64,000 nucleotides of DNA from Meghimatium bilineatum (GCA_034231615.1 CM067318.1:32753723-32817722); one strand, 5' to 3'; positions 1 through 64,000 are shown, numbered from the stretch's first letter. Notes: generated by a model not told the origin, from the sequence alone. Numbers and translations are program-made.

Positions 1-226
1 AGCAAGAAAATAGTCTGGGCGAAGAGTCTCCACTACGCGTGCCTGGAGACAGATACAGAGGCTGTCACAGGCTAAGGGTAGCCCACCCGAATTGTCAAGG
101 CATGCCGAAATCGGATGTGCTAGGCCTACAAGGCGCATAACGGTGGCACAACGTAATCACGCTCCCGGCGGAAATCGCACGGATATCCGTGATGGTTACA
201 ATGGAGCGAACGAAAAACAAACAAAC
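1..226 (+). mobile_element. 1.2-kb (AAAC)n-tailed element, copy 1 (3' end only)
   Basis: The window opens inside a copy of the same repeat found complete at 20343 and 32598. It runs through the conserved 3' block (GCATGCCGAAATCGGATGTG near 101) and ends GAACGAAAAACAAACAAAC. The 5' part lies outside the window, so its target duplication cannot be checked. Confidence 0.9.
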
Positions 227-366
227 TTCAATAATAATATTTTTTTTATTTCTTTACAAAAATGTTACATTCTTCTCAAGTTGGCCGGCTTCTGTGGCCA
301 TGATTATGAGAAAGTTTCACATTCCCAACTCATGCAATCTGGGTCACAGCAGTTTAACACAATTCT

Positions 367-505
367 ACTTTTCTGCATTTTGTCCTCAAACTCTCCTGCA
401 AATTAGCAGGATGTGTCCTGAGAATGTTTGTCATGGTTTGCAGAATATCTGTATCTTTCAGCCTGCGACTTCAGCATGGCTTGTTTTACTTAAATCCTCT
501 AATGT
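367..505 (-). mobile_element. SINE family A, fragment
   Basis: Matches the family-A 3' half: CTCCTGCAAATTAGCAGGATG, then the TCATGGTTTGCAG and CGACTTCAGCATGGC blocks. It stops before the central CTCTTACGAC block. Confidence 0.75.
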
Positions 506-1407
506 GATGAGACAATAAAGGAATGGTTACTGAATGTTTCTTCTTCCATTCACTGTTACTGAATGTAATATCTGAGATAAATTGAGAACTAACATTATCG
601 ATTAGGCCTAGAATTTCAGTGAAATCTTCCGATACATTCACTCCGGGATGAAATGCCATAGCTAGACCTACTCCGCTGTTATTTTATAATGGTTGGTTGC
701 CGATCCAGCGGTCCATGGGCTCATGCCTGTTGACCCATTATTGCTGATCCAGCTATTTTATAATCAAACTACTTGTTCATATAACATGTCTCTGTAAACA
801 AATGAACCATGTCGATCAAATTAACATTATCGGATGCGCAAAAGAAATCTGAATTTAGAAAAAAACTCATCAAAATTGGTTGTAATGCAATTTTGTAAAA
901 TTTTGACAGATTATATTGATGGCTACAGTCACAACTGATCTATAACGCATTATATTTAGTTGAACACTGGCAAAAAATTAAGCTAATTAGATCTACTTTT
1001 TTTTTTGCATGGTTAATCAGGTGAATGTTTGTTTACAATTGCAATATTTTTGTTCGAACAGGTAGGGGCTGTTATAGTTGTGTACAGCTATGAAAAATAT
1101 GTTTTACCCTTCAACTATAGTTGCGGACTGTGTGGTAAAGGCTAAATAAAATTGAACTTATGCACAAATTGTTAGTGACGCTTCCTACACATTTATGAGG
1201 ACAATATAAAAAACAGCAGGTCACGTGTGCCCAGTCTAAATAAAAGCTGGGTCAAGAAACCATTTGCAAGAAAATTGTCGACACACATATGGTTCACAAA
1301 ATGTAAACCAATGCTTAAATTAAATTACATTTTTCAGGGATAAAATAATTCTAAAGACAAAGGAATGTACTAATTAATGAAAATGACAATAACTGCAGAA
1401 TTTTAAA

Positions 1408-1692
1408 CCTCTTCTGCATTCCTTCTCAAACTCCTGCAAATTAGCAGGATGTGTTCCAGAGAACGGAATGCGCTGTGTCATGGTTTACAGCAATGCTGTG
1501 ATATCTGTGCTTTTCGGCCGGATACTTCCGACTTTAGCATATTCATAGACTTTGGGTCATATTCAGACCCTATATGAGATGGGACAGCCAATTTCATCCC
1601 ATAATCTCCTTAGTCACCTCTTACGACATACATGGAAGGTAAACAGTGTTGCTATTCTTTTCTCCCCTCTCTGGCCCTGGCAACACACGGGT
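1408..1692 (-). mobile_element. SINE family A, near full length
   Basis: Carries every block of family A in order: TTCTCAAACTCCTGCAAATT; GGAATGCGCTGTGTCATGG; GAGATGGGACAGCCAATTTC; TTAGTCACCTCTTACGACAT; GGTAAACAGTGTTGCTATTC; CCCTGGCAACACACGGGTA. The element's own strand is minus, because in that orientation it ends in GAACGAATGCAGAAGAAG-type sequence. Confidence 0.85.
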
Positions 1693-1830
1693 AGAATTTT
1701 AAATCATAAAGACATGTAAAATATATGATGACATGTAAAAATGTATGTTATTGCAAACACTAGTTATTGAAATTAAAAGTATTGTTTGACTGCAAGTGTT
1801 TCTAAACAGAGTATACAACCATGACTATTA

Positions 1831-1836
1831 TTTAAT
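1831..1836 (-). terminator. Possible polyadenylation signal (ATTAAA) for NOSIP
   Basis: ATTAAA on the minus strand about 375 bp past the NOSIP stop. No canonical AATAAA was noticed closer to the stop. In DNA this AT-rich a hexamer match is weak evidence. Confidence 0.25.
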
Positions 1837-2210
1837 TCCTAATGTATAATTTCCTAACTTAGTTCCTAACTGGTTGAAATCATCAGACTTTTACATAGCT
1901 ATAACAGTGATGTGGTAAAATTTCATATGTTTGCTGTAATGTGACATTCTGTCCAGAAAGTTGTCTCTTTTACAGTTGATGTGAAATTGTTCAGATTCTG
2001 CACAAGTTGACCTGTATGTTCCAGCACATGTATTCTATCTAGAGTCCATCATTGTTTCACTTGCCTTGGTTACCTGCTATGAATGTAACTGCAAGATTGA
2101 GCATGTGACAAGCCATTCTTCACAAGCATGCTTATTGAACTCTGATATCACAATTGGATCCTCACAATCTTCATTAGTAAGGACATTGCATTTACACTTC
2201 AGACTCCTCT

Positions 2211-2282
2211 TCATGCCATGATGGATGGACCAGGCTTCTTGGCTTCCAATGTAACACCAGCCCCTGTGAAACCTGAAGCACC
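2211..2282 (-). CDS. NOSIP: NOSIP exon 9 (stop codon)
   Basis: 72 nt after a TTCCAG acceptor; encodes GASGFTGAGVTLEAKKPGPS then IMA and TGA at 2211-2213. It matches the glycine-rich NOSIP C-terminus. Confidence 0.95.
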   Translation of the reverse strand, partial: GASGFTGAGVTLEAKKPGPSIMA

Positions 2283-5200
2283 CTGGAATAGAAAAAAAGC
2301 TACATACAGTAAATATCTGAACAAATTTTTATAACAAATACATCAAACATGAGTCAATTCAACATGGTAACAGGGATGATGATGATGTTGCAAAGCCTGT
2401 TGATAAAAGTGTAATTACGTTGCAATCATTATTGATAGAAGAGGAATGATAATACTCATGAGGAGAAGTCACAATAAACCAAACTAAACTACAATATATT
2501 TTCTCCCATCCTGCTAATTAGTAAGCATCTGAAAATCATTACATAAAAACATATGTTTATATGTAAATCTGACTTATGGCACCGTGTTGTCCCTCTATTG
2601 TACTTACATTTATAATCTTCTGCATTTAATCTCAAAATCCTACAGATTAGCAGGATGTAGTCAGGAGAATAGAATGTGTTGCATAAGATATATGCGTCTT
2701 TCAGCCTGACACATCTGGCTTCAACATAACTTCTGGGTCACATTGATCCTCTTATGGGATGGGACAGCTAATCCCACCTCCAAAACCTCCTTATGACATG
2801 CATAGCAGGTAACTGTTGCTATTCTGTGAAGCCCTTTTGGGACCATCAACACACGTGGTACATAACCTTATAAAACAGATAGAGTTGGTCAACAAACCAA
2901 GTAATACAGACAACCTACTCTCTGTAATGGAATTATGTCCTTTTCCTTTAACTTCTTGCCACTAATAGGGTCCATCATGTCTGTCTTTATGATTTTTTCC
3001 ACACATTCCATTGTTACAACAGCACCACTGAAGATACATTTTCAAAAGTGATTTTGAAATAAAGAAACATTATAAATTACTTTCAAAAGTATGATAGCTT
3101 AATAGTCAAACTAGGTTCGAACCAAACCAACATGAATGGTTTAGTAGCTCGCAATATTTGTCTACTAAAACATTGAAACTTATATTCATGCCAAAACCAG
3201 ATGTACAAGGCAGAAAAGCACAGATGTTGCAGCTTTGTTGAACAGAACAATATACACTCAATGTCTGAAATCAAAGGAAAATTTAAGTGGTTATTCCAGA
3301 ATTGGGGTGTAATAAAAAATATGGTTAAAATCTGGTCTGCCGTGCCATTTTTACTGACAGACTGATTTAAAATAGCTATGTGTACTGGCTCTGAGCTCAC
3401 ATATCAAATAATAAGCTAATACAATCAAGATTTAAGCATGATAATAAATGGTGATGTTGCCAGCTGAATAGTGTTCTCAAGAAAATAAGACTTGTCATTT
3501 CCTGGCATAAATATGATTTTTACCAGCTTAAACATCATCACAGATTCCAACCAATGCCTGCGAGTCTATTCATTCTCAATCTTTCTCAGCATGTTCATTT
3601 GTGACTGAAAAGGCATAAATAAGTGTAGGTTTGAGATCCCAACCACGCCACTGCCATTATCTCCATGATCATACTACTTGTCAACATTATCCTCCCTCAC
3701 TATTCTCTTTCCAACCTGTGCCATTAATGCTCATGAGCTGCATACATTCTAAGGAACAGATTCATCTGTGTAATTGTCTGTATCTCTCACACATTAATTT
3801 GTATAAACAAGGGATTGAATGCCTGCCTCAACCACCAAGGGGATTCTGTAGCGACACTCTGTCCAGAATGATATGTTCTGAAATGGCATTACGCAGTTGT
3901 TCTGGTGGCATTTTCTTCCATTCTACACCAGCAACCATGTCCTCAGGTAAACAGACATACTGAACGATATCCTCTACACTTGCCAATGTTTCAGGGCATT
4001 GGTACAAATAAAATGTGACATTTTGCATTCTCCGTTCTCTAGACTATGTTGTCATGTGACATATTCTTTTGAGAATGCATTCCTTATAAATCTCCTGAAA
4101 TCCCCACAGTCTCTGGCAAGTTGTCCCACCTCACCTAGCGACGTGCATACATTCTTGAATATCTCTTGTCCAACGTCTTGGTCAGACTCTGCCATCTATT
4201 GTCCCCTCCAACAACACTCCATGCCATCATGTTTCTTCACATGGCAGAAAAAACCCAACTTCCTTCTTAATATGGTGTTCAAAAGCCAGTCTTCTTGAAT
4301 TTGATTTTTTCTCAGCGTGTCTTGGTTGGTCTTGCTTGCTAATTTCTTTCTAGAAGTCACTTCAGCACTCTGGACTATATCCTGCTAGAAATCTAGTAGG
4401 ACTTGCTACAAGAGAGATCTAGTGGAAGTTTGAGAACAAATGTTAAAAATATTCATCCACATGACCAATCCAAGATGTTCTTTTAAGCGTTTTCCTTTAT
4501 TCGCCCAATCTCTCAGTACATAGATGATGTGTCTCTAACTCTTAAAAAAGTACATGCGCTGTAAATCCCTGTTCTATTCACCATGGTTGGAAAATCAAGA
4601 AGGAAATGTATCACTACCTCTCTGTGTCCCTAGTGCATTCAAAGTGTGATGCACAAATTCTCGTACTGCACCTTCTCCAGTCTCTTCATTTGTATATTGG
4701 GTGCGAGTCAGGATATCACAGCATTTTCAATAAAAGGTCGGTAGCCCAATACTGCCTTGCTGGATTTGGATATGATGGGCCGAAAATATGTTGATATCTG
4801 AGTCAAGTTGTAAACTATGACAATGCATTCTTCAGACTACATCCTGTTCATTTGCAAGAGATTGAGAATGAACATAGAAGACTAATACGCTCTTATTTAG
4901 ACTTGTAGGGAGCTGTGAAAACATATCAACTGAATAGTCTCAATGAACATGCTCAGCAAAGTTGAAGCAAGAGTCATCCGCCATCAACAGGTGGAGTTAT
5001 TGACACAATCTATGACCAGAAAGATTATCTTTATATTCGTGTCTGAGATTCGGGTGTTGAAGATAAAGAGCAAGCCAATACACTGGCGAGCATGGCCAGT
5101 GTAGTATTAATAGATACACCGATAGTTAATGCATTGTTAGACTTCATTCTCTCAGATTTTTAGAAATGTGAATCATCATCACTCTCAAGACTGTGAGATT

Positions 5201-8200
5201 GGTGTAAAGATTGGAACAGTCCGAAAAGAGAAAAAATAATAGATATATGAAGAGACTGATAAATCTACTCTACAATCTGATGGATTCATTGAGATGGATT
5301 GGAGCACCTATGGAATTATCAGGTATGCTCTGATGTTAACATGCAGTCATAATTCATCAATTGAATATTAAAATAACACTGACCAAAGGTACATTAACAA
5401 CACAGTTTAGGTATACTTACGATGGTCTGAGAACAGCACATGGCACTGAGTTTCCAAGAACATCATTAGTGACTGCACAGACATAACGATTCTGAAGATA
5501 AAATGACTAATTATAGCACTGGTAATATTTACTATGTTCTAACGATTCTGAAGATAGAATGACTAATTATAGCACTGGTAATATTTACTATGTTCTATAT
5601 TAAATCTATGAAGAAAGAACGAATGTCAACATAAAAATGAGTAGACATAACATTCTAATGTATGAGACTCTAGCGTATAAGAAGAACACTAGACATACGT
5701 AGATGTACTTTTACAGAAGAATGTTTTCTGTGTGAGTAGAAGGCTTATTTTCGAAGCATTGCAAACTGCTGAGAGTTGTAGTCTTCTGTGTATGAAATAA
5801 AGCTATAGAAGGAAACACCACACATGCTTCCTCCCCAAACCACAATTCATAAACAGGATACAAGAGTTCTATTGATCATATTTCAACTTTTAGTTCAATA
5901 TTGATATGTTTGTATATCAACTCAAAGCCAGAGAACTTTGTATACGGGAGGAACTGCTTTCTCATGTCCATCATCTTCATTTGCATCTGTACTTAATCTC
6001 CTGCAGAGTAGCAGGATGTAGTCTGGAGAACAGAACGCATTGTGTCATGGTGATATCTGTGCATTTTGGCCTAACATTCAATTTCAGTGTGGCTTATCAG
6101 TCATTTTGACCCTATATTGGATGCAACAGCCAACTGCATACCAAAACCTCAATGAATTTGTGTCTTACGATATGCATGGGAGGTAAACAGTTTTGCTATT
6201 CTTTGCCCCCCCCCCCCCCACATTTCAGGCCTCCATGATAGCTGTCAGACAGATTTAGTTTTACACATTACTTGTATAGAACACCCAAATTTTTTCTTGC
6301 TTTTGTAAGTAATGGGATATATGGAACAGTTAAATCAGACAAAATAAAATATATGCATAAATTCAGTTAAGATAGTTGGAGAAACTTACGACTTTAGAAA
6401 TAATAGAAGTCTGATTGTCTCTGTCGTTGATGGGTGTGAACTTGACTGGGATAAGATCCTTGAACTTGAGAGATTTTCCACTCATAGGACAACGTACCTT
6501 CTCATCCTGAGACAGAATTATTTATAATAATATAAATGATAATTGTGCATTAAAAGGTTATCAATCACATGACATAAGACAGCAAGATATGAAGTGTTAG
6601 CTTCCTTAACAGTATGTCTTCTGTATTCTCAAACTTCTGCTGGTTAGCACAATGTAGCCACAAGAAGAGAATACATTGAACCATGGTTAAAAAGTTCTTC
6701 ACAATGTAGCCACAAGAGAATGCATTGAACCATGGTTAAAAAGTTCTTCACAATGTAGCCACAAGAGAATGCATTGAACCATGGTTAAAAAGTTCTTCAC
6801 AATGTAGCCACAAGAGAATGCATTGAACCATGGTTAAAAAGTTCTTCACAATGTAGCCATAAGAAGAGAATGCATTGAACCATGGTTAAAAACTTCACAA
6901 TGTAGCCACAAGAAGAGAATGCATTGAACCATGGTTAAAAACTTCACAATGTAGCCACAAGAGAATGCATTGAACCATGGTTAAAAACTTCACAATGTAG
7001 CCACAAGAGAATGCATTGAACCATGGTTAAAAACTTCACAATGTAGCCACAAGAGAATGCATTGAACCATGGTTAAAAAGTTCTTCACAATGTAGCCATA
7101 AGAAGAGAATGCATTGAACCATTCTTGATTCTTGATTAGAAAACTGGCCTCACAGCAATGGGACATTCCCATAAGTGCTCCGCTCTCTGTTCCAGCAGCC
7201 ATTTGACTCGATGGTATTTCGAGCACAATGCCGCTGAAACAGACATCGACATCAGGGCACAACTCTGGCCTGTGTGACAGGTTTCTTTGTTGTTCTGCCC
7301 ACGCAGTGCTTGCAACTAGTTCAAGCACAACGTCGGCATGTCGGAACAATATGGTAACTGTTATCGAAGGTTACGGCTACGTGAGTGTATAGATGACGTG
7401 CCATGAAGCTTCTATAAGAAGATAACCTCAATATAAAGGCATGTCATCTACTAAGGTTTTCTGTTGCATGGTTGGTTTGTCTAATGGGCCATTGGTGAGA
7501 CCCACAGACACAACTGCATGCACACTGAACCATTGTTAACAACTTCTTCACAATGTAGCCACAAGAAAAGAATGCATTGAATCATGGTTAACAATTTCTT
7601 CACAGTGTAGCCACAAGAAAATAATGCATTGAACCATGGTTAACAATTTCTTCACCATGTAGCCACAAGAAAAAAATGCATTGAACCATGGTTAACAACA
7701 TCTTTGCAATACTTGTGGTTTTTGGCCAGAGACATATGACTTCAGCACTTATTAGTATTGGGTTGCCTTCCATCTTAAACGGTTTGGCTCACTATACACA
7801 CCTTGTTTTATTCTCTCACTGGAAATAGGTAGTTCTTTCATGCTCCTCAGGTGCTGGTATAGGTGACGCAGTTTGGGAAGATTTCATTAAATCACACCTC
7901 ATATAACGAGCAAACTACTACAGAAAATGTCAGCAGGCGTGTACTTCCCTATCTTGTGAGACTGAACATCAATATCTCTAGTGTGCAGAGCTGTTAGCTA
8001 TGGTAAACAAATTGAAGAAATTTATTTATGACATGTATGCAGGCACGATTCCTTGTCAAAAACAATACTGCAGGGAACTGTTGAGGGTGGAAGAAGCAGA
8101 GGAGGACAAATAAAGACATGGACAGACAACATCAAGGAATGGACAGGGCTAGATATTTCCACACTCATCCGCATCGCTGACGATAGAATTCGCTGGAGGA

Positions 8201-11200
8201 CTCTGTGTGCTGAAGCATCCAATGTGGTACCCCTACGACCCTGAAGGGTTATGGGTTTATTGATTGATTGATTTATGAAAGCCTGCAGGTTTGAATGAGA
8301 TTTTATGGTTTGTATGCCATGACTTACAGCATGTGGTTGATTTTTATAATTGTGTTTAAAAGTCCAAACATGCTTCCCCGGGTATACAGAGATCTAGAAC
8401 TATAACTTGTCAGAAGGATCTAACAGAGATCTTTGTTAATGCGAACATTGACATTCTGGTTAGTTCATCCTGATTTACCAAACAAAAGACAATGCTGGAG
8501 GTGATATCGCACACTTACAAAGAATGACAAATGGGGTGACCAGGGGTCTATCTATTCGCTAAACCCTTTGTTGCCTTTCAGCGTCAGGGATAGAAGAGTT
8601 TTCTGGAGATGACTCTTGTGTGTGCTGAGTATACTGTGGAATTTGTTGCCTCTTTTATCTCTGTGGTCCATTGTTTTCGTGGCCGGCCTCTAATCTGCCT
8701 TCACTATCTGTGTAGCATAGCTTGCTGTGGTACGCTGTCTGATGTGTGCATACCATTTGATATGTTGTCTCTTAATATGTTTCAAAATTGGGGTGGTGCC
8801 TGTTCTTTGTCTAATATCCTCATTCTGCGGAGAGCAGCTAGAAAATCACGGATAGACCAAGATCCGTCTACAGTCGTCATTCCAAGTCCAAACTGTCCAA
8901 GGACATTTACAGCTCGAATATGGTTCATTAGCCATCTACAAACTCATAATCAAGGACATTACTAAAATTGAATTTTCAAAAGTGGATGTAACAAATGGTC
9001 ATCATCACTTGTGATGGACGAACAACAACACAACATCCTCATTCTGTCTCTTAGTCATATCCCTAGAATTCTGCTCCTAGGACCGGGGTGAGAGAAAAAA
9101 ATGTGTCCTCTGGAAAGATATGAAAATCATATAATAAAACATCTGACTGGGACCTGCATACTCTTGGATGGCTGCTCAAATGGAGAGCAGAGTACTCATG
9201 GGAATATCCCATGTGCAGCAATGCTGTTTTTTAATCAAGAATCTTTATGAAACAAAAACAAAGTATGTGCAACAAACATAAATATTAGAAACTGACCGGT
9301 TTCTTTATAGGTGTAGCGTCTGCTTGTGGTGTGAGGGATGGAATCCAAAAACTAGGCAGTTCCTTGTCCCTTTTTTCACTTCCATGAATCTCACTGCTCT
9401 TCTTATTTCTGGCTTCTGCGGCCTTATCATCTGCTGTAGTAAATTAACATAAAATGTTTTTAATTCATACTAATACCATTCGAGTAGTTTGAATCAGTGT
9501 GTTTTATTAAAAATGTGTATGTCAATCAGTTCTATCTTTTGTGTTCATTCTCAAACTTCTGCTGATTAACAGGATGCAGTCCGGAGAATGAAATATGCCA
9601 AGTCATAGTTTACAGCTTTGCTGTGATATCTGCACCTTTCAGCCTGATACATCCAACTTCTACATGGCTTTTGGTTATTTTGAATCATGACATGGGGCAG
9701 TCAACTCTCAACCCACCCAAACCTCTTTAGTCACTTCTTAAATGACAAGTCACATTGTTGATGTTCTTTGTTTTCCCTTTTAGACCCCAGTAACACACAG
9801 GCAAATCAGTATCAGCATACAGTTGCTGCTACGAAATAAGGGGCGAATCAGTTGTATGATGAAGTTCTTGCTATGAATTAAGGAATTACAAGTGATTAGA
9901 TTCTACTTTCTATGTGCAATCTCGTGGTTTCTCCAAAGCTTAATTTTTGTGTGTTCATTCTCAAACTCCCATCGTATCTCTCTTGTAGCAGCATGTTCCT
10001 ACTAGATTTCTAGCAAAATGTAGTCCAGAGAACATAAATGCACTGTCGCCATTTTATTTGTGCCAATGCCCTGAAATATTCGACTTCGGTGACCAGATTT
10101 ATTTCATGCCTAGAAGACCAACTCTCAGAGGTATGCAGTGCTTTGAGAAATCTACTCAGAAGAGATGAATTTTAGTAATTGTGTGGCTTTTCTACCTTTC
10201 ATCAACATGAAAGTTGAACCCATGAGCTTCAGCTTCTCTGCCACGCATCTTTTCATGTCAGAGGTAGTCATAGCAACCCAGTATTGAGCCATGGTCACAG
10301 GGAAGGGTGAGTTAGCCAGATATTCATTCCTCACCATACAAGAAAGCTGTCCAATTATGCAGACCTAACATCTTTTCCAGATTTTTGGACTCTCCAAAGG
10401 AATTGTTACTTCCTGCATAGATTTGTCTTATCATCACAAACCATGTGCCACGTGTTCACAGATGGGGCATCACGCATATGTTGGCAGCTAAGACCAGATC
10501 TAATTTGGTAATATGTCTCTCCCAATATTGTGCTATTCTGGGTTCTCTGAATGTTGTACCACAAGGGGACACTTAATAGTACAGGTTAAATGCTGTGGAG
10601 CTTCCACATGAAGAATGGCATATCATCTACTGACACTTTCCTGTTGTAATGGTTGCTCTGATAGTTGCATGCAGCAATGTCAATGTTTAAATCATAAAGT
10701 AGTTGCATCACAAAGGACATTCTTTAAGTGTAGCTGGTAAACATCAAAAGTGCAGTCACAATTTAGTTTCAAGGATGCATGTAAAATTGACCTGATAGTA
10801 CTAGAAATATACCCAGTCTTCAGAGGATGCCGCTGAATACACTAAGTAGAGATGCAGTGTAAAGCAGCGTATTAAACCATCTTCTGCAGTTCTGCTTGCT
10901 TTCAAGTATATTGACATTTCTTTTCCCTTGGAACTTATCAACAGAGCTGAGATGGGGTTAGTGCAAATGGGCACGGCTCTTGCTTCATAAAATCTGCCCC
11001 GTAAAGTGATCAAGAGTGAAATTTTGAGTTCTCATAATCCATTAGAATTTTTACACTGGCTTGCTTCCTGACCATCTGTGACACAAAAGGTTATCATCAT
11101 CATCGAATAAAAACTGCAACAACAGAAAAATATAAAATGGAACATCTTGCAAGATAGAGGTGTTTACAATTTAACCTTTTCCTAGGACTGCCCTTGGCTC

Positions 11201-14200
11201 TGTATCCTGATTCCATCTTGTTTTAAGCTCTTATGGAAATTTCATCCTCATAAGTCTAAACCACTTTATCTGTTGTTTCTCAATATATTCGATGCATGCT
11301 GTGACACCTATTATCTTCTTCTGTGTTCATTTTCAAAGTCCTGCGGAGTAGAAGGATGTAGTCCAGAGAATGGAAAGCACTGTGCCATGGTTTACAGCAT
11401 TGCTGCGACATCTGAGTCTTTTGACCTGACACATCTGTCTTCAGCATGGCTTTGGGTCACTGGGCCTATATGGGATGGGACAGCCAACTCCATCCCATAA
11501 CATCTTTAGTCGTCTCTTATGACATGCATGGAAGGTAAACAGTGTTGCGATTATTTGCTCCCCTCTTGGGCCCTGGAACACACAGGTAACCTATATCTTT
11601 CTGATGTTCTCACTACAAATTTTTTCGAGTCTGGTAACCCCAATAGACTTCCTTCAACATTTCATTTCCTTTATGTGTAGATGTCAGTTGTCAAGTCTAG
11701 CATTAGTAGCATAGTGTTTGTATAAAGACTCTCTTAATCATTTGTTTTTTTACTTTCATGTCGTAGTTTGGGTGCAATAGCAAAAGTTACAGCTGGTACC
11801 GGGGTATGTCACAGCATTTGCCTATTGACATCTTGTTTCTATCTATCTGTCGAGTCGTCCGTCTTCTGTGAAGATACTTCCCAGGAACTTGAACTCTTTG
11901 ACTTGTTTGATTATTTTACTCTCTATTTGGATGTTTAAGTGCTCTGTTGATCTCATTATTTGTATAATTTCTATCTTTCATGTGTTAATCCACATGTATT
12001 TATTGCATATTCATGATAGCGAGTTGATGTGAGTTTGTAGTTTTTCTTCGTCATTATATATAATGCTTTGATTGTTCAACGAAAAGCAGTTAATTGTTGT
12101 TAAGCTGTTCATTCTCTGTTGTTTCGTTACATATCTCATTTTGTGTTTCCTCTATAATTCTGTCTGTGTAGACGTTGAATAGAATAGGCAACATCACACT
12201 ATTACATGCTACAATTAAGAAATCAAACTCACCATATTTTTGACCTATTGGATTGGATTCCTGTTGTGCGAATTTCAATCCCCTCGCCTCTTGTTCTGCC
12301 CTGGCCAATTCCGAAGCCTCTTTCTGTGGATCACATGGAAATACATACTCACATACTTCTGGTATTATACGGCAACAGATATCAAACAGACCATAGAACC
12401 CTTACATGTATTCTGCATTAAAGTCACTCTACGTAACTTACAAAAAAACTTTATTTATTTTAGATATGTTCTGCAAGGTAGGTGGAGGGTGGAAGAAGAT
12501 GACATGGCTGGATAATATCAATCTCTGGTCATGGTGTGAAGTTTCCAAACTTTGTCGTCCAAACAGTCTCTGTCAATGTTTCCTCCAAGCTACATTTGTG
12601 AGTTGTGCACATTGTCAGAAAATGTCATACACAGAATTTTTCCCCTTGAACACTAATCTAGCCCCTAAAACTCCATTCCAAAAGACTCCTGAGCAGGAAA
12701 CATACAAGTATAACTAGTTGATAAATTTATTGCATACCAAGTACTGCAAACATTATTATCTACCTTAGTTGTTTCTTCTTCTTCGGCATTCATTCTCAAA
12801 CTCCTGCTGGATCTCTCTTGTAGTAGGACACCTAAATTTCCAACAGGATGTAGTCCAGAGAATGGAATATGTTGTGTCACCATTTTTTTGTTGCACCAAT
12901 GGCCAGACATATCCGTCTTCAGTTGGAGTTGTTTCTAACTACATTAGAAGTAGACCAATCTGTATAAGATTTACTTGAGGATAGACTATATATACTAAGA
13001 CACACCCCTTTTTAGTTCCTCTAAGTGGGTCATGATAGATCATAAATGTGACCATAAGTTTTGACCATGTCTAAACTAATTTACCAATTTTGACACTAAA
13101 ATTGTCATCCGATTAAATTTCCATGTCAGTGTTAAAATATTTACCATATAATTCATCCTCCAAATCATCTAGCACAAGTTCAACATCTAATTCTGCTGTT
13201 AGCCTTTTAGGAGAGGAATATCTCTCATGTTCGGTATATTGTTTCATTTTAAAAACAACTAGCAACCACAAAATATTTGTCAATATATAAATACAACCAC
13301 TCAAAGACTGGCTATACAGCAAAGATCCTGTGTGCTATGATGACAATTATGCTTTGTCAACTTGAATAAATATTTCCTAGCTTAAAGAACACACATTTCC
13401 TGTTAGTGAGCTCATGTGTTCCAAAACAAGAGTGTTGCATTTCAATTTAAGAGCACACCTTTAGGCAAACTTAGGAATTCTACCATTGGTGTTTACATGA
13501 GTTTCACTACTTAAAAAATATATACTTATAAGTGAACTGGTGACTTGCCTCAGGCACAGTACAGCCAATTAAAGAAATCCATATCAACATCTGACAGGAG
13601 AATGAAGAAGTGAACCATTATAATGCTGTGGCACACTGCATAAGATATGCATCATGCCAGTCTTATAATAGTTCACAGAATTCTGGATCCTTATATCCTA
13701 TTGAAGTAGTATGTGTCAGGCCATTGGTGCAAACAAGATGTCAACAACACATTTCCATTCTCTAGACTATACCCTTCCGGAAATATAGTAGAATCATTGT
13801 CCTGCTACAAGAGAGATCCAATGTGAATTTTAGAATGAACAGGGAAGACAATATCCTGTAAAAGACAACCTGAGTAGGAAGAATTCTCTCAAAGAATTCC
13901 ATAAAAACTGAGAGTTGCACTCTTCTAGACATGAAAGAAAACTTCTGAAATCCCCGGCACTGAACAGCACTTTCAAAGCACGAAGGAGAAAAGAGCTTCA
14001 TTCCTCAAAATTCATGGAGATCATGATAAACATATCCAACATACAAATATAACAATAACAATACACTAACTTCTAGTTTGGTCCTCTGCCTGTCATATTC
14101 TTTCATCTTCCTAGCAATTTCCTTCTTTTGGTGAATAATATTTTTGAGAATTGCTTCTTTATCATATATGTGGCCATCTTCTCTGAAACAAATAAACAGC

Positions 14201-17200
14201 TAAATACAATAAATAATATATATATAGAGAACATATGGATGTTGATAGTGACACAGATAACTGCAAAAGGGTCAAACAGGTTTGGTCGTGTTTAGCTTTG
14301 AGGTTAATGACCAGCGTGTAGTAAGGGAACAAGTTATCTCATATTGCTGGCCTACTAACAATATGGTTATGGATGTTCACCATTCAGTGGAGGTGGTAAA
14401 CACACTGAATGTATTAGTTACAGTCAATGATGGATGTTTTGGGCTATTGGAACAAATAAAACTGCTACAGAATGCATTTCCGTTCTCTGGACTACACACT
14501 CTAGGATGACCATTGTCTGCTACAAGAGATATGTTGTTGCTGTCAATTACCCCAGGAATTGTGAGCAGCTTGCTCTTATTTCCTATGTGAACTGGAGTAG
14601 TTTCTCAGAGCTTTCTTTCATACCCAGAAGGTTTCAGCTTTTGGCTTTAATGCAATGCCTATTGAAGAAGCCTTCTACTCTGAGGGTATATATGTGACGG
14701 GACAAGCTGATAGTTTCCCTGGTTCATCCACTGTGCATCTTTCCTCCAACAAGGTGCTTCACAGCCAGTGAACTATTCCTTGTGTAGGAAGACTATTCCA
14801 TTACCACCCATCATATCCCTAGGTCCCAGACATAATTTCATCTGTATGAGCCATGTTGAGCAATGGAGAGTCAAATTAGACTCAGAGTTGTTGTTTTGCC
14901 AAACTTGTCAGTGGCCTGGGATTTTTCTTCTTCTTCAGCGTTCATTCTCAAACTCCCACTGGATATTTCTTGTAGCAAGACCATGGTCCTATTAGATTTC
15001 CAGAAGGATGTAGTCCAGAGAATGGAAATGCATTGTGTCGCTGTTTTTTTATGCGCCAATGGTCTGACATATCCATCTTCAGCGGAGGCCTGGGATTTGA
15101 CCTATGCATATTTCATACACTTGCTTCGTCCGCTTGTGATGGCCTACCAATCCATCACCAGAAGCAGAATGTATATTTTTTACTCTTCGCCATTGCGTTT
15201 ATCACCCAAAATAAGTAGGTACAGTTCGCTTATCTCGGATGAGAAGTTTCAAAGTTGACAAACAAATCTCTTGTAAGAAAGATATCATTCTCCTCTGTGC
15301 CCTTGGGTACTGAATCCAATTCTCTCTGTATGAGCTGTGTTGGGCAACAGCAAAACTCAAGTTAGACTATGTATACTGTATCCTTAAAGACAACGACGTT
15401 TTCCCCATCTATGTTGCCCACATCATTCAGTCCGAGTCTCAACATTGCTTCACTCAGAAATTTGAACAATGTTCTCCTGTCATTTGCCCAATGCTTTTTT
15501 TGTGTGCAATGGGGAGCTGTTTTCAAAGCTTTCTTCCTTACCCAAGAGTACATGACCAAGTTGGTGCAGGCAATAACAGAGTCAAGATTCCTACTTTTAA
15601 TGGGGTCAATTGTGGTAGGACATGTGGGCTTCTGTGTGTTCTCAAGTATGAACAGCACTTCCACCAATCAGTCTCGTGCTGGACAATTGTGATTTCATTG
15701 CCACTATCGTTTTACACACACAATACTGCCCTCTATCGCGGGTTGCCTTTTCCAGAATCAATGTGTACTCCAGACACCACTATATCGTAACGACGTCTAC
15801 TCATATCGGGACATTCCCCTCCAATGCATTCTGTACTTTGGCTGACCGAACCACAGTGTGTGTTGATACTGCCGCTAGATGTATTGGCAGAGGTGTCAGA
15901 GATATTGCTTGCCTCATGGCAGGCCGTTCTCATACCATCTACAGCCTTCATATCAACGGACATGGTCCTCAAAAGTGTTGACTAGGAACACAGCATACAC
16001 AGATGTATTTCTATTTCTAGGGTGCACCAGGAGGAGATACTTTTAGGATCTTGGTTATCTGCTAACTCTGGGTCCGACGAGCAATGCAGGGGTTTTGTGG
16101 TGAGGTTGGATGTCCTATCCCATTTAGGATCAATGTGATTCAGAAACCAGCTGAAGTCAGATGTCTCAGGATGAAAGGCAAATATATCAAAGCTAAATTA
16201 TAAACCATGACGCAAAGTATTCCATCCTCCAGACTGCATCTTGCCAATCTGCAGCAGTCTGAGAACGAATGCAAAAGAACTCAGCAGCTCTAAATAATAC
16301 GCAACAAACAAAACAACAGCATACATAAGATGTTTTTGTTTCCTGGCACACCATTATTTACATAAGTAAACTAAGTTGTTTAAGCATACAAATACTTACG
16401 TAACAACTGGGTCTTTGCAAGGTTGCAGGGTCAAACTACAGCAGTCAAATTCCTGGATGGCAAATAAAATTGCTACATGTAATATGAGAGTGCTTCAAAT
16501 TAAAACCATAAATATAATACCCTAATAGTAAAACCCATAACCCATCAGGTTCTTGGTTACATTGAGACATTTGGTGCAGAAAGATCTTCAGGCATCTCTA
16601 TCCTCTACCATCCTGATGAGTTTAAAAACTTCACACCTTGTCCAGTCCTTGACATTATCCAGCCATGTCTTCTTTTTTGCACCTCATCTTCATCCACCTT
16701 CTGCCTACCTTGCAGAACATCTCTAAAGTAAATATAGTTTTTTGTGAATGTTTTGAAAAAGTCAAACAACTATATCATTTTTCAACGAAGCACCATTGCT
16801 CATCAATCACAAGCATTTGGTATAATTCCTCCAGTGTCTATAGTGCTCAGATTTTTGCAGAACAAACTAATCTTGATCTTGTGTCTATCACACTTTAACA
16901 GTTTTAATTTGGTGCATGCTCTTAGAGTGAGTTCAGAAGTGACTTCAGTAAACCAAAACAAATGCAAAGAACGTTAGAAAGAAAAACAAGCTCCTAGCTT
17001 CAATAGCAGAAAATATGCAATGGATACCAGCAGGAGTTATAGTAACATTCCACAGCATATTTATAAATGAAAATGTATTATTGTATTGTCCTATAAAGAC
17101 TTGGAGAGTTTAAGACATGTCCTAAAGACATCTCGAAGAAGAAGAGCACTTAACTGTATCTCTCCATGGTAATGGATGCATATGCAATTCTGGAGATACG

Positions 17201-20200
17201 GCATCCATAGATACGAGTGGATATTTCTGTGTCATCTGTGTTCCAAATAGCATGCTATTTCATTTGTTTGATTCAATTCCTGGAATTACAAGCAATTGGA
17301 ATTGCTGGTATTACCTCTTGTATGATGGAAACGTTCATAACCAAAAGACCCCTCAACTCTCATTGGTGTGCAATGCTTTGAGAAGCCTCATACTCAGAGG
17401 AGGTTAAAATACTACCGTATGTTTATTTGCTTCTCTACCTTTCCGTAACATGCAGAGTTGGAGTCACGAATTTTAGCTCATCTGTCAAGCATCTTTTTCT
17501 GTTAGGTGTTCATAGCACCATAGCTCTAGACCATGGTAACTGGGATGGATGGGGCAGCCAGCTATACATTCCCTACCATGCAAGTGGGCTCTTCACATAA
17601 GAAGGCTGATGTGACCCCATGACTTTATAATTCTCTCACAACCATTAATTAATTCAAATCTAATCCTAGAATGGGCAGAAACACAAATTTCATTGTTTAA
17701 TGCAACAAATTTGCTGCTGTTCTTTTTCGTTCTTCTGTGTCTGATACATAATGTGTCTCAAACAATCAAAGTACCTAGTTTTTTTTCTATTTCAGCTACA
17801 GGCACTAGTGCATCAAGACCATGTGAAAAGCAATAGCAAACTCCTAAATGTAAATATTACATAGATAATCACTAGTCAAAAAATGCTAGGATGATTGCTA
17901 TGTCCTGCATAGGATATGCTACCAACACTCAATATGCAAACATTTCAACAATTATATTTTAATATGTTTCATTTTTTGTGTCTTTCATCTCTAGTTTATT
18001 TTTGTGTGGACATATCTTCTTCTGCATTCGTTCTCAAAACTGCAAATTTCAGGATGTGGTCCAGGGAAGAGAATGTGTTGTGTCATGGTTTAAAGCTTTA
18101 CTGCAACATCCCCTTCGGCTGATATGTCCCAATTCAAAATGGTTTCTAGGTCACTTTGACCCAACATTGCGTGGAACAACCAACTCTATCTGAGCTTCCT
18201 TAGTCACCTCTTACAACAAAATTACACGGCGCCATAATTGTTCTTTCCGTCTGCTAATGTATACCACTGCGCATGTCCCATATATCTTCCCACTATTGTA
18301 CATAATTATAATTTACCTTAATTCTAAACACTAGAAACCGATTCTAATCCCTAACCCTAGGCTAAACACTAATTCTAATGCAATCGTACTCAATAAATAT
18401 TAATTTTAAATACTACTTATATTCCAAACTCAATCATACAACAATAGTTAGAAAATACCTCGAAACTAGAGAAAACGTAACAGTGAAGAACTATACTTTA
18501 CTTGTGCCTTTTACAGAACTTAATAAATCTAGTTTCAAACATGACAAACGATTCCATCACTATTTTAAACACTGTCACAAAAAATTTAGGCGCAACTATC
18601 GATCAACTCTTCACTATGACCTTTGTTCTAGTTTCGAGATATTACCTATCCCAGGGCTATTCAATTGGCGGCCCGTGGAGGCCTAGTAAATGGCCCGCGG
18701 ATCATTGCTAAATCAGTGAAATAAAGTTATTAAAAAAACTAAATGTATAAAATCATTCAATGTGTTTTTTATAAATCTGGCCCATGATGATCCCCACTTT
18801 CTACATTTTGGCCCCCCGAGTAAATATAGTTGAATAGACCTGACCTAACCTTTCCAGTGTGATTGCAGAAGTTGTAATTAAAATTAAAGTATGCTATTTG
18901 AAACGGAATACTAATTTGGCATTAGCATTTAGATTGGGGGGGGGGGGGGTAAGGGTTAGGATCAGTTATAAATTAAAAATGAATTAGTTATAAAAGTTAT
19001 AATTATAAATGTTGTTGATATCGTGTTTGTCGGGAGATCTGACGTCACGGCATCCATTAATTGGTAAAAATGTGGTTTCGTCCACAGTTTGAGCTATTAA
19101 TAGCACACTGTTTACATATTTAACTAGTTGACGTCATGGAGTTCCGCGAGAAAACTAAAGAACCAATGAAATCAACGCAGACTATTACGTCACATCCCCG
19201 CCAACCGCCAAACCTTATGCGTGACGGACATCTTTTTAAAAATTGATCTAGTTGATGGCGGATTTCATTGGTTTTACTAGTCGAAATCCATACACGCCTA
19301 GCTAAAAATGTAAATAGTGTGAAATGGAACAGTATGAAACACTTACCTTAGTCACCATTCCTTGGCGGATACTTGTTTTATCACACAACGGAAATCCCGG
19401 AATATATGTGGCGGATGCTTAGTCACTGTTCCTTGGCGGATAAACTTATTTTATCCCGATAAAGAAATCCTGGAACATATGTGGCGATTTTTGATGCCTC
19501 TTCCGCCACATATATTCACAAGGATAGGCAGGAAATTGTCCTTTGCACAGCCTACCTTGGTTTCGGCATTGTCACTTCATGAGACCCCCACAATCCTTCT
19601 ATTGTATTCGTGTGGGTTCCTGTTTCATGATTCTGGAAATCCACGCTGTTGTTGACGTTCATATGTGTATACCCTTTATCTTTTAAGCAGGAATATGCTC
19701 TCCAACAATCAGAGACTATGGTCGCTCCGGGAAACATGTTCTTTTATAATACTCAATAGAACTTCTTTAGTCTGTTCTACTACCACCTTTAGTACACATT
19801 TATTAGACCCTCTATCAACCAAACCAAACACCCACGTTCCTTGTACATATCTCCCGTATAATACTTCCTTTTGCCGAACATGGATTCGTCTATCTCGACG
19901 ACAGCATCTACTCCTCCAACTTTTACAGTTTCGTTTGCACACATTTCCACACATATTTCCCTACAAAAGCTTTCCAATCTGCGACTGCCTGGGTTCCAAC
20001 TTTCACTTCCCTTTTTATGAAACCAATCCTGGTATTCATCACCCACAAATATGTAAGAAGTAAAATATCACCCATACTTAGGTGGCTCCTTGCAGGAATG
20101 ATTTCGTACACTCCTGCTAAAATCATGACGATTGCTACCATAACGTCTACATCTCCAAATCTATCCTTCAGATTTGCTGGAATTTTTCACCAATTTCATA

Positions 20201-22429
20201 TATTCACCGCAAGACGGGCACACATAATGATTACAAATCAGTCCCTCGTTCATGCACCAATCTAGAACAAATTTTTCTCCATTGGCACGCAAATTGATAA
20301 AGAAACTGAGATCCTGGGTGGTCATTTTTCACTGCTGAAACTGGGGTGCAAAGGGAACGCATCTAGGCGGACCCAGGGTTAGCAGATAACCAAGATCTCA
20401 AATGTACCTCCTCGCTGTGCACCCTGGAAACAGAAATACAGCAGCTCTAGCTGATTCTGGCCAAATCATATATGGATCGTGTCCGAGAAAGTGAAGGTAG
20501 CAGATGGAAAGAGATTTGACTGCATAAGAGACAGACAACATCTCAGACACCACCAGCATCACCACATATAGCGACACTGTCGATATACAGTGAAGCTAGT
20601 CAGTCCAGTCCGAACATTGGAGGGGCGACCAATGTAAAATGCACGTAAAGGTAGATGCATGGCGAGAGACAAATAAAATTCATACTGAGTACAATGAAAG
20701 AGCAGAACAGTGTTAGAGGGCGGCGCGAACTGCAAATAGAAAGTGAAAAGTTCCTAGGAAAGGGGAACTACAAGCTCCATCAGCTCGAGACGAGCTTCTA
20801 GTTACCTGTACTCCTTACAGACAGAGACCCAGACCCAATTATTGGCGTTCGGAAAAGCAAGAAGTCCTAACCCAACTCTAATGTCAAGCCTTCCTAAACC
20901 AAAAATATGCTCGCGAATAGAAAGGGTCCCATACCCGATGGGCTTAGGTACAACAGAGACAACGATTTTAGCCCTGGCCCAACTCTAATGTCAGGTTTTC
21001 CTATACCGGAAATACACTTGCAGAGAGAAATGGTTCAGTACCTGATGAGCTCAGGCGCTATTGGGACACGGTCGCTCAGCTCGAGAACGCCTTGCTCTCA
21101 AACGCATGGTGTGAGACTCGAACTTGGACAAGGGGTACACGATGTCAGTGAATTACACCTCGACTAAGAGAGCGAAAGAGCCAGGGTCCAACTCTTTTGA
21201 TGAGTTCTTCCCCTTAAGGAACAAGGCTCATGGATGAGAAACGGTTCAGTGCCCGATGGGCACAGGCACAGTACGTCCAATTACACAAGGCAAGTTCATA
21301 GACAGTGGAACACCTCGTACAAGACAGACGAGAGCAAAAATCATCTGGGCGAAGAGTCAATACATACACGCATGCCTGGTGACAGATATTGAGGCTGTCA
21401 CAGGCTAGGGTAGCCCACCCGAATTGTCAAGGCATGCCGAAATCGGATGTGCTAGGCCTACAAGGTGAATAATGGTGGCACAACCTAATCACGCTCCCGG
21501 CGGAAATCGCACGGATATCCGTGCTGGTTACAATGGAGCGAACGCAAAACAAACAAACAAACTGCTAAAACTTTACTAAACACTTTTGTTGCTGTTTTCA
21601 CTTTGCAATATCTGCGTAAAATAGACTCCTTTTTTCCGCTGACACTTGACCAAATCCAATTACACATGCGCCAACTTACCAGATCAATGCTCAACAACGT
21701 TGACTCAAGATTTATTTATTTTACAATATAAATAAATTTATAGTATACAATAGGAAAATGTACGAAATATAAAAATTAGAGGGGGGGGGATGCTGAATTT
21801 AAGTTATTTAAAAAAATATATATATAAACTAAAATCAGCACACCCCCCTCCCTTAGCGCCTGCTTGACCAACAGGACTCCAATGCCCACATTCTTGGTGG
21901 GTCCCATCCAGCAAGCTCAAATTCTCGATTCCAACCTCCAAGAACCAGCCAGCTGTGTATCAAATGTCCCCGCGAACCGTGATATCACAACTATTGAACT
22001 TTTCGAGGGAATTTAATGTCATTGGTGTTAGATACAAATCTGTGACGTCTGGTAGTTAAAAATGTGTAAACATTGTGTGCTATGTATATACTATATAATA
22101 GTATTATTATATAGTATAGTTACACATTATTAATTAATTATGACACAGTGAAGAGTTGATCTATATTTTTTACCGAAATTTATAGCCTTCGAAAAATTTT
22201 CTAAACATGATAATCCCAGATGTACTTATATATAATATTCTAACTTTTACTAAGTAAGTAAGTGTCATAATTAAATTAAATATAATAAAAAAAAACTACC
22301 TAGTACCTTGACAGCATCTTTTCCAAAACGAACTGCTTGTGATCCAAATCCTGATGCCTTTGTATCTTTTTGTCTCTCGTGATATGTATAAACAGTTCCT
22401 GCTGTGCAATTTCTCCCATGTCGAGTCAT
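2211..22429 (-). CDS. NOSIP: NOSIP orthologue, nitric oxide synthase-interacting protein (E3 ubiquitin ligase), nine coding exons
   Basis: Coding exons, in gene order: 22429-22307, 16452-16400, 14182-14071, 12323-12233, 9433-9297, 6506-6390, 5491-5421, 3027-2919, 2282-2211. Every intron starts GT and ends AG, phases agree, and the total is 885 nt (294 residues plus TGA), against about 300 residues for vertebrate NOSIP. Recognisable blocks: N-terminus MTRHGRNCTAGTVYTYHE; EFDCCSLTLQPCKDPVVT and DGHIYDKEAI of the split U-box; HQKKEIARKMKEYDRQR; LPSFWIPSLTP in the linker; CPMSGKSLKFKDLIPVKFTP, NRYVCAVTNDVLGN and MECVEKII in the C-terminal U-box half; C-terminus GFTGAGVTLEAKKPG. Known family role: ubiquitin ligase binding nitric oxide synthases and a spliceosomal protein, nuclear and cytoplasmic. 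Introns range from 636 to 5,854 bp and are rich in transposons, yet the frame is intact, so the gene is probably functional. The least conserved exon is number 4. Untranslated exons were not identified. Confidence 0.95.
2616..2862 (-). mobile_element. SINE family A, in NOSIP intron 8
   Basis: Same block order (CTACAGATTAGCAGGATGTA, GGGATGGGACAGCTAATCCC, GGTAACTGTTGCTATTCTG) with small deletions. It fills about 40% of the 636-bp intron. Confidence 0.8.
2919..3027 (-). CDS. NOSIP: NOSIP exon 8
   Basis: 109 nt after a CTTCAG acceptor; completes a Ser codon, then GAVVTMECVEKIIKTDMMDP and ISGKKLKEKDIIPLQR; donor GTAGGT, phase 0. Confidence 0.96.
4780..4885 (+). mobile_element. SINE family A, degraded 3' piece
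   Basis: Forward orientation: TGTAAACTATGACAATGCAT, CAGACTACATCCTG and GAGATTGAGAATGAACATAG. It is diverged but in the right order. Confidence 0.6.
5421..5491 (-). CDS. NOSIP: NOSIP exon 7
   Basis: 71 nt encoding NRYVCAVTNDVLGNSVPCAV and LRP plus two bases; donor GTAAGT. The acceptor region is tandemly duplicated just upstream (5484-5595). Confidence 0.96.
5484..5595 (-). repeat. 56-bp tandem duplication across the 3' splice site of NOSIP exon 7
   Basis: 5484-5539 and 5540-5595 are direct copies differing at one base seen (AAAATG versus AGAATG). On the gene strand each copy carries the CTTCAG acceptor and the first bases of exon 7, so a second acceptor lies 56 bp upstream of the real one. 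Using it would read AAT CGT TAG, a stop at the third codon. Confidence 0.9.
5962..6235 (-). mobile_element. SINE family A, in NOSIP intron 6
   Basis: CTCCTGCAGAGTAGCAGGATG, GAACGCATTGTGTCATGG, GACCCTATATTGGATG and GGTAAACAGTTTTGCTATTC in order. A 14-base C run (6206-6219) has grown where other copies have CTCCCCTC. Its 5' end lies about 150 bp upstream of the exon 6 donor region on the gene strand. Confidence 0.8.
6390..6506 (-). CDS. NOSIP: NOSIP exon 6
   Basis: 117 nt, 39 codons, phase 0 at both ends: DEKVRCPMSGKSLKFKDLIP, then VKFTPINDRDNQ and ...SKV; donor GTAAGT. It carries the CPMSGK...VKFTP motif of the second U-box half. Confidence 0.96.
6648..7122. repeat. 49-bp minisatellite (10 units) grown inside a SINE
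   Basis: Ten units beginning CACAATGTAGCCACAAGAG start at 6648, 6700, 6749, 6798, 6847, 6896, 6945, 6991, 7037 and 7086, spaced 46-52 bp. Each unit ends TGAACCATGGTTAAAAA(GTTCTT). The unit corresponds to the SINE-A stretch around the GTAGTCC...GAATGCATTG...CATGGTTT block. The SINE start (TTCTCAAACTTCTGCTGGTT) lies just before it at 6628. Confidence 0.92.
7129..7205. repeat. Dispersed repeat, inverted relative to 9165-9240
   Basis: GATTCTTGATTAGAAAACTG followed by GGGACATTCCCATAAGTGCT and CTCTCTGTTCC. The reverse complement of 9165-9240 gives the same order with few differences, so both are copies of one unnamed repeat family. Confidence 0.65.
7510..7705. repeat. Second block of the SINE-derived minisatellite
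   Basis: Three more complete units plus partial ones (CACAATGTAGCCACAAGAAA..., each ending CATGGTTAACAA). It is followed at 7710-7770 by the next part of SINE A (TTTTTGGCCAGAGACATATG and GACTTCAGCAC), so both blocks lie within one original SINE that has been split by 7123-7510. Confidence 0.85.
8041..8266 (+). mobile_element. LINE (RTE-like) ORF2 C-terminus and 3' tail
   Basis: Encodes TILQGTVEGGRSRGGQIKTW, then TDNIKEWTGLDISTLIRIAD and RIRWRTLCAEASN to a stop. This R(G/R)xRGxQxKxWxDNIKEWTG block is the usual end of RTE-type reverse transcriptases. A GATT-repeat tail follows at 8257-8271 (TTGATTGATTGATTT). Located in NOSIP intron 5. Confidence 0.75.
8590..8940 (-). mobile_element. LINE reverse-transcriptase C-terminal relic
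   Basis: Minus strand reads, with frame changes, HIKRQHIKWYAHIRQ..., RPATKT and WTTEIKEATN, the 'HIxR...IKW.GH..R...RPRGRPxKxWxxxIKE' end of a LINE ORF2. It is heavily decayed. Confidence 0.5.
9165..9240. repeat. Dispersed repeat, partner of 7129-7205
   Basis: GAGCAGAGTACTCATGGGAA...TTTTTTAATCAAGAATC, the inverse of 7129-7205. It ends about 55 bp from the exon 5 donor. Confidence 0.65.
9297..9433 (-). CDS. NOSIP: NOSIP exon 5
   Basis: 137 nt. Lysine-rich linker, then KELPSFWIPSLTPQADAT, the hallmark FWIPSLTP block of NOSIP; donor GTCAGT, phase 0. The acceptor is CAGCAG, so use of the second AG would drop one residue. Confidence 0.95.
9541..9806 (-). mobile_element. SINE family A, in NOSIP intron 4
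   Basis: TTCTCAAACTTCTGCTGATT, TTTACAGCTTTGCTGTGATA, ATGGGGCAGTCAACTC and TAACACACAGGCAAA in order, with the CTCTTACGAC block eroded. Confidence 0.75.
9950..10335 (-). mobile_element. SINE family B, long copy
   Basis: Shares the 3' module with family A (TTCATTCTCAAACTC and GTAGTCCAGAGAA) but has a different body: ATCTCTCTTGTAGCAGCATG, TTATTTGTGCCAATGCCCTG, then a distal part (TCAGAGGTATGCAGTGCTTT...GAGCCATGGTCACAGG) that recurs at 17360-17585 and around 14600-14760. Confidence 0.7.
11320..11592 (-). mobile_element. SINE family A, near full length
   Basis: GTCCTGCGGAGTAGAAGGATG, TGGTTTACAGCATTGCTGCG, ATGGGATGGGACAGCCAACT, GGTAAACAGTGTTGCGATTA and GGGCCCTGGAACACACAGGT in order. One of the best-preserved copies, in NOSIP intron 4. 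Confidence 0.85.
11850..12195 (-). mobile_element. RTE-like LINE reverse-transcriptase fragment
   Basis: Minus strand reads VMLPILFNVYTDRIIEETQN, then in other frames NIQIESKIIKQVKEFKFLGS and IFTEDGRLD. These match the LSPxLFNLYTDRxI and INGxxIxxVxxFxYLGSxITEDGR segments of RTE-type reverse transcriptases. It lacks the YADD part and has stops. It starts about 38 bp downstream of the exon 4 splice donor. Confidence 0.7.
12233..12323 (-). CDS. NOSIP: NOSIP exon 4
   Basis: 91 nt after a CCACAG acceptor, encoding KEASELARAEQEARGLKFAQ and then QESNPIGQKY plus one base; donor GTGAGT. It is the variable charged helix of NOSIP. The call rests on phase fit, splice sites and the EAR...F...ES pattern rather than on strong residue identity. 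A retrotransposon remnant begins only about 38 bp past the donor. Confidence 0.82.
12455..12590 (+). mobile_element. LINE ORF2 C-terminal scrap
   Basis: FCKVGGGWKKMTWLDNINLW then WCEVSKLCR: the 'KTWxDNIKxW' end of the same LINE class as 16555-16735, decayed. Confidence 0.55.
12775..12930 (-). mobile_element. SINE family B
   Basis: TTCTTCTTCGGCATTCATTC, CTCTCTTGTAGTAGGACACC, CAGGATGTAGTCCAGAGAAT, GTTGCACCAATGGCCAGACA. In NOSIP intron 3. Confidence 0.75.
13700..13990 (+). mobile_element. SINE family B, rearranged
   Basis: Forward: GGCCATTGGTGCAAACAAGA, CATTCTCTAGACTATACCC, CCTGCTACAAGAGAGATCCA and AGAATGAAC to 13841. The distal family-B part follows (CTGAGAGTTGCACTCTTCTAG near 13907) in an order unlike the 9950 copy. 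Confidence 0.6.
14071..14182 (-). CDS. NOSIP: NOSIP exon 3
   Basis: 112 nt after a TTTCAG acceptor. The first base completes a Thr codon, then EDGHIYDKEAILKNIIHQKK and on to ...RQRTKLE; donor GTTAGT, phase 0. It matches the NOSIP segment that follows DPVVT. Confidence 0.95.
14438..14780. mobile_element. SINE family B pieces in both orientations
   Basis: 14440-14535 reads forward (TTGGAACAAATAAAACTGCT, TTCCGTTCTCTGGACTACAC, GTCTGCTACAAGAGATATG). 14600-14760 matches the distal family-B part in the other orientation (TTCATACCCAGAAGGTTTCA, CTACTCTGAGGGTATA). Confidence 0.5.
14930..15095 (-). mobile_element. SINE family B, well preserved
   Basis: TTCTTCTTCAGCGTTCATTC, ATTTCTTGTAGCAAGACCAT, AGGATGTAGTCCAGAGAATG, ATGCGCCAATGGTCTGACAT. 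The TTCTTC start is the reverse of a GAA-repeat tail. In NOSIP intron 2. Confidence 0.8.
15362..15667 (-). other. Unidentified open segment, 101 codons
   Basis: Open on the minus strand, with CTQKKHWANDRRTLFKFLSE and LNDVGNIDGENVVVFKDTVY among its residues. I do not recognise a family. It is inside NOSIP intron 2 between SINE and 1.2-kb element relics, so a transposon gene remnant is more likely than a host exon. Confidence 0.3.
15808..16090 (-). mobile_element. Diverged old relative of the 1.2-kb element (5' part)
   Basis: Aligns by eye with roughly the first 300 bp of the element in reverse, including CAGGGTGCACC near 16019, GATCTTGGTTATCTGCTAA at 16047 and GGGTCCGACGAGCAATGC at 16070. Many substitutions and indels indicate a much older insertion in NOSIP intron 2, so the family has been active over a long time. 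Confidence 0.7.
16105..16283 (+). mobile_element. SINE family A, 3' half
   Basis: Forward: GTCCTATCCCATTTAGGATC, GCTGAAGTCAGATGTCTCAG, TATAAACCATGACGCAAAGT, CAGACTGCATCTTGCCAATC and GAGAACGAATGCAAAAGAA. It starts about 100 bp upstream of exon 2 in + coordinates. Confidence 0.75.
16400..16452 (-). CDS. NOSIP: NOSIP exon 2
   Basis: 53 nt after a CAG acceptor; encodes EFDCCSLTLQPCKDPVV plus two bases of the next codon, then a GTAAGT donor. This is the first cysteine-containing half of the split U-box. Confidence 0.95.
16530..16735 (-). mobile_element. LINE (RTE-like) ORF2 C-terminus
   Basis: Minus strand shows the same tail end as 8041: KKTWLDNVKDWTRCEVFKL-like, IRMVEDRD, then a Lys-Asn-Leu stretch and GGGTTATGGGTTTT. 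In-frame changes make it dead. Confidence 0.6.
17340..17590 (-). mobile_element. SINE family B, distal part
   Basis: Aligns with 10100-10330: GTGCAATGCTTTGAGAAGCC, CTTCTCTACCTTTCCGTAAC, TCAAGCATCTTTTTCTGTTA, CTAGACCATGGTAACTGGGA, CATTCCCTACCATGCAAG. In NOSIP intron 1. Confidence 0.6.
17600..19340. other. Intron 1 AT-rich stretch
   Basis: Contains one SINE A copy (18018-18225) and a 14-base G run (18936-18949) next to TAAGGGTTAGG. A TAATCCCTAACCCTAGG stretch at 18346 is telomere-like only by chance length. No coding sequence recognised. Confidence 0.55.
18018..18225 (-). mobile_element. SINE family A, truncated
   Basis: CTTCTTCTGCATTCGTTCTC, AGGATGTGGTCCAGGGAAGA, TGTGTCATGGTTTAAAGC, TTAGTCACCTCTTACAACA in order. 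It ends in the central block. Confidence 0.75.
19353..19516. repeat. Subterminal repeats of the Merlin relic
   Basis: Two direct ~68-bp copies (19353-19419 and 19420-19488) share TTCCTTGGCGGATA and ATATGTGGCGGA-like ends. They are followed at 19500-19516 by TTCCGCCACATATATTC, the inverse of the copy end. Such structure is typical near DNA-transposon termini. The matching far end was not found. Confidence 0.6.
19555..20325 (-). pseudogene. Merlin-superfamily (IS1016/ISXO2-like) transposase relic
   Basis: Read on the minus strand from about 20325 across several frames. It shows an N-terminal ANGEKFVLDWCMNEGLICNH zinc-ribbon-like part with CPSCG; then VVEIDESMFGKRKYYTGDMY (first catalytic Asp); WVFGLVDRGSNKC; IVSDCWRAYSCLKDKGYTH (second Asp); and THTNTIEGLWGSH (the Glu). 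That is the DDE order and spacing of Merlin elements. Reading moves between frames several times, so it is dead. It lies in NOSIP intron 1, with the 1.2-kb element inserted just upstream. A possible start of the original element lies beyond 21573. Confidence 0.85.
20343..21560 (+). mobile_element. 1.2-kb (AAAC)n-tailed element, copy 2 (full length, inside a Merlin relic)
   Basis: 1,218 bp, starting GGGGTGCAAAGGGAACGC and ending in an (AAAC)n tail. Flanked by 12-bp duplications ACTGCTGAAACT (20331-20342) and ACTGCTAAAACT (21561-21572), one mismatch. It sits in NOSIP intron 1 immediately upstream of the Merlin transposase frame. No long reading frame and no terminal inverted repeats were seen; the tail and target duplication imply retroposition by a LINE. 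It contains internal ~110-bp direct repeats. Confidence 0.9.
21573..22306. other. Intron 1 proximal segment, low information
   Basis: 21573-21700 may be the 5' part of the Merlin element (open on the minus strand, no recognisable domain). The rest is AT-rich intron with a G run at 21781-21789 and TATATA tracts. No gene was recognised. Confidence 0.45.
22307..22429 (-). CDS. NOSIP: NOSIP exon 1 (start codon)
   Basis: 123 nt, 41 codons, starting with ATG on the minus strand at 22429. It encodes MTRHGRNCTAG..., the near-invariant NOSIP N-terminus, and ends ...FGKDAVK before a GTACTA donor, phase 0. The strong match to the family start fixes the initiator. Confidence 0.95.
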
Positions 22430-23300
22430 TATTAGTTTTTCTTAGTGTTCAAATAATTAAAAAGAATGCATGAAGTAGGTTCTACTACACAGTAAAATTG
22501 TCAGAATTCTTATTGAAAAGTAATATTAGACCGGAAGTTAGTGACAAGGTTTACTAAATTTATATTCAAAAGAGTTAGCACTGATTCCGTATTGTAAGAA
22601 TGTTGTTGATTTCAGATGATTGGGCCCCTGTCTCCCGATGTGTACTCTGTCCCTGTCGACAGAGCAGTAGGAAGTCTTTAAAGAGTACCGCAGAGTTCTT
22701 AACTTCGTAGCGCGCTAGACAAGTCCCATGGATATCAGAAAAACTATATATCTATATTTCTTCCGCACCGAATATGATGCTTAGACTTAGAACAGAAAGA
22801 AGAACAGTGCTCCTCATTTTGAGCGATACAATGCTGGTGTAGTTCTTGTATTTTGTTAAGACCATTATTCTTATCCTCTTTGATAGCTGTACTACGTGGA
22901 GTTTCTCTTTGTATCCTTCTCTTTATTTTGCCATCTAGAACCTATTTTAGCGTTCTTTGGTTTTACATAAACTACTAGAACGAAGACACAATTTAGTATT
23001 TCTACTTCACTGCATTAGATTCCACAAACATAGAGTAGATTTAAAAGATCACTACCAATATAATAACAATCCATATCGAATAGCTAAAGTGCTTGGCTAT
23101 GATATGCTAATAGATATACTAAACTAAACAATTTATCACCAATACAAAAACCTTAATTGATCTAACTTTAATAAACTGCCGACGAAAGAATGGACAGAGA
23201 TAGAGACAAGAATTGTCAAATGTAATTATGAACTTACAACAGTCTTGAAACAAATCTATCCCGATGGAAACCAAAAGGCAAATCATAAGTTAATTCTTTA
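22430..23300. other. 5' flank of NOSIP
   Basis: Holds the presumed promoter and 5' UTR of NOSIP, but no TATA box, initiator or first untranslated exon could be assigned. A slightly GC-richer stretch (22618-22735, TGGGCCCCTGTCTCCCGATG onwards) is the most promoter-like part. No divergent gene recognised. Confidence 0.35.
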
Positions 23301-23324
23301 TACCAACATTGTCCGTCGAAATTG

Positions 23325-23468
23325 ATGTGTTGGACCATTGGCGCAAATAAAACGGCGTCACAATGCATTTCAATTCTCTGAACTACATCCTGCTGGAAAT
23401 TTAATAGGGCCATTGTCCTGCTACATCCAGCGTGAGTTTTTGAATGAACGCTGAAGAAGAAGATACCA
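23325..23468 (+). mobile_element. SINE family B
   Basis: GGACCATTGGCGCAAATAAA, CAATGCATTTCAATTCTCTG, ACATCCTGCTGGAAATTTAA and GAATGAACGCTGAAGAAGAA. It ends in a GAA-rich tail. Confidence 0.78.
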
Positions 23469-23679
23469 AAAATTGTGTTATCAGTGTCAGACATGAACAC
23501 TAACTAAATAACAAGAGAAAATCAAAAGGTAGTATAAGGGATTTGAACCAGGTCTGTTCAGCTGCCATCAATTAGCCTCGAAACTTGTTTCAAAACGATT
23601 TTCTAATTCGACCACACATCATCTCTAACAGACAATGTTTACTACGTGTAAAATGATATATCTAAGAAAAGCAGCAGAC

Positions 23680-23970
23680 AGAACACGAAGAAATCATGTG
23701 AAGAATGAAAAGATTACAAACATCTGTGGTCAGATATATTGAAATGGTTCTGCCACTTAATGGGAATGAATCGACAGTGATTATTATAAAGAATAAACTA
23801 TGCAAATGGAAACATCAAGAGATAGAGGAGGACCAAGACGACCCTAGATTAAAGGAGTTACCAACATATGCGACATAACTGCATATCAAAGATAAACATG
23901 TCATTGCTAGAAAACCGATCGTCACTAAATCATGCGACGACTTACAACAAAAGCAGATAAAAGACAATAG
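23680..23970 (+). mobile_element. LINE ORF2 C-terminal relic
   Basis: Conceptual reading shows RTRRNHVKNEKITNICG, a WKHQEIEEDQDDPRLKE-like stretch and a lysine-rich end, matching the 'IRNExIRxxxxxxDI...W.GHLMRM...RPRxRW' end of LINE ORF2 proteins. Several stops. Confidence 0.5.
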
Positions 23971-24185
23971 ATAGAAAGATAGTCAACTGACGGACATAAT
24001 AACAAGATATGGCTTACAAATGAATCTTCTTATTCCTTCAGTCCTCCTGTACCTTTCGGTGTTGAGAGGAGAGTGAGTGTACGGTCTTTTGCCCTTCTAT
24101 TTGCCTCTTCCGCTGTTATATTTCCGAGTGTCTCTAATACACTAGCTGTCTAGAACAATTGTAAGAAAGAATAAGCTATTAGATC

Positions 24186-24260
24186 TTCCTCTTCTCCGTT
24201 CGTACTCAAACTCCTGAAAATTATCATAATGTAGTCCGGAGAACCGAATCCTGCCCTGAG
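24186..24260 (-). mobile_element. SINE tail fragment
   Basis: CTTCTCCGTTCGTACTCAAA, CTCCTGAAAATTATCATAAT, GTAGTCCGGAGAACCGAAT: the shared 3' module of families A and B. Confidence 0.65.
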
Positions 24261-24360
24261 CAAACAAAAGTAATGGCTTTTAGTTGGAAATGGGTAAAAT
24301 GAGCTCGGTGACCCACGGTTGAGTTGATTGATTGATAAATAGTGAATCATCATTATATAT

Positions 24361-24425
24361 AAGTCTACAATTTAAGTCTTTATTTTTTCTATAAGGCGAA
24401 AAAAAGTGTACATTGTCAAAAAATG
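24361..24425 (+). repeat. Single dispersed monomer of the ~68-bp satellite
   Basis: AAGTCTACAATTTAAGTCTT, TTCTATAAGGCGAAAAAAAG and TGTACATTGTCAAA match one monomer of the array that starts at 34999. A (GATT)n tract like that of RTE tails lies just before it (24323-24336). Confidence 0.85.
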
Positions 24426-24540
24426 TCAAAAAGAATTTTGTCAAAGTCCGCATACAGAAACAGTACAATTTCATTTAGCTGTCGTTGTGTTGAGATAACT
24501 GCGCATTTCGTCCTGATATCCGATTTCTTATTTTTTTAAT

Positions 24541-24775
24541 TTTTCTTCGTGTGCGTTCGTTCTCAAACTCTTGCAGATTACCAGGACGTAGTCCGAAGAA
24601 TGGAGTGCATTCTGACCCTTGTACTTTGTTTCGTTATTTTGTCTCTTCATCGAGCCCATTCTTATAAGATGTAATAACGTATTATTTCTTACACTTATTC
24701 TAAAACTTCTCTCAGGACTCACATTTCCTGGTGACAGGCAGGAGTTTGAGAAGCTTAATCTAATTTTTATTGCAC
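24541..24775. repeat. Duplicated segment, copy 1
   Basis: Starts with a SINE tail (TGTGCGTTCGTTCTCAAACT) and continues through TTCGTTATTTTG, ATTTCTTACACTTATTCTAA and CAGGAGTTTGAGAAGCTTAA. The same order recurs at 25207-25435 with substitutions. Confidence 0.7.
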
Positions 24776-24789
24776 GTTTTAAAAAAAAA

Positions 24790-24892
24790 TTCACTCACGC
24801 TGTGTCACGGTTTACAGCATTGCTGCGACATATGCAGCTTTTGGCCTGATACATCCGACTTCAGCATGGATTTCAATCACTTTGACGCATTC
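24790..24892 (-). mobile_element. SINE family A, left arm of an inverted pair
   Basis: GTGTCACGGTTTACAGCATT, CTTTTGGCCTGATACATCCG and ACTTCAGCATGG in reverse orientation, about 45 bp from the forward copy at 24938. Confidence 0.8.
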
Positions 24893-24937
24893 CCGAAAAC
24901 GGAGACTAGCTCGTTATCCATTTGTCTCCTACTGCGT

Positions 24938-25147
24938 GAGCAAAGAATAGCAACACTGTTTACCTTCCATGTATGTCGTAAGAGGCGACTAAGGAGGTTA
25001 TGGTATAGAGTTGGCTGCCCCATCCCAGATAGGGTCAGCGACCCAAAGCCATGCTCAAGTCGGATGTGTCAGGACGAAATGTGCAGATATCGCAACAATG
25101 CTGTAAACCACGACACAACGCTTTCCGTTCTCCGGACTAAATTATGA
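24938..25147 (+). mobile_element. SINE family A, right arm of an inverted pair
   Basis: Forward: GAATAGCAACACTGTTTACC, TATGTCGTAAGAGGCGACTA, GTTGGCTGCCCCATCCCAGA, TCAAGTCGGATGTGTCAGGA, ACAATGCTGTAAACCACGAC, CGTTCTCCGGACTAAATTA. It is one of the least-decayed copies and is cut before the GAA tail. Confidence 0.85.
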
Positions 25148-25206
25148 TAATCTGCATCTAACTTTAGATTCTAAATTTATTATTCTAAATTTATTTTACA
25201 ATGTTT

Positions 25207-25435
25207 CATGTGCGTTCGTTCTCAAACTCCTGCAGATTAGCACGATGCAATCTGGAGAATGGAATGCTTCCTCGCCTCTGTACTGTTTTCGTTATTTTGG
25301 GTATCGTCATTGGATCAGATATAAGTTCTAATAGCATATTCTTTCTTACACTCATTTTAAACTGATAAATCGCTGTCTGGAATACCTGCTGCTGATATGC
25401 AGCCAGCAGTTTGAAATGCTAAATTGTAATTTTTA
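25207..25435. repeat. Duplicated segment, copy 2
   Basis: TGTGCGTTCGTTCTCAAACT, CAGATTAGCACGATGCAATC, TTTTCGTTATTTTG, ATTCTTTCTTACACTCATTT and CAGCAGTTTGAAATGCTAAA parallel 24541-24775. Roughly 670 bp apart, direct orientation. Confidence 0.7.
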
Positions 25436-25439
25436 TGGT

Positions 25440-25914
25440 TGATAAAAGGGTACCTCATGATTTAGAAACGATGATTAATATGCAACAATTTTTTTTAAAA
25501 TACATGTTCATCATTTCTGAGCTTAATACTCTAGTAATATTCAGTAAACAAAGTTTTAAAAATGGAATTCATTAAATGACTTAGTAGATGATTGAAGTCT
25601 CGTCCTTCTTTGTCTGATTTGGTTTGATATTATTACATTTTGAATTTTGGTGTTCCAATTTCCACAAAACACAGGCTTTGTGTGTCACAGATGCTTCTTT
25701 TCAAAATCATTTTATGACAACGAGTCTAAGCAAAGATTATACTAGAATCGTGTCTTTTAACACTGCAAATTATCATTAAACACCCGAGCAAAGTGCCCCA
25801 ACCTTTGCTTCCACAAGAAAGATGATGGCACCGATCGATTTGGCATAGTCAAAAACCACATTCCGCTAATTTTCATAACTATACCATACACCTAACTCGA
25901 GGCGAGCTATATAG
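25440..25914. other. AT-rich stretch without recognised features
   Basis: Nothing coding or repetitive was recognised between the duplicated segment and the dispersed satellite-like copy. Confidence 0.5.
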
Positions 25915-26124
25915 AAGGAATCAAGAAATATACCATACTCCATCCAATACTAAATCCTTGCCTCTATAACGTTAAGATAGCACGCGGAGTTAGCCTGTTA
26001 ACTCTTGCTTGGAACTTAGTATATATGGTGCGAACTCCCGATAAAATCGGCGAGCTGATATTTCTAATGTTAAACAGCGTGCGTCTAGTCTCCGCCGGCT
26101 GAGCGTAGCGAACAAGGCAAGTGT
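25915..26124 (-). repeat. Isolated relative of the ~612/520-bp satellite
   Basis: The reverse complement reads CTTGCCTTGTTCGCTACGCT, CAGCCGGCGGAGACTAGACG, GATTTTATCGGGAGTTCGCA, AGAGTTAACAGGCTAACTCC, TATCTTAACGTTATAGAGGC, AAGGATTTAGTATTGGATGG and AGTATGGTATATTTCTTGAT. This is the order of the short-type monomers at 52.4-53.1 and 63.3-64.0 kb. It directly abuts a LINE ORF1 relic at 26125. Confidence 0.9.
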
Positions 26125-26129
26125 GCCTC

Positions 26130-27456
26130 ATTTTGTTTACTGATCAGATTTGTCAGGAGTTGTTTTATTTCTGACATTTCTTGATTGGCATTTAAAATCC
26201 ATCTACCTATGTCCTTCTTTTCTTCTTTCCTTTTTTTCTTTCCTTTGGGCTTCTTCTATTATTGTTTTCCTGTTGGTTTGATTATATTTTCTTAAGGAGA
26301 CCTTCTGTATCTTTTTAAATTCCGCATAGTTTCGCTATGTCATTTTCAATTTTATTTGGAAATTTCTTGAAGTTTAGTTATTTCCTCTGTTTTGCTAATT
26401 TGGTTAGTTTTTTGTGTGTTTTTGGTTGTTGTTATGGTCAGCAGTTTGGAAATTTCTCCAGGGTTGTTAATTGCTGTTATTATTTTAATTGGGCTTTTCA
26501 ACTCATGTCTGGCTTTGAGGTAGGCTGGACAACCCAAGTAGCGAGCTCTATGATTTCCCGTGCAATCTGCGCATTTTCTGTTTATGTTTTTTTCCTGATA
26601 ATTGTTGTCCTTTTTGGGCCAGAGGACATGATGCTAGGGTATGTGCTCCTGCGCAGTTTCTATATTTAATACTGTTTCGGCATCCAGCCCTGGTATGTCC
26701 ATACTGTTGACATTTGGAGCATTGCCTAACTTCAGGTATATACATTTCTGGGTTTTTTTGTTGTGTTTAGGAATTTTAGCGTTTTAGCTGTTTTTCCTGT
26801 ACAGGAAACCTCTACTGCTATTGTAGCATTGTTATTTTTCTATCCTGCTTGCCTTGATACATTGGATGGGATTTTCTTTATTTAGTATCTCTTTTATCCT
26901 TTCATGAGAGATGTCTTTCCTAATCCCTTTTATCACCATTTTTGTGGTTTTTCCTACCAGTTCTGTTTTTACTATTATCTGATGAGGCTGGGAGGTAGTA
27001 TCTTTATTTCTTTGAATGTTACATGCCACTTTTCTTCCTTCTATGCTGTTGGTGATTGTAACTATTATACATTCTTGGTATTTAAGTATACCATGGATGG
27101 TGGCCTTCCCTGTTATGGGGACGAGAAGTTCTTTTATAATTTTGTATGGTAGGGCCTTCAGTGACGCTTCCTGTCCTATTTTTATTTTAATATGGGCTTG
27201 ACTTTGGTCGGTATTTTGTTCCCTTCTTTTTGGTGTTATCTTTCGGCTTTGATATTGTCGTTAAATTAGCCGTGTGTGGTGCCTTTTTCTGAGATGGCTC
27301 TTTGATGGCATCAGCACATGACTTACTTAAATTGTGTGACATTGTGAATTTTGAATAGTGTTTCTTACTTAAATTGTGTGACATTGTGAATTTTGAATAG
27401 TGTTTCTTACCCTTGGTTATCTTTCCGGGACACGTGCTCTTGGGCCTTGAATACAC
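26130..27456 (-). pseudogene. LINE ORF1 (Gag-like, zinc-knuckle) relic
   Basis: Minus strand, from ATG at 27456, with frame breaks. A lysine-rich N-terminus (KPKDNTKKKGTKYRPKSS) contains a 45-bp tandem duplication (27317-27412; KKHYSKFTMSHNLS twice). Then comes an RNA-binding-like segment (KMVIKGIRKDISHERIKEIL), then CSKCQQYGHTRAGC, a CX2CX4HX4C knuckle near 26720. A second CRNCAGAH-type knuckle and GCPAYLKARHEL follow, and a C-terminal helix ends ...KQLLTNLISKQN. This order is that of ORF1 from I/Jockey-type LINEs, which binds RNA. It might belong to the family of the LINE at 30350, but they are not linked here. Confidence 0.75.
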
Positions 27457-27459
27457 ACA

Positions 27460-27935
27460 ATTATTCTATGTTGGAATTCTATCTCCTATTTCTACCTATC
27501 GAGAACATTTGCCTGCTATTATTATTCACTAATATATACTAAATGATTACCTCCTATTACTACACTACTTGTTATCTACAACTACGTTTCTACACAGTTA
27601 TTATAATGCTATCACTTTAAAATTTAACACAATTATACTAACACTTACTATTATATCTTGATTATACGTTTTTAAATATCAGCTAGCACTTCTATCTAAA
27701 TTTTATATTACTCTTTTATATATAATATCTAATCCTGTTCTATAAATTTTAGCACTTCTAATATATACAAATTTGAATACTTATTCTACACTTGCTAGCG
27801 CGTGACAGCAATTTCCAAATATTGTGGTTTAAGAATTTTGTTTGAGTCTTTCTCTTCTTTCTTCCATATCTTTAAAAATATTAAAGAGTTTAAGCCGTGT
27901 TTTCCCAGATTTTCGGGACTATGAAAACGCCTTGA
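27460..27935. other. AT-rich stretch upstream of the ORF1 relic
   Basis: Could include the 5' UTR of that LINE. No features recognised. Confidence 0.4.
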
Positions 27936-27937
27936 GA

Positions 27938-28010
27938 GCCGCGTAGCGCAGTGGTTAGAGCATTGGCTTCGCATATGAGTGTTCCTGGGTTTATTCCCCA
28001 GTTGAGGCGG
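27938..28010 (+). tRNA. tRNA-Arg(TCG)-like sequence, probably a SINE head or pseudogene
   Basis: A box TAGCGCAGTGG at 27944 matches the consensus. The anticodon region is GGCTTCGCATATGAG with TCG in loop position. The B box is GGGTTTATTCC with mismatches to GGTTCGANTCC, and the acceptor strands CCGC/GCGG pair poorly. The decayed B box and imperfect stems argue against a working tRNA. A reverse-transcriptase fragment follows at once. Confidence 0.5.
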
Positions 28011-28020
28011 ACATTTTTTA

Positions 28021-28138
28021 GTGAAAGGAGACGCTATTATAACAATAAATACAATAGAAGAAGACCTAAAACCAAACATCCTGAAATCCGAAAGTGAAGA
28101 CGAAGTTAAACATGCACCAAATAGCAAAGCACCAGGAA
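28021..28138 (+). mobile_element. LINE reverse-transcriptase N-terminal fragment
   Basis: Encodes NTIEEDLKPNILKSESEDEV then KHAPNSKAPG, matching the 'Ex.EVxxAI..LKNxKAPGxD' start of LINE RT domains. It is cut exactly at KAPG by the tail of 1.2-kb element copy 3, and its continuation is not present on the other side. Confidence 0.6.
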
Positions 28139-29475
28139 TGTTTGTTTGTTTGTTTTTCGTTCGCTCCATTGTAACCATCACGGATATCCGTGCGATTTCC
28201 GCCGGGAGCGTGATTACGTTGTGCCACCGTTATGCGCCTTGTAGGCCTAGCACATCCGATTTCGGCATGCCTTGACAATTCGGGTGGGCTACCCTTAGCC
28301 TGTGACAGCCTCTATATCTGTCTCCAGGCAGGCGTAGTGGCGACTCTTCGCCCAGACGATTTTTGCTCTCGTCTGAATCGCACGAGGTGTTCCACTGTCT
28401 ATGAACTTGCCTCGTGTAATTGGGCGTGCTGTGCCTGTGCCCATTGGGTACCGAACCGTTTCTCATCCGTGAGCCTGGTTCCTTAAGGGGAAGAACTCAA
28501 CAGAGGAGTTGGACCCTGGCTCTTTCGCCCTCTTAGCCGAGGTGTCGTTCACCGACATCGTGTACCCCTTGTCCAAGTTCGAGTCTCACACCACGCGTTT
28601 GAGAGCAAGGCGTTCTCGAGCTGAGCGTTCTTGTCCCAATAGCGCCTGAGCCTATCAGGTACTGAACCCTTTCTCTCTTCAAGTGTATTTCCGGTGTAGG
28701 AAAACCTGACAGTAGAGTTGGGCCAGGGCTAAATCGTTGTCCCTTTTGTGCCAGAGCCCATCGGGTACGGAACCCTTTCTCTGTGCAAGTGTACTTCCGT
28801 TATAGGAAACCTTGACAGTAGAGTTGGGCCAGGACTACCATCGTTGTCCCTTTCTTGCCTAAGCCCATCGGGTACAGAACCCATTCTCTTCGCGAGCATA
28901 TTTCCGGTACAGGAAGGCTCGACATAAGAGTTGGGTTAGGTCTTCTTGCTTTACCAAACGCCAATGGATGGGTCTGGGTCTCTGCCTGTAAGGAACACAG
29001 GTAACTAGAAGCTCGTCTCGAGCTGACGGAGCTTGTAGTTCCCCTTTCCTAGGGACTTTTCACTTTCTATTTGCAGTTCACGCTGCCCTCTAGCGCTGTT
29101 CTGCCCTTTCATTGTTTCATTGTACTCGGTATGAAATATATTTGTCTCTCGCCACGCATCTACCTTTACGTGCATTTTACATTGGCCGCCCCTCCAATGT
29201 TCGGACTGGACTGACTAGCTTCACTGTATGTCGACAGTGTCGCTATATGTGGTGATGCTGGTGGTGTCGGAGATATTGTCTGTCTCTTGTGCAGGCAAAT
29301 ATCTTTCCATCTGCTACCTCCACATTCTCGGACACGATCCCCAAATGATTTGGCCAGAATCATCTCGAGCTGCTGTATTTCTGTTTCCAGGGTGCACCGC
29401 GTGGAGGTACATTTGGGATCTTGGTTACCTGCTAATCCTGGGTCCGCCTAGAGCAATGCGTTCCCTTTGCACCCC
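28139..29475 (-). mobile_element. 1.2-kb (AAAC)n-tailed element, copy 3 (long form)
   Basis: Complete copy in reverse orientation: tail at 28139 (TGTTTGTTTGTTTG), 5' end at 29475 (...CTTTGCACCCC). It is about 117 bp longer than copies 2 and 4 because it has one more internal ~110-bp unit (repeats across roughly 28640-28930). No target duplication is seen: the tail side abuts a reverse-transcriptase fragment ending ...SKAPG and the other side reads GTCAATAATATAAG. Confidence 0.9.
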
Positions 29476-30198
<723 letters not shown>

Positions 30199-30352
30199 TA
30201 AATATAAACATGCATCCACATAAACACTTTCTCACATAAATAAAAACATTAACATGAACATTCGCACACATAGAAACATAAACATATATTAATATAAATA
30301 TAAACGTTCGTTCACATAAAGATAATGAACAGCATGTCAGCTGGAAGTATAT

Positions 30353-32265
30353 ATGGAAAGGGCAGAATACCAGATGCTCCACCTAAAAACAGACAGTGCA
30401 GAATTCCATCTCCTGAACTACTACTGCCCAAATGATAAACCATTGGCACTAGACATAATTCCAGACAAAGAGAGACTTATGGTGTGTGGTGACTTCAACA
30501 GCCACTCTCAGAGCTGGGGCTACGATCATATCGACAAGAGAGGTGAGGAACTTGAGAGCTGGCAGGATGAAAATAATCTCATCCTTATTAACCAGCCAGC
30601 AGACTCGCCAACCTTCTACTCGAGAGCATGGCACACCACCTCTACACCAGACGTGGCATTCCACTCACCAGGCTTGGAATGGAACATCACACGTGTTGCT
30701 GGAAAGCAGCTTGGAGGTAGTGACCACAGACCAGTATTTCTGGAAATCCACAATGAATTTACCAAGGACAGCAGCACGCTCACTAGGTGGAACTATAAAA
30801 GGGCAGACTGGAAAATGTACCAGCATTTAACCAGTGTTCTAGCTAAGGACATGAACTTGGACAAAGACATCAATAGAGCAGTGAGTGAATTTAATAGATA
30901 TATACTACATGCTGCTAGTAAAACAATACCCAGGGGGGCACGCAAAAACTACAAACCCTACTGGAATGATGAACTGGAAAAGCTGCAAAATGAGATGGAA
31001 ACATCTAGACAGCAGGCTGAGAACAGACCTAGCCAAGAACATCACAAAAAATATCAGGAAACAAAGGCTAAATTTCAAAGAGCCAAGTTACAAGCCAGAC
31101 GGAGTAGCTGGAAAGAAAAAACAGAGTCGCTGAACCTAGAAAGAGATACTAGGAAATTATGGAAACTTGTAAAACAACTAAATGATGATGGTACAGGGAG
31201 AAATACCAGGATCACACTTTATAAAGATAGAAACATTTTAACAGGTAAACATGCAGCTGATTACTTTGCAGATTCCTTTGCAGAAGACAATAACATCAAA
31301 GTCAGCCCAGACAAACAACAGGAGGTTCGAGAGAACCAGCAAAACATTGGACAAGGCGAACCTATACCTGAAGTCATGGAGGCACCAATCACAATGAGAG
31401 AACTGGAGCATGCAATATCCAAATTGAAAATGAAAAAGTCCCCTGGAGCTGATGGAGTGTCCAATGAAATGATTAGAAACCTGGGAATTGCAGCAAGAGC
31501 AAAGCTACTGCAGATCTTTAACACAAGCTGGTCCACAGGTAATGTACCACAGGCGTGGAGAGAAGCAATAATGATACCACTCCTCAAATCAGGAAAATAT
31601 GGCAACACAGTCTCCAACTACAGGCCCATCAGCCTCACAAGCTGTCTATGTAAAACAATGGAACGCATTATCAATCTTAGGATGCAGTGGTACCTTGAAA
31701 GTGAAAACCTTCTGGTATCACAGCAAGCAGGTTTCAGACAGTGCTACTCTACTGAAGATCAGGCAACCTACCTCTCCAAAGAGATTGAGGATGCCTTCCA
31801 AGAAAAGAAACTGGCACTAGCAGCATGGATAGACCTCAGGAAAGCATTTGATAAGGTCTGGAAAGAAGGGCTCCTAAAGAAATTGCGAAATTGCAGGGTT
31901 AGCTCAAGAATGTACAAATGGGTAAAAGCATACCTGCATAATAGAAGAGCCAGGGTACAATTAGATGGTCGCAAGAGCAAGAAAGTTCTACTGCGTCATG
32001 GAGTCCCCCAGGGAGGAGTCCTGTCACCCACACTTTTCTTGGTTTACATCAATGACCTAGTTGCTGAACTACCACACGGGATCAAAGTGGCAATGTATGC
32101 TGACGACCTGGTGATCTGGTGCACGGAAGAACATGCAACAGTGGCCACTAAACAAATACAAAGAGCTATCGATGCCCTAACCTTATGGGCAAATAGATGG
32201 TGCGTCAGCATTAACACAGATAAGTGCAGCACTACACTCTTTACCCTCTCACCAAAGCTGGTCAT
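30353..32265 (+). pseudogene. LINE ORF2 part 1: endonuclease remnant and reverse transcriptase
   Basis: About 636 open codons. The endonuclease end includes GDFNSHSQSWG (residues 46-56), SPTFYSR, STPDVAF and GGSDHRPVF (121-129). Reverse-transcriptase blocks: KSPGADG (362-368), YRPISLTSCLCKTMERII, QAGFRQ, WIDLRKAFDKVW, GVPQGGVLSPTLF (550-562) and the catalytic YADDLVIW (582-589). Endonuclease nicks the target and RT copies LINE RNA. The first residues of the endonuclease are absent, so the start at 30353 is simply the first Met after truncation. The frame is lost near 32262. Confidence 0.9.
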
Positions 32266-32597
32266 ATCAAGATAGATGGAGAGCTCTTGAAAGAAGACAA
32301 ACAACCCACATACCTCGGAGTTACTTTTGATGATAAGCTGACATGGAAGCAACACATAAACAAAGCAACAACAAAAGCCAGGAGGAAGCTAGCTATCCTG
32401 AGAAAACTAAGTGGAACCACATGGGGAGCCAGTGGAAATATACTCAGTAAAGTTTACCAGCAAGGCATAAGACCACACCTGGAATATGGTTCAGCTGCGT
32501 GGTGTCCTGCATCGAACACCACATTACAAGATCTAGATAAAGTGCAAAACCAGGCACTTAGAATAATGTTGGGAGCAATGAAATCAACACCCATAGC
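32262..32597 (+). pseudogene. LINE ORF2 part 2: RT thumb/connection, after a frameshift
   Basis: Continues the same protein in another frame: GHIKIDGELLKEDKQPTYLG, then VTFDDKLTWKQHI and GIRPHLEYGSAAW. These are the 'YLGVxLDxxLTWxxHI' and 'YGSxAW' motifs that normally follow RT. A single indel explains the break. The segment ends at ...KSTPIA where copy 4 of the 1.2-kb element sits. Confidence 0.88.
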
Positions 32598-33817
32598 GGG
32601 GTGCAAAGGGAACGCATTGCTCTAGGCGGACCCAGGGTTAGCAGATAACGAAGATCCCAAATGTACCTCCACGCGGTGCACCCTGGAAACAGAAATACAG
32701 CAGCTCGAGCTGATTCTGGCCAAATCATTTGGGGATCGTGTCCGAGAATGTGGAGGTAGCAGATGGAAAGAGATTTGCCTGCACAAGAGACAGACATATC
32801 TCCGACACCACCAGCATCACCACATATAGCGACACTGTCGACATACAGTGAAGCTAGTCAGTCCAGTCCGAACATTGGAGGGGCGGCCAATGTAAAATGC
32901 ACGTAAAGGTAGATGCATGGCGAGAGACATAGATTTCATACCGAGTACAATGAAACAATGAAAGGGCAGAACAGCGCTAGAGGGCAGCGCGAACTGCAAG
33001 TAGAAAGTTAAAAGTCCCTAGGAAAGGGGAACTACAAGCTCCGTCAGCTCGAGACGAGTTTCTAGTTACCTGTGTTCCTTACAGGCAGAGACCCAGACCC
33101 ATCCATTGGCGTTTGGTAAAGCAAGAAGACCTAACCCAACTCTTATGTCGAGCCTTCCTGTACCGGAAATATGATCACGAAGAGAAAGGGTTCCGTAATC
33201 GATGCGCTCAGGCACAAAAGGGACAACGATTTAGCCCTGGCCCAACTCTACTGTCAGGTTTTCCTACACCGGAAATATACTTGAAGAGAGAAAGGGTTCA
33301 GTACCTGATGGGCTCAGGCGCTATTGGGACAAGGACGCTCAGCTCGAGAACGCCTTGCTCTCAAACGCGTGGTGTGAGACTCGAACTTGGACAAGGGGTA
33401 CACGATGTCGGTGAATGACACCTCGGCTAAGAGGGCGAAAGAGCCAGGGTCCAACTCCTCTGTTGAGTTCTTCCCCTTAAGGAACCAGGCTCATGGATGA
33501 GAAACGGTTCAGTACCCAATGGGCACAGGCACAGCACGTCCAATTACACGAGGCAAGTTCATAGACAGTGGAACACCTCGTTCGAGTGAGACGAGAGCAA
33601 GAAAATCGTCTGGGCGAAGAGTCCTCACCACGCGTGCCTGGAGACAGATATAGAGGCTGTCACAGGCTAAGGGTAGCCCACCCGAATTGTCAAGGCATGC
33701 CGAAATCGGATGTGCTATGCCTACAAGGCGATAACGGTGGCACAACGTAATCACGCTCCCGGCGGAAATCGCACGGATATCCGTGATGGTTACAATGGAT
33801 GAAAAACAAACAAACAA
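32598..33817 (+). mobile_element. 1.2-kb (AAAC)n-tailed element, copy 4 (full length, inside a LINE)
   Basis: 1,220 bp with 5' end GGGGTGCAAAGGGAACGC and tail GAAAAACAAACAAAC. Exact 12-bp target duplication AACACCCATAGC at 32586-32597 and 33818-33829. It interrupts the RT-RNase H frame of a LINE between the residues ...STPIA and EMQKM. Element plus one duplication (1,232 bp) shifts the frame, and skipping it makes the two halves collinear, so it inserted after the LINE did. Confidence 0.95.
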
Positions 33818-34964
33818 AACACCCATAGCAGAGATGCAGAAAATGGGAAGAAAACTTGGCGAACGCAGAGACACAAAAGTACTAATTCAAGCAGAAAAGT
33901 TTCAGTGTATGCCAAGTCATCCAATGAAGGAAAGATTCCAAAATCTAGCAATGGGGCAACTGAAAAGGAGCAGCTTTATCCATCAAGCTAAACGACTCCG
34001 TAGACAACTTAGAGACCTACCTGAAGTTGACAGCCCCTTAAGGTCTGTACCAGAACAAACCCCGTGGAATGAAAGCCATGGAATGCCAATATACATTCAG
34101 ACCCATGTGAAAGGAATACTAAGCGAGGACGAACAGAACAGTGTGCAGCGAATGACAGTCACCCTCAGTTTCCTGGATGAGGAATATCCACAAGATATAT
34201 GGGTCAGAGTGTACACAGATGGGTCAGCACAGAATGCTGTGAGGAATGGAGGTGCAGGTGTATATATAGAATATCCACACAAGCCTAGAGATACAATCAG
34301 AACACCGACAGGAAAATTCTGCAATAATTATTATGCAGAAATCCAGGCAATTAGTGTGGCAGCTAAAAAACTGCTGAACTCCAACTCTGGCCTACAGCCT
34401 GTGGTATTCCTGACAGATGCAAGGTCAGTGCTTCAAGCTCTCCAGTCTGGAAAACTAACAGACTTAAAAAAACTACTTAGCGAATTGTCTTACCAGTATA
34501 GGGTAACCATGCAGTGGATACCCTATCACTGTGGAATACCAGGAAATGAAAAAGCAGACCAACTGGCTAAGGAAGGTGCTGCCGAAGACCAACCAGATAT
34601 ACCAATCACCTACCATCAGAAAAAACAGATGATCAAGTCAATAAGAAAGCCACAAACACCAACACAAGATGACTATCACATTATGAACAGATCAGAACAA
34701 GTTATAATTCTACGTCTCAGAACAGGACACAACCGACTCCGCAGTCACATGTATACAAAGTTCAAGATTGGCAACACGGCCATGTGTACATGTGGACAGG
34801 CAGCACAGAGTGCCAAACATATACTTCAAGAGTGTTCTGAGCATGAAACGCTGAGGCAGACATATTGGCCAGAGGAAACAACACTGGAATCAAAGCTCTA
34901 TGGGACACTGTATGAACTACAAAAGACAGTGAGTTTTATTAAGGAGACAGAATTACAGATATAG
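33818..34964 (+). pseudogene. LINE ORF2 part 3: RNase H and C-terminal zinc motif
   Basis: Resumes the LINE protein after the insertion (TPIAEMQKMGRKLGER). The RNase H fold has YTDGSAQNA (first Asp, about 34218), YYAEIQAI (Glu), FLTDARSVLQAL (Asp), then WIPYHCGIPGNEKADQLAKE (final Asp). All four catalytic acids are present. The C-X-C...H-X4-C motif and stop at 34962 follow. RNase H removes RNA from the hybrid during reverse transcription. This part has no stop or frameshift. Confidence 0.92.
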
Positions 34965-34998
34965 ACATGTTTCAAGTGAACGAAAGAAGAAGAAGAAG

Positions 34999-37900
34999 TC
35001 TACAATTTAAGTCTATTTTTTCTATAAGGCGAAAAAAAGTGTACATGGTCTAAATCCTGATTATATGTCTACAATTAAAGTCATTTTTTTCTACAAGGTG
35101 AAAAAAAGTGTACATGGTCAAAATCCTGATTATATATGTCTACAATTTGTCTATTTTTTCTACAAGGTGAAAAAAGTGTACATTGTCAAAATCCTGATTA
35201 TATATGTCTACAATTTGTCTATTTTTTCTATAAGGCGAAAAAAGTGTACATGGTCAAAATCCTGATTATATATGTCTACAATTGAAGTCTATTTTTTCTA
35301 CAAGGCGAAAAAAAGTGTACATGGTCAAAATCCTGATTTTATATGTCTACAATTTGTCTATTTTTTCTATAAGGTGAAAAAAAAGTGTACATGGTCAAAA
35401 TCCTGCTTGTCTACAAGTTGTCTATTTTTTCTACAAGGTGAAAAAAAGTGTACATGGTCAAAATCCTGATTATATATGTCTACAATTTGTCTATTTTTTC
35501 TATAAAGCGAAAAAAGTGTACATGGTCAAAATCATTATTATGTCTACAATTTAAGTCTATTTTTTCTATAAGGCGAAAAAAAGTGTACATGGTCTAAATC
35601 CTGACTATATGTCTACAATTTGTCTTTATTTATTCTACAAGGTGAAAAACAGTGTACATGGTTAAAATCCTGATTGTCTACAATTTGTCTATTTTTTCTA
35701 CAAGGTGAAAAAAAGTGTACATGGTCAAAATCCTGATTATATATGTCTACAATTTGCCTATTTTTTCTACAAGGTTAAAAAAAGTGTACATGGTCAAAAT
35801 CCTGATTATATATGTCTACAATTTGTCTATTTTTTCTATGAGGCGAAAAAGTGTACATGGTCAAAATCCTGATTATATATTTCTACAATTTAAGTATATT
35901 TTTTCTATAAGGCTAAAAAAAGTGTACACGGTCTAAATCCTGATTATATGTCAACAATTTGTCTATTTTTTCTACAAGGTGAAAAAAGTGTACATGGTTA
36001 AAATCCTGATTGTCTACAATTTAAGTATATTTTTTCTATAAGGCGAAAAAAAGTGTACATGGTCTAAATCCTGATTATATATGTCTACAATTTAAGTCTA
36101 TTTTTTCTATAAGGTGAAAAAAGTGTATATGGTCAAAATCCTGATTAAATATCTACAATCTTTTTTCTACAAGGTGAAAAAAAAGTGTACATGGTTAAAA
36201 TTCTGATTGTCTATAATTTGTCTATTTTTTCTACAAGGTGAAAAAAAGTGTACATGGTCAAAATCCTGATTATATATGCCTACAATTTGTCTAATTTTTC
36301 TATAAGGCGAAAAAAGTGTTCATGGTCAAAATCCTGATTATATGTCTACAATTTAAGTCTATTTTTTCTATAAGGCGAAAAAAGTGTACATGGTCTAAAT
36401 CCTGACTATATGTCTACAATTTGTCTTGATTTTTTCTACAAGGTGAAAAAAGTGTAATATGTTTAAAATCCTGATTGTCTACAATTTGTGTATTTTTTCT
36501 ACAAGGTGAAAAAAAGTGTACATTGTCAAAATCCTGATTATATATGTCTACAATTTGTCTATTTTTTCTATAAGGCGAAAAAAGTGTACATGGTCAAAAT
36601 CCTGATTATATATGTCTACAATTGAAGTCTATTTTTTCTACAAGGCGAAAAAAAGTGTACATGGTCAAAATCCTGATTTTATATGTCTACAATTTGTCTA
36701 TTTTTTCTATAAGGTGAAAAAAAAGTGTACATGGTCAAAATCCTGCTTGTCTACAAGTTGTCTATTTTTTCTACAAGGTGAAAAAAAGTGTACATGGTCA
36801 AAATCCTGATTATATATGTCTACAATTTGTCTATTTTTTCTATAAAGCGAAAAAAGTGTACATGGTCAAAATCATTATTATGTCTACAATTTAAGTCTAT
36901 TTTTTCTATAAGGCGAAAAAAAGTGTACATGGTCTAAATCCTGACTATATGTCTACAATTTGTCTTTATTTATTCTACAAGGTGAAAAACAGTGTACATG
37001 GTTAAAATCCTGATTGTCTACAATTTGTCTATTTTTTCTACAAGGTGAAAAAAAGTGTACATGGTCAAAATCCTGATTATATATGTCTACAATTTGCCTA
37101 TTTTTTCTACAAGGTTAAAAAAAGTGTACATGGTCAAAATCCTGATTATATATGTCTACAATTTGTCTATTTTTTCTATGAGGCGAAAAAGTGTACATGG
37201 TCAAAATCCTGATTATATATTTCTACAATTTAAGTATATTTTTTCTATAAGGCTAAAAAAAGTGTACACGGTCTAAATCCTGATTATATGTCAACAATTT
37301 GTCTATTTTTTCTACAAGGTGAAAAAAGTGTACATGGTTAAAATCCTGATTGTCTACAATTTAAGTATATTTTTTCTATAAGGCGAAAAAAAGTGTACAT
37401 GGTCTAAATCCTGATTATATATGTCTACAATTTAAGTCTATTTTTTCTATAAGGTGAAAAAAGTGTATATGGTCAAAATCCTGATTAAATATCTACAATC
37501 TTTTTTCTACAAGGTGAAAAAAAAGTGTACATGGTTAAAATTCTGATTGTCTATAATTTGTCTATTTTTTCTACAAGGTGAAAAAAAGTGTACATGGTCA
37601 AAATCCTGATTATATATGCCTACAATTTGTCTAATTTTTCTATAAGGCGAAAAAAGTGTTCATGGTCAAAATCCTGATTATATGTCTACAATTTAAGTCT
37701 ATTTTTTCTATAAGGCGAAAAAAGTGTACATGGTCTAAATCCTGACTATATGTCTACAATTTGTCTTGATTTTTTCTACAAGGTGAAAAAAGTGTAATAT
37801 GTTTAAAATCCTGATTGTCTACAATTTGTGTATTTTTTCTACAAGGTGAAAAAAAGTGTACATTGTCAAAATCCTGATTATATATGTCTACAATTTGTCT

Positions 37901-40900
37901 ATTTTTTCTATAAGGCGAAAAAAGTGTACATGGTCAAAATCCTGATTATATATGTCTACAATTGAAGTCTATTTTTTCTACAAGGCGAAAAAAAGTGTAC
38001 ATGGTCAAAATCCTGATTTTATATGTCTACAATTTGTCTATTTTTTCTATAAGGTGAAAAAAAAGTGTACATGGTCAAAATCCTGCTTGTCTACAAGTTG
38101 TCTATTTTTTCTACAAGGTGAAAAAAAGTGTACATGGTCAAAATCCTGATTATATATGTCTACAATTTGTCTATTTTTTCTATAAAGCGAAAAAAGTGTA
38201 CATGGTCAAAATCATTATTATGTCTACAATTTAAGTCTATTTTTTCTATAAGGCGAAAAAAAGTGTACATGGTCTAAATCCTGACTATATGTCTACAATT
38301 TGTCTTTATTTATTCTACAAGGTGAAAAACAGTGTACATGGTTAAAATCCTGATTGTCTACAATTTGTCTATTTTTTCTACAAGGTGAAAAAAAGTGTAC
38401 ATGGTCAAAATCCTGATTATATATTTCTACAATTTAAGTATATTTTTTCTATAAGGCTAAAAAAAGTGTACACGGTCTAAATCCTGATTATATGTCAACA
38501 ATTTGTCTATTTTTTCTACAAGGTGAAAAAAGTGTACATGGTTAAAATCCTGATTGTCTACAATTTAAGTATATTTTTTCTATAAGGCGAAAAAAAGTGT
38601 ACATGGTCTAAATCCTGATTATATATGTCTACAATTTAAGTCTATTTTTTCTATAAGGTGAAAAAAGTGTATATGGTCAAAATCCTGATTAAATATCTAC
38701 AATCTTTTTTCTACAAGGTGAAAAAAAAGTGTACATGGTTAAAATTCTGATTGTCTATAATTTGTCTATTTTTTCTACAAGGTGAAAAAAAGTGTACATG
38801 GTCAAAATCCTGATTATATATGCCTACAATTTGTCTAATTTTTCTATAAGGCGAAAAAAGTGTACATGTTCAAATTCCTGATTATATGTCCACAATTTAA
38901 GTCTATTTTTTCTATAAGGCGAAAAAAGTGTACATGGTCTAAATCCTGACTATATGTCTACAATTTGTCTTGATTTTTTCTACAAGGTGAAAAAAGTGTA
39001 ATATGTTTAAAATCCTGATTGTCTACAATTTGTGTATTTTTTCTACAAGGTGAAAAAAAGTGTACATGGTCAAAATCCTGATTATATATGTCTACAATTT
39101 GTCTATTTTTTCGATAAGGCGAAAAAAAGTGTACATGGTCAAAATCCTAATTATATGTCTCCAATTTAAGTCTATTTTTTCTATAAGGTGAGAAAAGTGT
39201 ACTTGGTTAAAATCCTGATTGTCTACAATTTGTCTATTTTTTCTATAAGGCGAAAAAAGTGTACATGGTCAAAATCTTGATTATATGTCTACAATTTAAG
39301 TCTATTTTTCTACAAGGTGAAAAAAAGTGTACATGGTTAAAATCCTGATTATATGTCTACAATTTGTCTGTTTTTTCTATAAGGCGAAAAAAGTGTACTT
39401 GGTCAAAATCCTGATTACATATGTCTACAATTTAAGTCTATTTTTTCTATAAGGCGAAAAAAGTGTACATGTTCAAATTCCTGATTATATGTCTACAATT
39501 TAAGTCTATTTTTTCTATAAGGCGAAAAAAGTGTACATGGTCAAAATCCTGATTGTCTATAATTTGTCTATTTTTTTCTACAAGGTGAAAAAAAGTGTAC
39601 ATAGTCAAAATCCTTATGGTCTACAATTTGTCTATTTTTTCTATAAGGCGAAAAAAGTGTACATGGTCAAAATCATGATTATATATCTACAATTTCTTTT
39701 TTCTACAAGGTGAACAAAAAGTGTACATTGTTAAAATTCTGATTGTCTATAATTTGTCTATTTTTTCTACAAGGTCGAAAAAAAGTGTACATAGTCAAAA
39801 TCCTGATTGTCTACAGTTTGTCTATTTTTTCTATAAGGCGAAAAAAGTGTACATGGTCAAAATCATGATTATATATCTACAATTTCTTTTTTCTACAAGG
39901 TGAACAAAAAGTGTACATTGTTAAAATTCTGATTGTCTATAATTTGTCTATTTTTTCTACAAGGTGAAAAAAGGTGTACATGGTCAAAATCATGATTATA
40001 TATCTACAATTTCTTTTTTCTACAAGGTGAACAAAAAGTGTACATTGTTAAAATTCTGATTGTCTACAATTTGTCTATTTTTTCTATAAGGCGAAAAAAG
40101 TGTACATGGTCTAAATCCTGACTATATGTCTACAATTTGTCTTTATTTTTTCTACAAGGTGAACAAAAGTGTACATGGTTAAAATCCTGATTGTCTACAA
40201 TTTGTCTTTATTTTCTACAAGGTGAAAAAAAGTGTACATGGTCAAAATCCTGATTATATATGTCTACAATTTGTCTATTTTTTCTATAAGGGAAATAAGT
40301 GTACATGGTCAAAATCCTGATTATATATGTCTACAATTTAAGTCTATTTTTTCTATAAGTCGAAAAAAGTGTACATGGTCTAAATCCTGATTATATGTCT
40401 ACAATTTGTCTTTATTTTTTCTACAAGGTGAAAAAAAGTGTACATGGTTAAAATCCTGATTGTCTACAATTTGTCTATTTTCCTATAAGGCGAAAAAAGT
40501 GTACCTGGTCAAAATCCTGATTATATATGTCTACAATTTAAGTCTATTTTTTCTATAAGTCGAAAAAAGTGTACATGGTCTAAATCCTGATTATATGTCT
40601 ACAATTTGTCTTTATTTTTTCTACAAGGTGAAAAAAGTGTACATGGTTAAAATCCTGATTGTCTACAATTTGTCTATTTTTTCTATAAGGCGAAAAAAGT
40701 GTACCTGGTCAAAATCCTGATTATATATGTCTACAATTTAATCTATTTTTTCTATAAGGCGAAAAAAGTGTACATGTTCAAATTCCTGATTATATGTCTA
40801 CAATTTAAGTCTATTTTTTCTATAAGGCGAAAAAAAGTGTCATGGTCAAAATCCTGATTACATATCTACAATTTCTTTTTTTCTACAAGGTGAAAAAAAG

Positions 40901-43900
40901 TGTACATAGTCAAAATCCTGATTGTCTACAATTTGTCTATTTTTTCTATAAGGCGAAAAAAGTGTACATGGTCAAAATCATGATTATATATCTACAATTT
41001 CTTTTTTCTACAAGGTGAACAAAAAGTGTACATTGTTAAAATTCTGATTGTCTATAATTTGTCTATTTTTTCTACAAGGTGAAAAAAAGTGTACATGGTC
41101 AAAATCCTGATTATATATGTCTACAATTTAAGTCTATTTTTTCTATAAGGCGAAAAAAGTGTACATGTTCAAATTCCTGATTATATGTCAACAATTTAAG
41201 TCTATTTTTTCTATAAGGAGAAAAAAGTGTACATGGTCAAAATCCTGATTACATATGTCTACAATTTAAGTCTATTTTTTCTATAAGGCGAAAAAAGTGT
41301 ACATGTTCAAATTCCTGATTATATGTCTACAATTTAAGTCTATTTTTTCTATAAGGCGAAAAAAGTGTACATGGTCAAAATCCTTATGGTCTACAATTTG
41401 TCTATTTTTTCTATAAGGCGAAAAAAGTGTACATGGTCAAAATCATGATTATATATCTACAATTTCTTTTTTGTACAAGGTGAACAAAAAGTGTACATTG
41501 TTAAAATTCTGATTGTCTATAATTTGTCTATTTTTTCTACAAGGTGAAAAAAAGTGTACATAGTCAAAATCCTGATTGTCTACAATTTGTCTATTTTTTC
41601 TATAAGGCGAAAAAAGTGTACATGGTCAAAATCATGATTATATATCTACAATTTCTTTTTTCTACAAGGTGAACAAAAAGTGTACATTGTTAAAATTCTG
41701 ATTGCCTATAATTTGTCTATTTTTTCTACAAGGTGAAAAAAGGTGTACATGGTCAAAATCATGATTATATATCTACAATTTCTTTTTTCTACAAGGTGAA
41801 CAAAAAGTGTACATTGTTAAAATTCTGATTGTCTACAATTTGTCTATTTTTTCTATAAGGCGAAAAAAGTGTACATGGTCTAAATCCTGACTATATGTCT
41901 ACAATTTGTCTTTATTTTTTCTACAAGGTGAACAAAAGTGTACATGGTTAAAATCCTGATTGTCTACAATTTGTCTTTATTTTCTACAAGGTGAAAAAAA
42001 GTGTACATGGTCAAAATCCTGATTATATATGTGTACAATTTGTCTATTTTTTCTATAAGGGAAATAAGTGTACATGTTCAAAATCCTGATTATATATGTC
42101 AACAATTTAAGTCTATTTTTTCTATAAGTCGAAAAAAGTGTACATGGTCTAAATCCTGATTATATGTCTACAATTTGTCTTTATTTTTTCTTCAAGGTGA
42201 AAAAAAGTGTACATGGTTAAAATCCTGATTGTCTACAATTTGTCTATTTTCCTATAAGGCGAAAAAAGTGTACCTGGTCAAAATCCTGATTATACATGTC
42301 TACAATTTAAATCTATTTTTTCTATAAGGCGAAAAAAGTGTACATGTTCAAATTCCTGATTATATGTCCACAATTTAAGTCTATTTTTTCTATAAGGCGA
42401 AAAAAGTGTACATGGTCAAAATCCTGATTACATATCTACAATTTCTTTTTTCTACAAGGTGAACAAAAAGTGTACATGGTTAAAATTCTGATTGTCTATA
42501 ATTTGTCTATTTTTTCTACAAGGTGAAAAAAAGTGTACATAGTCAAAATCCTGATTGTCTACAATTTGTCTATTTTTTCTATAAGGCGAAAAAAGTGTAC
42601 ATGGTCAAAATCATGATTATATATCGACAATTTCTTTTTTCTACAAGGTGAACAAAAAGTGTACATTGTTAAAATTCTGATTGTCTATAATTTGTCTATT
42701 TTTTCTACAAGGTGAAAAAAAGTGTACATGGTCAAAATCATGATTATATATCTACAATTTCTTTTTTCTACAAGGTGAACAAAAAGTGTACATTGTTAAA
42801 ATTCTGATTGTCTATAATTTGTCTATTTTTTCTACAAGGTGAAAAAAAGTGTACATGGTCAAATTCCTGATTATATGTCTACAATTTAAGTCTATTTTTT
42901 CTATAAGGCGAAAAAAGTGTACATGGTCTAAATCCTGACTATATGTCTACAATTTGTCTTGATTTTTTCTACAAGGTGAAAAAAGTGTAATATGTTTAAA
43001 ATCCTGATTGTCTACAATTTGTGTATTTTTTCTACAAGGTGAAAAAAAGTGTACATGGTCAAAATCCTGATTATATATGTCTACAATTTGTCTATTTTTT
43101 CGATAAGGCGAAAAAAAGTGTACATGGTCAAAATCCTAATTATATGTCTCCAATTTAAGTCTATTTTTTCTATAAGGTGAGAAAAGTGTACATGGTTAAA
43201 ATCCTGATTGTCTACAATTTGTCTATTTTTTCTATAAGGCGAAAAAAGTGTACATGGTCAAAATCCTGATTATATGTCTACAATTTAAGTCTATCTTTTC
43301 TATAAGGCGAAAAAAGTGTACATGTTCAAATTCCTGATTATATGTCTACAATTTAAGTCTATTTTTTCTATAAGGCGAAAAAAGTGTACATGGTCAAAAT
43401 CCTGATTACATATCTACAATTTCTTTTTTCTACAAGGTGAACAAAAAGTGTACATTGTTAAAATTCTGATTGTCTATAATTTGTCTATTTTTTAATTAAG
43501 GCGAAAAAAGTGTACATGGTCAAAATCATGATTATATATCTACAATTTCTTTTTTCTACAAGGTGAACAAAAAGTGTACATTGTTAAAATTCTGATTGTC
43601 TATAATTTGTCTATTTTTTCTACAAGGTGAAAAAAGGTGTACATGGTCAAAATCATGATTATATATCTACAATTTCTTTTTTCTACAAGGTGAACAAAAA
43701 GTGTACATTGTTAAAATTCTGATTGTCTATAATTTGTCTATTTTTTCTACAAGGTGAAAAAAGGTGTACATGGTCAAAATCCTGATTATATATGTCTACA
43801 ATTTGTCTATTTTTTCTATAAGGCGAAAAAAGTGTACATGGTCTAAATCCTGACTATATGTCTACAATTTGTCTTTATTTTTTCTACAAGGTGAACAAAA

Positions 43901-46900
43901 GTGTACATGGTTAAAATCCTGATTGTCTACAATTTGTCTATTTTTTCTACAAGGTGAAAAAAGTGTACATGGTCAAAATCCTGATTATATATGTCTACAA
44001 TTTGTCTATTTTTTCTATAAGGGAAATAAGTGTACATGGTCAAAATCCTGATTATATATGTCTACAATTTAAGTCTATTTTTTCTATAAGTCGAAAAAAG
44101 TGTACATGGTCTAAATCCTGATTATATGTCTACAATTTGTCTTTATTTTTTCTACAAGGTGAAAAAAAGTGTACATGGTTAAAATCCTGATTGTCTACAA
44201 TTTGTCTATTTTTTTTAAAGGCGAAAAAAGTGTACCTGGTCAAAATCCTGATTATATATGTCTACAATTTAAGTCTATTTTTTCTATAAGGCGAAAAAAG
44301 TGTACATGTTCAAATTCCTGATTATATGTCTACAATTTAAGTCTATTTTTTCTATAAGGCGAAAAAAGTGTACATGGTCAAAATCCTGATTACATATCTA
44401 CAATTTCTTTTTTCTACAAGGTGAAAAAAAGTGTACATGGTCAAAATCCTGATTGTCTACAATTTGTCTATTTTTTCTATAAGGCGAAAAAAGTGTACAT
44501 GGTCAAAATCATGATTATATATCTACAATGTCTTTTTTCTACAAGGTGAACAAAAAGTGTACATTGTTAAAATTCTGATTGTCTATAATTTGTCTATTTT
44601 TTCTACAAGGTGAAAAAAAGTGTACATGGTCAAAATCCTGATTATATATGTCTACAATTTGTCTATTTTTTCTATAAGGCGAAAAAGTGTACCTGGTCAA
44701 AATCCTGATTATATATGTCTACAATTTAAGTCTATTTTTTCTATAAGGCGAAAAAAGTGTACATGTTCAAATTCCTGATTATATGTCTACAATTTAAGTC
44801 AATTTTTTCTATAAGGCGAAAAAAGTGTACATGGTCAAAATCCTGATTGTCTATAATTTGTCTATTTTTTCTACAAGGTGAAAAAAAATGTACATAGTCA
44901 AAATCCTTATGGTCTACAATTTGTCTATTTTTTCTATAAGGCGAAAAAAGTGTACATGGTCAAAATCCTGATTATATATGTCTACAATTTGTCTATTTTT
45001 TCTATAAGGCGAAAAAAGTGTACCTGGTCAAAATCCTGATTATATATGTCTACAATTTAAGTCTATTTTTTCTATAAGGCGAAAAAAGTGTACATGGTCA
45101 AAATCCTGATTATATGTCTACAATTTAAGTCTATTTTTTCTATAAGGCGAAAAAAGTGTACATGGTCAAAATCCTGATTACATATGTCTAAAATTTAAGT
45201 CTATTTTTTTTATAAGGCGAAAAAAGTGTACATGTTCAAATTCCTGATTATATGTCTACAATTTAAGTCTATTTTTTCTATAAGGCGAAAAAAGTGTACA
45301 TGGTCAAAATCCTGATTGTATATAATTTGTCTATTTTTTCTACAAGGTGAAAAAAAGTGTACATAGTCAAAATCCTTATGGTCTACAATTTGTCTATTTT
45401 TTCTATAAGGCGAAAAAAGTGTACATGGTCAAAATCATGATTATATATCTACACTTTCTTTTTTCTACAAGGTGAACAAAAAGTGTACATTGTTAAAATT
45501 CTGATTGTCTATAATTTGTTTATTTTTTCTACAAGGTGAAAAAAAGTGTACATATTCAAAATCCTGATTGTCTACAATTTGTCTATTTTTTCTATAAGGC
45601 GAAAAAAGTGTACATGGTCAAAATCATGATTATATATCTACAATTTCTTTTTTCTACAAGGTGAACAAAAAGTGTACATTGTTAAAATTCTGATTGTCTA
45701 TAATTTGTCTATTTTTTCTACAAGGTGAAAAAAGGTGTACATGGTCAAAATCATGATTATATATCTACAATTTCTTTTTTCTACAAGGTGAACAAAAAGT
45801 GTACATTGTTAAAATTCTGATTGTCTATAATTTGTCTATTTTTTCTACAAGGTGAAAAAAGTGTACATGGTCAAAATCCTGATTATATATGTCTACAATT
45901 TGTCTATTTTTTCTATAAGGCGAAAAAAGTGTACATGGTCTAAATGCTGACTATATGTCTACAATTTGTCTTTATTTTTTCTACAAGGTGAACAAAAGTG
46001 TACATGGTTAAAATCCTGATTGTCTACAATTTGTCTTTATTTTCTACAAGGTGAAAAAAGTGTACATGGTCAAAATCCTGATTATATATGTGTACAATTT
46101 GTCTATTTTTTCTATAAGGGAAATAAGTGTACATGGTCAAAATCCTGATTATATATGTCTACAATTTGTCTTTATTTTTTCTACAAGGTGAAAAAAAGTG
46201 TACATGGTTAAAATCCTGATTGTCTACAATTTGTCTATTTTCCTATAAGGCGAAAAAAGTGTACCTGGTCAAAATCCTGATTATATATGTCTACAATTTA
46301 AGTCTATTTTTTCTATAAGTCGAAAAAAGTGTACATGGTCTAAATCCTGATTATATGTCTACAATTTGTCTTTATTTTTTCTACAAGGTGAAAAAAAGTG
46401 TACATGGTTAAAATCCTGATTGTCTACAATTTGTCTATTTTTTCTATAAGGCGAAAAAAGTGTACCTGGTCAAAATCCTGATTATATATGTCTACAATTT
46501 AAGTCTATTTTTTCTATAAGGCGAAAAAAGTGTACATGTTCAAATTCCTGATTATATGTCTACAATTTAAGTCTATTTTTTCTATAAGGCGAAAAAAGTG
46601 TACATGGTCAAAATCCTGATTACATATCTACAATTTCTTTTTTCTACAAGGTGAACAAAAAGTGTACATTGTTAAAATTCTGATTGTCTATAATTTGTCT
46701 ATTTTTTCTACAAGGTGAAAAAAAGTGTACATGGTCAAAATCATGATTATATATCTACAATTTCTTTTTTCTACAAGGTGAACAAAAAGTGTACATTGTT
46801 AAAATTCTGATTGTCTATAATTTGTCTATTTTTTCTACAAGGTGAAAAAAAGTGTACATGGTCAAAATCCTGATTATATATGTCTACAATTTGTCTATTT

Positions 46901-49292
46901 TTTCTACAAGGTGAAAAAAAGTGTACATGGTTAAAATCCTGATTGTCTACAATTTGTCTATTTTTTCTATAAGGCGAAAAAAGTGTACCTGGTCAAAATC
47001 CTGATTATATATGTCTACAATTTAAGTCTATTTTTTCTATAAGGCGAAAAAAGTGTACATGTTCAAATTCCTGATTATATGTCTACAATTTAAGTCTATT
47101 TTTTCTATAAGGCGAAAAAAGTGTACATGGTCAAAATCCTGATTACATATCTACAATTTCTTTTTTCTACAAGGTGAACAAAAAGTGTACATTGTTAAAA
47201 TTCTGATTGTCTATAATTTGTCTATTTTTTCTACAAGGTGAAAAAAAGTGTACATGGTCAAAATCATGATTATATATCTACAATTTCTTTTTTCTACAAG
47301 GTGAACAAAAAGTGTACATTGTTAAAATTCTGATTGTCTATAATTTGTCTATTTTTTCTACAAGGTGAAAAAAAGTGTACATGGTCAAAATCCTGATTAT
47401 ATATGTCTACAATTTGTCTATTTTTTCTATAAGGCGAAAAAAGTGTACATGGTCTAAATCCTGATTATATGTCTACAATTTGTCTTTATTTTTTCTACAA
47501 GGTGAAAAAAAGTGTACATGGTTAAAATCCTGATTGTCTACAATTTGTCTGTTTTCTATAAGGCGAAAAAAGTGTACCTGGTCAAAATCCTGATTATATA
47601 TGTCTACAATTTAAGTCTATTTTTTCTACAAGGTGAAAAAAAGTGTACATAGTCAAAATCCTGATTGTCTACAATTTGTCTATTTTTTCTATAAGGCGAA
47701 AAAAGTGTACATGGTCAAAATCATGATTATATATCTACAATTTCTTTTTTCTACAAGGTGAACGAACAAAAAGTGTACATTGTTAAAATTCTGATTGTCT
47801 ATAATTTGTCTATTTTTTCTACAAGGTGAAAAAAACTGTACATGGTCAAAATCCTGATTATATATGTCTACAATTTGTTTATTTTTTCTATAAGTTGAAA
47901 AAAAAGTGTACATGGTTAAAATCCTTATTGTCTACAATTTAAGTCTATTTTTTCTATAAGGCGAAAAAAGTGTACCTGGTCAAAATCCTGATTATATATG
48001 TCTACAATTTAAGTCTATTTTTTCTATAAGGCGAAAAAAGTGTACATGTTCAAATTCCTGATTATGTCTACAATTTAAGTCTATTTTTTCTATAAGGCGA
48101 AAAAAGTGTACATGGTCAAAATCCTGATTACATATGTCTACAATTAAAGTCTATTTTTTCTATAAGGCGAAAAAAGTGTACATGTTCAAATTCCTGATTA
48201 TATGTCTACAATTTAAGTCTATTTTTTCTATAAGGCGAAAAAAGTGTACATGGTCAAAATCCTGATTACATATCTACAATTTCTTTTTTCTACAAGGTGA
48301 ACAAAAAGTGTACATTGTTAAAATTCTGATTGTCTATAATTTGTCTATTTTTTCTACAAGGTGAAAAAAAGTGTACATAGTCAAAATCCTGATTGTCTAC
48401 AATTTGTCTATTTTTTCTACAAGGTGAAAAAAAGTGTACATGGTCAAAATCATGATTATATATCTACAATTTCTTTTTTCTACAAGGTGAACAAAAAGTG
48501 TACATTGTTAAAATTCTGATTGTCTATAATTTGTCTATTTTTTCTACAAGGTGAAAAAAGTGTACATGGTCAAAATCCTGATTATATATGTCTACAATTT
48601 GTCTATTTTTTCTATAAGGCGAAAAAAGTGTACATGGTCTAAATCCTGACTATATGTCTACAATTTGTCTTTATTTTTTCTACAAGGTGAACAAAAGTGT
48701 ACATGGTTAAAATCCTGATTGTCTACAATTTGTCTATTTTTTCTACAAGTTAAAAAAAAGTGTACATGGTCAAAATCCTGATTATATATGTCTACAATTT
48801 GTCTATTTTTTCTATAAGGGAAATAAGTGTACATGGTCAAAATCCTGATTATATATGTCTACAATTTAAGTCTATTTTTTCTATAAGTCGAAAAAAGTGT
48901 ACATGGTCTAAATCCTGATTATATGTCTACAATTTGTCTTTATTTTTTCTACAAGGTGAAAAAAAGTGTACATGGTTAAAATCCTGATTGTCTATTTTTT
49001 CTATAAGGCGAAAAAAGTGTACCTGGTCAAAATGCTGATTATATATGTCTACAATTTAAGTCTATTTTTTCTATAAGGCGAAAAAAGTGTACATGTTCAC
49101 ATTCCTGATTATATGTCTACAATTTAAGTCTATTTTTTCTATAAGGCGAAAAAAGTGTATATGGTCAAAATCCTGATTACATATCTACAATTTCTTTTTT
49201 CTACAAGGTGAACAAAAAGTGTACATGGTTAAAATTCTGATTGTCTATATTTTCTACAAGGTGAAAAAAAGTGTACATAGTCAAAATCCTGA
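34999..49292 (+). repeat. ~68-bp AT-rich satellite array, about 14.3 kb (roughly 200 monomers)
   Basis: Monomers of 64-72 bp carry GTCTACAATTT, CTATTTTTTCTATAAGGCG, AAAAAAGTGTACATGGTCAA and AATCCTGATTATATATG, all in one orientation. Subtypes alternate, mainly TATAAGGCG versus TACAAGGTG and ACATGGTCAAAATCC versus ACATTGTTAAAATTC. Monomer length is not a multiple of three, and open frames in it have no conserved meaning. Left edge: the LINE's GAA tail. Right edge: the 50-bp satellite at 49294. Confidence 0.97.
35181..39064 (+). repeat. 1,340-bp higher-order repeat within the ~68-bp satellite, three copies
   Basis: The marker CATTGTCAAAATCCTGATTA recurs at 35181, 36521 and 37861, exactly 1,340 bp apart (about 20 monomers). 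Copies 1 and 2 look identical wherever compared. Copy 3 lacks 136 bp (two monomers) at about 38404: the later marker AATATGTTTAAAATCC is offset by 1,204 bp. It also diverges towards 38860. Confidence 0.92.
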
Positions 49293-49293
49293 T

Positions 49294-49487
49294 TGCAAGC
49301 GCATCTTATATTCGTATGGGCGTGCGCATCTTAAACTAGCATGCGCAAGCGCACCTTATATTCGTATGGGCGTGCACATCTTAAACATTATGCGCATGCG
49401 CATCTTACTTTCGTGTGTGCGTGCGCTTCTCAAACTAGCATGCGCAAGCGCAACTTATATTCGTATGGGCGTCCGCATCTCATATGG
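49294..49487 (+). repeat. 50-bp TGCGCA satellite, small block (about 4 units)
   Basis: Units contain GCGCAAGCGCACCTTATATT, CGTATGGGCGTGCGCATCT and AAACTAGCAT. The block joins the ~68-bp array on the left and the ~612-bp array on the right (GTCCGCATCTCATATGGGAG, then TGCGTACCACATATAG). Confidence 0.93.
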
Positions 49488-51915
49488 GAGTGCGTACCAC
49501 ATATAGTAAGATCCAACCAAGAGTTAACAGGTTACCTCCGCGTGTATCTTAACGTAGTAGAGTCTAGTATTTAGTATTTGATTCATTTATGTATATGTCT
49601 TGTTACATTTTATAGAGAACTGCCACATTTATTTAAGTAGGATCGTGTTATTTGAGGAACCTCGTCTGATTTAATGAGCCAACCACGGTTTTACCGTGAG
49701 ACATTTTGAACTTGTACATGCAGGGCTTCATCTTTGAGACAAGCATATGACTACTGGCAGAGTCAACCAGAAAACTATCACCGAACACTGACTCGACTGC
49801 ACCATAGCTAGCAGTACGAATCCAAGCGGCCCCGGGGACATCGACGGCTACGTCTATCGTGCTTGCAACCTTCTGCACGCGCACACTGCTATGCCAGCAT
49901 AGACAGAAAATCACATCATTTTTCTAACTGCCTTCCTATAACTCGTTGCGATTGAACAAGCTATTATCGAGACAAAGTCAAGCCACAAAATAAATTCATG
50001 CGAGGATAGCGAACCATATTTCTTCACCATACGGACACAGTTAACGCGCCACCTCTCTATCACTGCTGGGAAGTGATAGAGCACGTCAATTTTTATCAGG
50101 AGTGCGTACCACATATAGTAACAGGTTACCTCCGCGTGTATCTTAACGTAGTAGAGGCTAGGATTTAGTATTTGATGGATTTGTGTATATTTCTTGGTCC
50201 CTTTCATAGAGAATTGCCACATTTATTTAAGTAGGATCGTGTTATTTGAGGAACCTCGTCTGATTTAATGAGCCAACCACGGTTATACCGTAAGACATTG
50301 TGAACGTGTACATGTAGGGCTTAATCTTTGAAGCATATGACTACTGGCAGAGTCAACCAGAAAACTATCACCCATCACCAACTCGACTGCACCATAGCTA
50401 GAAGTACGAATCCAAGCGGCCCCGGCGATATCGACAGCTACTTACATCGTGCTTGCAACCTTCTGCACGCGCACACTGCTATACCAGCATAGACAGAAAA
50501 TCACATCATTTTTCTAACTGCCTTCTCATACCTCGTTGCGATTGAACAAGCTATTATCAAGACAAAGTCAAGCCACAAAATAAATTCATGCGAGGATAGT
50601 GAACCATATTTCTTCACCATACGGACACAGTTAACGCGCCACCTCTCTATCACTGCTGGGAAGTGATAGAGCACGTCAATTTTTATCAGGAGTGCGTACC
50701 ACATATAGTAAGATCCAACCAAGAGTTAACGGGCTACCTTTATCGTGTATCTTAACGTAGTAGAGGGTAGGATTTAGTATTTGATGGATTTGTGTATATT
50801 TCTCGGTCCCTTTCATAGAGAATTGCCGCATTTATTTAAGTAGGATCGTGTTATTTGAGGAACCTAGTCTGATTTAATGAGCCAATCACGGTATTACCGT
50901 GAGACATTTTGAACTTGTACATGCAGGGCTTCATCTTTGAGACAAGCATATGACTACTGGCAGAGTCAACCAGAAAACTATCACCGAACACTGACTCGAC
51001 TGCACCATAGCTAGAAGTACGAATCCAAGCGGCCCCGGGGACATCGACGGCTACGTCTATCGTGCTTGCAACCTTCTGCACGCGCACACTGCTATGCCAG
51101 CATAGACAGAAAATCACATCATTTTTCTAACTGCCTTCCTATACCTCGTTGCGATTGAACAAGCTATTATCGAGACAAAGTCAAGCCACAAAATAAATTC
51201 ATGCGAGGATAGCGAACCATATTTCTTCACCATACGGACACAGTTAACGCGCCACCTCTCTATCACTGCTGGGAAGTGATAGAGCACGTCAATTTTTATC
51301 AGGAGTGCGTACCACATATAGTAAGATCCAACCAAGAGTTAACTGGCTACCTCCGCGTGTATCTTAACGTAGTAGAGGCTAGGATTTAGTATTTGATGGA
51401 TTTGTGTATATTTCTCGGTCTCTTTCATAGAGAATTGCCACATTTATTTAAGTGTGATCGTGTTATTTGAGGAACCTCGTCTGATTTAAGAGCCAACCAC
51501 GGTTTTACCGTGAGACGTTGTGAACTTGGACTTGCAGGGCTTAATCTTTGAGACAAGCATATGACTACTGGCAGAGTCAACCAGAAAAATATCACCCAAG
51601 ACCGACTCGTCTGTACCGTAGCTAGCAGTACGAATACAAGCGGCCCCAGCGATATCGAATGCTACGTCTATCTTTCTTGCAACCTTCTGCACGCGCACAC
51701 TGCTATGCCAGCATAGACAGAAAAATCACATCATTTTCCTAACTGCCTTCCTATACCTCGTTGCGATTGAACAAGCTATTATCGAGACAAAGTCAAGCCA
51801 CAAAATAAATTAATGCGAGGATAGCGAATCATATTTCTTCACCATACGGACACAGTTAACGCGCCACCTCTCTATCACTGCTGGGAAGTGATAGAGCACG
51901 TCGATTTTTATCAAG
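49488..51915 (-). repeat. ~612-bp satellite, block 1 (about four monomers)
   Basis: The marker AGTGCGTACCACATATAGTA occurs near 49489, 50101, 50691, 51304 and 51915, so the period is about 590-613 bp. Strand is given as minus because that strand has two adjoining open stretches per monomer: about 73 codons (MWYALLIKIDVLYHF, HEFILWLDFVSIIACS), then in the next frame about 88 codons with FLVDSASSHML and SHGKTVVGSLNQTRF. FLVDSASSHM resembles the D-(S/T)-G-A-S-x-H-M active site of Copia-type retrotransposon proteases, but the glycine is missing. Confidence 0.88.
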
Positions 51916-53183
51916 AGTGCGTACCACATATAGTAAGATCCACCCAAGAGTTAACAGGTTACCTCCGCGTGTATCTTAAGGTAATAGAGGCTAGGATTTA
52001 GTATTGGATGGATTTGTGTATATTTCTTGGTTCCTTTCATAGAGAATTGCCACATTTATTTAAGTAGGATCGTGTTATTTGAGGAACCTCGTCTGATTTA
52101 ATGAGCCAACCACGGTTTTACCGTGATACAGTGTGAACTTAGACATGCATGGCTTAATCTTTGAGACAAGCATATGACTACTGGCAGTATCAACCAGATA
52201 GCTATCACCGAATTCTAGCTGCCGGCCCGTACCTCGTTGCGAGAGAACAGGCTTTTATCGAGAAAAAATCGAGCCACAAAATAAATTCATGCGGGAATAA
52301 CAACCATTTCTCTTCACCATACGGACACAGTTAACGCGCCACCTCTCTCTCATTGCTGGGACACTTGCCTTGTTCGCCACGCTCAGCCGGCGGAGACTGT
52401 AGACGCACGCTCGAGCTCGCACCACATATACTGTGTTCCAACCAAGAGTTAACAGGCTAACTCAGCGTTCTATCTTAACGTTATAGAGGCAAGGATTTAG
52501 TATTGGATGGATTTGTGTATATTTCTTGGTCCCTTTCATAGAGAATTGCCACATTTATTTAAGTAGGATCATGTTATTTGAGGAACCTCGTCTGATTTAA
52601 TGAGCCAACCACGGTTTTACCGTGATACAGTGTGAACTTAGACATGCATGGCTTAATCTTTGAGACAAGCATATGACTACTGGCAGTATCAACCAGATAG
52701 CTATCACCGAATTCTAGCTGCCGGCCCGTACCTCGTTGCGAGAGAACAGGCTTTTATCGAGACAAAATCGAGCCACAAAATAAATTCATGCGGGAATAAC
52801 AACCATTTCTCTTCACCATACGGACACAGTTAACGCGCCACCTCTCTCTCACTGCTGGGACACTTGCCTTGTTCGCCACGCTCAGCCGGCGGAGACTGTA
52901 GACGCACGCTCGAGCTCGCTGATTTATCGGGAGTACGCACCACATATACTATGTTCCAACCGAGAGTTAACAGGCTAACTCAGCGTTCTATCTTAACGTT
53001 ATAGAGGCAAGGATTTAGTATTGGATGGATTTGTGTATATTTCTTGGTCCCTTTCATAGAGAATTGCCACATTTATTTAAGTAGGATCGTGTTATTTGAG
53101 GAACCTCGTCTGATTTAATGAGCCAACCACGGTTTTACCGTGAGACAGTGTGAACTTAGACATGCATGGCTTAATCTTTGAGA
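51916..53183 (-). repeat. Short-type (~520-bp) monomers of the same satellite
   Basis: Here the protease-like segment is shortened (deletion after CTATCACCGAA, joining TTCTAGCTGCCGGCCCG). The stretch after CACTGCTGGGA is replaced by CACTTGCCTTGTTCGCCACG, CTCAGCCGGCGGAGACTGTA and GACGCACGCTCGAGCTCG. Monomers lie about 520 bp apart (52418, 52936). The minus strand reads YLVDTASSHML, a Thr variant. Ends at a junction with the 50-bp satellite. Confidence 0.88.
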
Positions 53184-54905
53184 TTCATCACATCTTAAAC
53201 TTTATGCGCATGCACACCTTATATTCGTATGGGCGTGCGCATCTTAAATTTTATGCGCAAGCGCTCTCTTACTTTCGTGTGTGCGTGCGCTTCTCAAACT
53301 AGCATGCGCAAGCGCAACTTATATTCGTATGGGCGTGCGCATCTCAAACTAGAATGCGCAATCGCATCTTATATTCGTATGGGCGTGCGCATCTTAAACT
53401 AGCATTCGCAAGCGCACCTTATATTCGTATGGGCGTGCGCATCTCAAACTCGCATGCGCGTGCGCATCTCAAACTAGAATGCTCAAGCGCACCTTATATT
53501 CGTATGGGCGTGCGCATCTCAAACTAGAATGCGCAAGCGCATCTTATATTCGTATGGGCGTGCGCATCTTAAACTAGCATGCGCGTTTGCATCTCAAACT
53601 AGAATGCGCAAGCGCACCTTATATTCGTATGGGCGTGCGCATCTCAAACTAGAATGCGCAAGCGCATTTTATATTCGTATGGGCGTGCGCATCTTAAATT
53701 TTATGCGCAAGCGCACCTTTTATTCGTATGGGCATGCGCATCTCAAACTCGCATGCGCGTGCGCATCTCAAACTAACATGCGCAAGCGCATATTATATTC
53801 GTATGGGCTTGCGCATCTTAAACTAGCATGCGCAAGCGCACCTTATATTCGTAAGGGCGTGCGCATCTCAAACTAGCATGCGCGTGCGCATCTCAAACTA
53901 GAATGCGCAAGCGCACCTTATATTCGTATGCGCATCTTAAACTTTATGCGCATGCGCATCTTACTTTCGTGTGTGCGTGCGCTTTTCAAACTAGCATGCG
54001 CAAGCGCACCTTATATTCGTATGGGCGTGCGCATCTCAAACTAGCATGCGCAAGCGCACCTTATATTCGTATGGGCGTGCGCATCTCAAACTCGCATGCG
54101 CGTGCGCAACTCAAACTAGCATGCGCGTGCGCAACTCAAACTAGCATGCGCAAGCGCATCTTATATTCGTATGGGCGTGCGCATCTCAAACTAGAATGCG
54201 CAAGCGCACCTTATATTCGTATGGGCGTGCGCATCTCAAACTAGAATGCGCAAGCGCATCTTATATTCGTATGGGCGTGCGCATCTCAAACTCGCATGCG
54301 CGTGCGCATCTCAAACTAGAATGCGCAAGCGCACCTTATATTCGTATGGGCGTGCGCATCTCAAACTAGAATGCGCAAACGCACCTTATATTCGTATGGG
54401 CGTGCGCATCTCAAACTCGAATGCGCAAGCGCACCTTATATTCGTATGGGCGTGCGCATCTCAAACTAGAATGCGCAAGCGCATCTTATATTCGTATGGG
54501 CGTGCGCATCTCAAACTAGAATGCGCAAGCGCACCTTATATTCGTATGGGCGTGCGCATCTCAAACTAGAATGCGCAAGCGCATCTTATATTCGTATGGG
54601 CGTGCGCATCTCAAACTAGAATGCGCAAGCGCATCTTATATTCGTATGGGCGTGCGAATCTTAAACTAGAATGCGCAAGCGCATCTTATATTCGTATGGG
54701 CGTGCGCATCACAAACTAACATGCGCAAGCGCAACTAATATTCGTATGGGCGTGCGCATCTCAAACTAGAATGCGCTAGCGCATCTTATATTCGTATGGG
54801 CGTGCGCATCTTAAACTAGCATGCGCAAGCGCACCTTATAACCGTATGGGCGTGCGCATCCTAAATTTTATGCACAAGCACACCTTATATTCGTATGGGC
54901 GTCCG
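53184..54905 (+). repeat. 50-bp TGCGCA satellite, main block (about 34 units)
   Basis: Head-to-tail 50-bp units. Insertions of CTCGCATGCGCGTGCGCATC and a variant TTACTTTCGTGTGTGCGTGC break the rhythm. The 50-bp unit has no stop codon in any of the three forward frames, so long meaningless frames (MRKRILYSYGRAHLKL...) run through it. Confidence 0.96.
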
Positions 54906-54965
54906 CATCTCATATGGGAGTGCGTACCACATATAGTAAGATCCAACCAAGAGTTAACAGGTTAC
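54906..54965. repeat. Short piece of the ~612-bp satellite between 50-bp blocks
   Basis: CATATGGGAGTGCGTACCAC, ATATAGTAAGATCCAACCAA and GAGTTAACAGGTTACC, then straight back into TTATATTCGTATGCGC. The left junction is the same as at 49480 and 55460. Confidence 0.9.
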
Positions 54966-55462
54966 CTTATATTCGTATGCGCATCTTAAACTTTATGCGC
55001 ATGCGCATCTTACTTTCGTGTGTGCGTGCGCTTTTCAAACTAGCATGCGCAAGCGCACCTTATATTCGTATGGGCGTGCGCATCTCAAACTAGCATGCGC
55101 AAGCGCACCTTATATTCGTATGGGCGTGCGCATCTCAAACTCGCATGCGCGTGCGCAACTCAAACTAGCATGCGCAAGCGCACCTTATATTCGTATGTGC
55201 GTGCGCATCTCAAAATAAAATGCGCAAGCGCATCTTATATTCGTATGGGCGTGCGCATCACAAACTAACATGCGCAAGCGCAACTTATATTCGTATGGGC
55301 GTGCGCATCTCAAACTAGAATGCGCTAGCGCATCTTATATTCGTATGGGCGTGCGCATCTTAAACTAGCATGCGCAAGCGCACCTTATAACCGTATGGGC
55401 GTGCGCATCCTAAATTTTATGCACAAGCACACCTTATATTCGTATGGGCGTCCGCATCTCAT
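54966..55462 (+). repeat. 50-bp TGCGCA satellite, third block
   Basis: About ten units repeating the succession of variants seen in 53925-54905 (including TTACTTTCGTGTGTGCGTGC and CACCTTATAACCGTATGGGC), so it is a shortened duplicate of the main block. Confidence 0.94.
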
Positions 55463-58400
55463 ATGGGAGTGCGTACCACATATAGTAAGATCCAACCAAG
55501 AGTTAACAGGTTACCTCCGCGTGTATCTTAACGTAGTAGAGGCTATGATTTAGTATTTGATGGATTTGTGTATATTTCTCGGTATATATGTCTTGTTACC
55601 TTTTATAGAGAACTGCCACATTTATTTAAGTAGGATCGTGTTATTTGAGGAACCTCGTCTGATTTAAGAGCCAACCACGGTTTTACCGTGAGACGTTGTG
55701 AACTTGGACTTGCAGGGATCTTTGAGACACGCATATGACTACTGGCAGAGTCTCCCAGAAAAATATCACCCAAGACCGACTCGTCTGTACCGTAGCTATC
55801 AGTACGAATACAAGCGGCCCCAGCGATATCGAATGCTACGTCTATCGTTCTTGCAACCTTCTGCACGCGCACACTGCTATACCAGCATATACAGAAAATC
55901 ACATCATTTTAATACCTGCCTTCCTATACCTCGTTGCGAGAGAGCAAGCTATTATCGAGACAAAGTCAAGCCACAAAATAAATTAATGCGAGGATAGCGA
56001 ACCATATTTCTTCACCATACGGACACAGTTAACGCGCCACCTCTCTATCACTGCTGGGAAGTGATAGAACACGTCGATTTTTATCAGGAGTGCGTACCAC
56101 ATATAGTAAGGACGAACCAAGACTTAACGGGTTACCTCCGCGTGTATCTTAACGTAGTAGAGTCTAGAATTTAGTATTTGATTCATTTATGTATATGTCT
56201 TGTTACCTTTTATAGAGAACTGCCACATGTATTTAAGTAGGATCGTGTTATTTGAGGAACCTCGTCTGATTTAATGAGCCAACCACGGTTATACCGTGAG
56301 ACATTGTGAACTTGTACTTGTAGGGCTTAATCTTTGAAGCATATGACTACTGGCAGAGTCAACCAGAAAACTATCACCCATCACCAACTCGACTGCACCA
56401 TAGCTAGAAGTACGAATCCAAGCGGCCCCGGCGATATCGACAGCTACTTACATCGTGCTTGCAACCATCTGCAAGCGCACATTGCTATACCAGCATATAC
56501 AGAAAATCACATCATTTTTCAAACTGCCTTCCTGTACCTCGTTGCGATTGAACAAGATATTATCGAGACAAAGTCAAGCCACAAAATAAATTGATGCGAG
56601 GATAGCGAACCATATTTCTTCACCGTACGGACACAGTTAATGCGCCACATCTCTATCACTGCTGGGAAGTGATAGAGCACGTCAATTTTTATCAGGAGTG
56701 CGTACCACATATAGTAAGATCCAACCAAGAGTTAACAGGTTACCTCCGCGTGTATCTTAACGTAGTAGAGGCTAGGATTTAGTATTTGATGGATTTGTGT
56801 ATATTTCTCGGTATATATGTCTTGTTACCTTTTATAGAGAACTGCCACATTTATTTAAGTAGGATCGTGTTATTTGAGGAACCTCGTCTGATTTAAGAGC
56901 CAACCACGGTTTTACCGTGAGACGTTGTGAACTTGGACTTGCAGGGCTTAATCTTTGAGACAAGCATATGACTACTGGCAGAGTCAACCAGAAAACTATC
57001 ACCGAACACTGACTCGACTGCACCATAGCTAGCAGTACGAATCCAAGCGGCCCCGGGGACATCGACGGCTACGTCTATCGTGCTTGCAACCTTCTGCACG
57101 CGCACATTGCTATACCAGCATAGACAGAAAATCACATCATTTTTCAAACTGCCTTCCTGTACCTCGTTGCGATTGAACATATTATCGAGACAAAGTCAAG
57201 CCACAAAATAAATTGATGCGAGGATAGCGAACCATATTTCCTCACCGTACGGACACAGTTAACGCGCCACATCTCTATCACTGCTGGGAAGTGATAGAGC
57301 ACGTCAATTTTTATCAGGAGTGCGTACCACATATAGTAAGATCCAACCAAGAGTTAACGGGCTACCTCCGCGTGTATCTTAACGTAGTAGAGGCTAGGAT
57401 TTAGTATTTGATGGATTTGTGTATATTTCTCGGTCCCTTTCATAGAGAATTGCCGCATTTATTTAAGTAGGATCGTGTTATTTGAGGAACCTAGTCTGAT
57501 TTAATGAGCCAACCACGGTTTTACCGTGAGACATTTTGAACTTGTACATGCAGGGCTTCATCTTTGAGACAAGCATATGACTTCTGGCAGAGTCAACCAG
57601 AAAACTATCACCGAACACTGACTCGACTGCACCATAGCTAGCAGTACGAATCGAAGCGGCCCCGGGGACATCGACGGCTACGTCTATCGTGCTTGCAACC
57701 TTCTGCACGCGCACACTGCTATGCCAGCATAGACAGAAAATCACATCATTTTTCTAACTGCCTTCCTATACCTCGTTGCGATTGAACAAGCTATTATCGA
57801 GACAAAGTCAAGCCACAAAATAAATTCATGCGAGGATAGCGAACCATATTTCTTCACCATACGGACACAGTTAACGCGCCACCTCTCTATCACTGCTGGG
57901 AAGTGATAGAGCACGTCAATTTTTATCAGGAGTGCGTACCACATATAGTAAGATCCAACCAAGAGTTAACTGGCTACCTCCGCGTGTATCTTAACGTAGT
58001 AGAGGCTAGGATTTAGTATTTGATGGATTTGTGTATATTTCTCGGTATATATGTCTTGTTACCTTTTATAGAGAACTGCCACATTTATTTAAGTAGGATC
58101 GTGCTATTTGAGGAACCTCGTCTGATTTAAGAGCCAACCACGGTTTTACCGTGAGACGTTGTGAACTTGGACTTGCAGGGATCTTTGAGACACGCATATG
58201 ACTACTGGCAGAGTCTCCCAGAAAAATATCACCCAAGACCGACTCGTCTGTACCGTAGCTATCAGTACGAATACAAGCGGCCCCAGCGATATCGAATGCT
58301 ACGTCTATCGTTCTTGCAACCTTCTGCACGCGCACACTGCTATACCAGCATATACAGAAAATCACATCATTTTAATACCTGCCTTCCTATACCTCGTTGC

Positions 58401-61400
58401 GAGAGAGCAAGCTATTATCGAGACAAAGTCAAGCCACAAAATAAATTAATGCGAGGATAGCGAACCATATTTCTTCACCATACGGACACAGTTAACGCGC
58501 CACCTCTCTATCACTGCTGGGAAGTGATAGAACACGTCGATTTTTATCAGGAGTGCGTACCACATATAGTAAGGACGAACCAAGACTTAACGGGTTACCT
58601 CCGCGTGTATCTTAACGTAGTAGAGTCTAGAATTTAGTATTTGATTCATTTATGTATATGTCTTGTTACCTTTTATAGAGAACTGCCACATGTATTTAAG
58701 TAGGATCGTGTTATTTGAGGAACCTCGTCTGATTTAATGAGCCAACCACGGTTATACCGTGAGACATTGTGAACTTGTACTTGTAGGGCTTAATCTTTGA
58801 AGCATATGACTACTGGCAGAGTCAACCAGAAAACTATCACCCATCACCAACTCGACTGCACCATAGCTAGAAGTACGAATCCAAGCGGCCCCGGCGATAT
58901 CGACAGCTACTTACATCGTGCTTGCAACCATCTGCAAGCGCACATTGCTATACCAGCATATACAGAAAATCACATCATTTTTCAAACTGCCTTCCTGTAC
59001 CTCGTTGCGATTGAACAAGATATTATCGAGACAAAGTCAAGCCACAAAATAAATTGATGCGAGGATAGCGAACCATATTTCTTCACCGTACGGACACAGT
59101 TAATGCGCCACATCTCTATCACTGCTGGGAAGTGATAGAGCACGTCAATTTTTATCAGGAGTGCGTACCACATATAGTAAGATCCAACCAAGAGTTAACG
59201 GGCTACCTCCGCGTGTATCTTAACGTAGTAGAGGCTAGGATTTAGTATTTGATGGATTTGTGTATATTTCTCGGTCCCTTTCATAGAGAATTGCCGCATT
59301 TATTTAAGTAGGATCGTGTTATTTGAGGAACCTAGTCTGATTTAATGAGCCAACCACGGTTTTACCGTGAGACATTTTGAACTTGTACATGCAGGGCTTC
59401 ATCTTTGAGACAAGCATATGACTACTGGCAGAGTCAACCAGAAAACTATCACCGAACACTGACTCGACTGCACCATAGCTAGCAGTACGAATCGAAGCGG
59501 CCCCGGGGACATCGACGGCTACGTCTATCGTGCTTGCAACCTTCTGCACGCGCACACTGCTATGCCAGCATAGACAGAAAATCACATCATTTTTCTAACT
59601 GCCTTCTCATACCTCGTTGCGATTGAACAAGCTATTATCGAGACAAAGTCAAGCCACAAAATAAATTCATGCGAGGATAGCGAACCATATTTCTTCACCA
59701 TACGGACACAGTTAACGCGCCACCTATCTATCACTGCTGGGAAGTGATAGAGCACGTCAATTTTTATCAGGAGTGCGTACCACATATAGTAAGATCCAAC
59801 CAAGAGTTAACAGGTTACCTCCGCGTGTATCTTAACGTAGTAGAGGCTAGGATTTAGTATTTGATGGATTTGTGTATATTTCTCGGTATATATGTCTTGT
59901 TACCTTTTATAGAGAACTGCCACATTTATTTAAGTAGGATCGTGCTATTTGAGGAACCTCGTCTGATTTAAGAGCCAACCACGGTTTTACCGTGAGACGT
60001 TGTGAACTTGGACTTGCAGGGATCTTTGAGACACGCATATGACTACTGGCAGAGTCTCCCAGAAAAATATCACCCAAGACCGACTCGTCTGTACCGTAGC
60101 TATCAGTACGAATACAAGCGGCCCCAGCGATATCGAATGCTACGTCTATCGTTCTTGCAACCTTCTGCACGCGCACACTGCTATACCAGCATATACAGAA
60201 AATCACATCATTTTAATACCTGCCTTCCTATACCTCGTTGCGAGAGAGCAAGCTATTATCGAGACAAAGTCAAGCCACAAAATAAATTAATGCGAGGATA
60301 GCGAACCATATTTCTTCACCATACGGACACAGTTAACGCGCCACCTCTCTATCACTGCTGGGAAGTGATAGAACACGTCGATTTTTATCAGGAGTGCGTA
60401 CCACATATAGTAAGGACGAACCAAGACTTAACGGGTTACTTCCGCGTGTATCTTAACGTAGTAGAGTCTAGAATTTAGTATTTGATTCATTTATGTATAT
60501 GTCTTGTTACCTTTTATAGAGAACTGCCACATTTATTTAAGTAGGATCGTGTTATTTGAGGAACCTCGTCTGATTTAATGAGCCAACCACGGTTATACCG
60601 TGAGACATTGTGAACTTGTACTTGTAGGGCTTAATCTTTGAAGCATATGACTACTGGCAGAGTCAACCAGAAAACTATCACCCATCACCAACTCGACTGC
60701 ACCATAGCTAGAAGTACGAATCCAAGCGGCCCCGGCGATATCGACAGCTACTTACATCGTGCTTGCAACCATCTGCAAGCGCACATTGCTATACCAGCAT
60801 ATACAGAAAATCACATCATTTTTCAAACTGCCTTCCTGTACCTCGTTGCGATTGAACAAGATATTATCGAGACAAAGTCAAGCCACAAAATAAATTGATG
60901 CGAGGATAGCGAACCATATTTCTTCACCGTACGGACACAGTTAATGCGCCACATCTCTATCACTGCTGGGAAGTGATAGAGCACGTCAATTTTTATCAGG
61001 AGTGCGTACCACATATAGTAAGATCCAACCAAGAGTTAACGGGCTACCTCCGCGTGTATCTTAATGTAGTAGAGGCTAGGATTTAGTATTTGATGGATTT
61101 GTGTATATTTCTCGGTCCCTTTCATAGAGAATTGCCGCATTTATTTAAGTAGGATCGTGTTATTTGAGGAACCTAGTCTGATTTAATGAGCCAACCACGG
61201 TTTTACCGTGAGACATTTTGAACTTGTACATGCAGGGCTTCATCTTTGAGACAAGCATATGACTACTGGCAGAGTCAACCAGAAAACTATCACCGAACAC
61301 TGACTCGACTGCACCATAGCTAGCAGTACGAATCCAAGCGGCCCCGGGGACATCGACGGCTACGTCTATCGTGCTTGCAACCTTCTGCACGCGCACACTG

Positions 61401-63060
61401 CTATGCCAGCATAGACAGAAAATCACATCATTTTTCTAACTGCCTTCTCATACCTCGTTGCGATTGAACAAGCTATTATCGAGACAAAGTCAAGCCACAA
61501 AATAAATTCATGCGAGGATAGCGAACCATATTTCTTCACCATACGGACACAGTTAACGCGCCACCTCTCTATCACTGCTGGGAAGTGATAGAGCACGTCA
61601 ATTTTTATCAGGAGTGCGTACACATATAGTAAGATCCAACCAAGAGTTAACGGGCTACCTCCGCGTGTATCTTAACGGAGGCTAGGATTTAGTATTTGAT
61701 GGATTTGTGTATATTTCTCGGTCCCTTTCATAGAGAATTGCCGCATTTATTTAAGTAGGATCGTGTTATTTGAGGAACCTAGTCTGATTTAATGAGCCAA
61801 CCACGGTTTTACCGTGAGACATTTTGAACTTGTACATGCAGGGCTTCATCTTTGAGACAAGCATATGACTACTGGCAGAGTCAACCAGAAAACTATCACC
61901 GAACACTGACTCGACTGCACCATAGCTAGCAGTACGAATCGAAGCAGCCCCGGGGACATCGACGGCTACGTCTATCGTGCTTGCAACCATCTGCAAGCGC
62001 ACATTGCTATACCAGCATATACAGAAAATCACATCATTTTTCAAACTGCCTTCCTGTACCTCGTTGCGATTGAACAAGCTATTATCGAGACAAAGTCAAG
62101 CCACAAAATAAATTCATGCGAGGATAGCGAACCATATTTCTTCACCATACGGACACAGTTAACGCGCCACCTCTCTATCACTGCTGGGAAGTGATAGAGC
62201 ACGTCAATTTTTATCAGGAGTGCGTACCACATATAGTAAGATCCAACCAAGAGTTAACAGGTTACCTCCGCGTGTATCTTAACGTAGTAGAGGCTAGGAT
62301 TTAGTATTTGATTCATTTATGTATATGTCTTGTTACCTTTTATAGAGAACTGCCACGTTTATTTAAGTAGGATCGTGTTATTTGAGGAACCTCGTCTGAT
62401 TTAAGAGCCAACCACGGTTTTACCGTGAGACGTTGTGAACTTGGACTTGCAGGGCTTAATCTTTGAGACAAGCATATGACTACTGGCAGAGTCAACCAGA
62501 AAACTATCACCGAACACTGACTCGACTGCACCATAGCTAGCAGTACGAATCCAAGCGGCCCCGGGGACATCGACGGCTACGTCTATCGTGCTTGCAACCT
62601 TCTGCACGCGCACACTGCTATGCCAGCATAGACAGAAAATCGAATCATTTTTCTAACTGCCTTCTCATACCTCGTTGCGATTGAACAAGCTATTATCGAG
62701 ACAAAGTCAAGCCACAAAATAAATTCATGCGAGGATAGCGAACCATATTTCTTCACCATACGGACACAGTTAACGCGCCACCTCTCTATCACTGCTGGGA
62801 AGTGATAGAGCACGTCAATTTTTATCAGGAGTGCGTACCACATATAGTAAGATCCAACCAAGAGTTAACAGGTTACCTCCGCGTGTATCTTAACGTAGTA
62901 GAGGCTAGGATTTAGTATTTGATGGATTTGTGTATATTTCTCGGTATATATGTCTTGTTACCTTTTATAGAGAACTGCCACATTTATTTAAGTAGGATCG
63001 TGTTATTTGAGGAACCTAGTCTGATTTAATGAGCCAACCACGGTTTTACCGTGAGACAGT
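55463..63060 (-). repeat. ~612-bp satellite, block 2 (about twelve monomers), with a trimeric higher-order repeat
   Basis: Corresponding points at 58066 and 59907 are 1,841 bp apart (three monomers: one with AGACACGCATATGACTAC and TCTCCCAG, one with TTAATCTTTGAAGCATATGA, one with CTTCATCTTTGAGACAAGC). The preceding unit starts at 55603 and is 2,463 bp, four monomers. The minus-strand protease-like motif DSASSHM is kept in most monomers. Copies look near-identical over hundreds of bases. Confidence 0.9.
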
Positions 63061-64000
63061 GTGAACTTAGACATGCATGGCTTAATCTTTGAGACAAGCG
63101 TATGACTACTGGCAGTATCAACCAGATAGCTATCACCGAATTCTAGCTGCCGGCCCGTACCTCGTTGCGAGAGAACAGGCTTTTATCGAGACAAAATCGA
63201 GCCACAAAATAAATTCATGCGGGAATAACAACCATTTCTCTTCACCATACGGACACAGTTAACGCGCCACCTCTCTCTCACTGCTGGGACACTTGCCTTG
63301 TTCGCCACGCTCAGCCGGCGGAGACTGTAGACGCACGCTCGAGCTCGCCGATTTTATCGGGAGTACGCACCACATATACTATGTTCCAACCGAGAGTTAA
63401 CAGGCTAACTCAGCGTTCTATCTTAACGTTATAGAGGCAAGGATTTAGTATTGGATGGAGTATGGTATATTTCTTGGTCCCTTTCATAGAGAATTGCCAC
63501 ATTTATTTAAGTAGGATCGTGTTATTTGAGGAACCTCGTCTGATTTAATGAGCCAACCACGGTTTTACCGTGAGACAGTGTGAACTTAGACATGCATGGC
63601 TTAATCTTTGAGACAAGCGTATGACTACTGGCAGTATCAACCAGATAGCTATCACCGAATTCTAGCTGCCGGCCCGTACCTCGTTGCGAGAGAACAGGCT
63701 TTTATCGAGACAAAATCGAGCCACAAAATAAATTCATGCGGGAATAACAACCATTTCTCTTCACCATACGGACACAGTTAACGCGCCACCTCTCTCTCAC
63801 TGCTGGGACACTTGCCTTGTTCGCCACGCTCAGCCGGCGGAGACTGTAGACGCACGCTCGAGCTCGCCGATTTTATCGGGAGTACGCACCACATATACTA
63901 TGTTCCAACCGAGAGTTAACAGGCTAACTCAGCGTTCTATCTTAACGTTATAGAGGCAAGGATTTAGTATTGGATGGATTTGTGTATATTTCTTGGTCCC
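63061..64000 (-). repeat. Short-type monomers of the satellite, running out of the window
   Basis: Same short form as 51916-53183, at about 530-bp spacing (GGGAGTACGCACCACATATA near 63359 and 63888). The monomer at 63450 reads GGATGGAGTATGGTATATTT, the variant also found in the isolated copy at 25915-26124. Confidence 0.88.

What the first reader, a model, noticed from the sequence alone, without database searches (positions are those of the whole stretch)
20331..33829. A 1.2-kb non-coding element with 12-bp target duplications, (AAAC)n tail and intact 5' ends
Three complete copies (20343, 28139, 32598) begin at the same GGGGTGCAAAGGGAACGC, and two have 12-bp target duplications (one exact, one with a single mismatch). 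A fourth is cut by the window edge and an old relative lies at 15808. It has no long reading frame, LTR or inverted repeat. LINE-made copies are usually 5'-truncated, yet every copy whose 5' end is visible is complete. At 1.2 kb it is far longer than a normal SINE. I know no family like it.
Basis: partly seen in the sequence, partly recalled or inferred. Interest (0 to 1): 0.8.

Follow-up and report, generated by a model that had tools for sequence, protein, structure and literature searches.

The report
Non-coding retroelement with ribozyme-like front
The repeat is a non-coding jumping element, present thousands of times in this animal genome, whose front end has the layout of a known kind of self-cutting RNA, which may be why most copies start at the same base.

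Summary
The host assembly holds 7,355 exact matches to one 32-mer of it. In 35 full copies read, a target duplication abuts base 1. From 100 listed intact 3' ends on one contig I estimate that about 79% reach base 1.

Element bases 1-140 have the layout of an HDV-like self-cleaving ribozyme, with predicted cleavage at the TSD-defined start. Rfam's drz-agam-1 aligns there below its cut-off. An older family shares little but this 5' module (83% in majority sequences), with P1 and P3 unchanged and P2 changed on both sides at two pairs.

Best reading: a long SIDE-like non-autonomous retroposon, moved by an unidentified LINE, whose ribozyme trims the RNA 5' end. Against it: catalysis untested, plain folding does not favour the core, and R2 elements cut at their own 5' end have variable junctions. 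The kind is known (R2 SIDEs, NARTc/RIME/SIDER); the dispersed, high-copy, modular animal form did not appear in my literature listings.

The parts
32598..33817 (+). Complete element copy A
   Evidence: TSD 12/12
32586..32597 (.). Target duplication (5') of copy A
33818..33829 (.). Target duplication (3') of copy A
20343..21560 (+). Complete element copy B (90% to A); its ribozyme core carries changes in P3 and P2 and does not pass the descriptor
20331..20342 (.). Target duplication (5') of copy B; partner 21561-21572, 11/12
28139..29475 (-). Complete element copy C, with an extra ~107-bp body unit; no target duplication found
1..226 (+). 3' part of a further copy, cut by the window edge
14550..16104 (-). 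Old-family copy (approximate limits), 5' end decayed, with another repeat inserted
32598..32604 (+). P1 5' strand GGGGTGC; predicted cleavage just before 32598
32605..32652 (+). J1/2, 48 nt, predicted to fold into small hairpins
32653..32663 (+). P2 5' strand GATCCCAAATG
32665..32677 (+). P3 and L3: ACC-TCCACGC-GGT
32678..32686 (+). P1 3' strand GCACCCT followed by GG of P1.1
32690..32718 (+). P4 hairpin CAGAA...TTCTG
32719..32725 (+). J4/2 GCCAAAT, holds the presumed catalytic C
32726..32737 (+). P2 3' strand CATTTGGGGATC
28644..28935 (-). ~107-bp tandem units of the element body (2.7 copies in copy C)
33772..33785 (+). 3' hairpin CACGGATATCCGTG
33802..33817 (+). (AAAC)n tail

Best explanation
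It is a non-autonomous, non-coding non-LTR retroposon of about 1.2-1.3 kb, built from a 5' HDV-like self-cleaving ribozyme, a body with a variable number of ~107-bp units, a 3' stem-loop and an (AAAC)n tail. Its RNA, whether made from an outside promoter or an inner one, is cut by the ribozyme just before base 1. This removes any upstream leader and leaves a compact 5' end. A LINE reverse transcriptase, not identified, copies it by target-primed reverse transcription from the tail, usually to the very end, giving copies with one exact 5' end and target duplications mostly of 10-13 bp. Shown: anatomy, copy number, fixed 5' end, TSDs, and conservation of the 5' module between an old and a young family with compensating changes in P2. 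Inferred: self-cleavage, the source of transcription, the LINE partner, and that the ribozyme is the cause of the exact ends.
For: (1) The parts of an HDV-like ribozyme are present in order: P1 7 bp with G.U at the cut, J1/2, P2 11 bp with one bulge, P3 3 bp, L3 UCCACGC, P1.1 CC:GG, P4, J4/2 GCCAAAU. (2) A descriptor of this fold hits only two places on both strands of the window, copies A and C, each at its first base, and 1 place in 20 random windows of the same dinucleotide make-up. In the 69 loci then scanned it hits 33 element 5' ends and 1 other place in 485 kb of strand. (3) Rfam drz-agam-1 aligns at A (23.3 bits; E 0.058 in a 1.3-kb search, 2.8 in the whole window), at C (26 bits, E 0.58) and at L002 and L016 (24.2 bits, E 0.73). 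(4) Old and young majority sequences differ at 22 of 158 columns: 0 of 14 in P1, 0 of 6 in P3, and P2 changed on both sides at two pairs. Both pass the descriptor, while 40 of 2000 and 24 of 2000 copies randomly mutated at rate 0.147 do. (5) On 40 rows 87.0% of pair cells are paired, against 33.8-47.3% with partners slid, and the covariation score is highest for the structure itself. (6) 30 of 30 old loci match the young majority in its first 300 nt, 1 of 30 in the middle and 2 of 30 in the last 216 nt. (7) 35 of 35 full copies have a TSD abutting base 1.
Against: Rfam scores lie below the cut-off of 37 bits; 6 of the 8 loci given, five old and one young, gave no such match. The genome-wide RF01787 search found nothing, though it rang in none of its 14 controls and scored 56 of 79,616 candidates. 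Plain RNA folding gives z = -0.20 and prefers another nested fold; on 140 nt that fold has -38.4 kcal/mol against -32.7 with P2-P3-P4 kept, P1 not counted. Single copies often fail the descriptor: 23 of 24 old and 7 of 16 young rows. I wrote the descriptor after seeing the motif. The covariation rests on two family-level events, one of which needs a shift of the bulge and is not counted; there two of five measures do not exceed shuffles (69/500, 91/500), the structure slid by -1 has more cells with both sides changed (24 against 20), and one P4 pair is broken in 17 of 39 rows. In R2, species that cut at the element's own 5' end have variable 5' junctions and uniform ones go with cutting upstream (PMC3774820, abstract); HDV ribozyme templates often gave slightly truncated insertions (PMC11331408, passages). 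Here cutting at base 1 and uniform junctions would go together. No LINE with the same 3' end was found.
Confidence: 0.75

Rival explanations
1. A long SINE or SVA-like retroposon whose fixed 5' end is simply the start of transcription; the ribozyme likeness is chance or a relic.
For: The body holds ~107-bp units in varying number, as in VNTR composites. 1.2 kb is short enough for reverse transcription to finish often (inference). Nested folding does not favour the core. R2 cut at its own 5' end has variable junctions (PMC3774820, abstract), these copies do not.
Against: No tRNA in the window and no tRNA, 5S or 7SL match in copy A at E up to 10; a TTTT run at 768 of the majority sequence would hinder Pol III. 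The ribozyme module is the part kept between families, and P1 begins exactly at base 1.
Confidence: 0.17
2. By origin, an internally deleted or 3' part of an autonomous LINE that is still present in the genome (this does not exclude the best explanation).
For: R2 SIDEs and, by their authors, NARTc and RIME arose that way (PMC3414825, abstract and Discussion; PMC4035085, passages). Seven of nine incomplete 3' ends read share only the last 134 bases or fewer with the element, so a LINE sharing just that stretch is not excluded.
Against: All 46 matches to the last 60 bases in the loci held then carry the element body upstream, though those loci were chosen by likeness to the element. Eight of the nine incomplete ends have a target duplication by eye and no LINE sequence between it and the element part. 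The old family is also ~1.45 kb and non-coding. The one LINE copy fetched, RTE-like, ends in (TGA)n.
Confidence: 0.2
3. A DNA transposon or LTR-derived element.
For: Most copies are complete and of one of two lengths.
Against: The ends are not repeats of each other, TSDs vary in length and the tail is (AAAC)n of varying length.
Confidence: 0.01

Closest known systems
R2 SIDEs and R2/R1 hybrid SIDEs of Drosophila (PMC3414825; abstract and Discussion read)
   Same: Non-coding, HDV-like ribozyme at the 5' end, LINE-dependent, 14-bp TSDs in the hybrid class, 5' and 3' parts from different elements
   Different: Those lie in 28S genes, are rare, and derive visibly from R2/R1; this one is dispersed, at thousands of copies, with body repeats and no known parent
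NARTc, RIME and SIDER retroposons of trypanosomatids (PMC4035085; passages read)
   Same: Non-coding retroposons with a 5' HDV-like ribozyme module; abundant and dispersed
   Different: Protists; another module (Pr77, 77 nt, also a promoter); the autonomous relatives L1Tc and ingi are known
drz-agam-1, Rfam RF01787 (HDV-like ribozyme)
   Same: Core ACCUCC-N-CG-N-GGU and J4/2 align
   Different: Score below the gathering cut-off; J1/2 is 48 nt here. HDV-like ribozymes with a structured domain between P1 and P2 are described (PMC4908430, passages read)
Animal retrozymes (PMC7229834; passages read)
   Same: Non-autonomous non-LTR elements with a self-cleaving ribozyme
   Different: Hammerhead type, about 170-400 nt, circular RNA; no hammerhead match in copy A
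SVA/LAVA (recalled; one paper seen in the listing)
   Same: Composite non-coding retroposon with tandem units
   Different: I recall no ribozyme there; not checked

Membership tests
HDV-like ribozyme | Nested double pseudoknot P1-P2-P3-P1.1-P4 in fixed order | tested here: met
   sequence and pairing only. 9 of 16 young and 1 of 24 old rows pass the strict descriptor; both majority sequences do
HDV-like ribozyme | Catalytic C in J4/2 (rule CNRA, recalled) | tested here: met
   GCCAAAT in copy A; the majority reads CCAA in both families
HDV-like ribozyme | Rfam curated score reached | tested here: not met
   23.3-26 bits against 37 for RF01787
HDV-like ribozyme | Self-cleavage before the first base of P1 | not testable with these tools
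   needs in vitro transcription
SIDE / NART-type retroposon | Non-coding, 5' ribozyme, LINE-type TSDs and tail | tested here: met
   (ribozyme by structure only)
SIDE / NART-type retroposon | 5' and 3' ends shared with an autonomous LINE | tested here: inconclusive
   none seen among sampled loci; genome not fully searched
SINE | Pol III promoter from tRNA, 5S or 7SL RNA | tested here: not met
   Box-like strings occur in the majority sequence: on the plus strand only with one mismatch (three B-like, four A-like), on the antisense strand one exact B-like and one A-like with a mismatch
SINE | Length under about 600 bp (recalled) | tested here: not met
   33 of 35 full copies are 1202-1213 or 1315-1320 bp before the tail
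Retrozyme | Hammerhead ribozyme | tested here: not met
   no Rfam hammerhead match in copy A at E up to 10

The most novel reading that the evidence does not exclude
A class of ribozyme-headed retroposons not tied to one LINE or one body: the 5' HDV-like module is the part carried from an old to a young family, while body and 3' end are exchanged. The ribozyme frees the element from needing its own promoter and sets its exact end.
Probability: 0.4. Interest if true: 0.75.

Novelty: new variant of a known kind. Interest (0 to 1): 0.6.

Why it matters
If the ribozyme works, this is a dispersed, high-copy animal counterpart of SIDEs, with thousands of natural copies of one ribozyme and two age layers. 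It lets one test whether 5' self-cleavage makes full-length insertion the rule, against what is reported for R2 cut at its own end, and whether a 5' module can outlive its body and LINE partner.

Tried and rejected
Led nowhere: Rfam RF01787 genome-wide (uninformative); LINE partner through RVT_1 (150 scored hits of 82,272 candidates; the one copy fetched, ends in (TGA)n); a relaxed descriptor on that LINE (four weak hits, none near its 5' end). A 3' query of the window LINE did not complete. The (GAA)n tail in the old relative was first taken for the family's own; it belongs to another inserted repeat. Seven paper searches listed 10-25 papers each, titles and starts of abstracts; apart from R2 SIDEs and retrozymes these showed no animal element of this description. 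The library is limited, and the JBC 2011 paper on ribozymes in non-LTR elements (cited in PMC4908430) is not held.

Not done: no eukaryotic repeat library and no related animal genome were available.

Full report
Observation. Copy A (32598-33817) matches 20343-21560 at 90%, 28139-29475 on the minus strand at 93-94%, a 3' piece at 1-226, and an older relative at 15816-16087 minus at 72%. Copies A and B have 12-bp target duplications, 12/12 and 11/12; I found none for copy C. Copy A lies inside a LINE: endonuclease and reverse transcriptase domains before it, RNase H after it.

Copy number and 5' ends. The window lies in an assembly of 1.61 Gb in 32 contigs. Exact 32-mers number 5,837 for the 5' end, 6,239 and 7,355 for two neighbouring 32-mers near base 1200 and 6,982 for the 3' end. 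Of 30 loci ranked by the last 200 bp, copy A itself among them, 28 reach base 1 or 2 and two start inside. For a sample not ranked by likeness I took the 100 exact 3' ends listed, all on contig C1: 53 have an exact 5' 32-mer upstream, 51 of them at 1151-1298 bases and two nearer. Of the other 47 I fetched 20: 11 reach base 1 (one of them base 2) with a change within the 32-mer, 9 do not. That gives an estimate of about 79% complete (53 plus 11/20 of 47).

Full copies. Of 37 loci, copy A among them, 35 hold a full copy, and a target duplication abuts the first base in 35 of 35, allowing one mismatch; L012 and L030 lie in simple repeats, L024 and L025 look like one duplicated insertion, and L002-L008 had been picked for full-length likeness. 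33 of 35 are 1202-1213 or 1315-1320 bases before the tail; the difference is about one ~107-bp unit. They lie 0.7-4.7% from their majority sequence.

The incomplete copies. The 9 incomplete ones were read further: five begin at base 1205-1208, the others at 1183, 1261, 463 and 633; by eye, eight of nine have a target duplication. The step from 7,355 to 6,239 exact 32-mers across that point agrees with a discrete short class, though 32-mers may differ in how well they are kept. I have no explanation for it.

The 5' end is built like an HDV-like ribozyme. Bases 1-7 GGGGUGC pair with 81-87 GCACCCU, with G.U at the first pair; P2 is 56-66 with 129-140, with one bulge; P3 is ACC/GGU with loop UCCACGC; CC of that loop can pair with GG after P1 (P1.1); P4 is CAGAA/UUCUG; the joint before P2 reads GCCAAAU. 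The rules for P1.1, the G.U and the J4/2 motif are in part recalled; the papers I saw name the double pseudoknot, P1.1, cleavage at the first base of P1, and the catalytic C in J4/2 (PMC4908430 and PMC11331408, passages). Rfam's drz-agam-1 aligns to the same core at 23.3 bits in copy A (E 0.058 for 1.3 kb; 2.8 for the window), 26 bits in copy C (E 0.58) and 24.2 bits in L002 and L016, below the cut-off of 37. Of the 8 loci given, five old and one young gave no such match. A descriptor of the fold finds, on both strands of the window, only copies A and C, each at its first base, and once in 20 random windows of the same dinucleotide make-up. I wrote it after seeing the motif.

Test by an older family. 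The relative led to 30 older loci, itself included; the other 29 are 71-75% like it. They are about 1.45 kb and non-coding (longest frame 124 codons in the majority of 11 copies), and their ends often read like (CAAA)n, though not in every copy. Against the young majority they match in the first 300 bases in 30 of 30 loci, in the middle in 1 of 30 and in the last 216 bases in 2 of 30. The middle match and one of the two 3' matches are L066, where the piece tested is a copy of an intermediate type; the other, L060 at 94%, is a young copy by its identity. The two majority sequences agree at 83% over bases 1-253; beyond that there are a 23-base match and one weak 83-base match (70%, E 5e-4).

Between the two majority sequences P1 (14 columns) and P3 (6 columns) do not change. 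P2 changes on both sides at two pairs (C-G against T-A, with a shift of the bulge; T-A against A-T) and on one side at another. Both satisfy the descriptor, while random substitution at rate 0.147 keeps it in 40 or 24 of 2000 trials, started from hand-typed versions of the two. Pair counts on 40 rows: 87.0% paired against 85.6% in shuffles and 33.8-47.3% with slid partners; the covariation score and the cells with both sides changed exceed all 500 shuffles; pairs with both sides changed and further pair types do not (69 and 91 of 500). Slid by -1 the structure has 24 such cells against 20, and slid versions have 7-12 pairs changed on both sides against 7; one P4 pair is broken in 17 of 39 rows. 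The rows were those with the core readable from its start: 24 old copies, from 30 loci, and 16 young ones picked to be distinct. Single old copies mostly no longer fit the descriptor (1 of 24; young 9 of 16), as one expects of dead copies.

Against. The best fold without pseudoknots is another one, and no better than shuffles (z -0.20). HDV-like ribozymes can be trapped in other folds, and the J1/2 of R2 ribozymes can be long and structured (PMC11331408, passages). Self-cleavage was not tested. In R2, species that cut at the element's own 5' end have variable 5' junctions, while uniform junctions go with cutting upstream (PMC3774820, abstract). So a cut at base 1 does not by itself explain uniform junctions; the way the second strand starts must differ here, which is open.

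How it would work. In R2 the HDV-like ribozyme frees the element RNA from a co-transcript (PMC3774820, abstract and two sections), and such a structure at the 5' end of a template improves insertion by R2 protein (PMC11331408, passages). Here the same logic fits one exact start, no leader carried over in 35 copies, and a high share of complete copies. The majority 3' end folds as a stem around CACGGATATCCGTG before the tail, a plausible handle for a LINE protein. No LINE carrying this end was found: 46 of 46 matches to the last 60 bases in the loci then held carry the element body, but those loci had been chosen by likeness to the element.

Place among the known. It works like a SIDE or NART. 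Membership is met for the non-coding body, TSDs, tail and ribozyme layout, and not settled for descent from a LINE. It is not a SINE by promoter or length, and not a retrozyme by ribozyme type. I rate it a new variant of a known kind.

Noticed in passing
L091, L092, L093, L096, L099 (last ~110 bases of the element): Five of nine incomplete copies are insertions with target duplications that begin within 4 bases of each other (consensus 1205-1208), as if a short RNA or a reverse-transcription stop made a discrete ~110-nt form.
   Followed up: partly
34998-48989: A 14-kb array of 68-bp units (about 212 copies, related units on to 49242) begins about 30 bases after the stop codon of the LINE at 30329-34964.
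   Followed up: no
53191-55461: A tandem array of 50-bp units, with a related short array at 49295-49485 and a 499-bp tandem repeat (2.5 copies) at 51923-53183.
   Followed up: no
about 14880-15080 (minus strand): Another repeat, ending GAGAATGAACGCTGAAGAAGAAG, lies inside the old element copy; a similar end occurs in L059 and before 16303 on the plus strand.
   Followed up: partly
young majority sequence, antisense strand positions 379 and 421: An A-box-like (1 mismatch) and an exact B-box-like string 42 bases apart on the antisense strand of the element; no tRNA was found in the window.
   Followed up: no
L069: An RTE-like LINE with an open frame of 1026 codons and a (TGA)n end. The 150 scored RVT_1 hits lie within 4 bits of each other; whether they are one family was not checked.
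   Followed up: partly
L070 (G000:C2:121989805-121990428): A nuclear copy of part of mitochondrial COX1 with five TGA codons in frame; mollusc-like by recall.
   Followed up: partly
L035: A young copy inserted in the P2 region of another copy of the same element.
   Followed up: no
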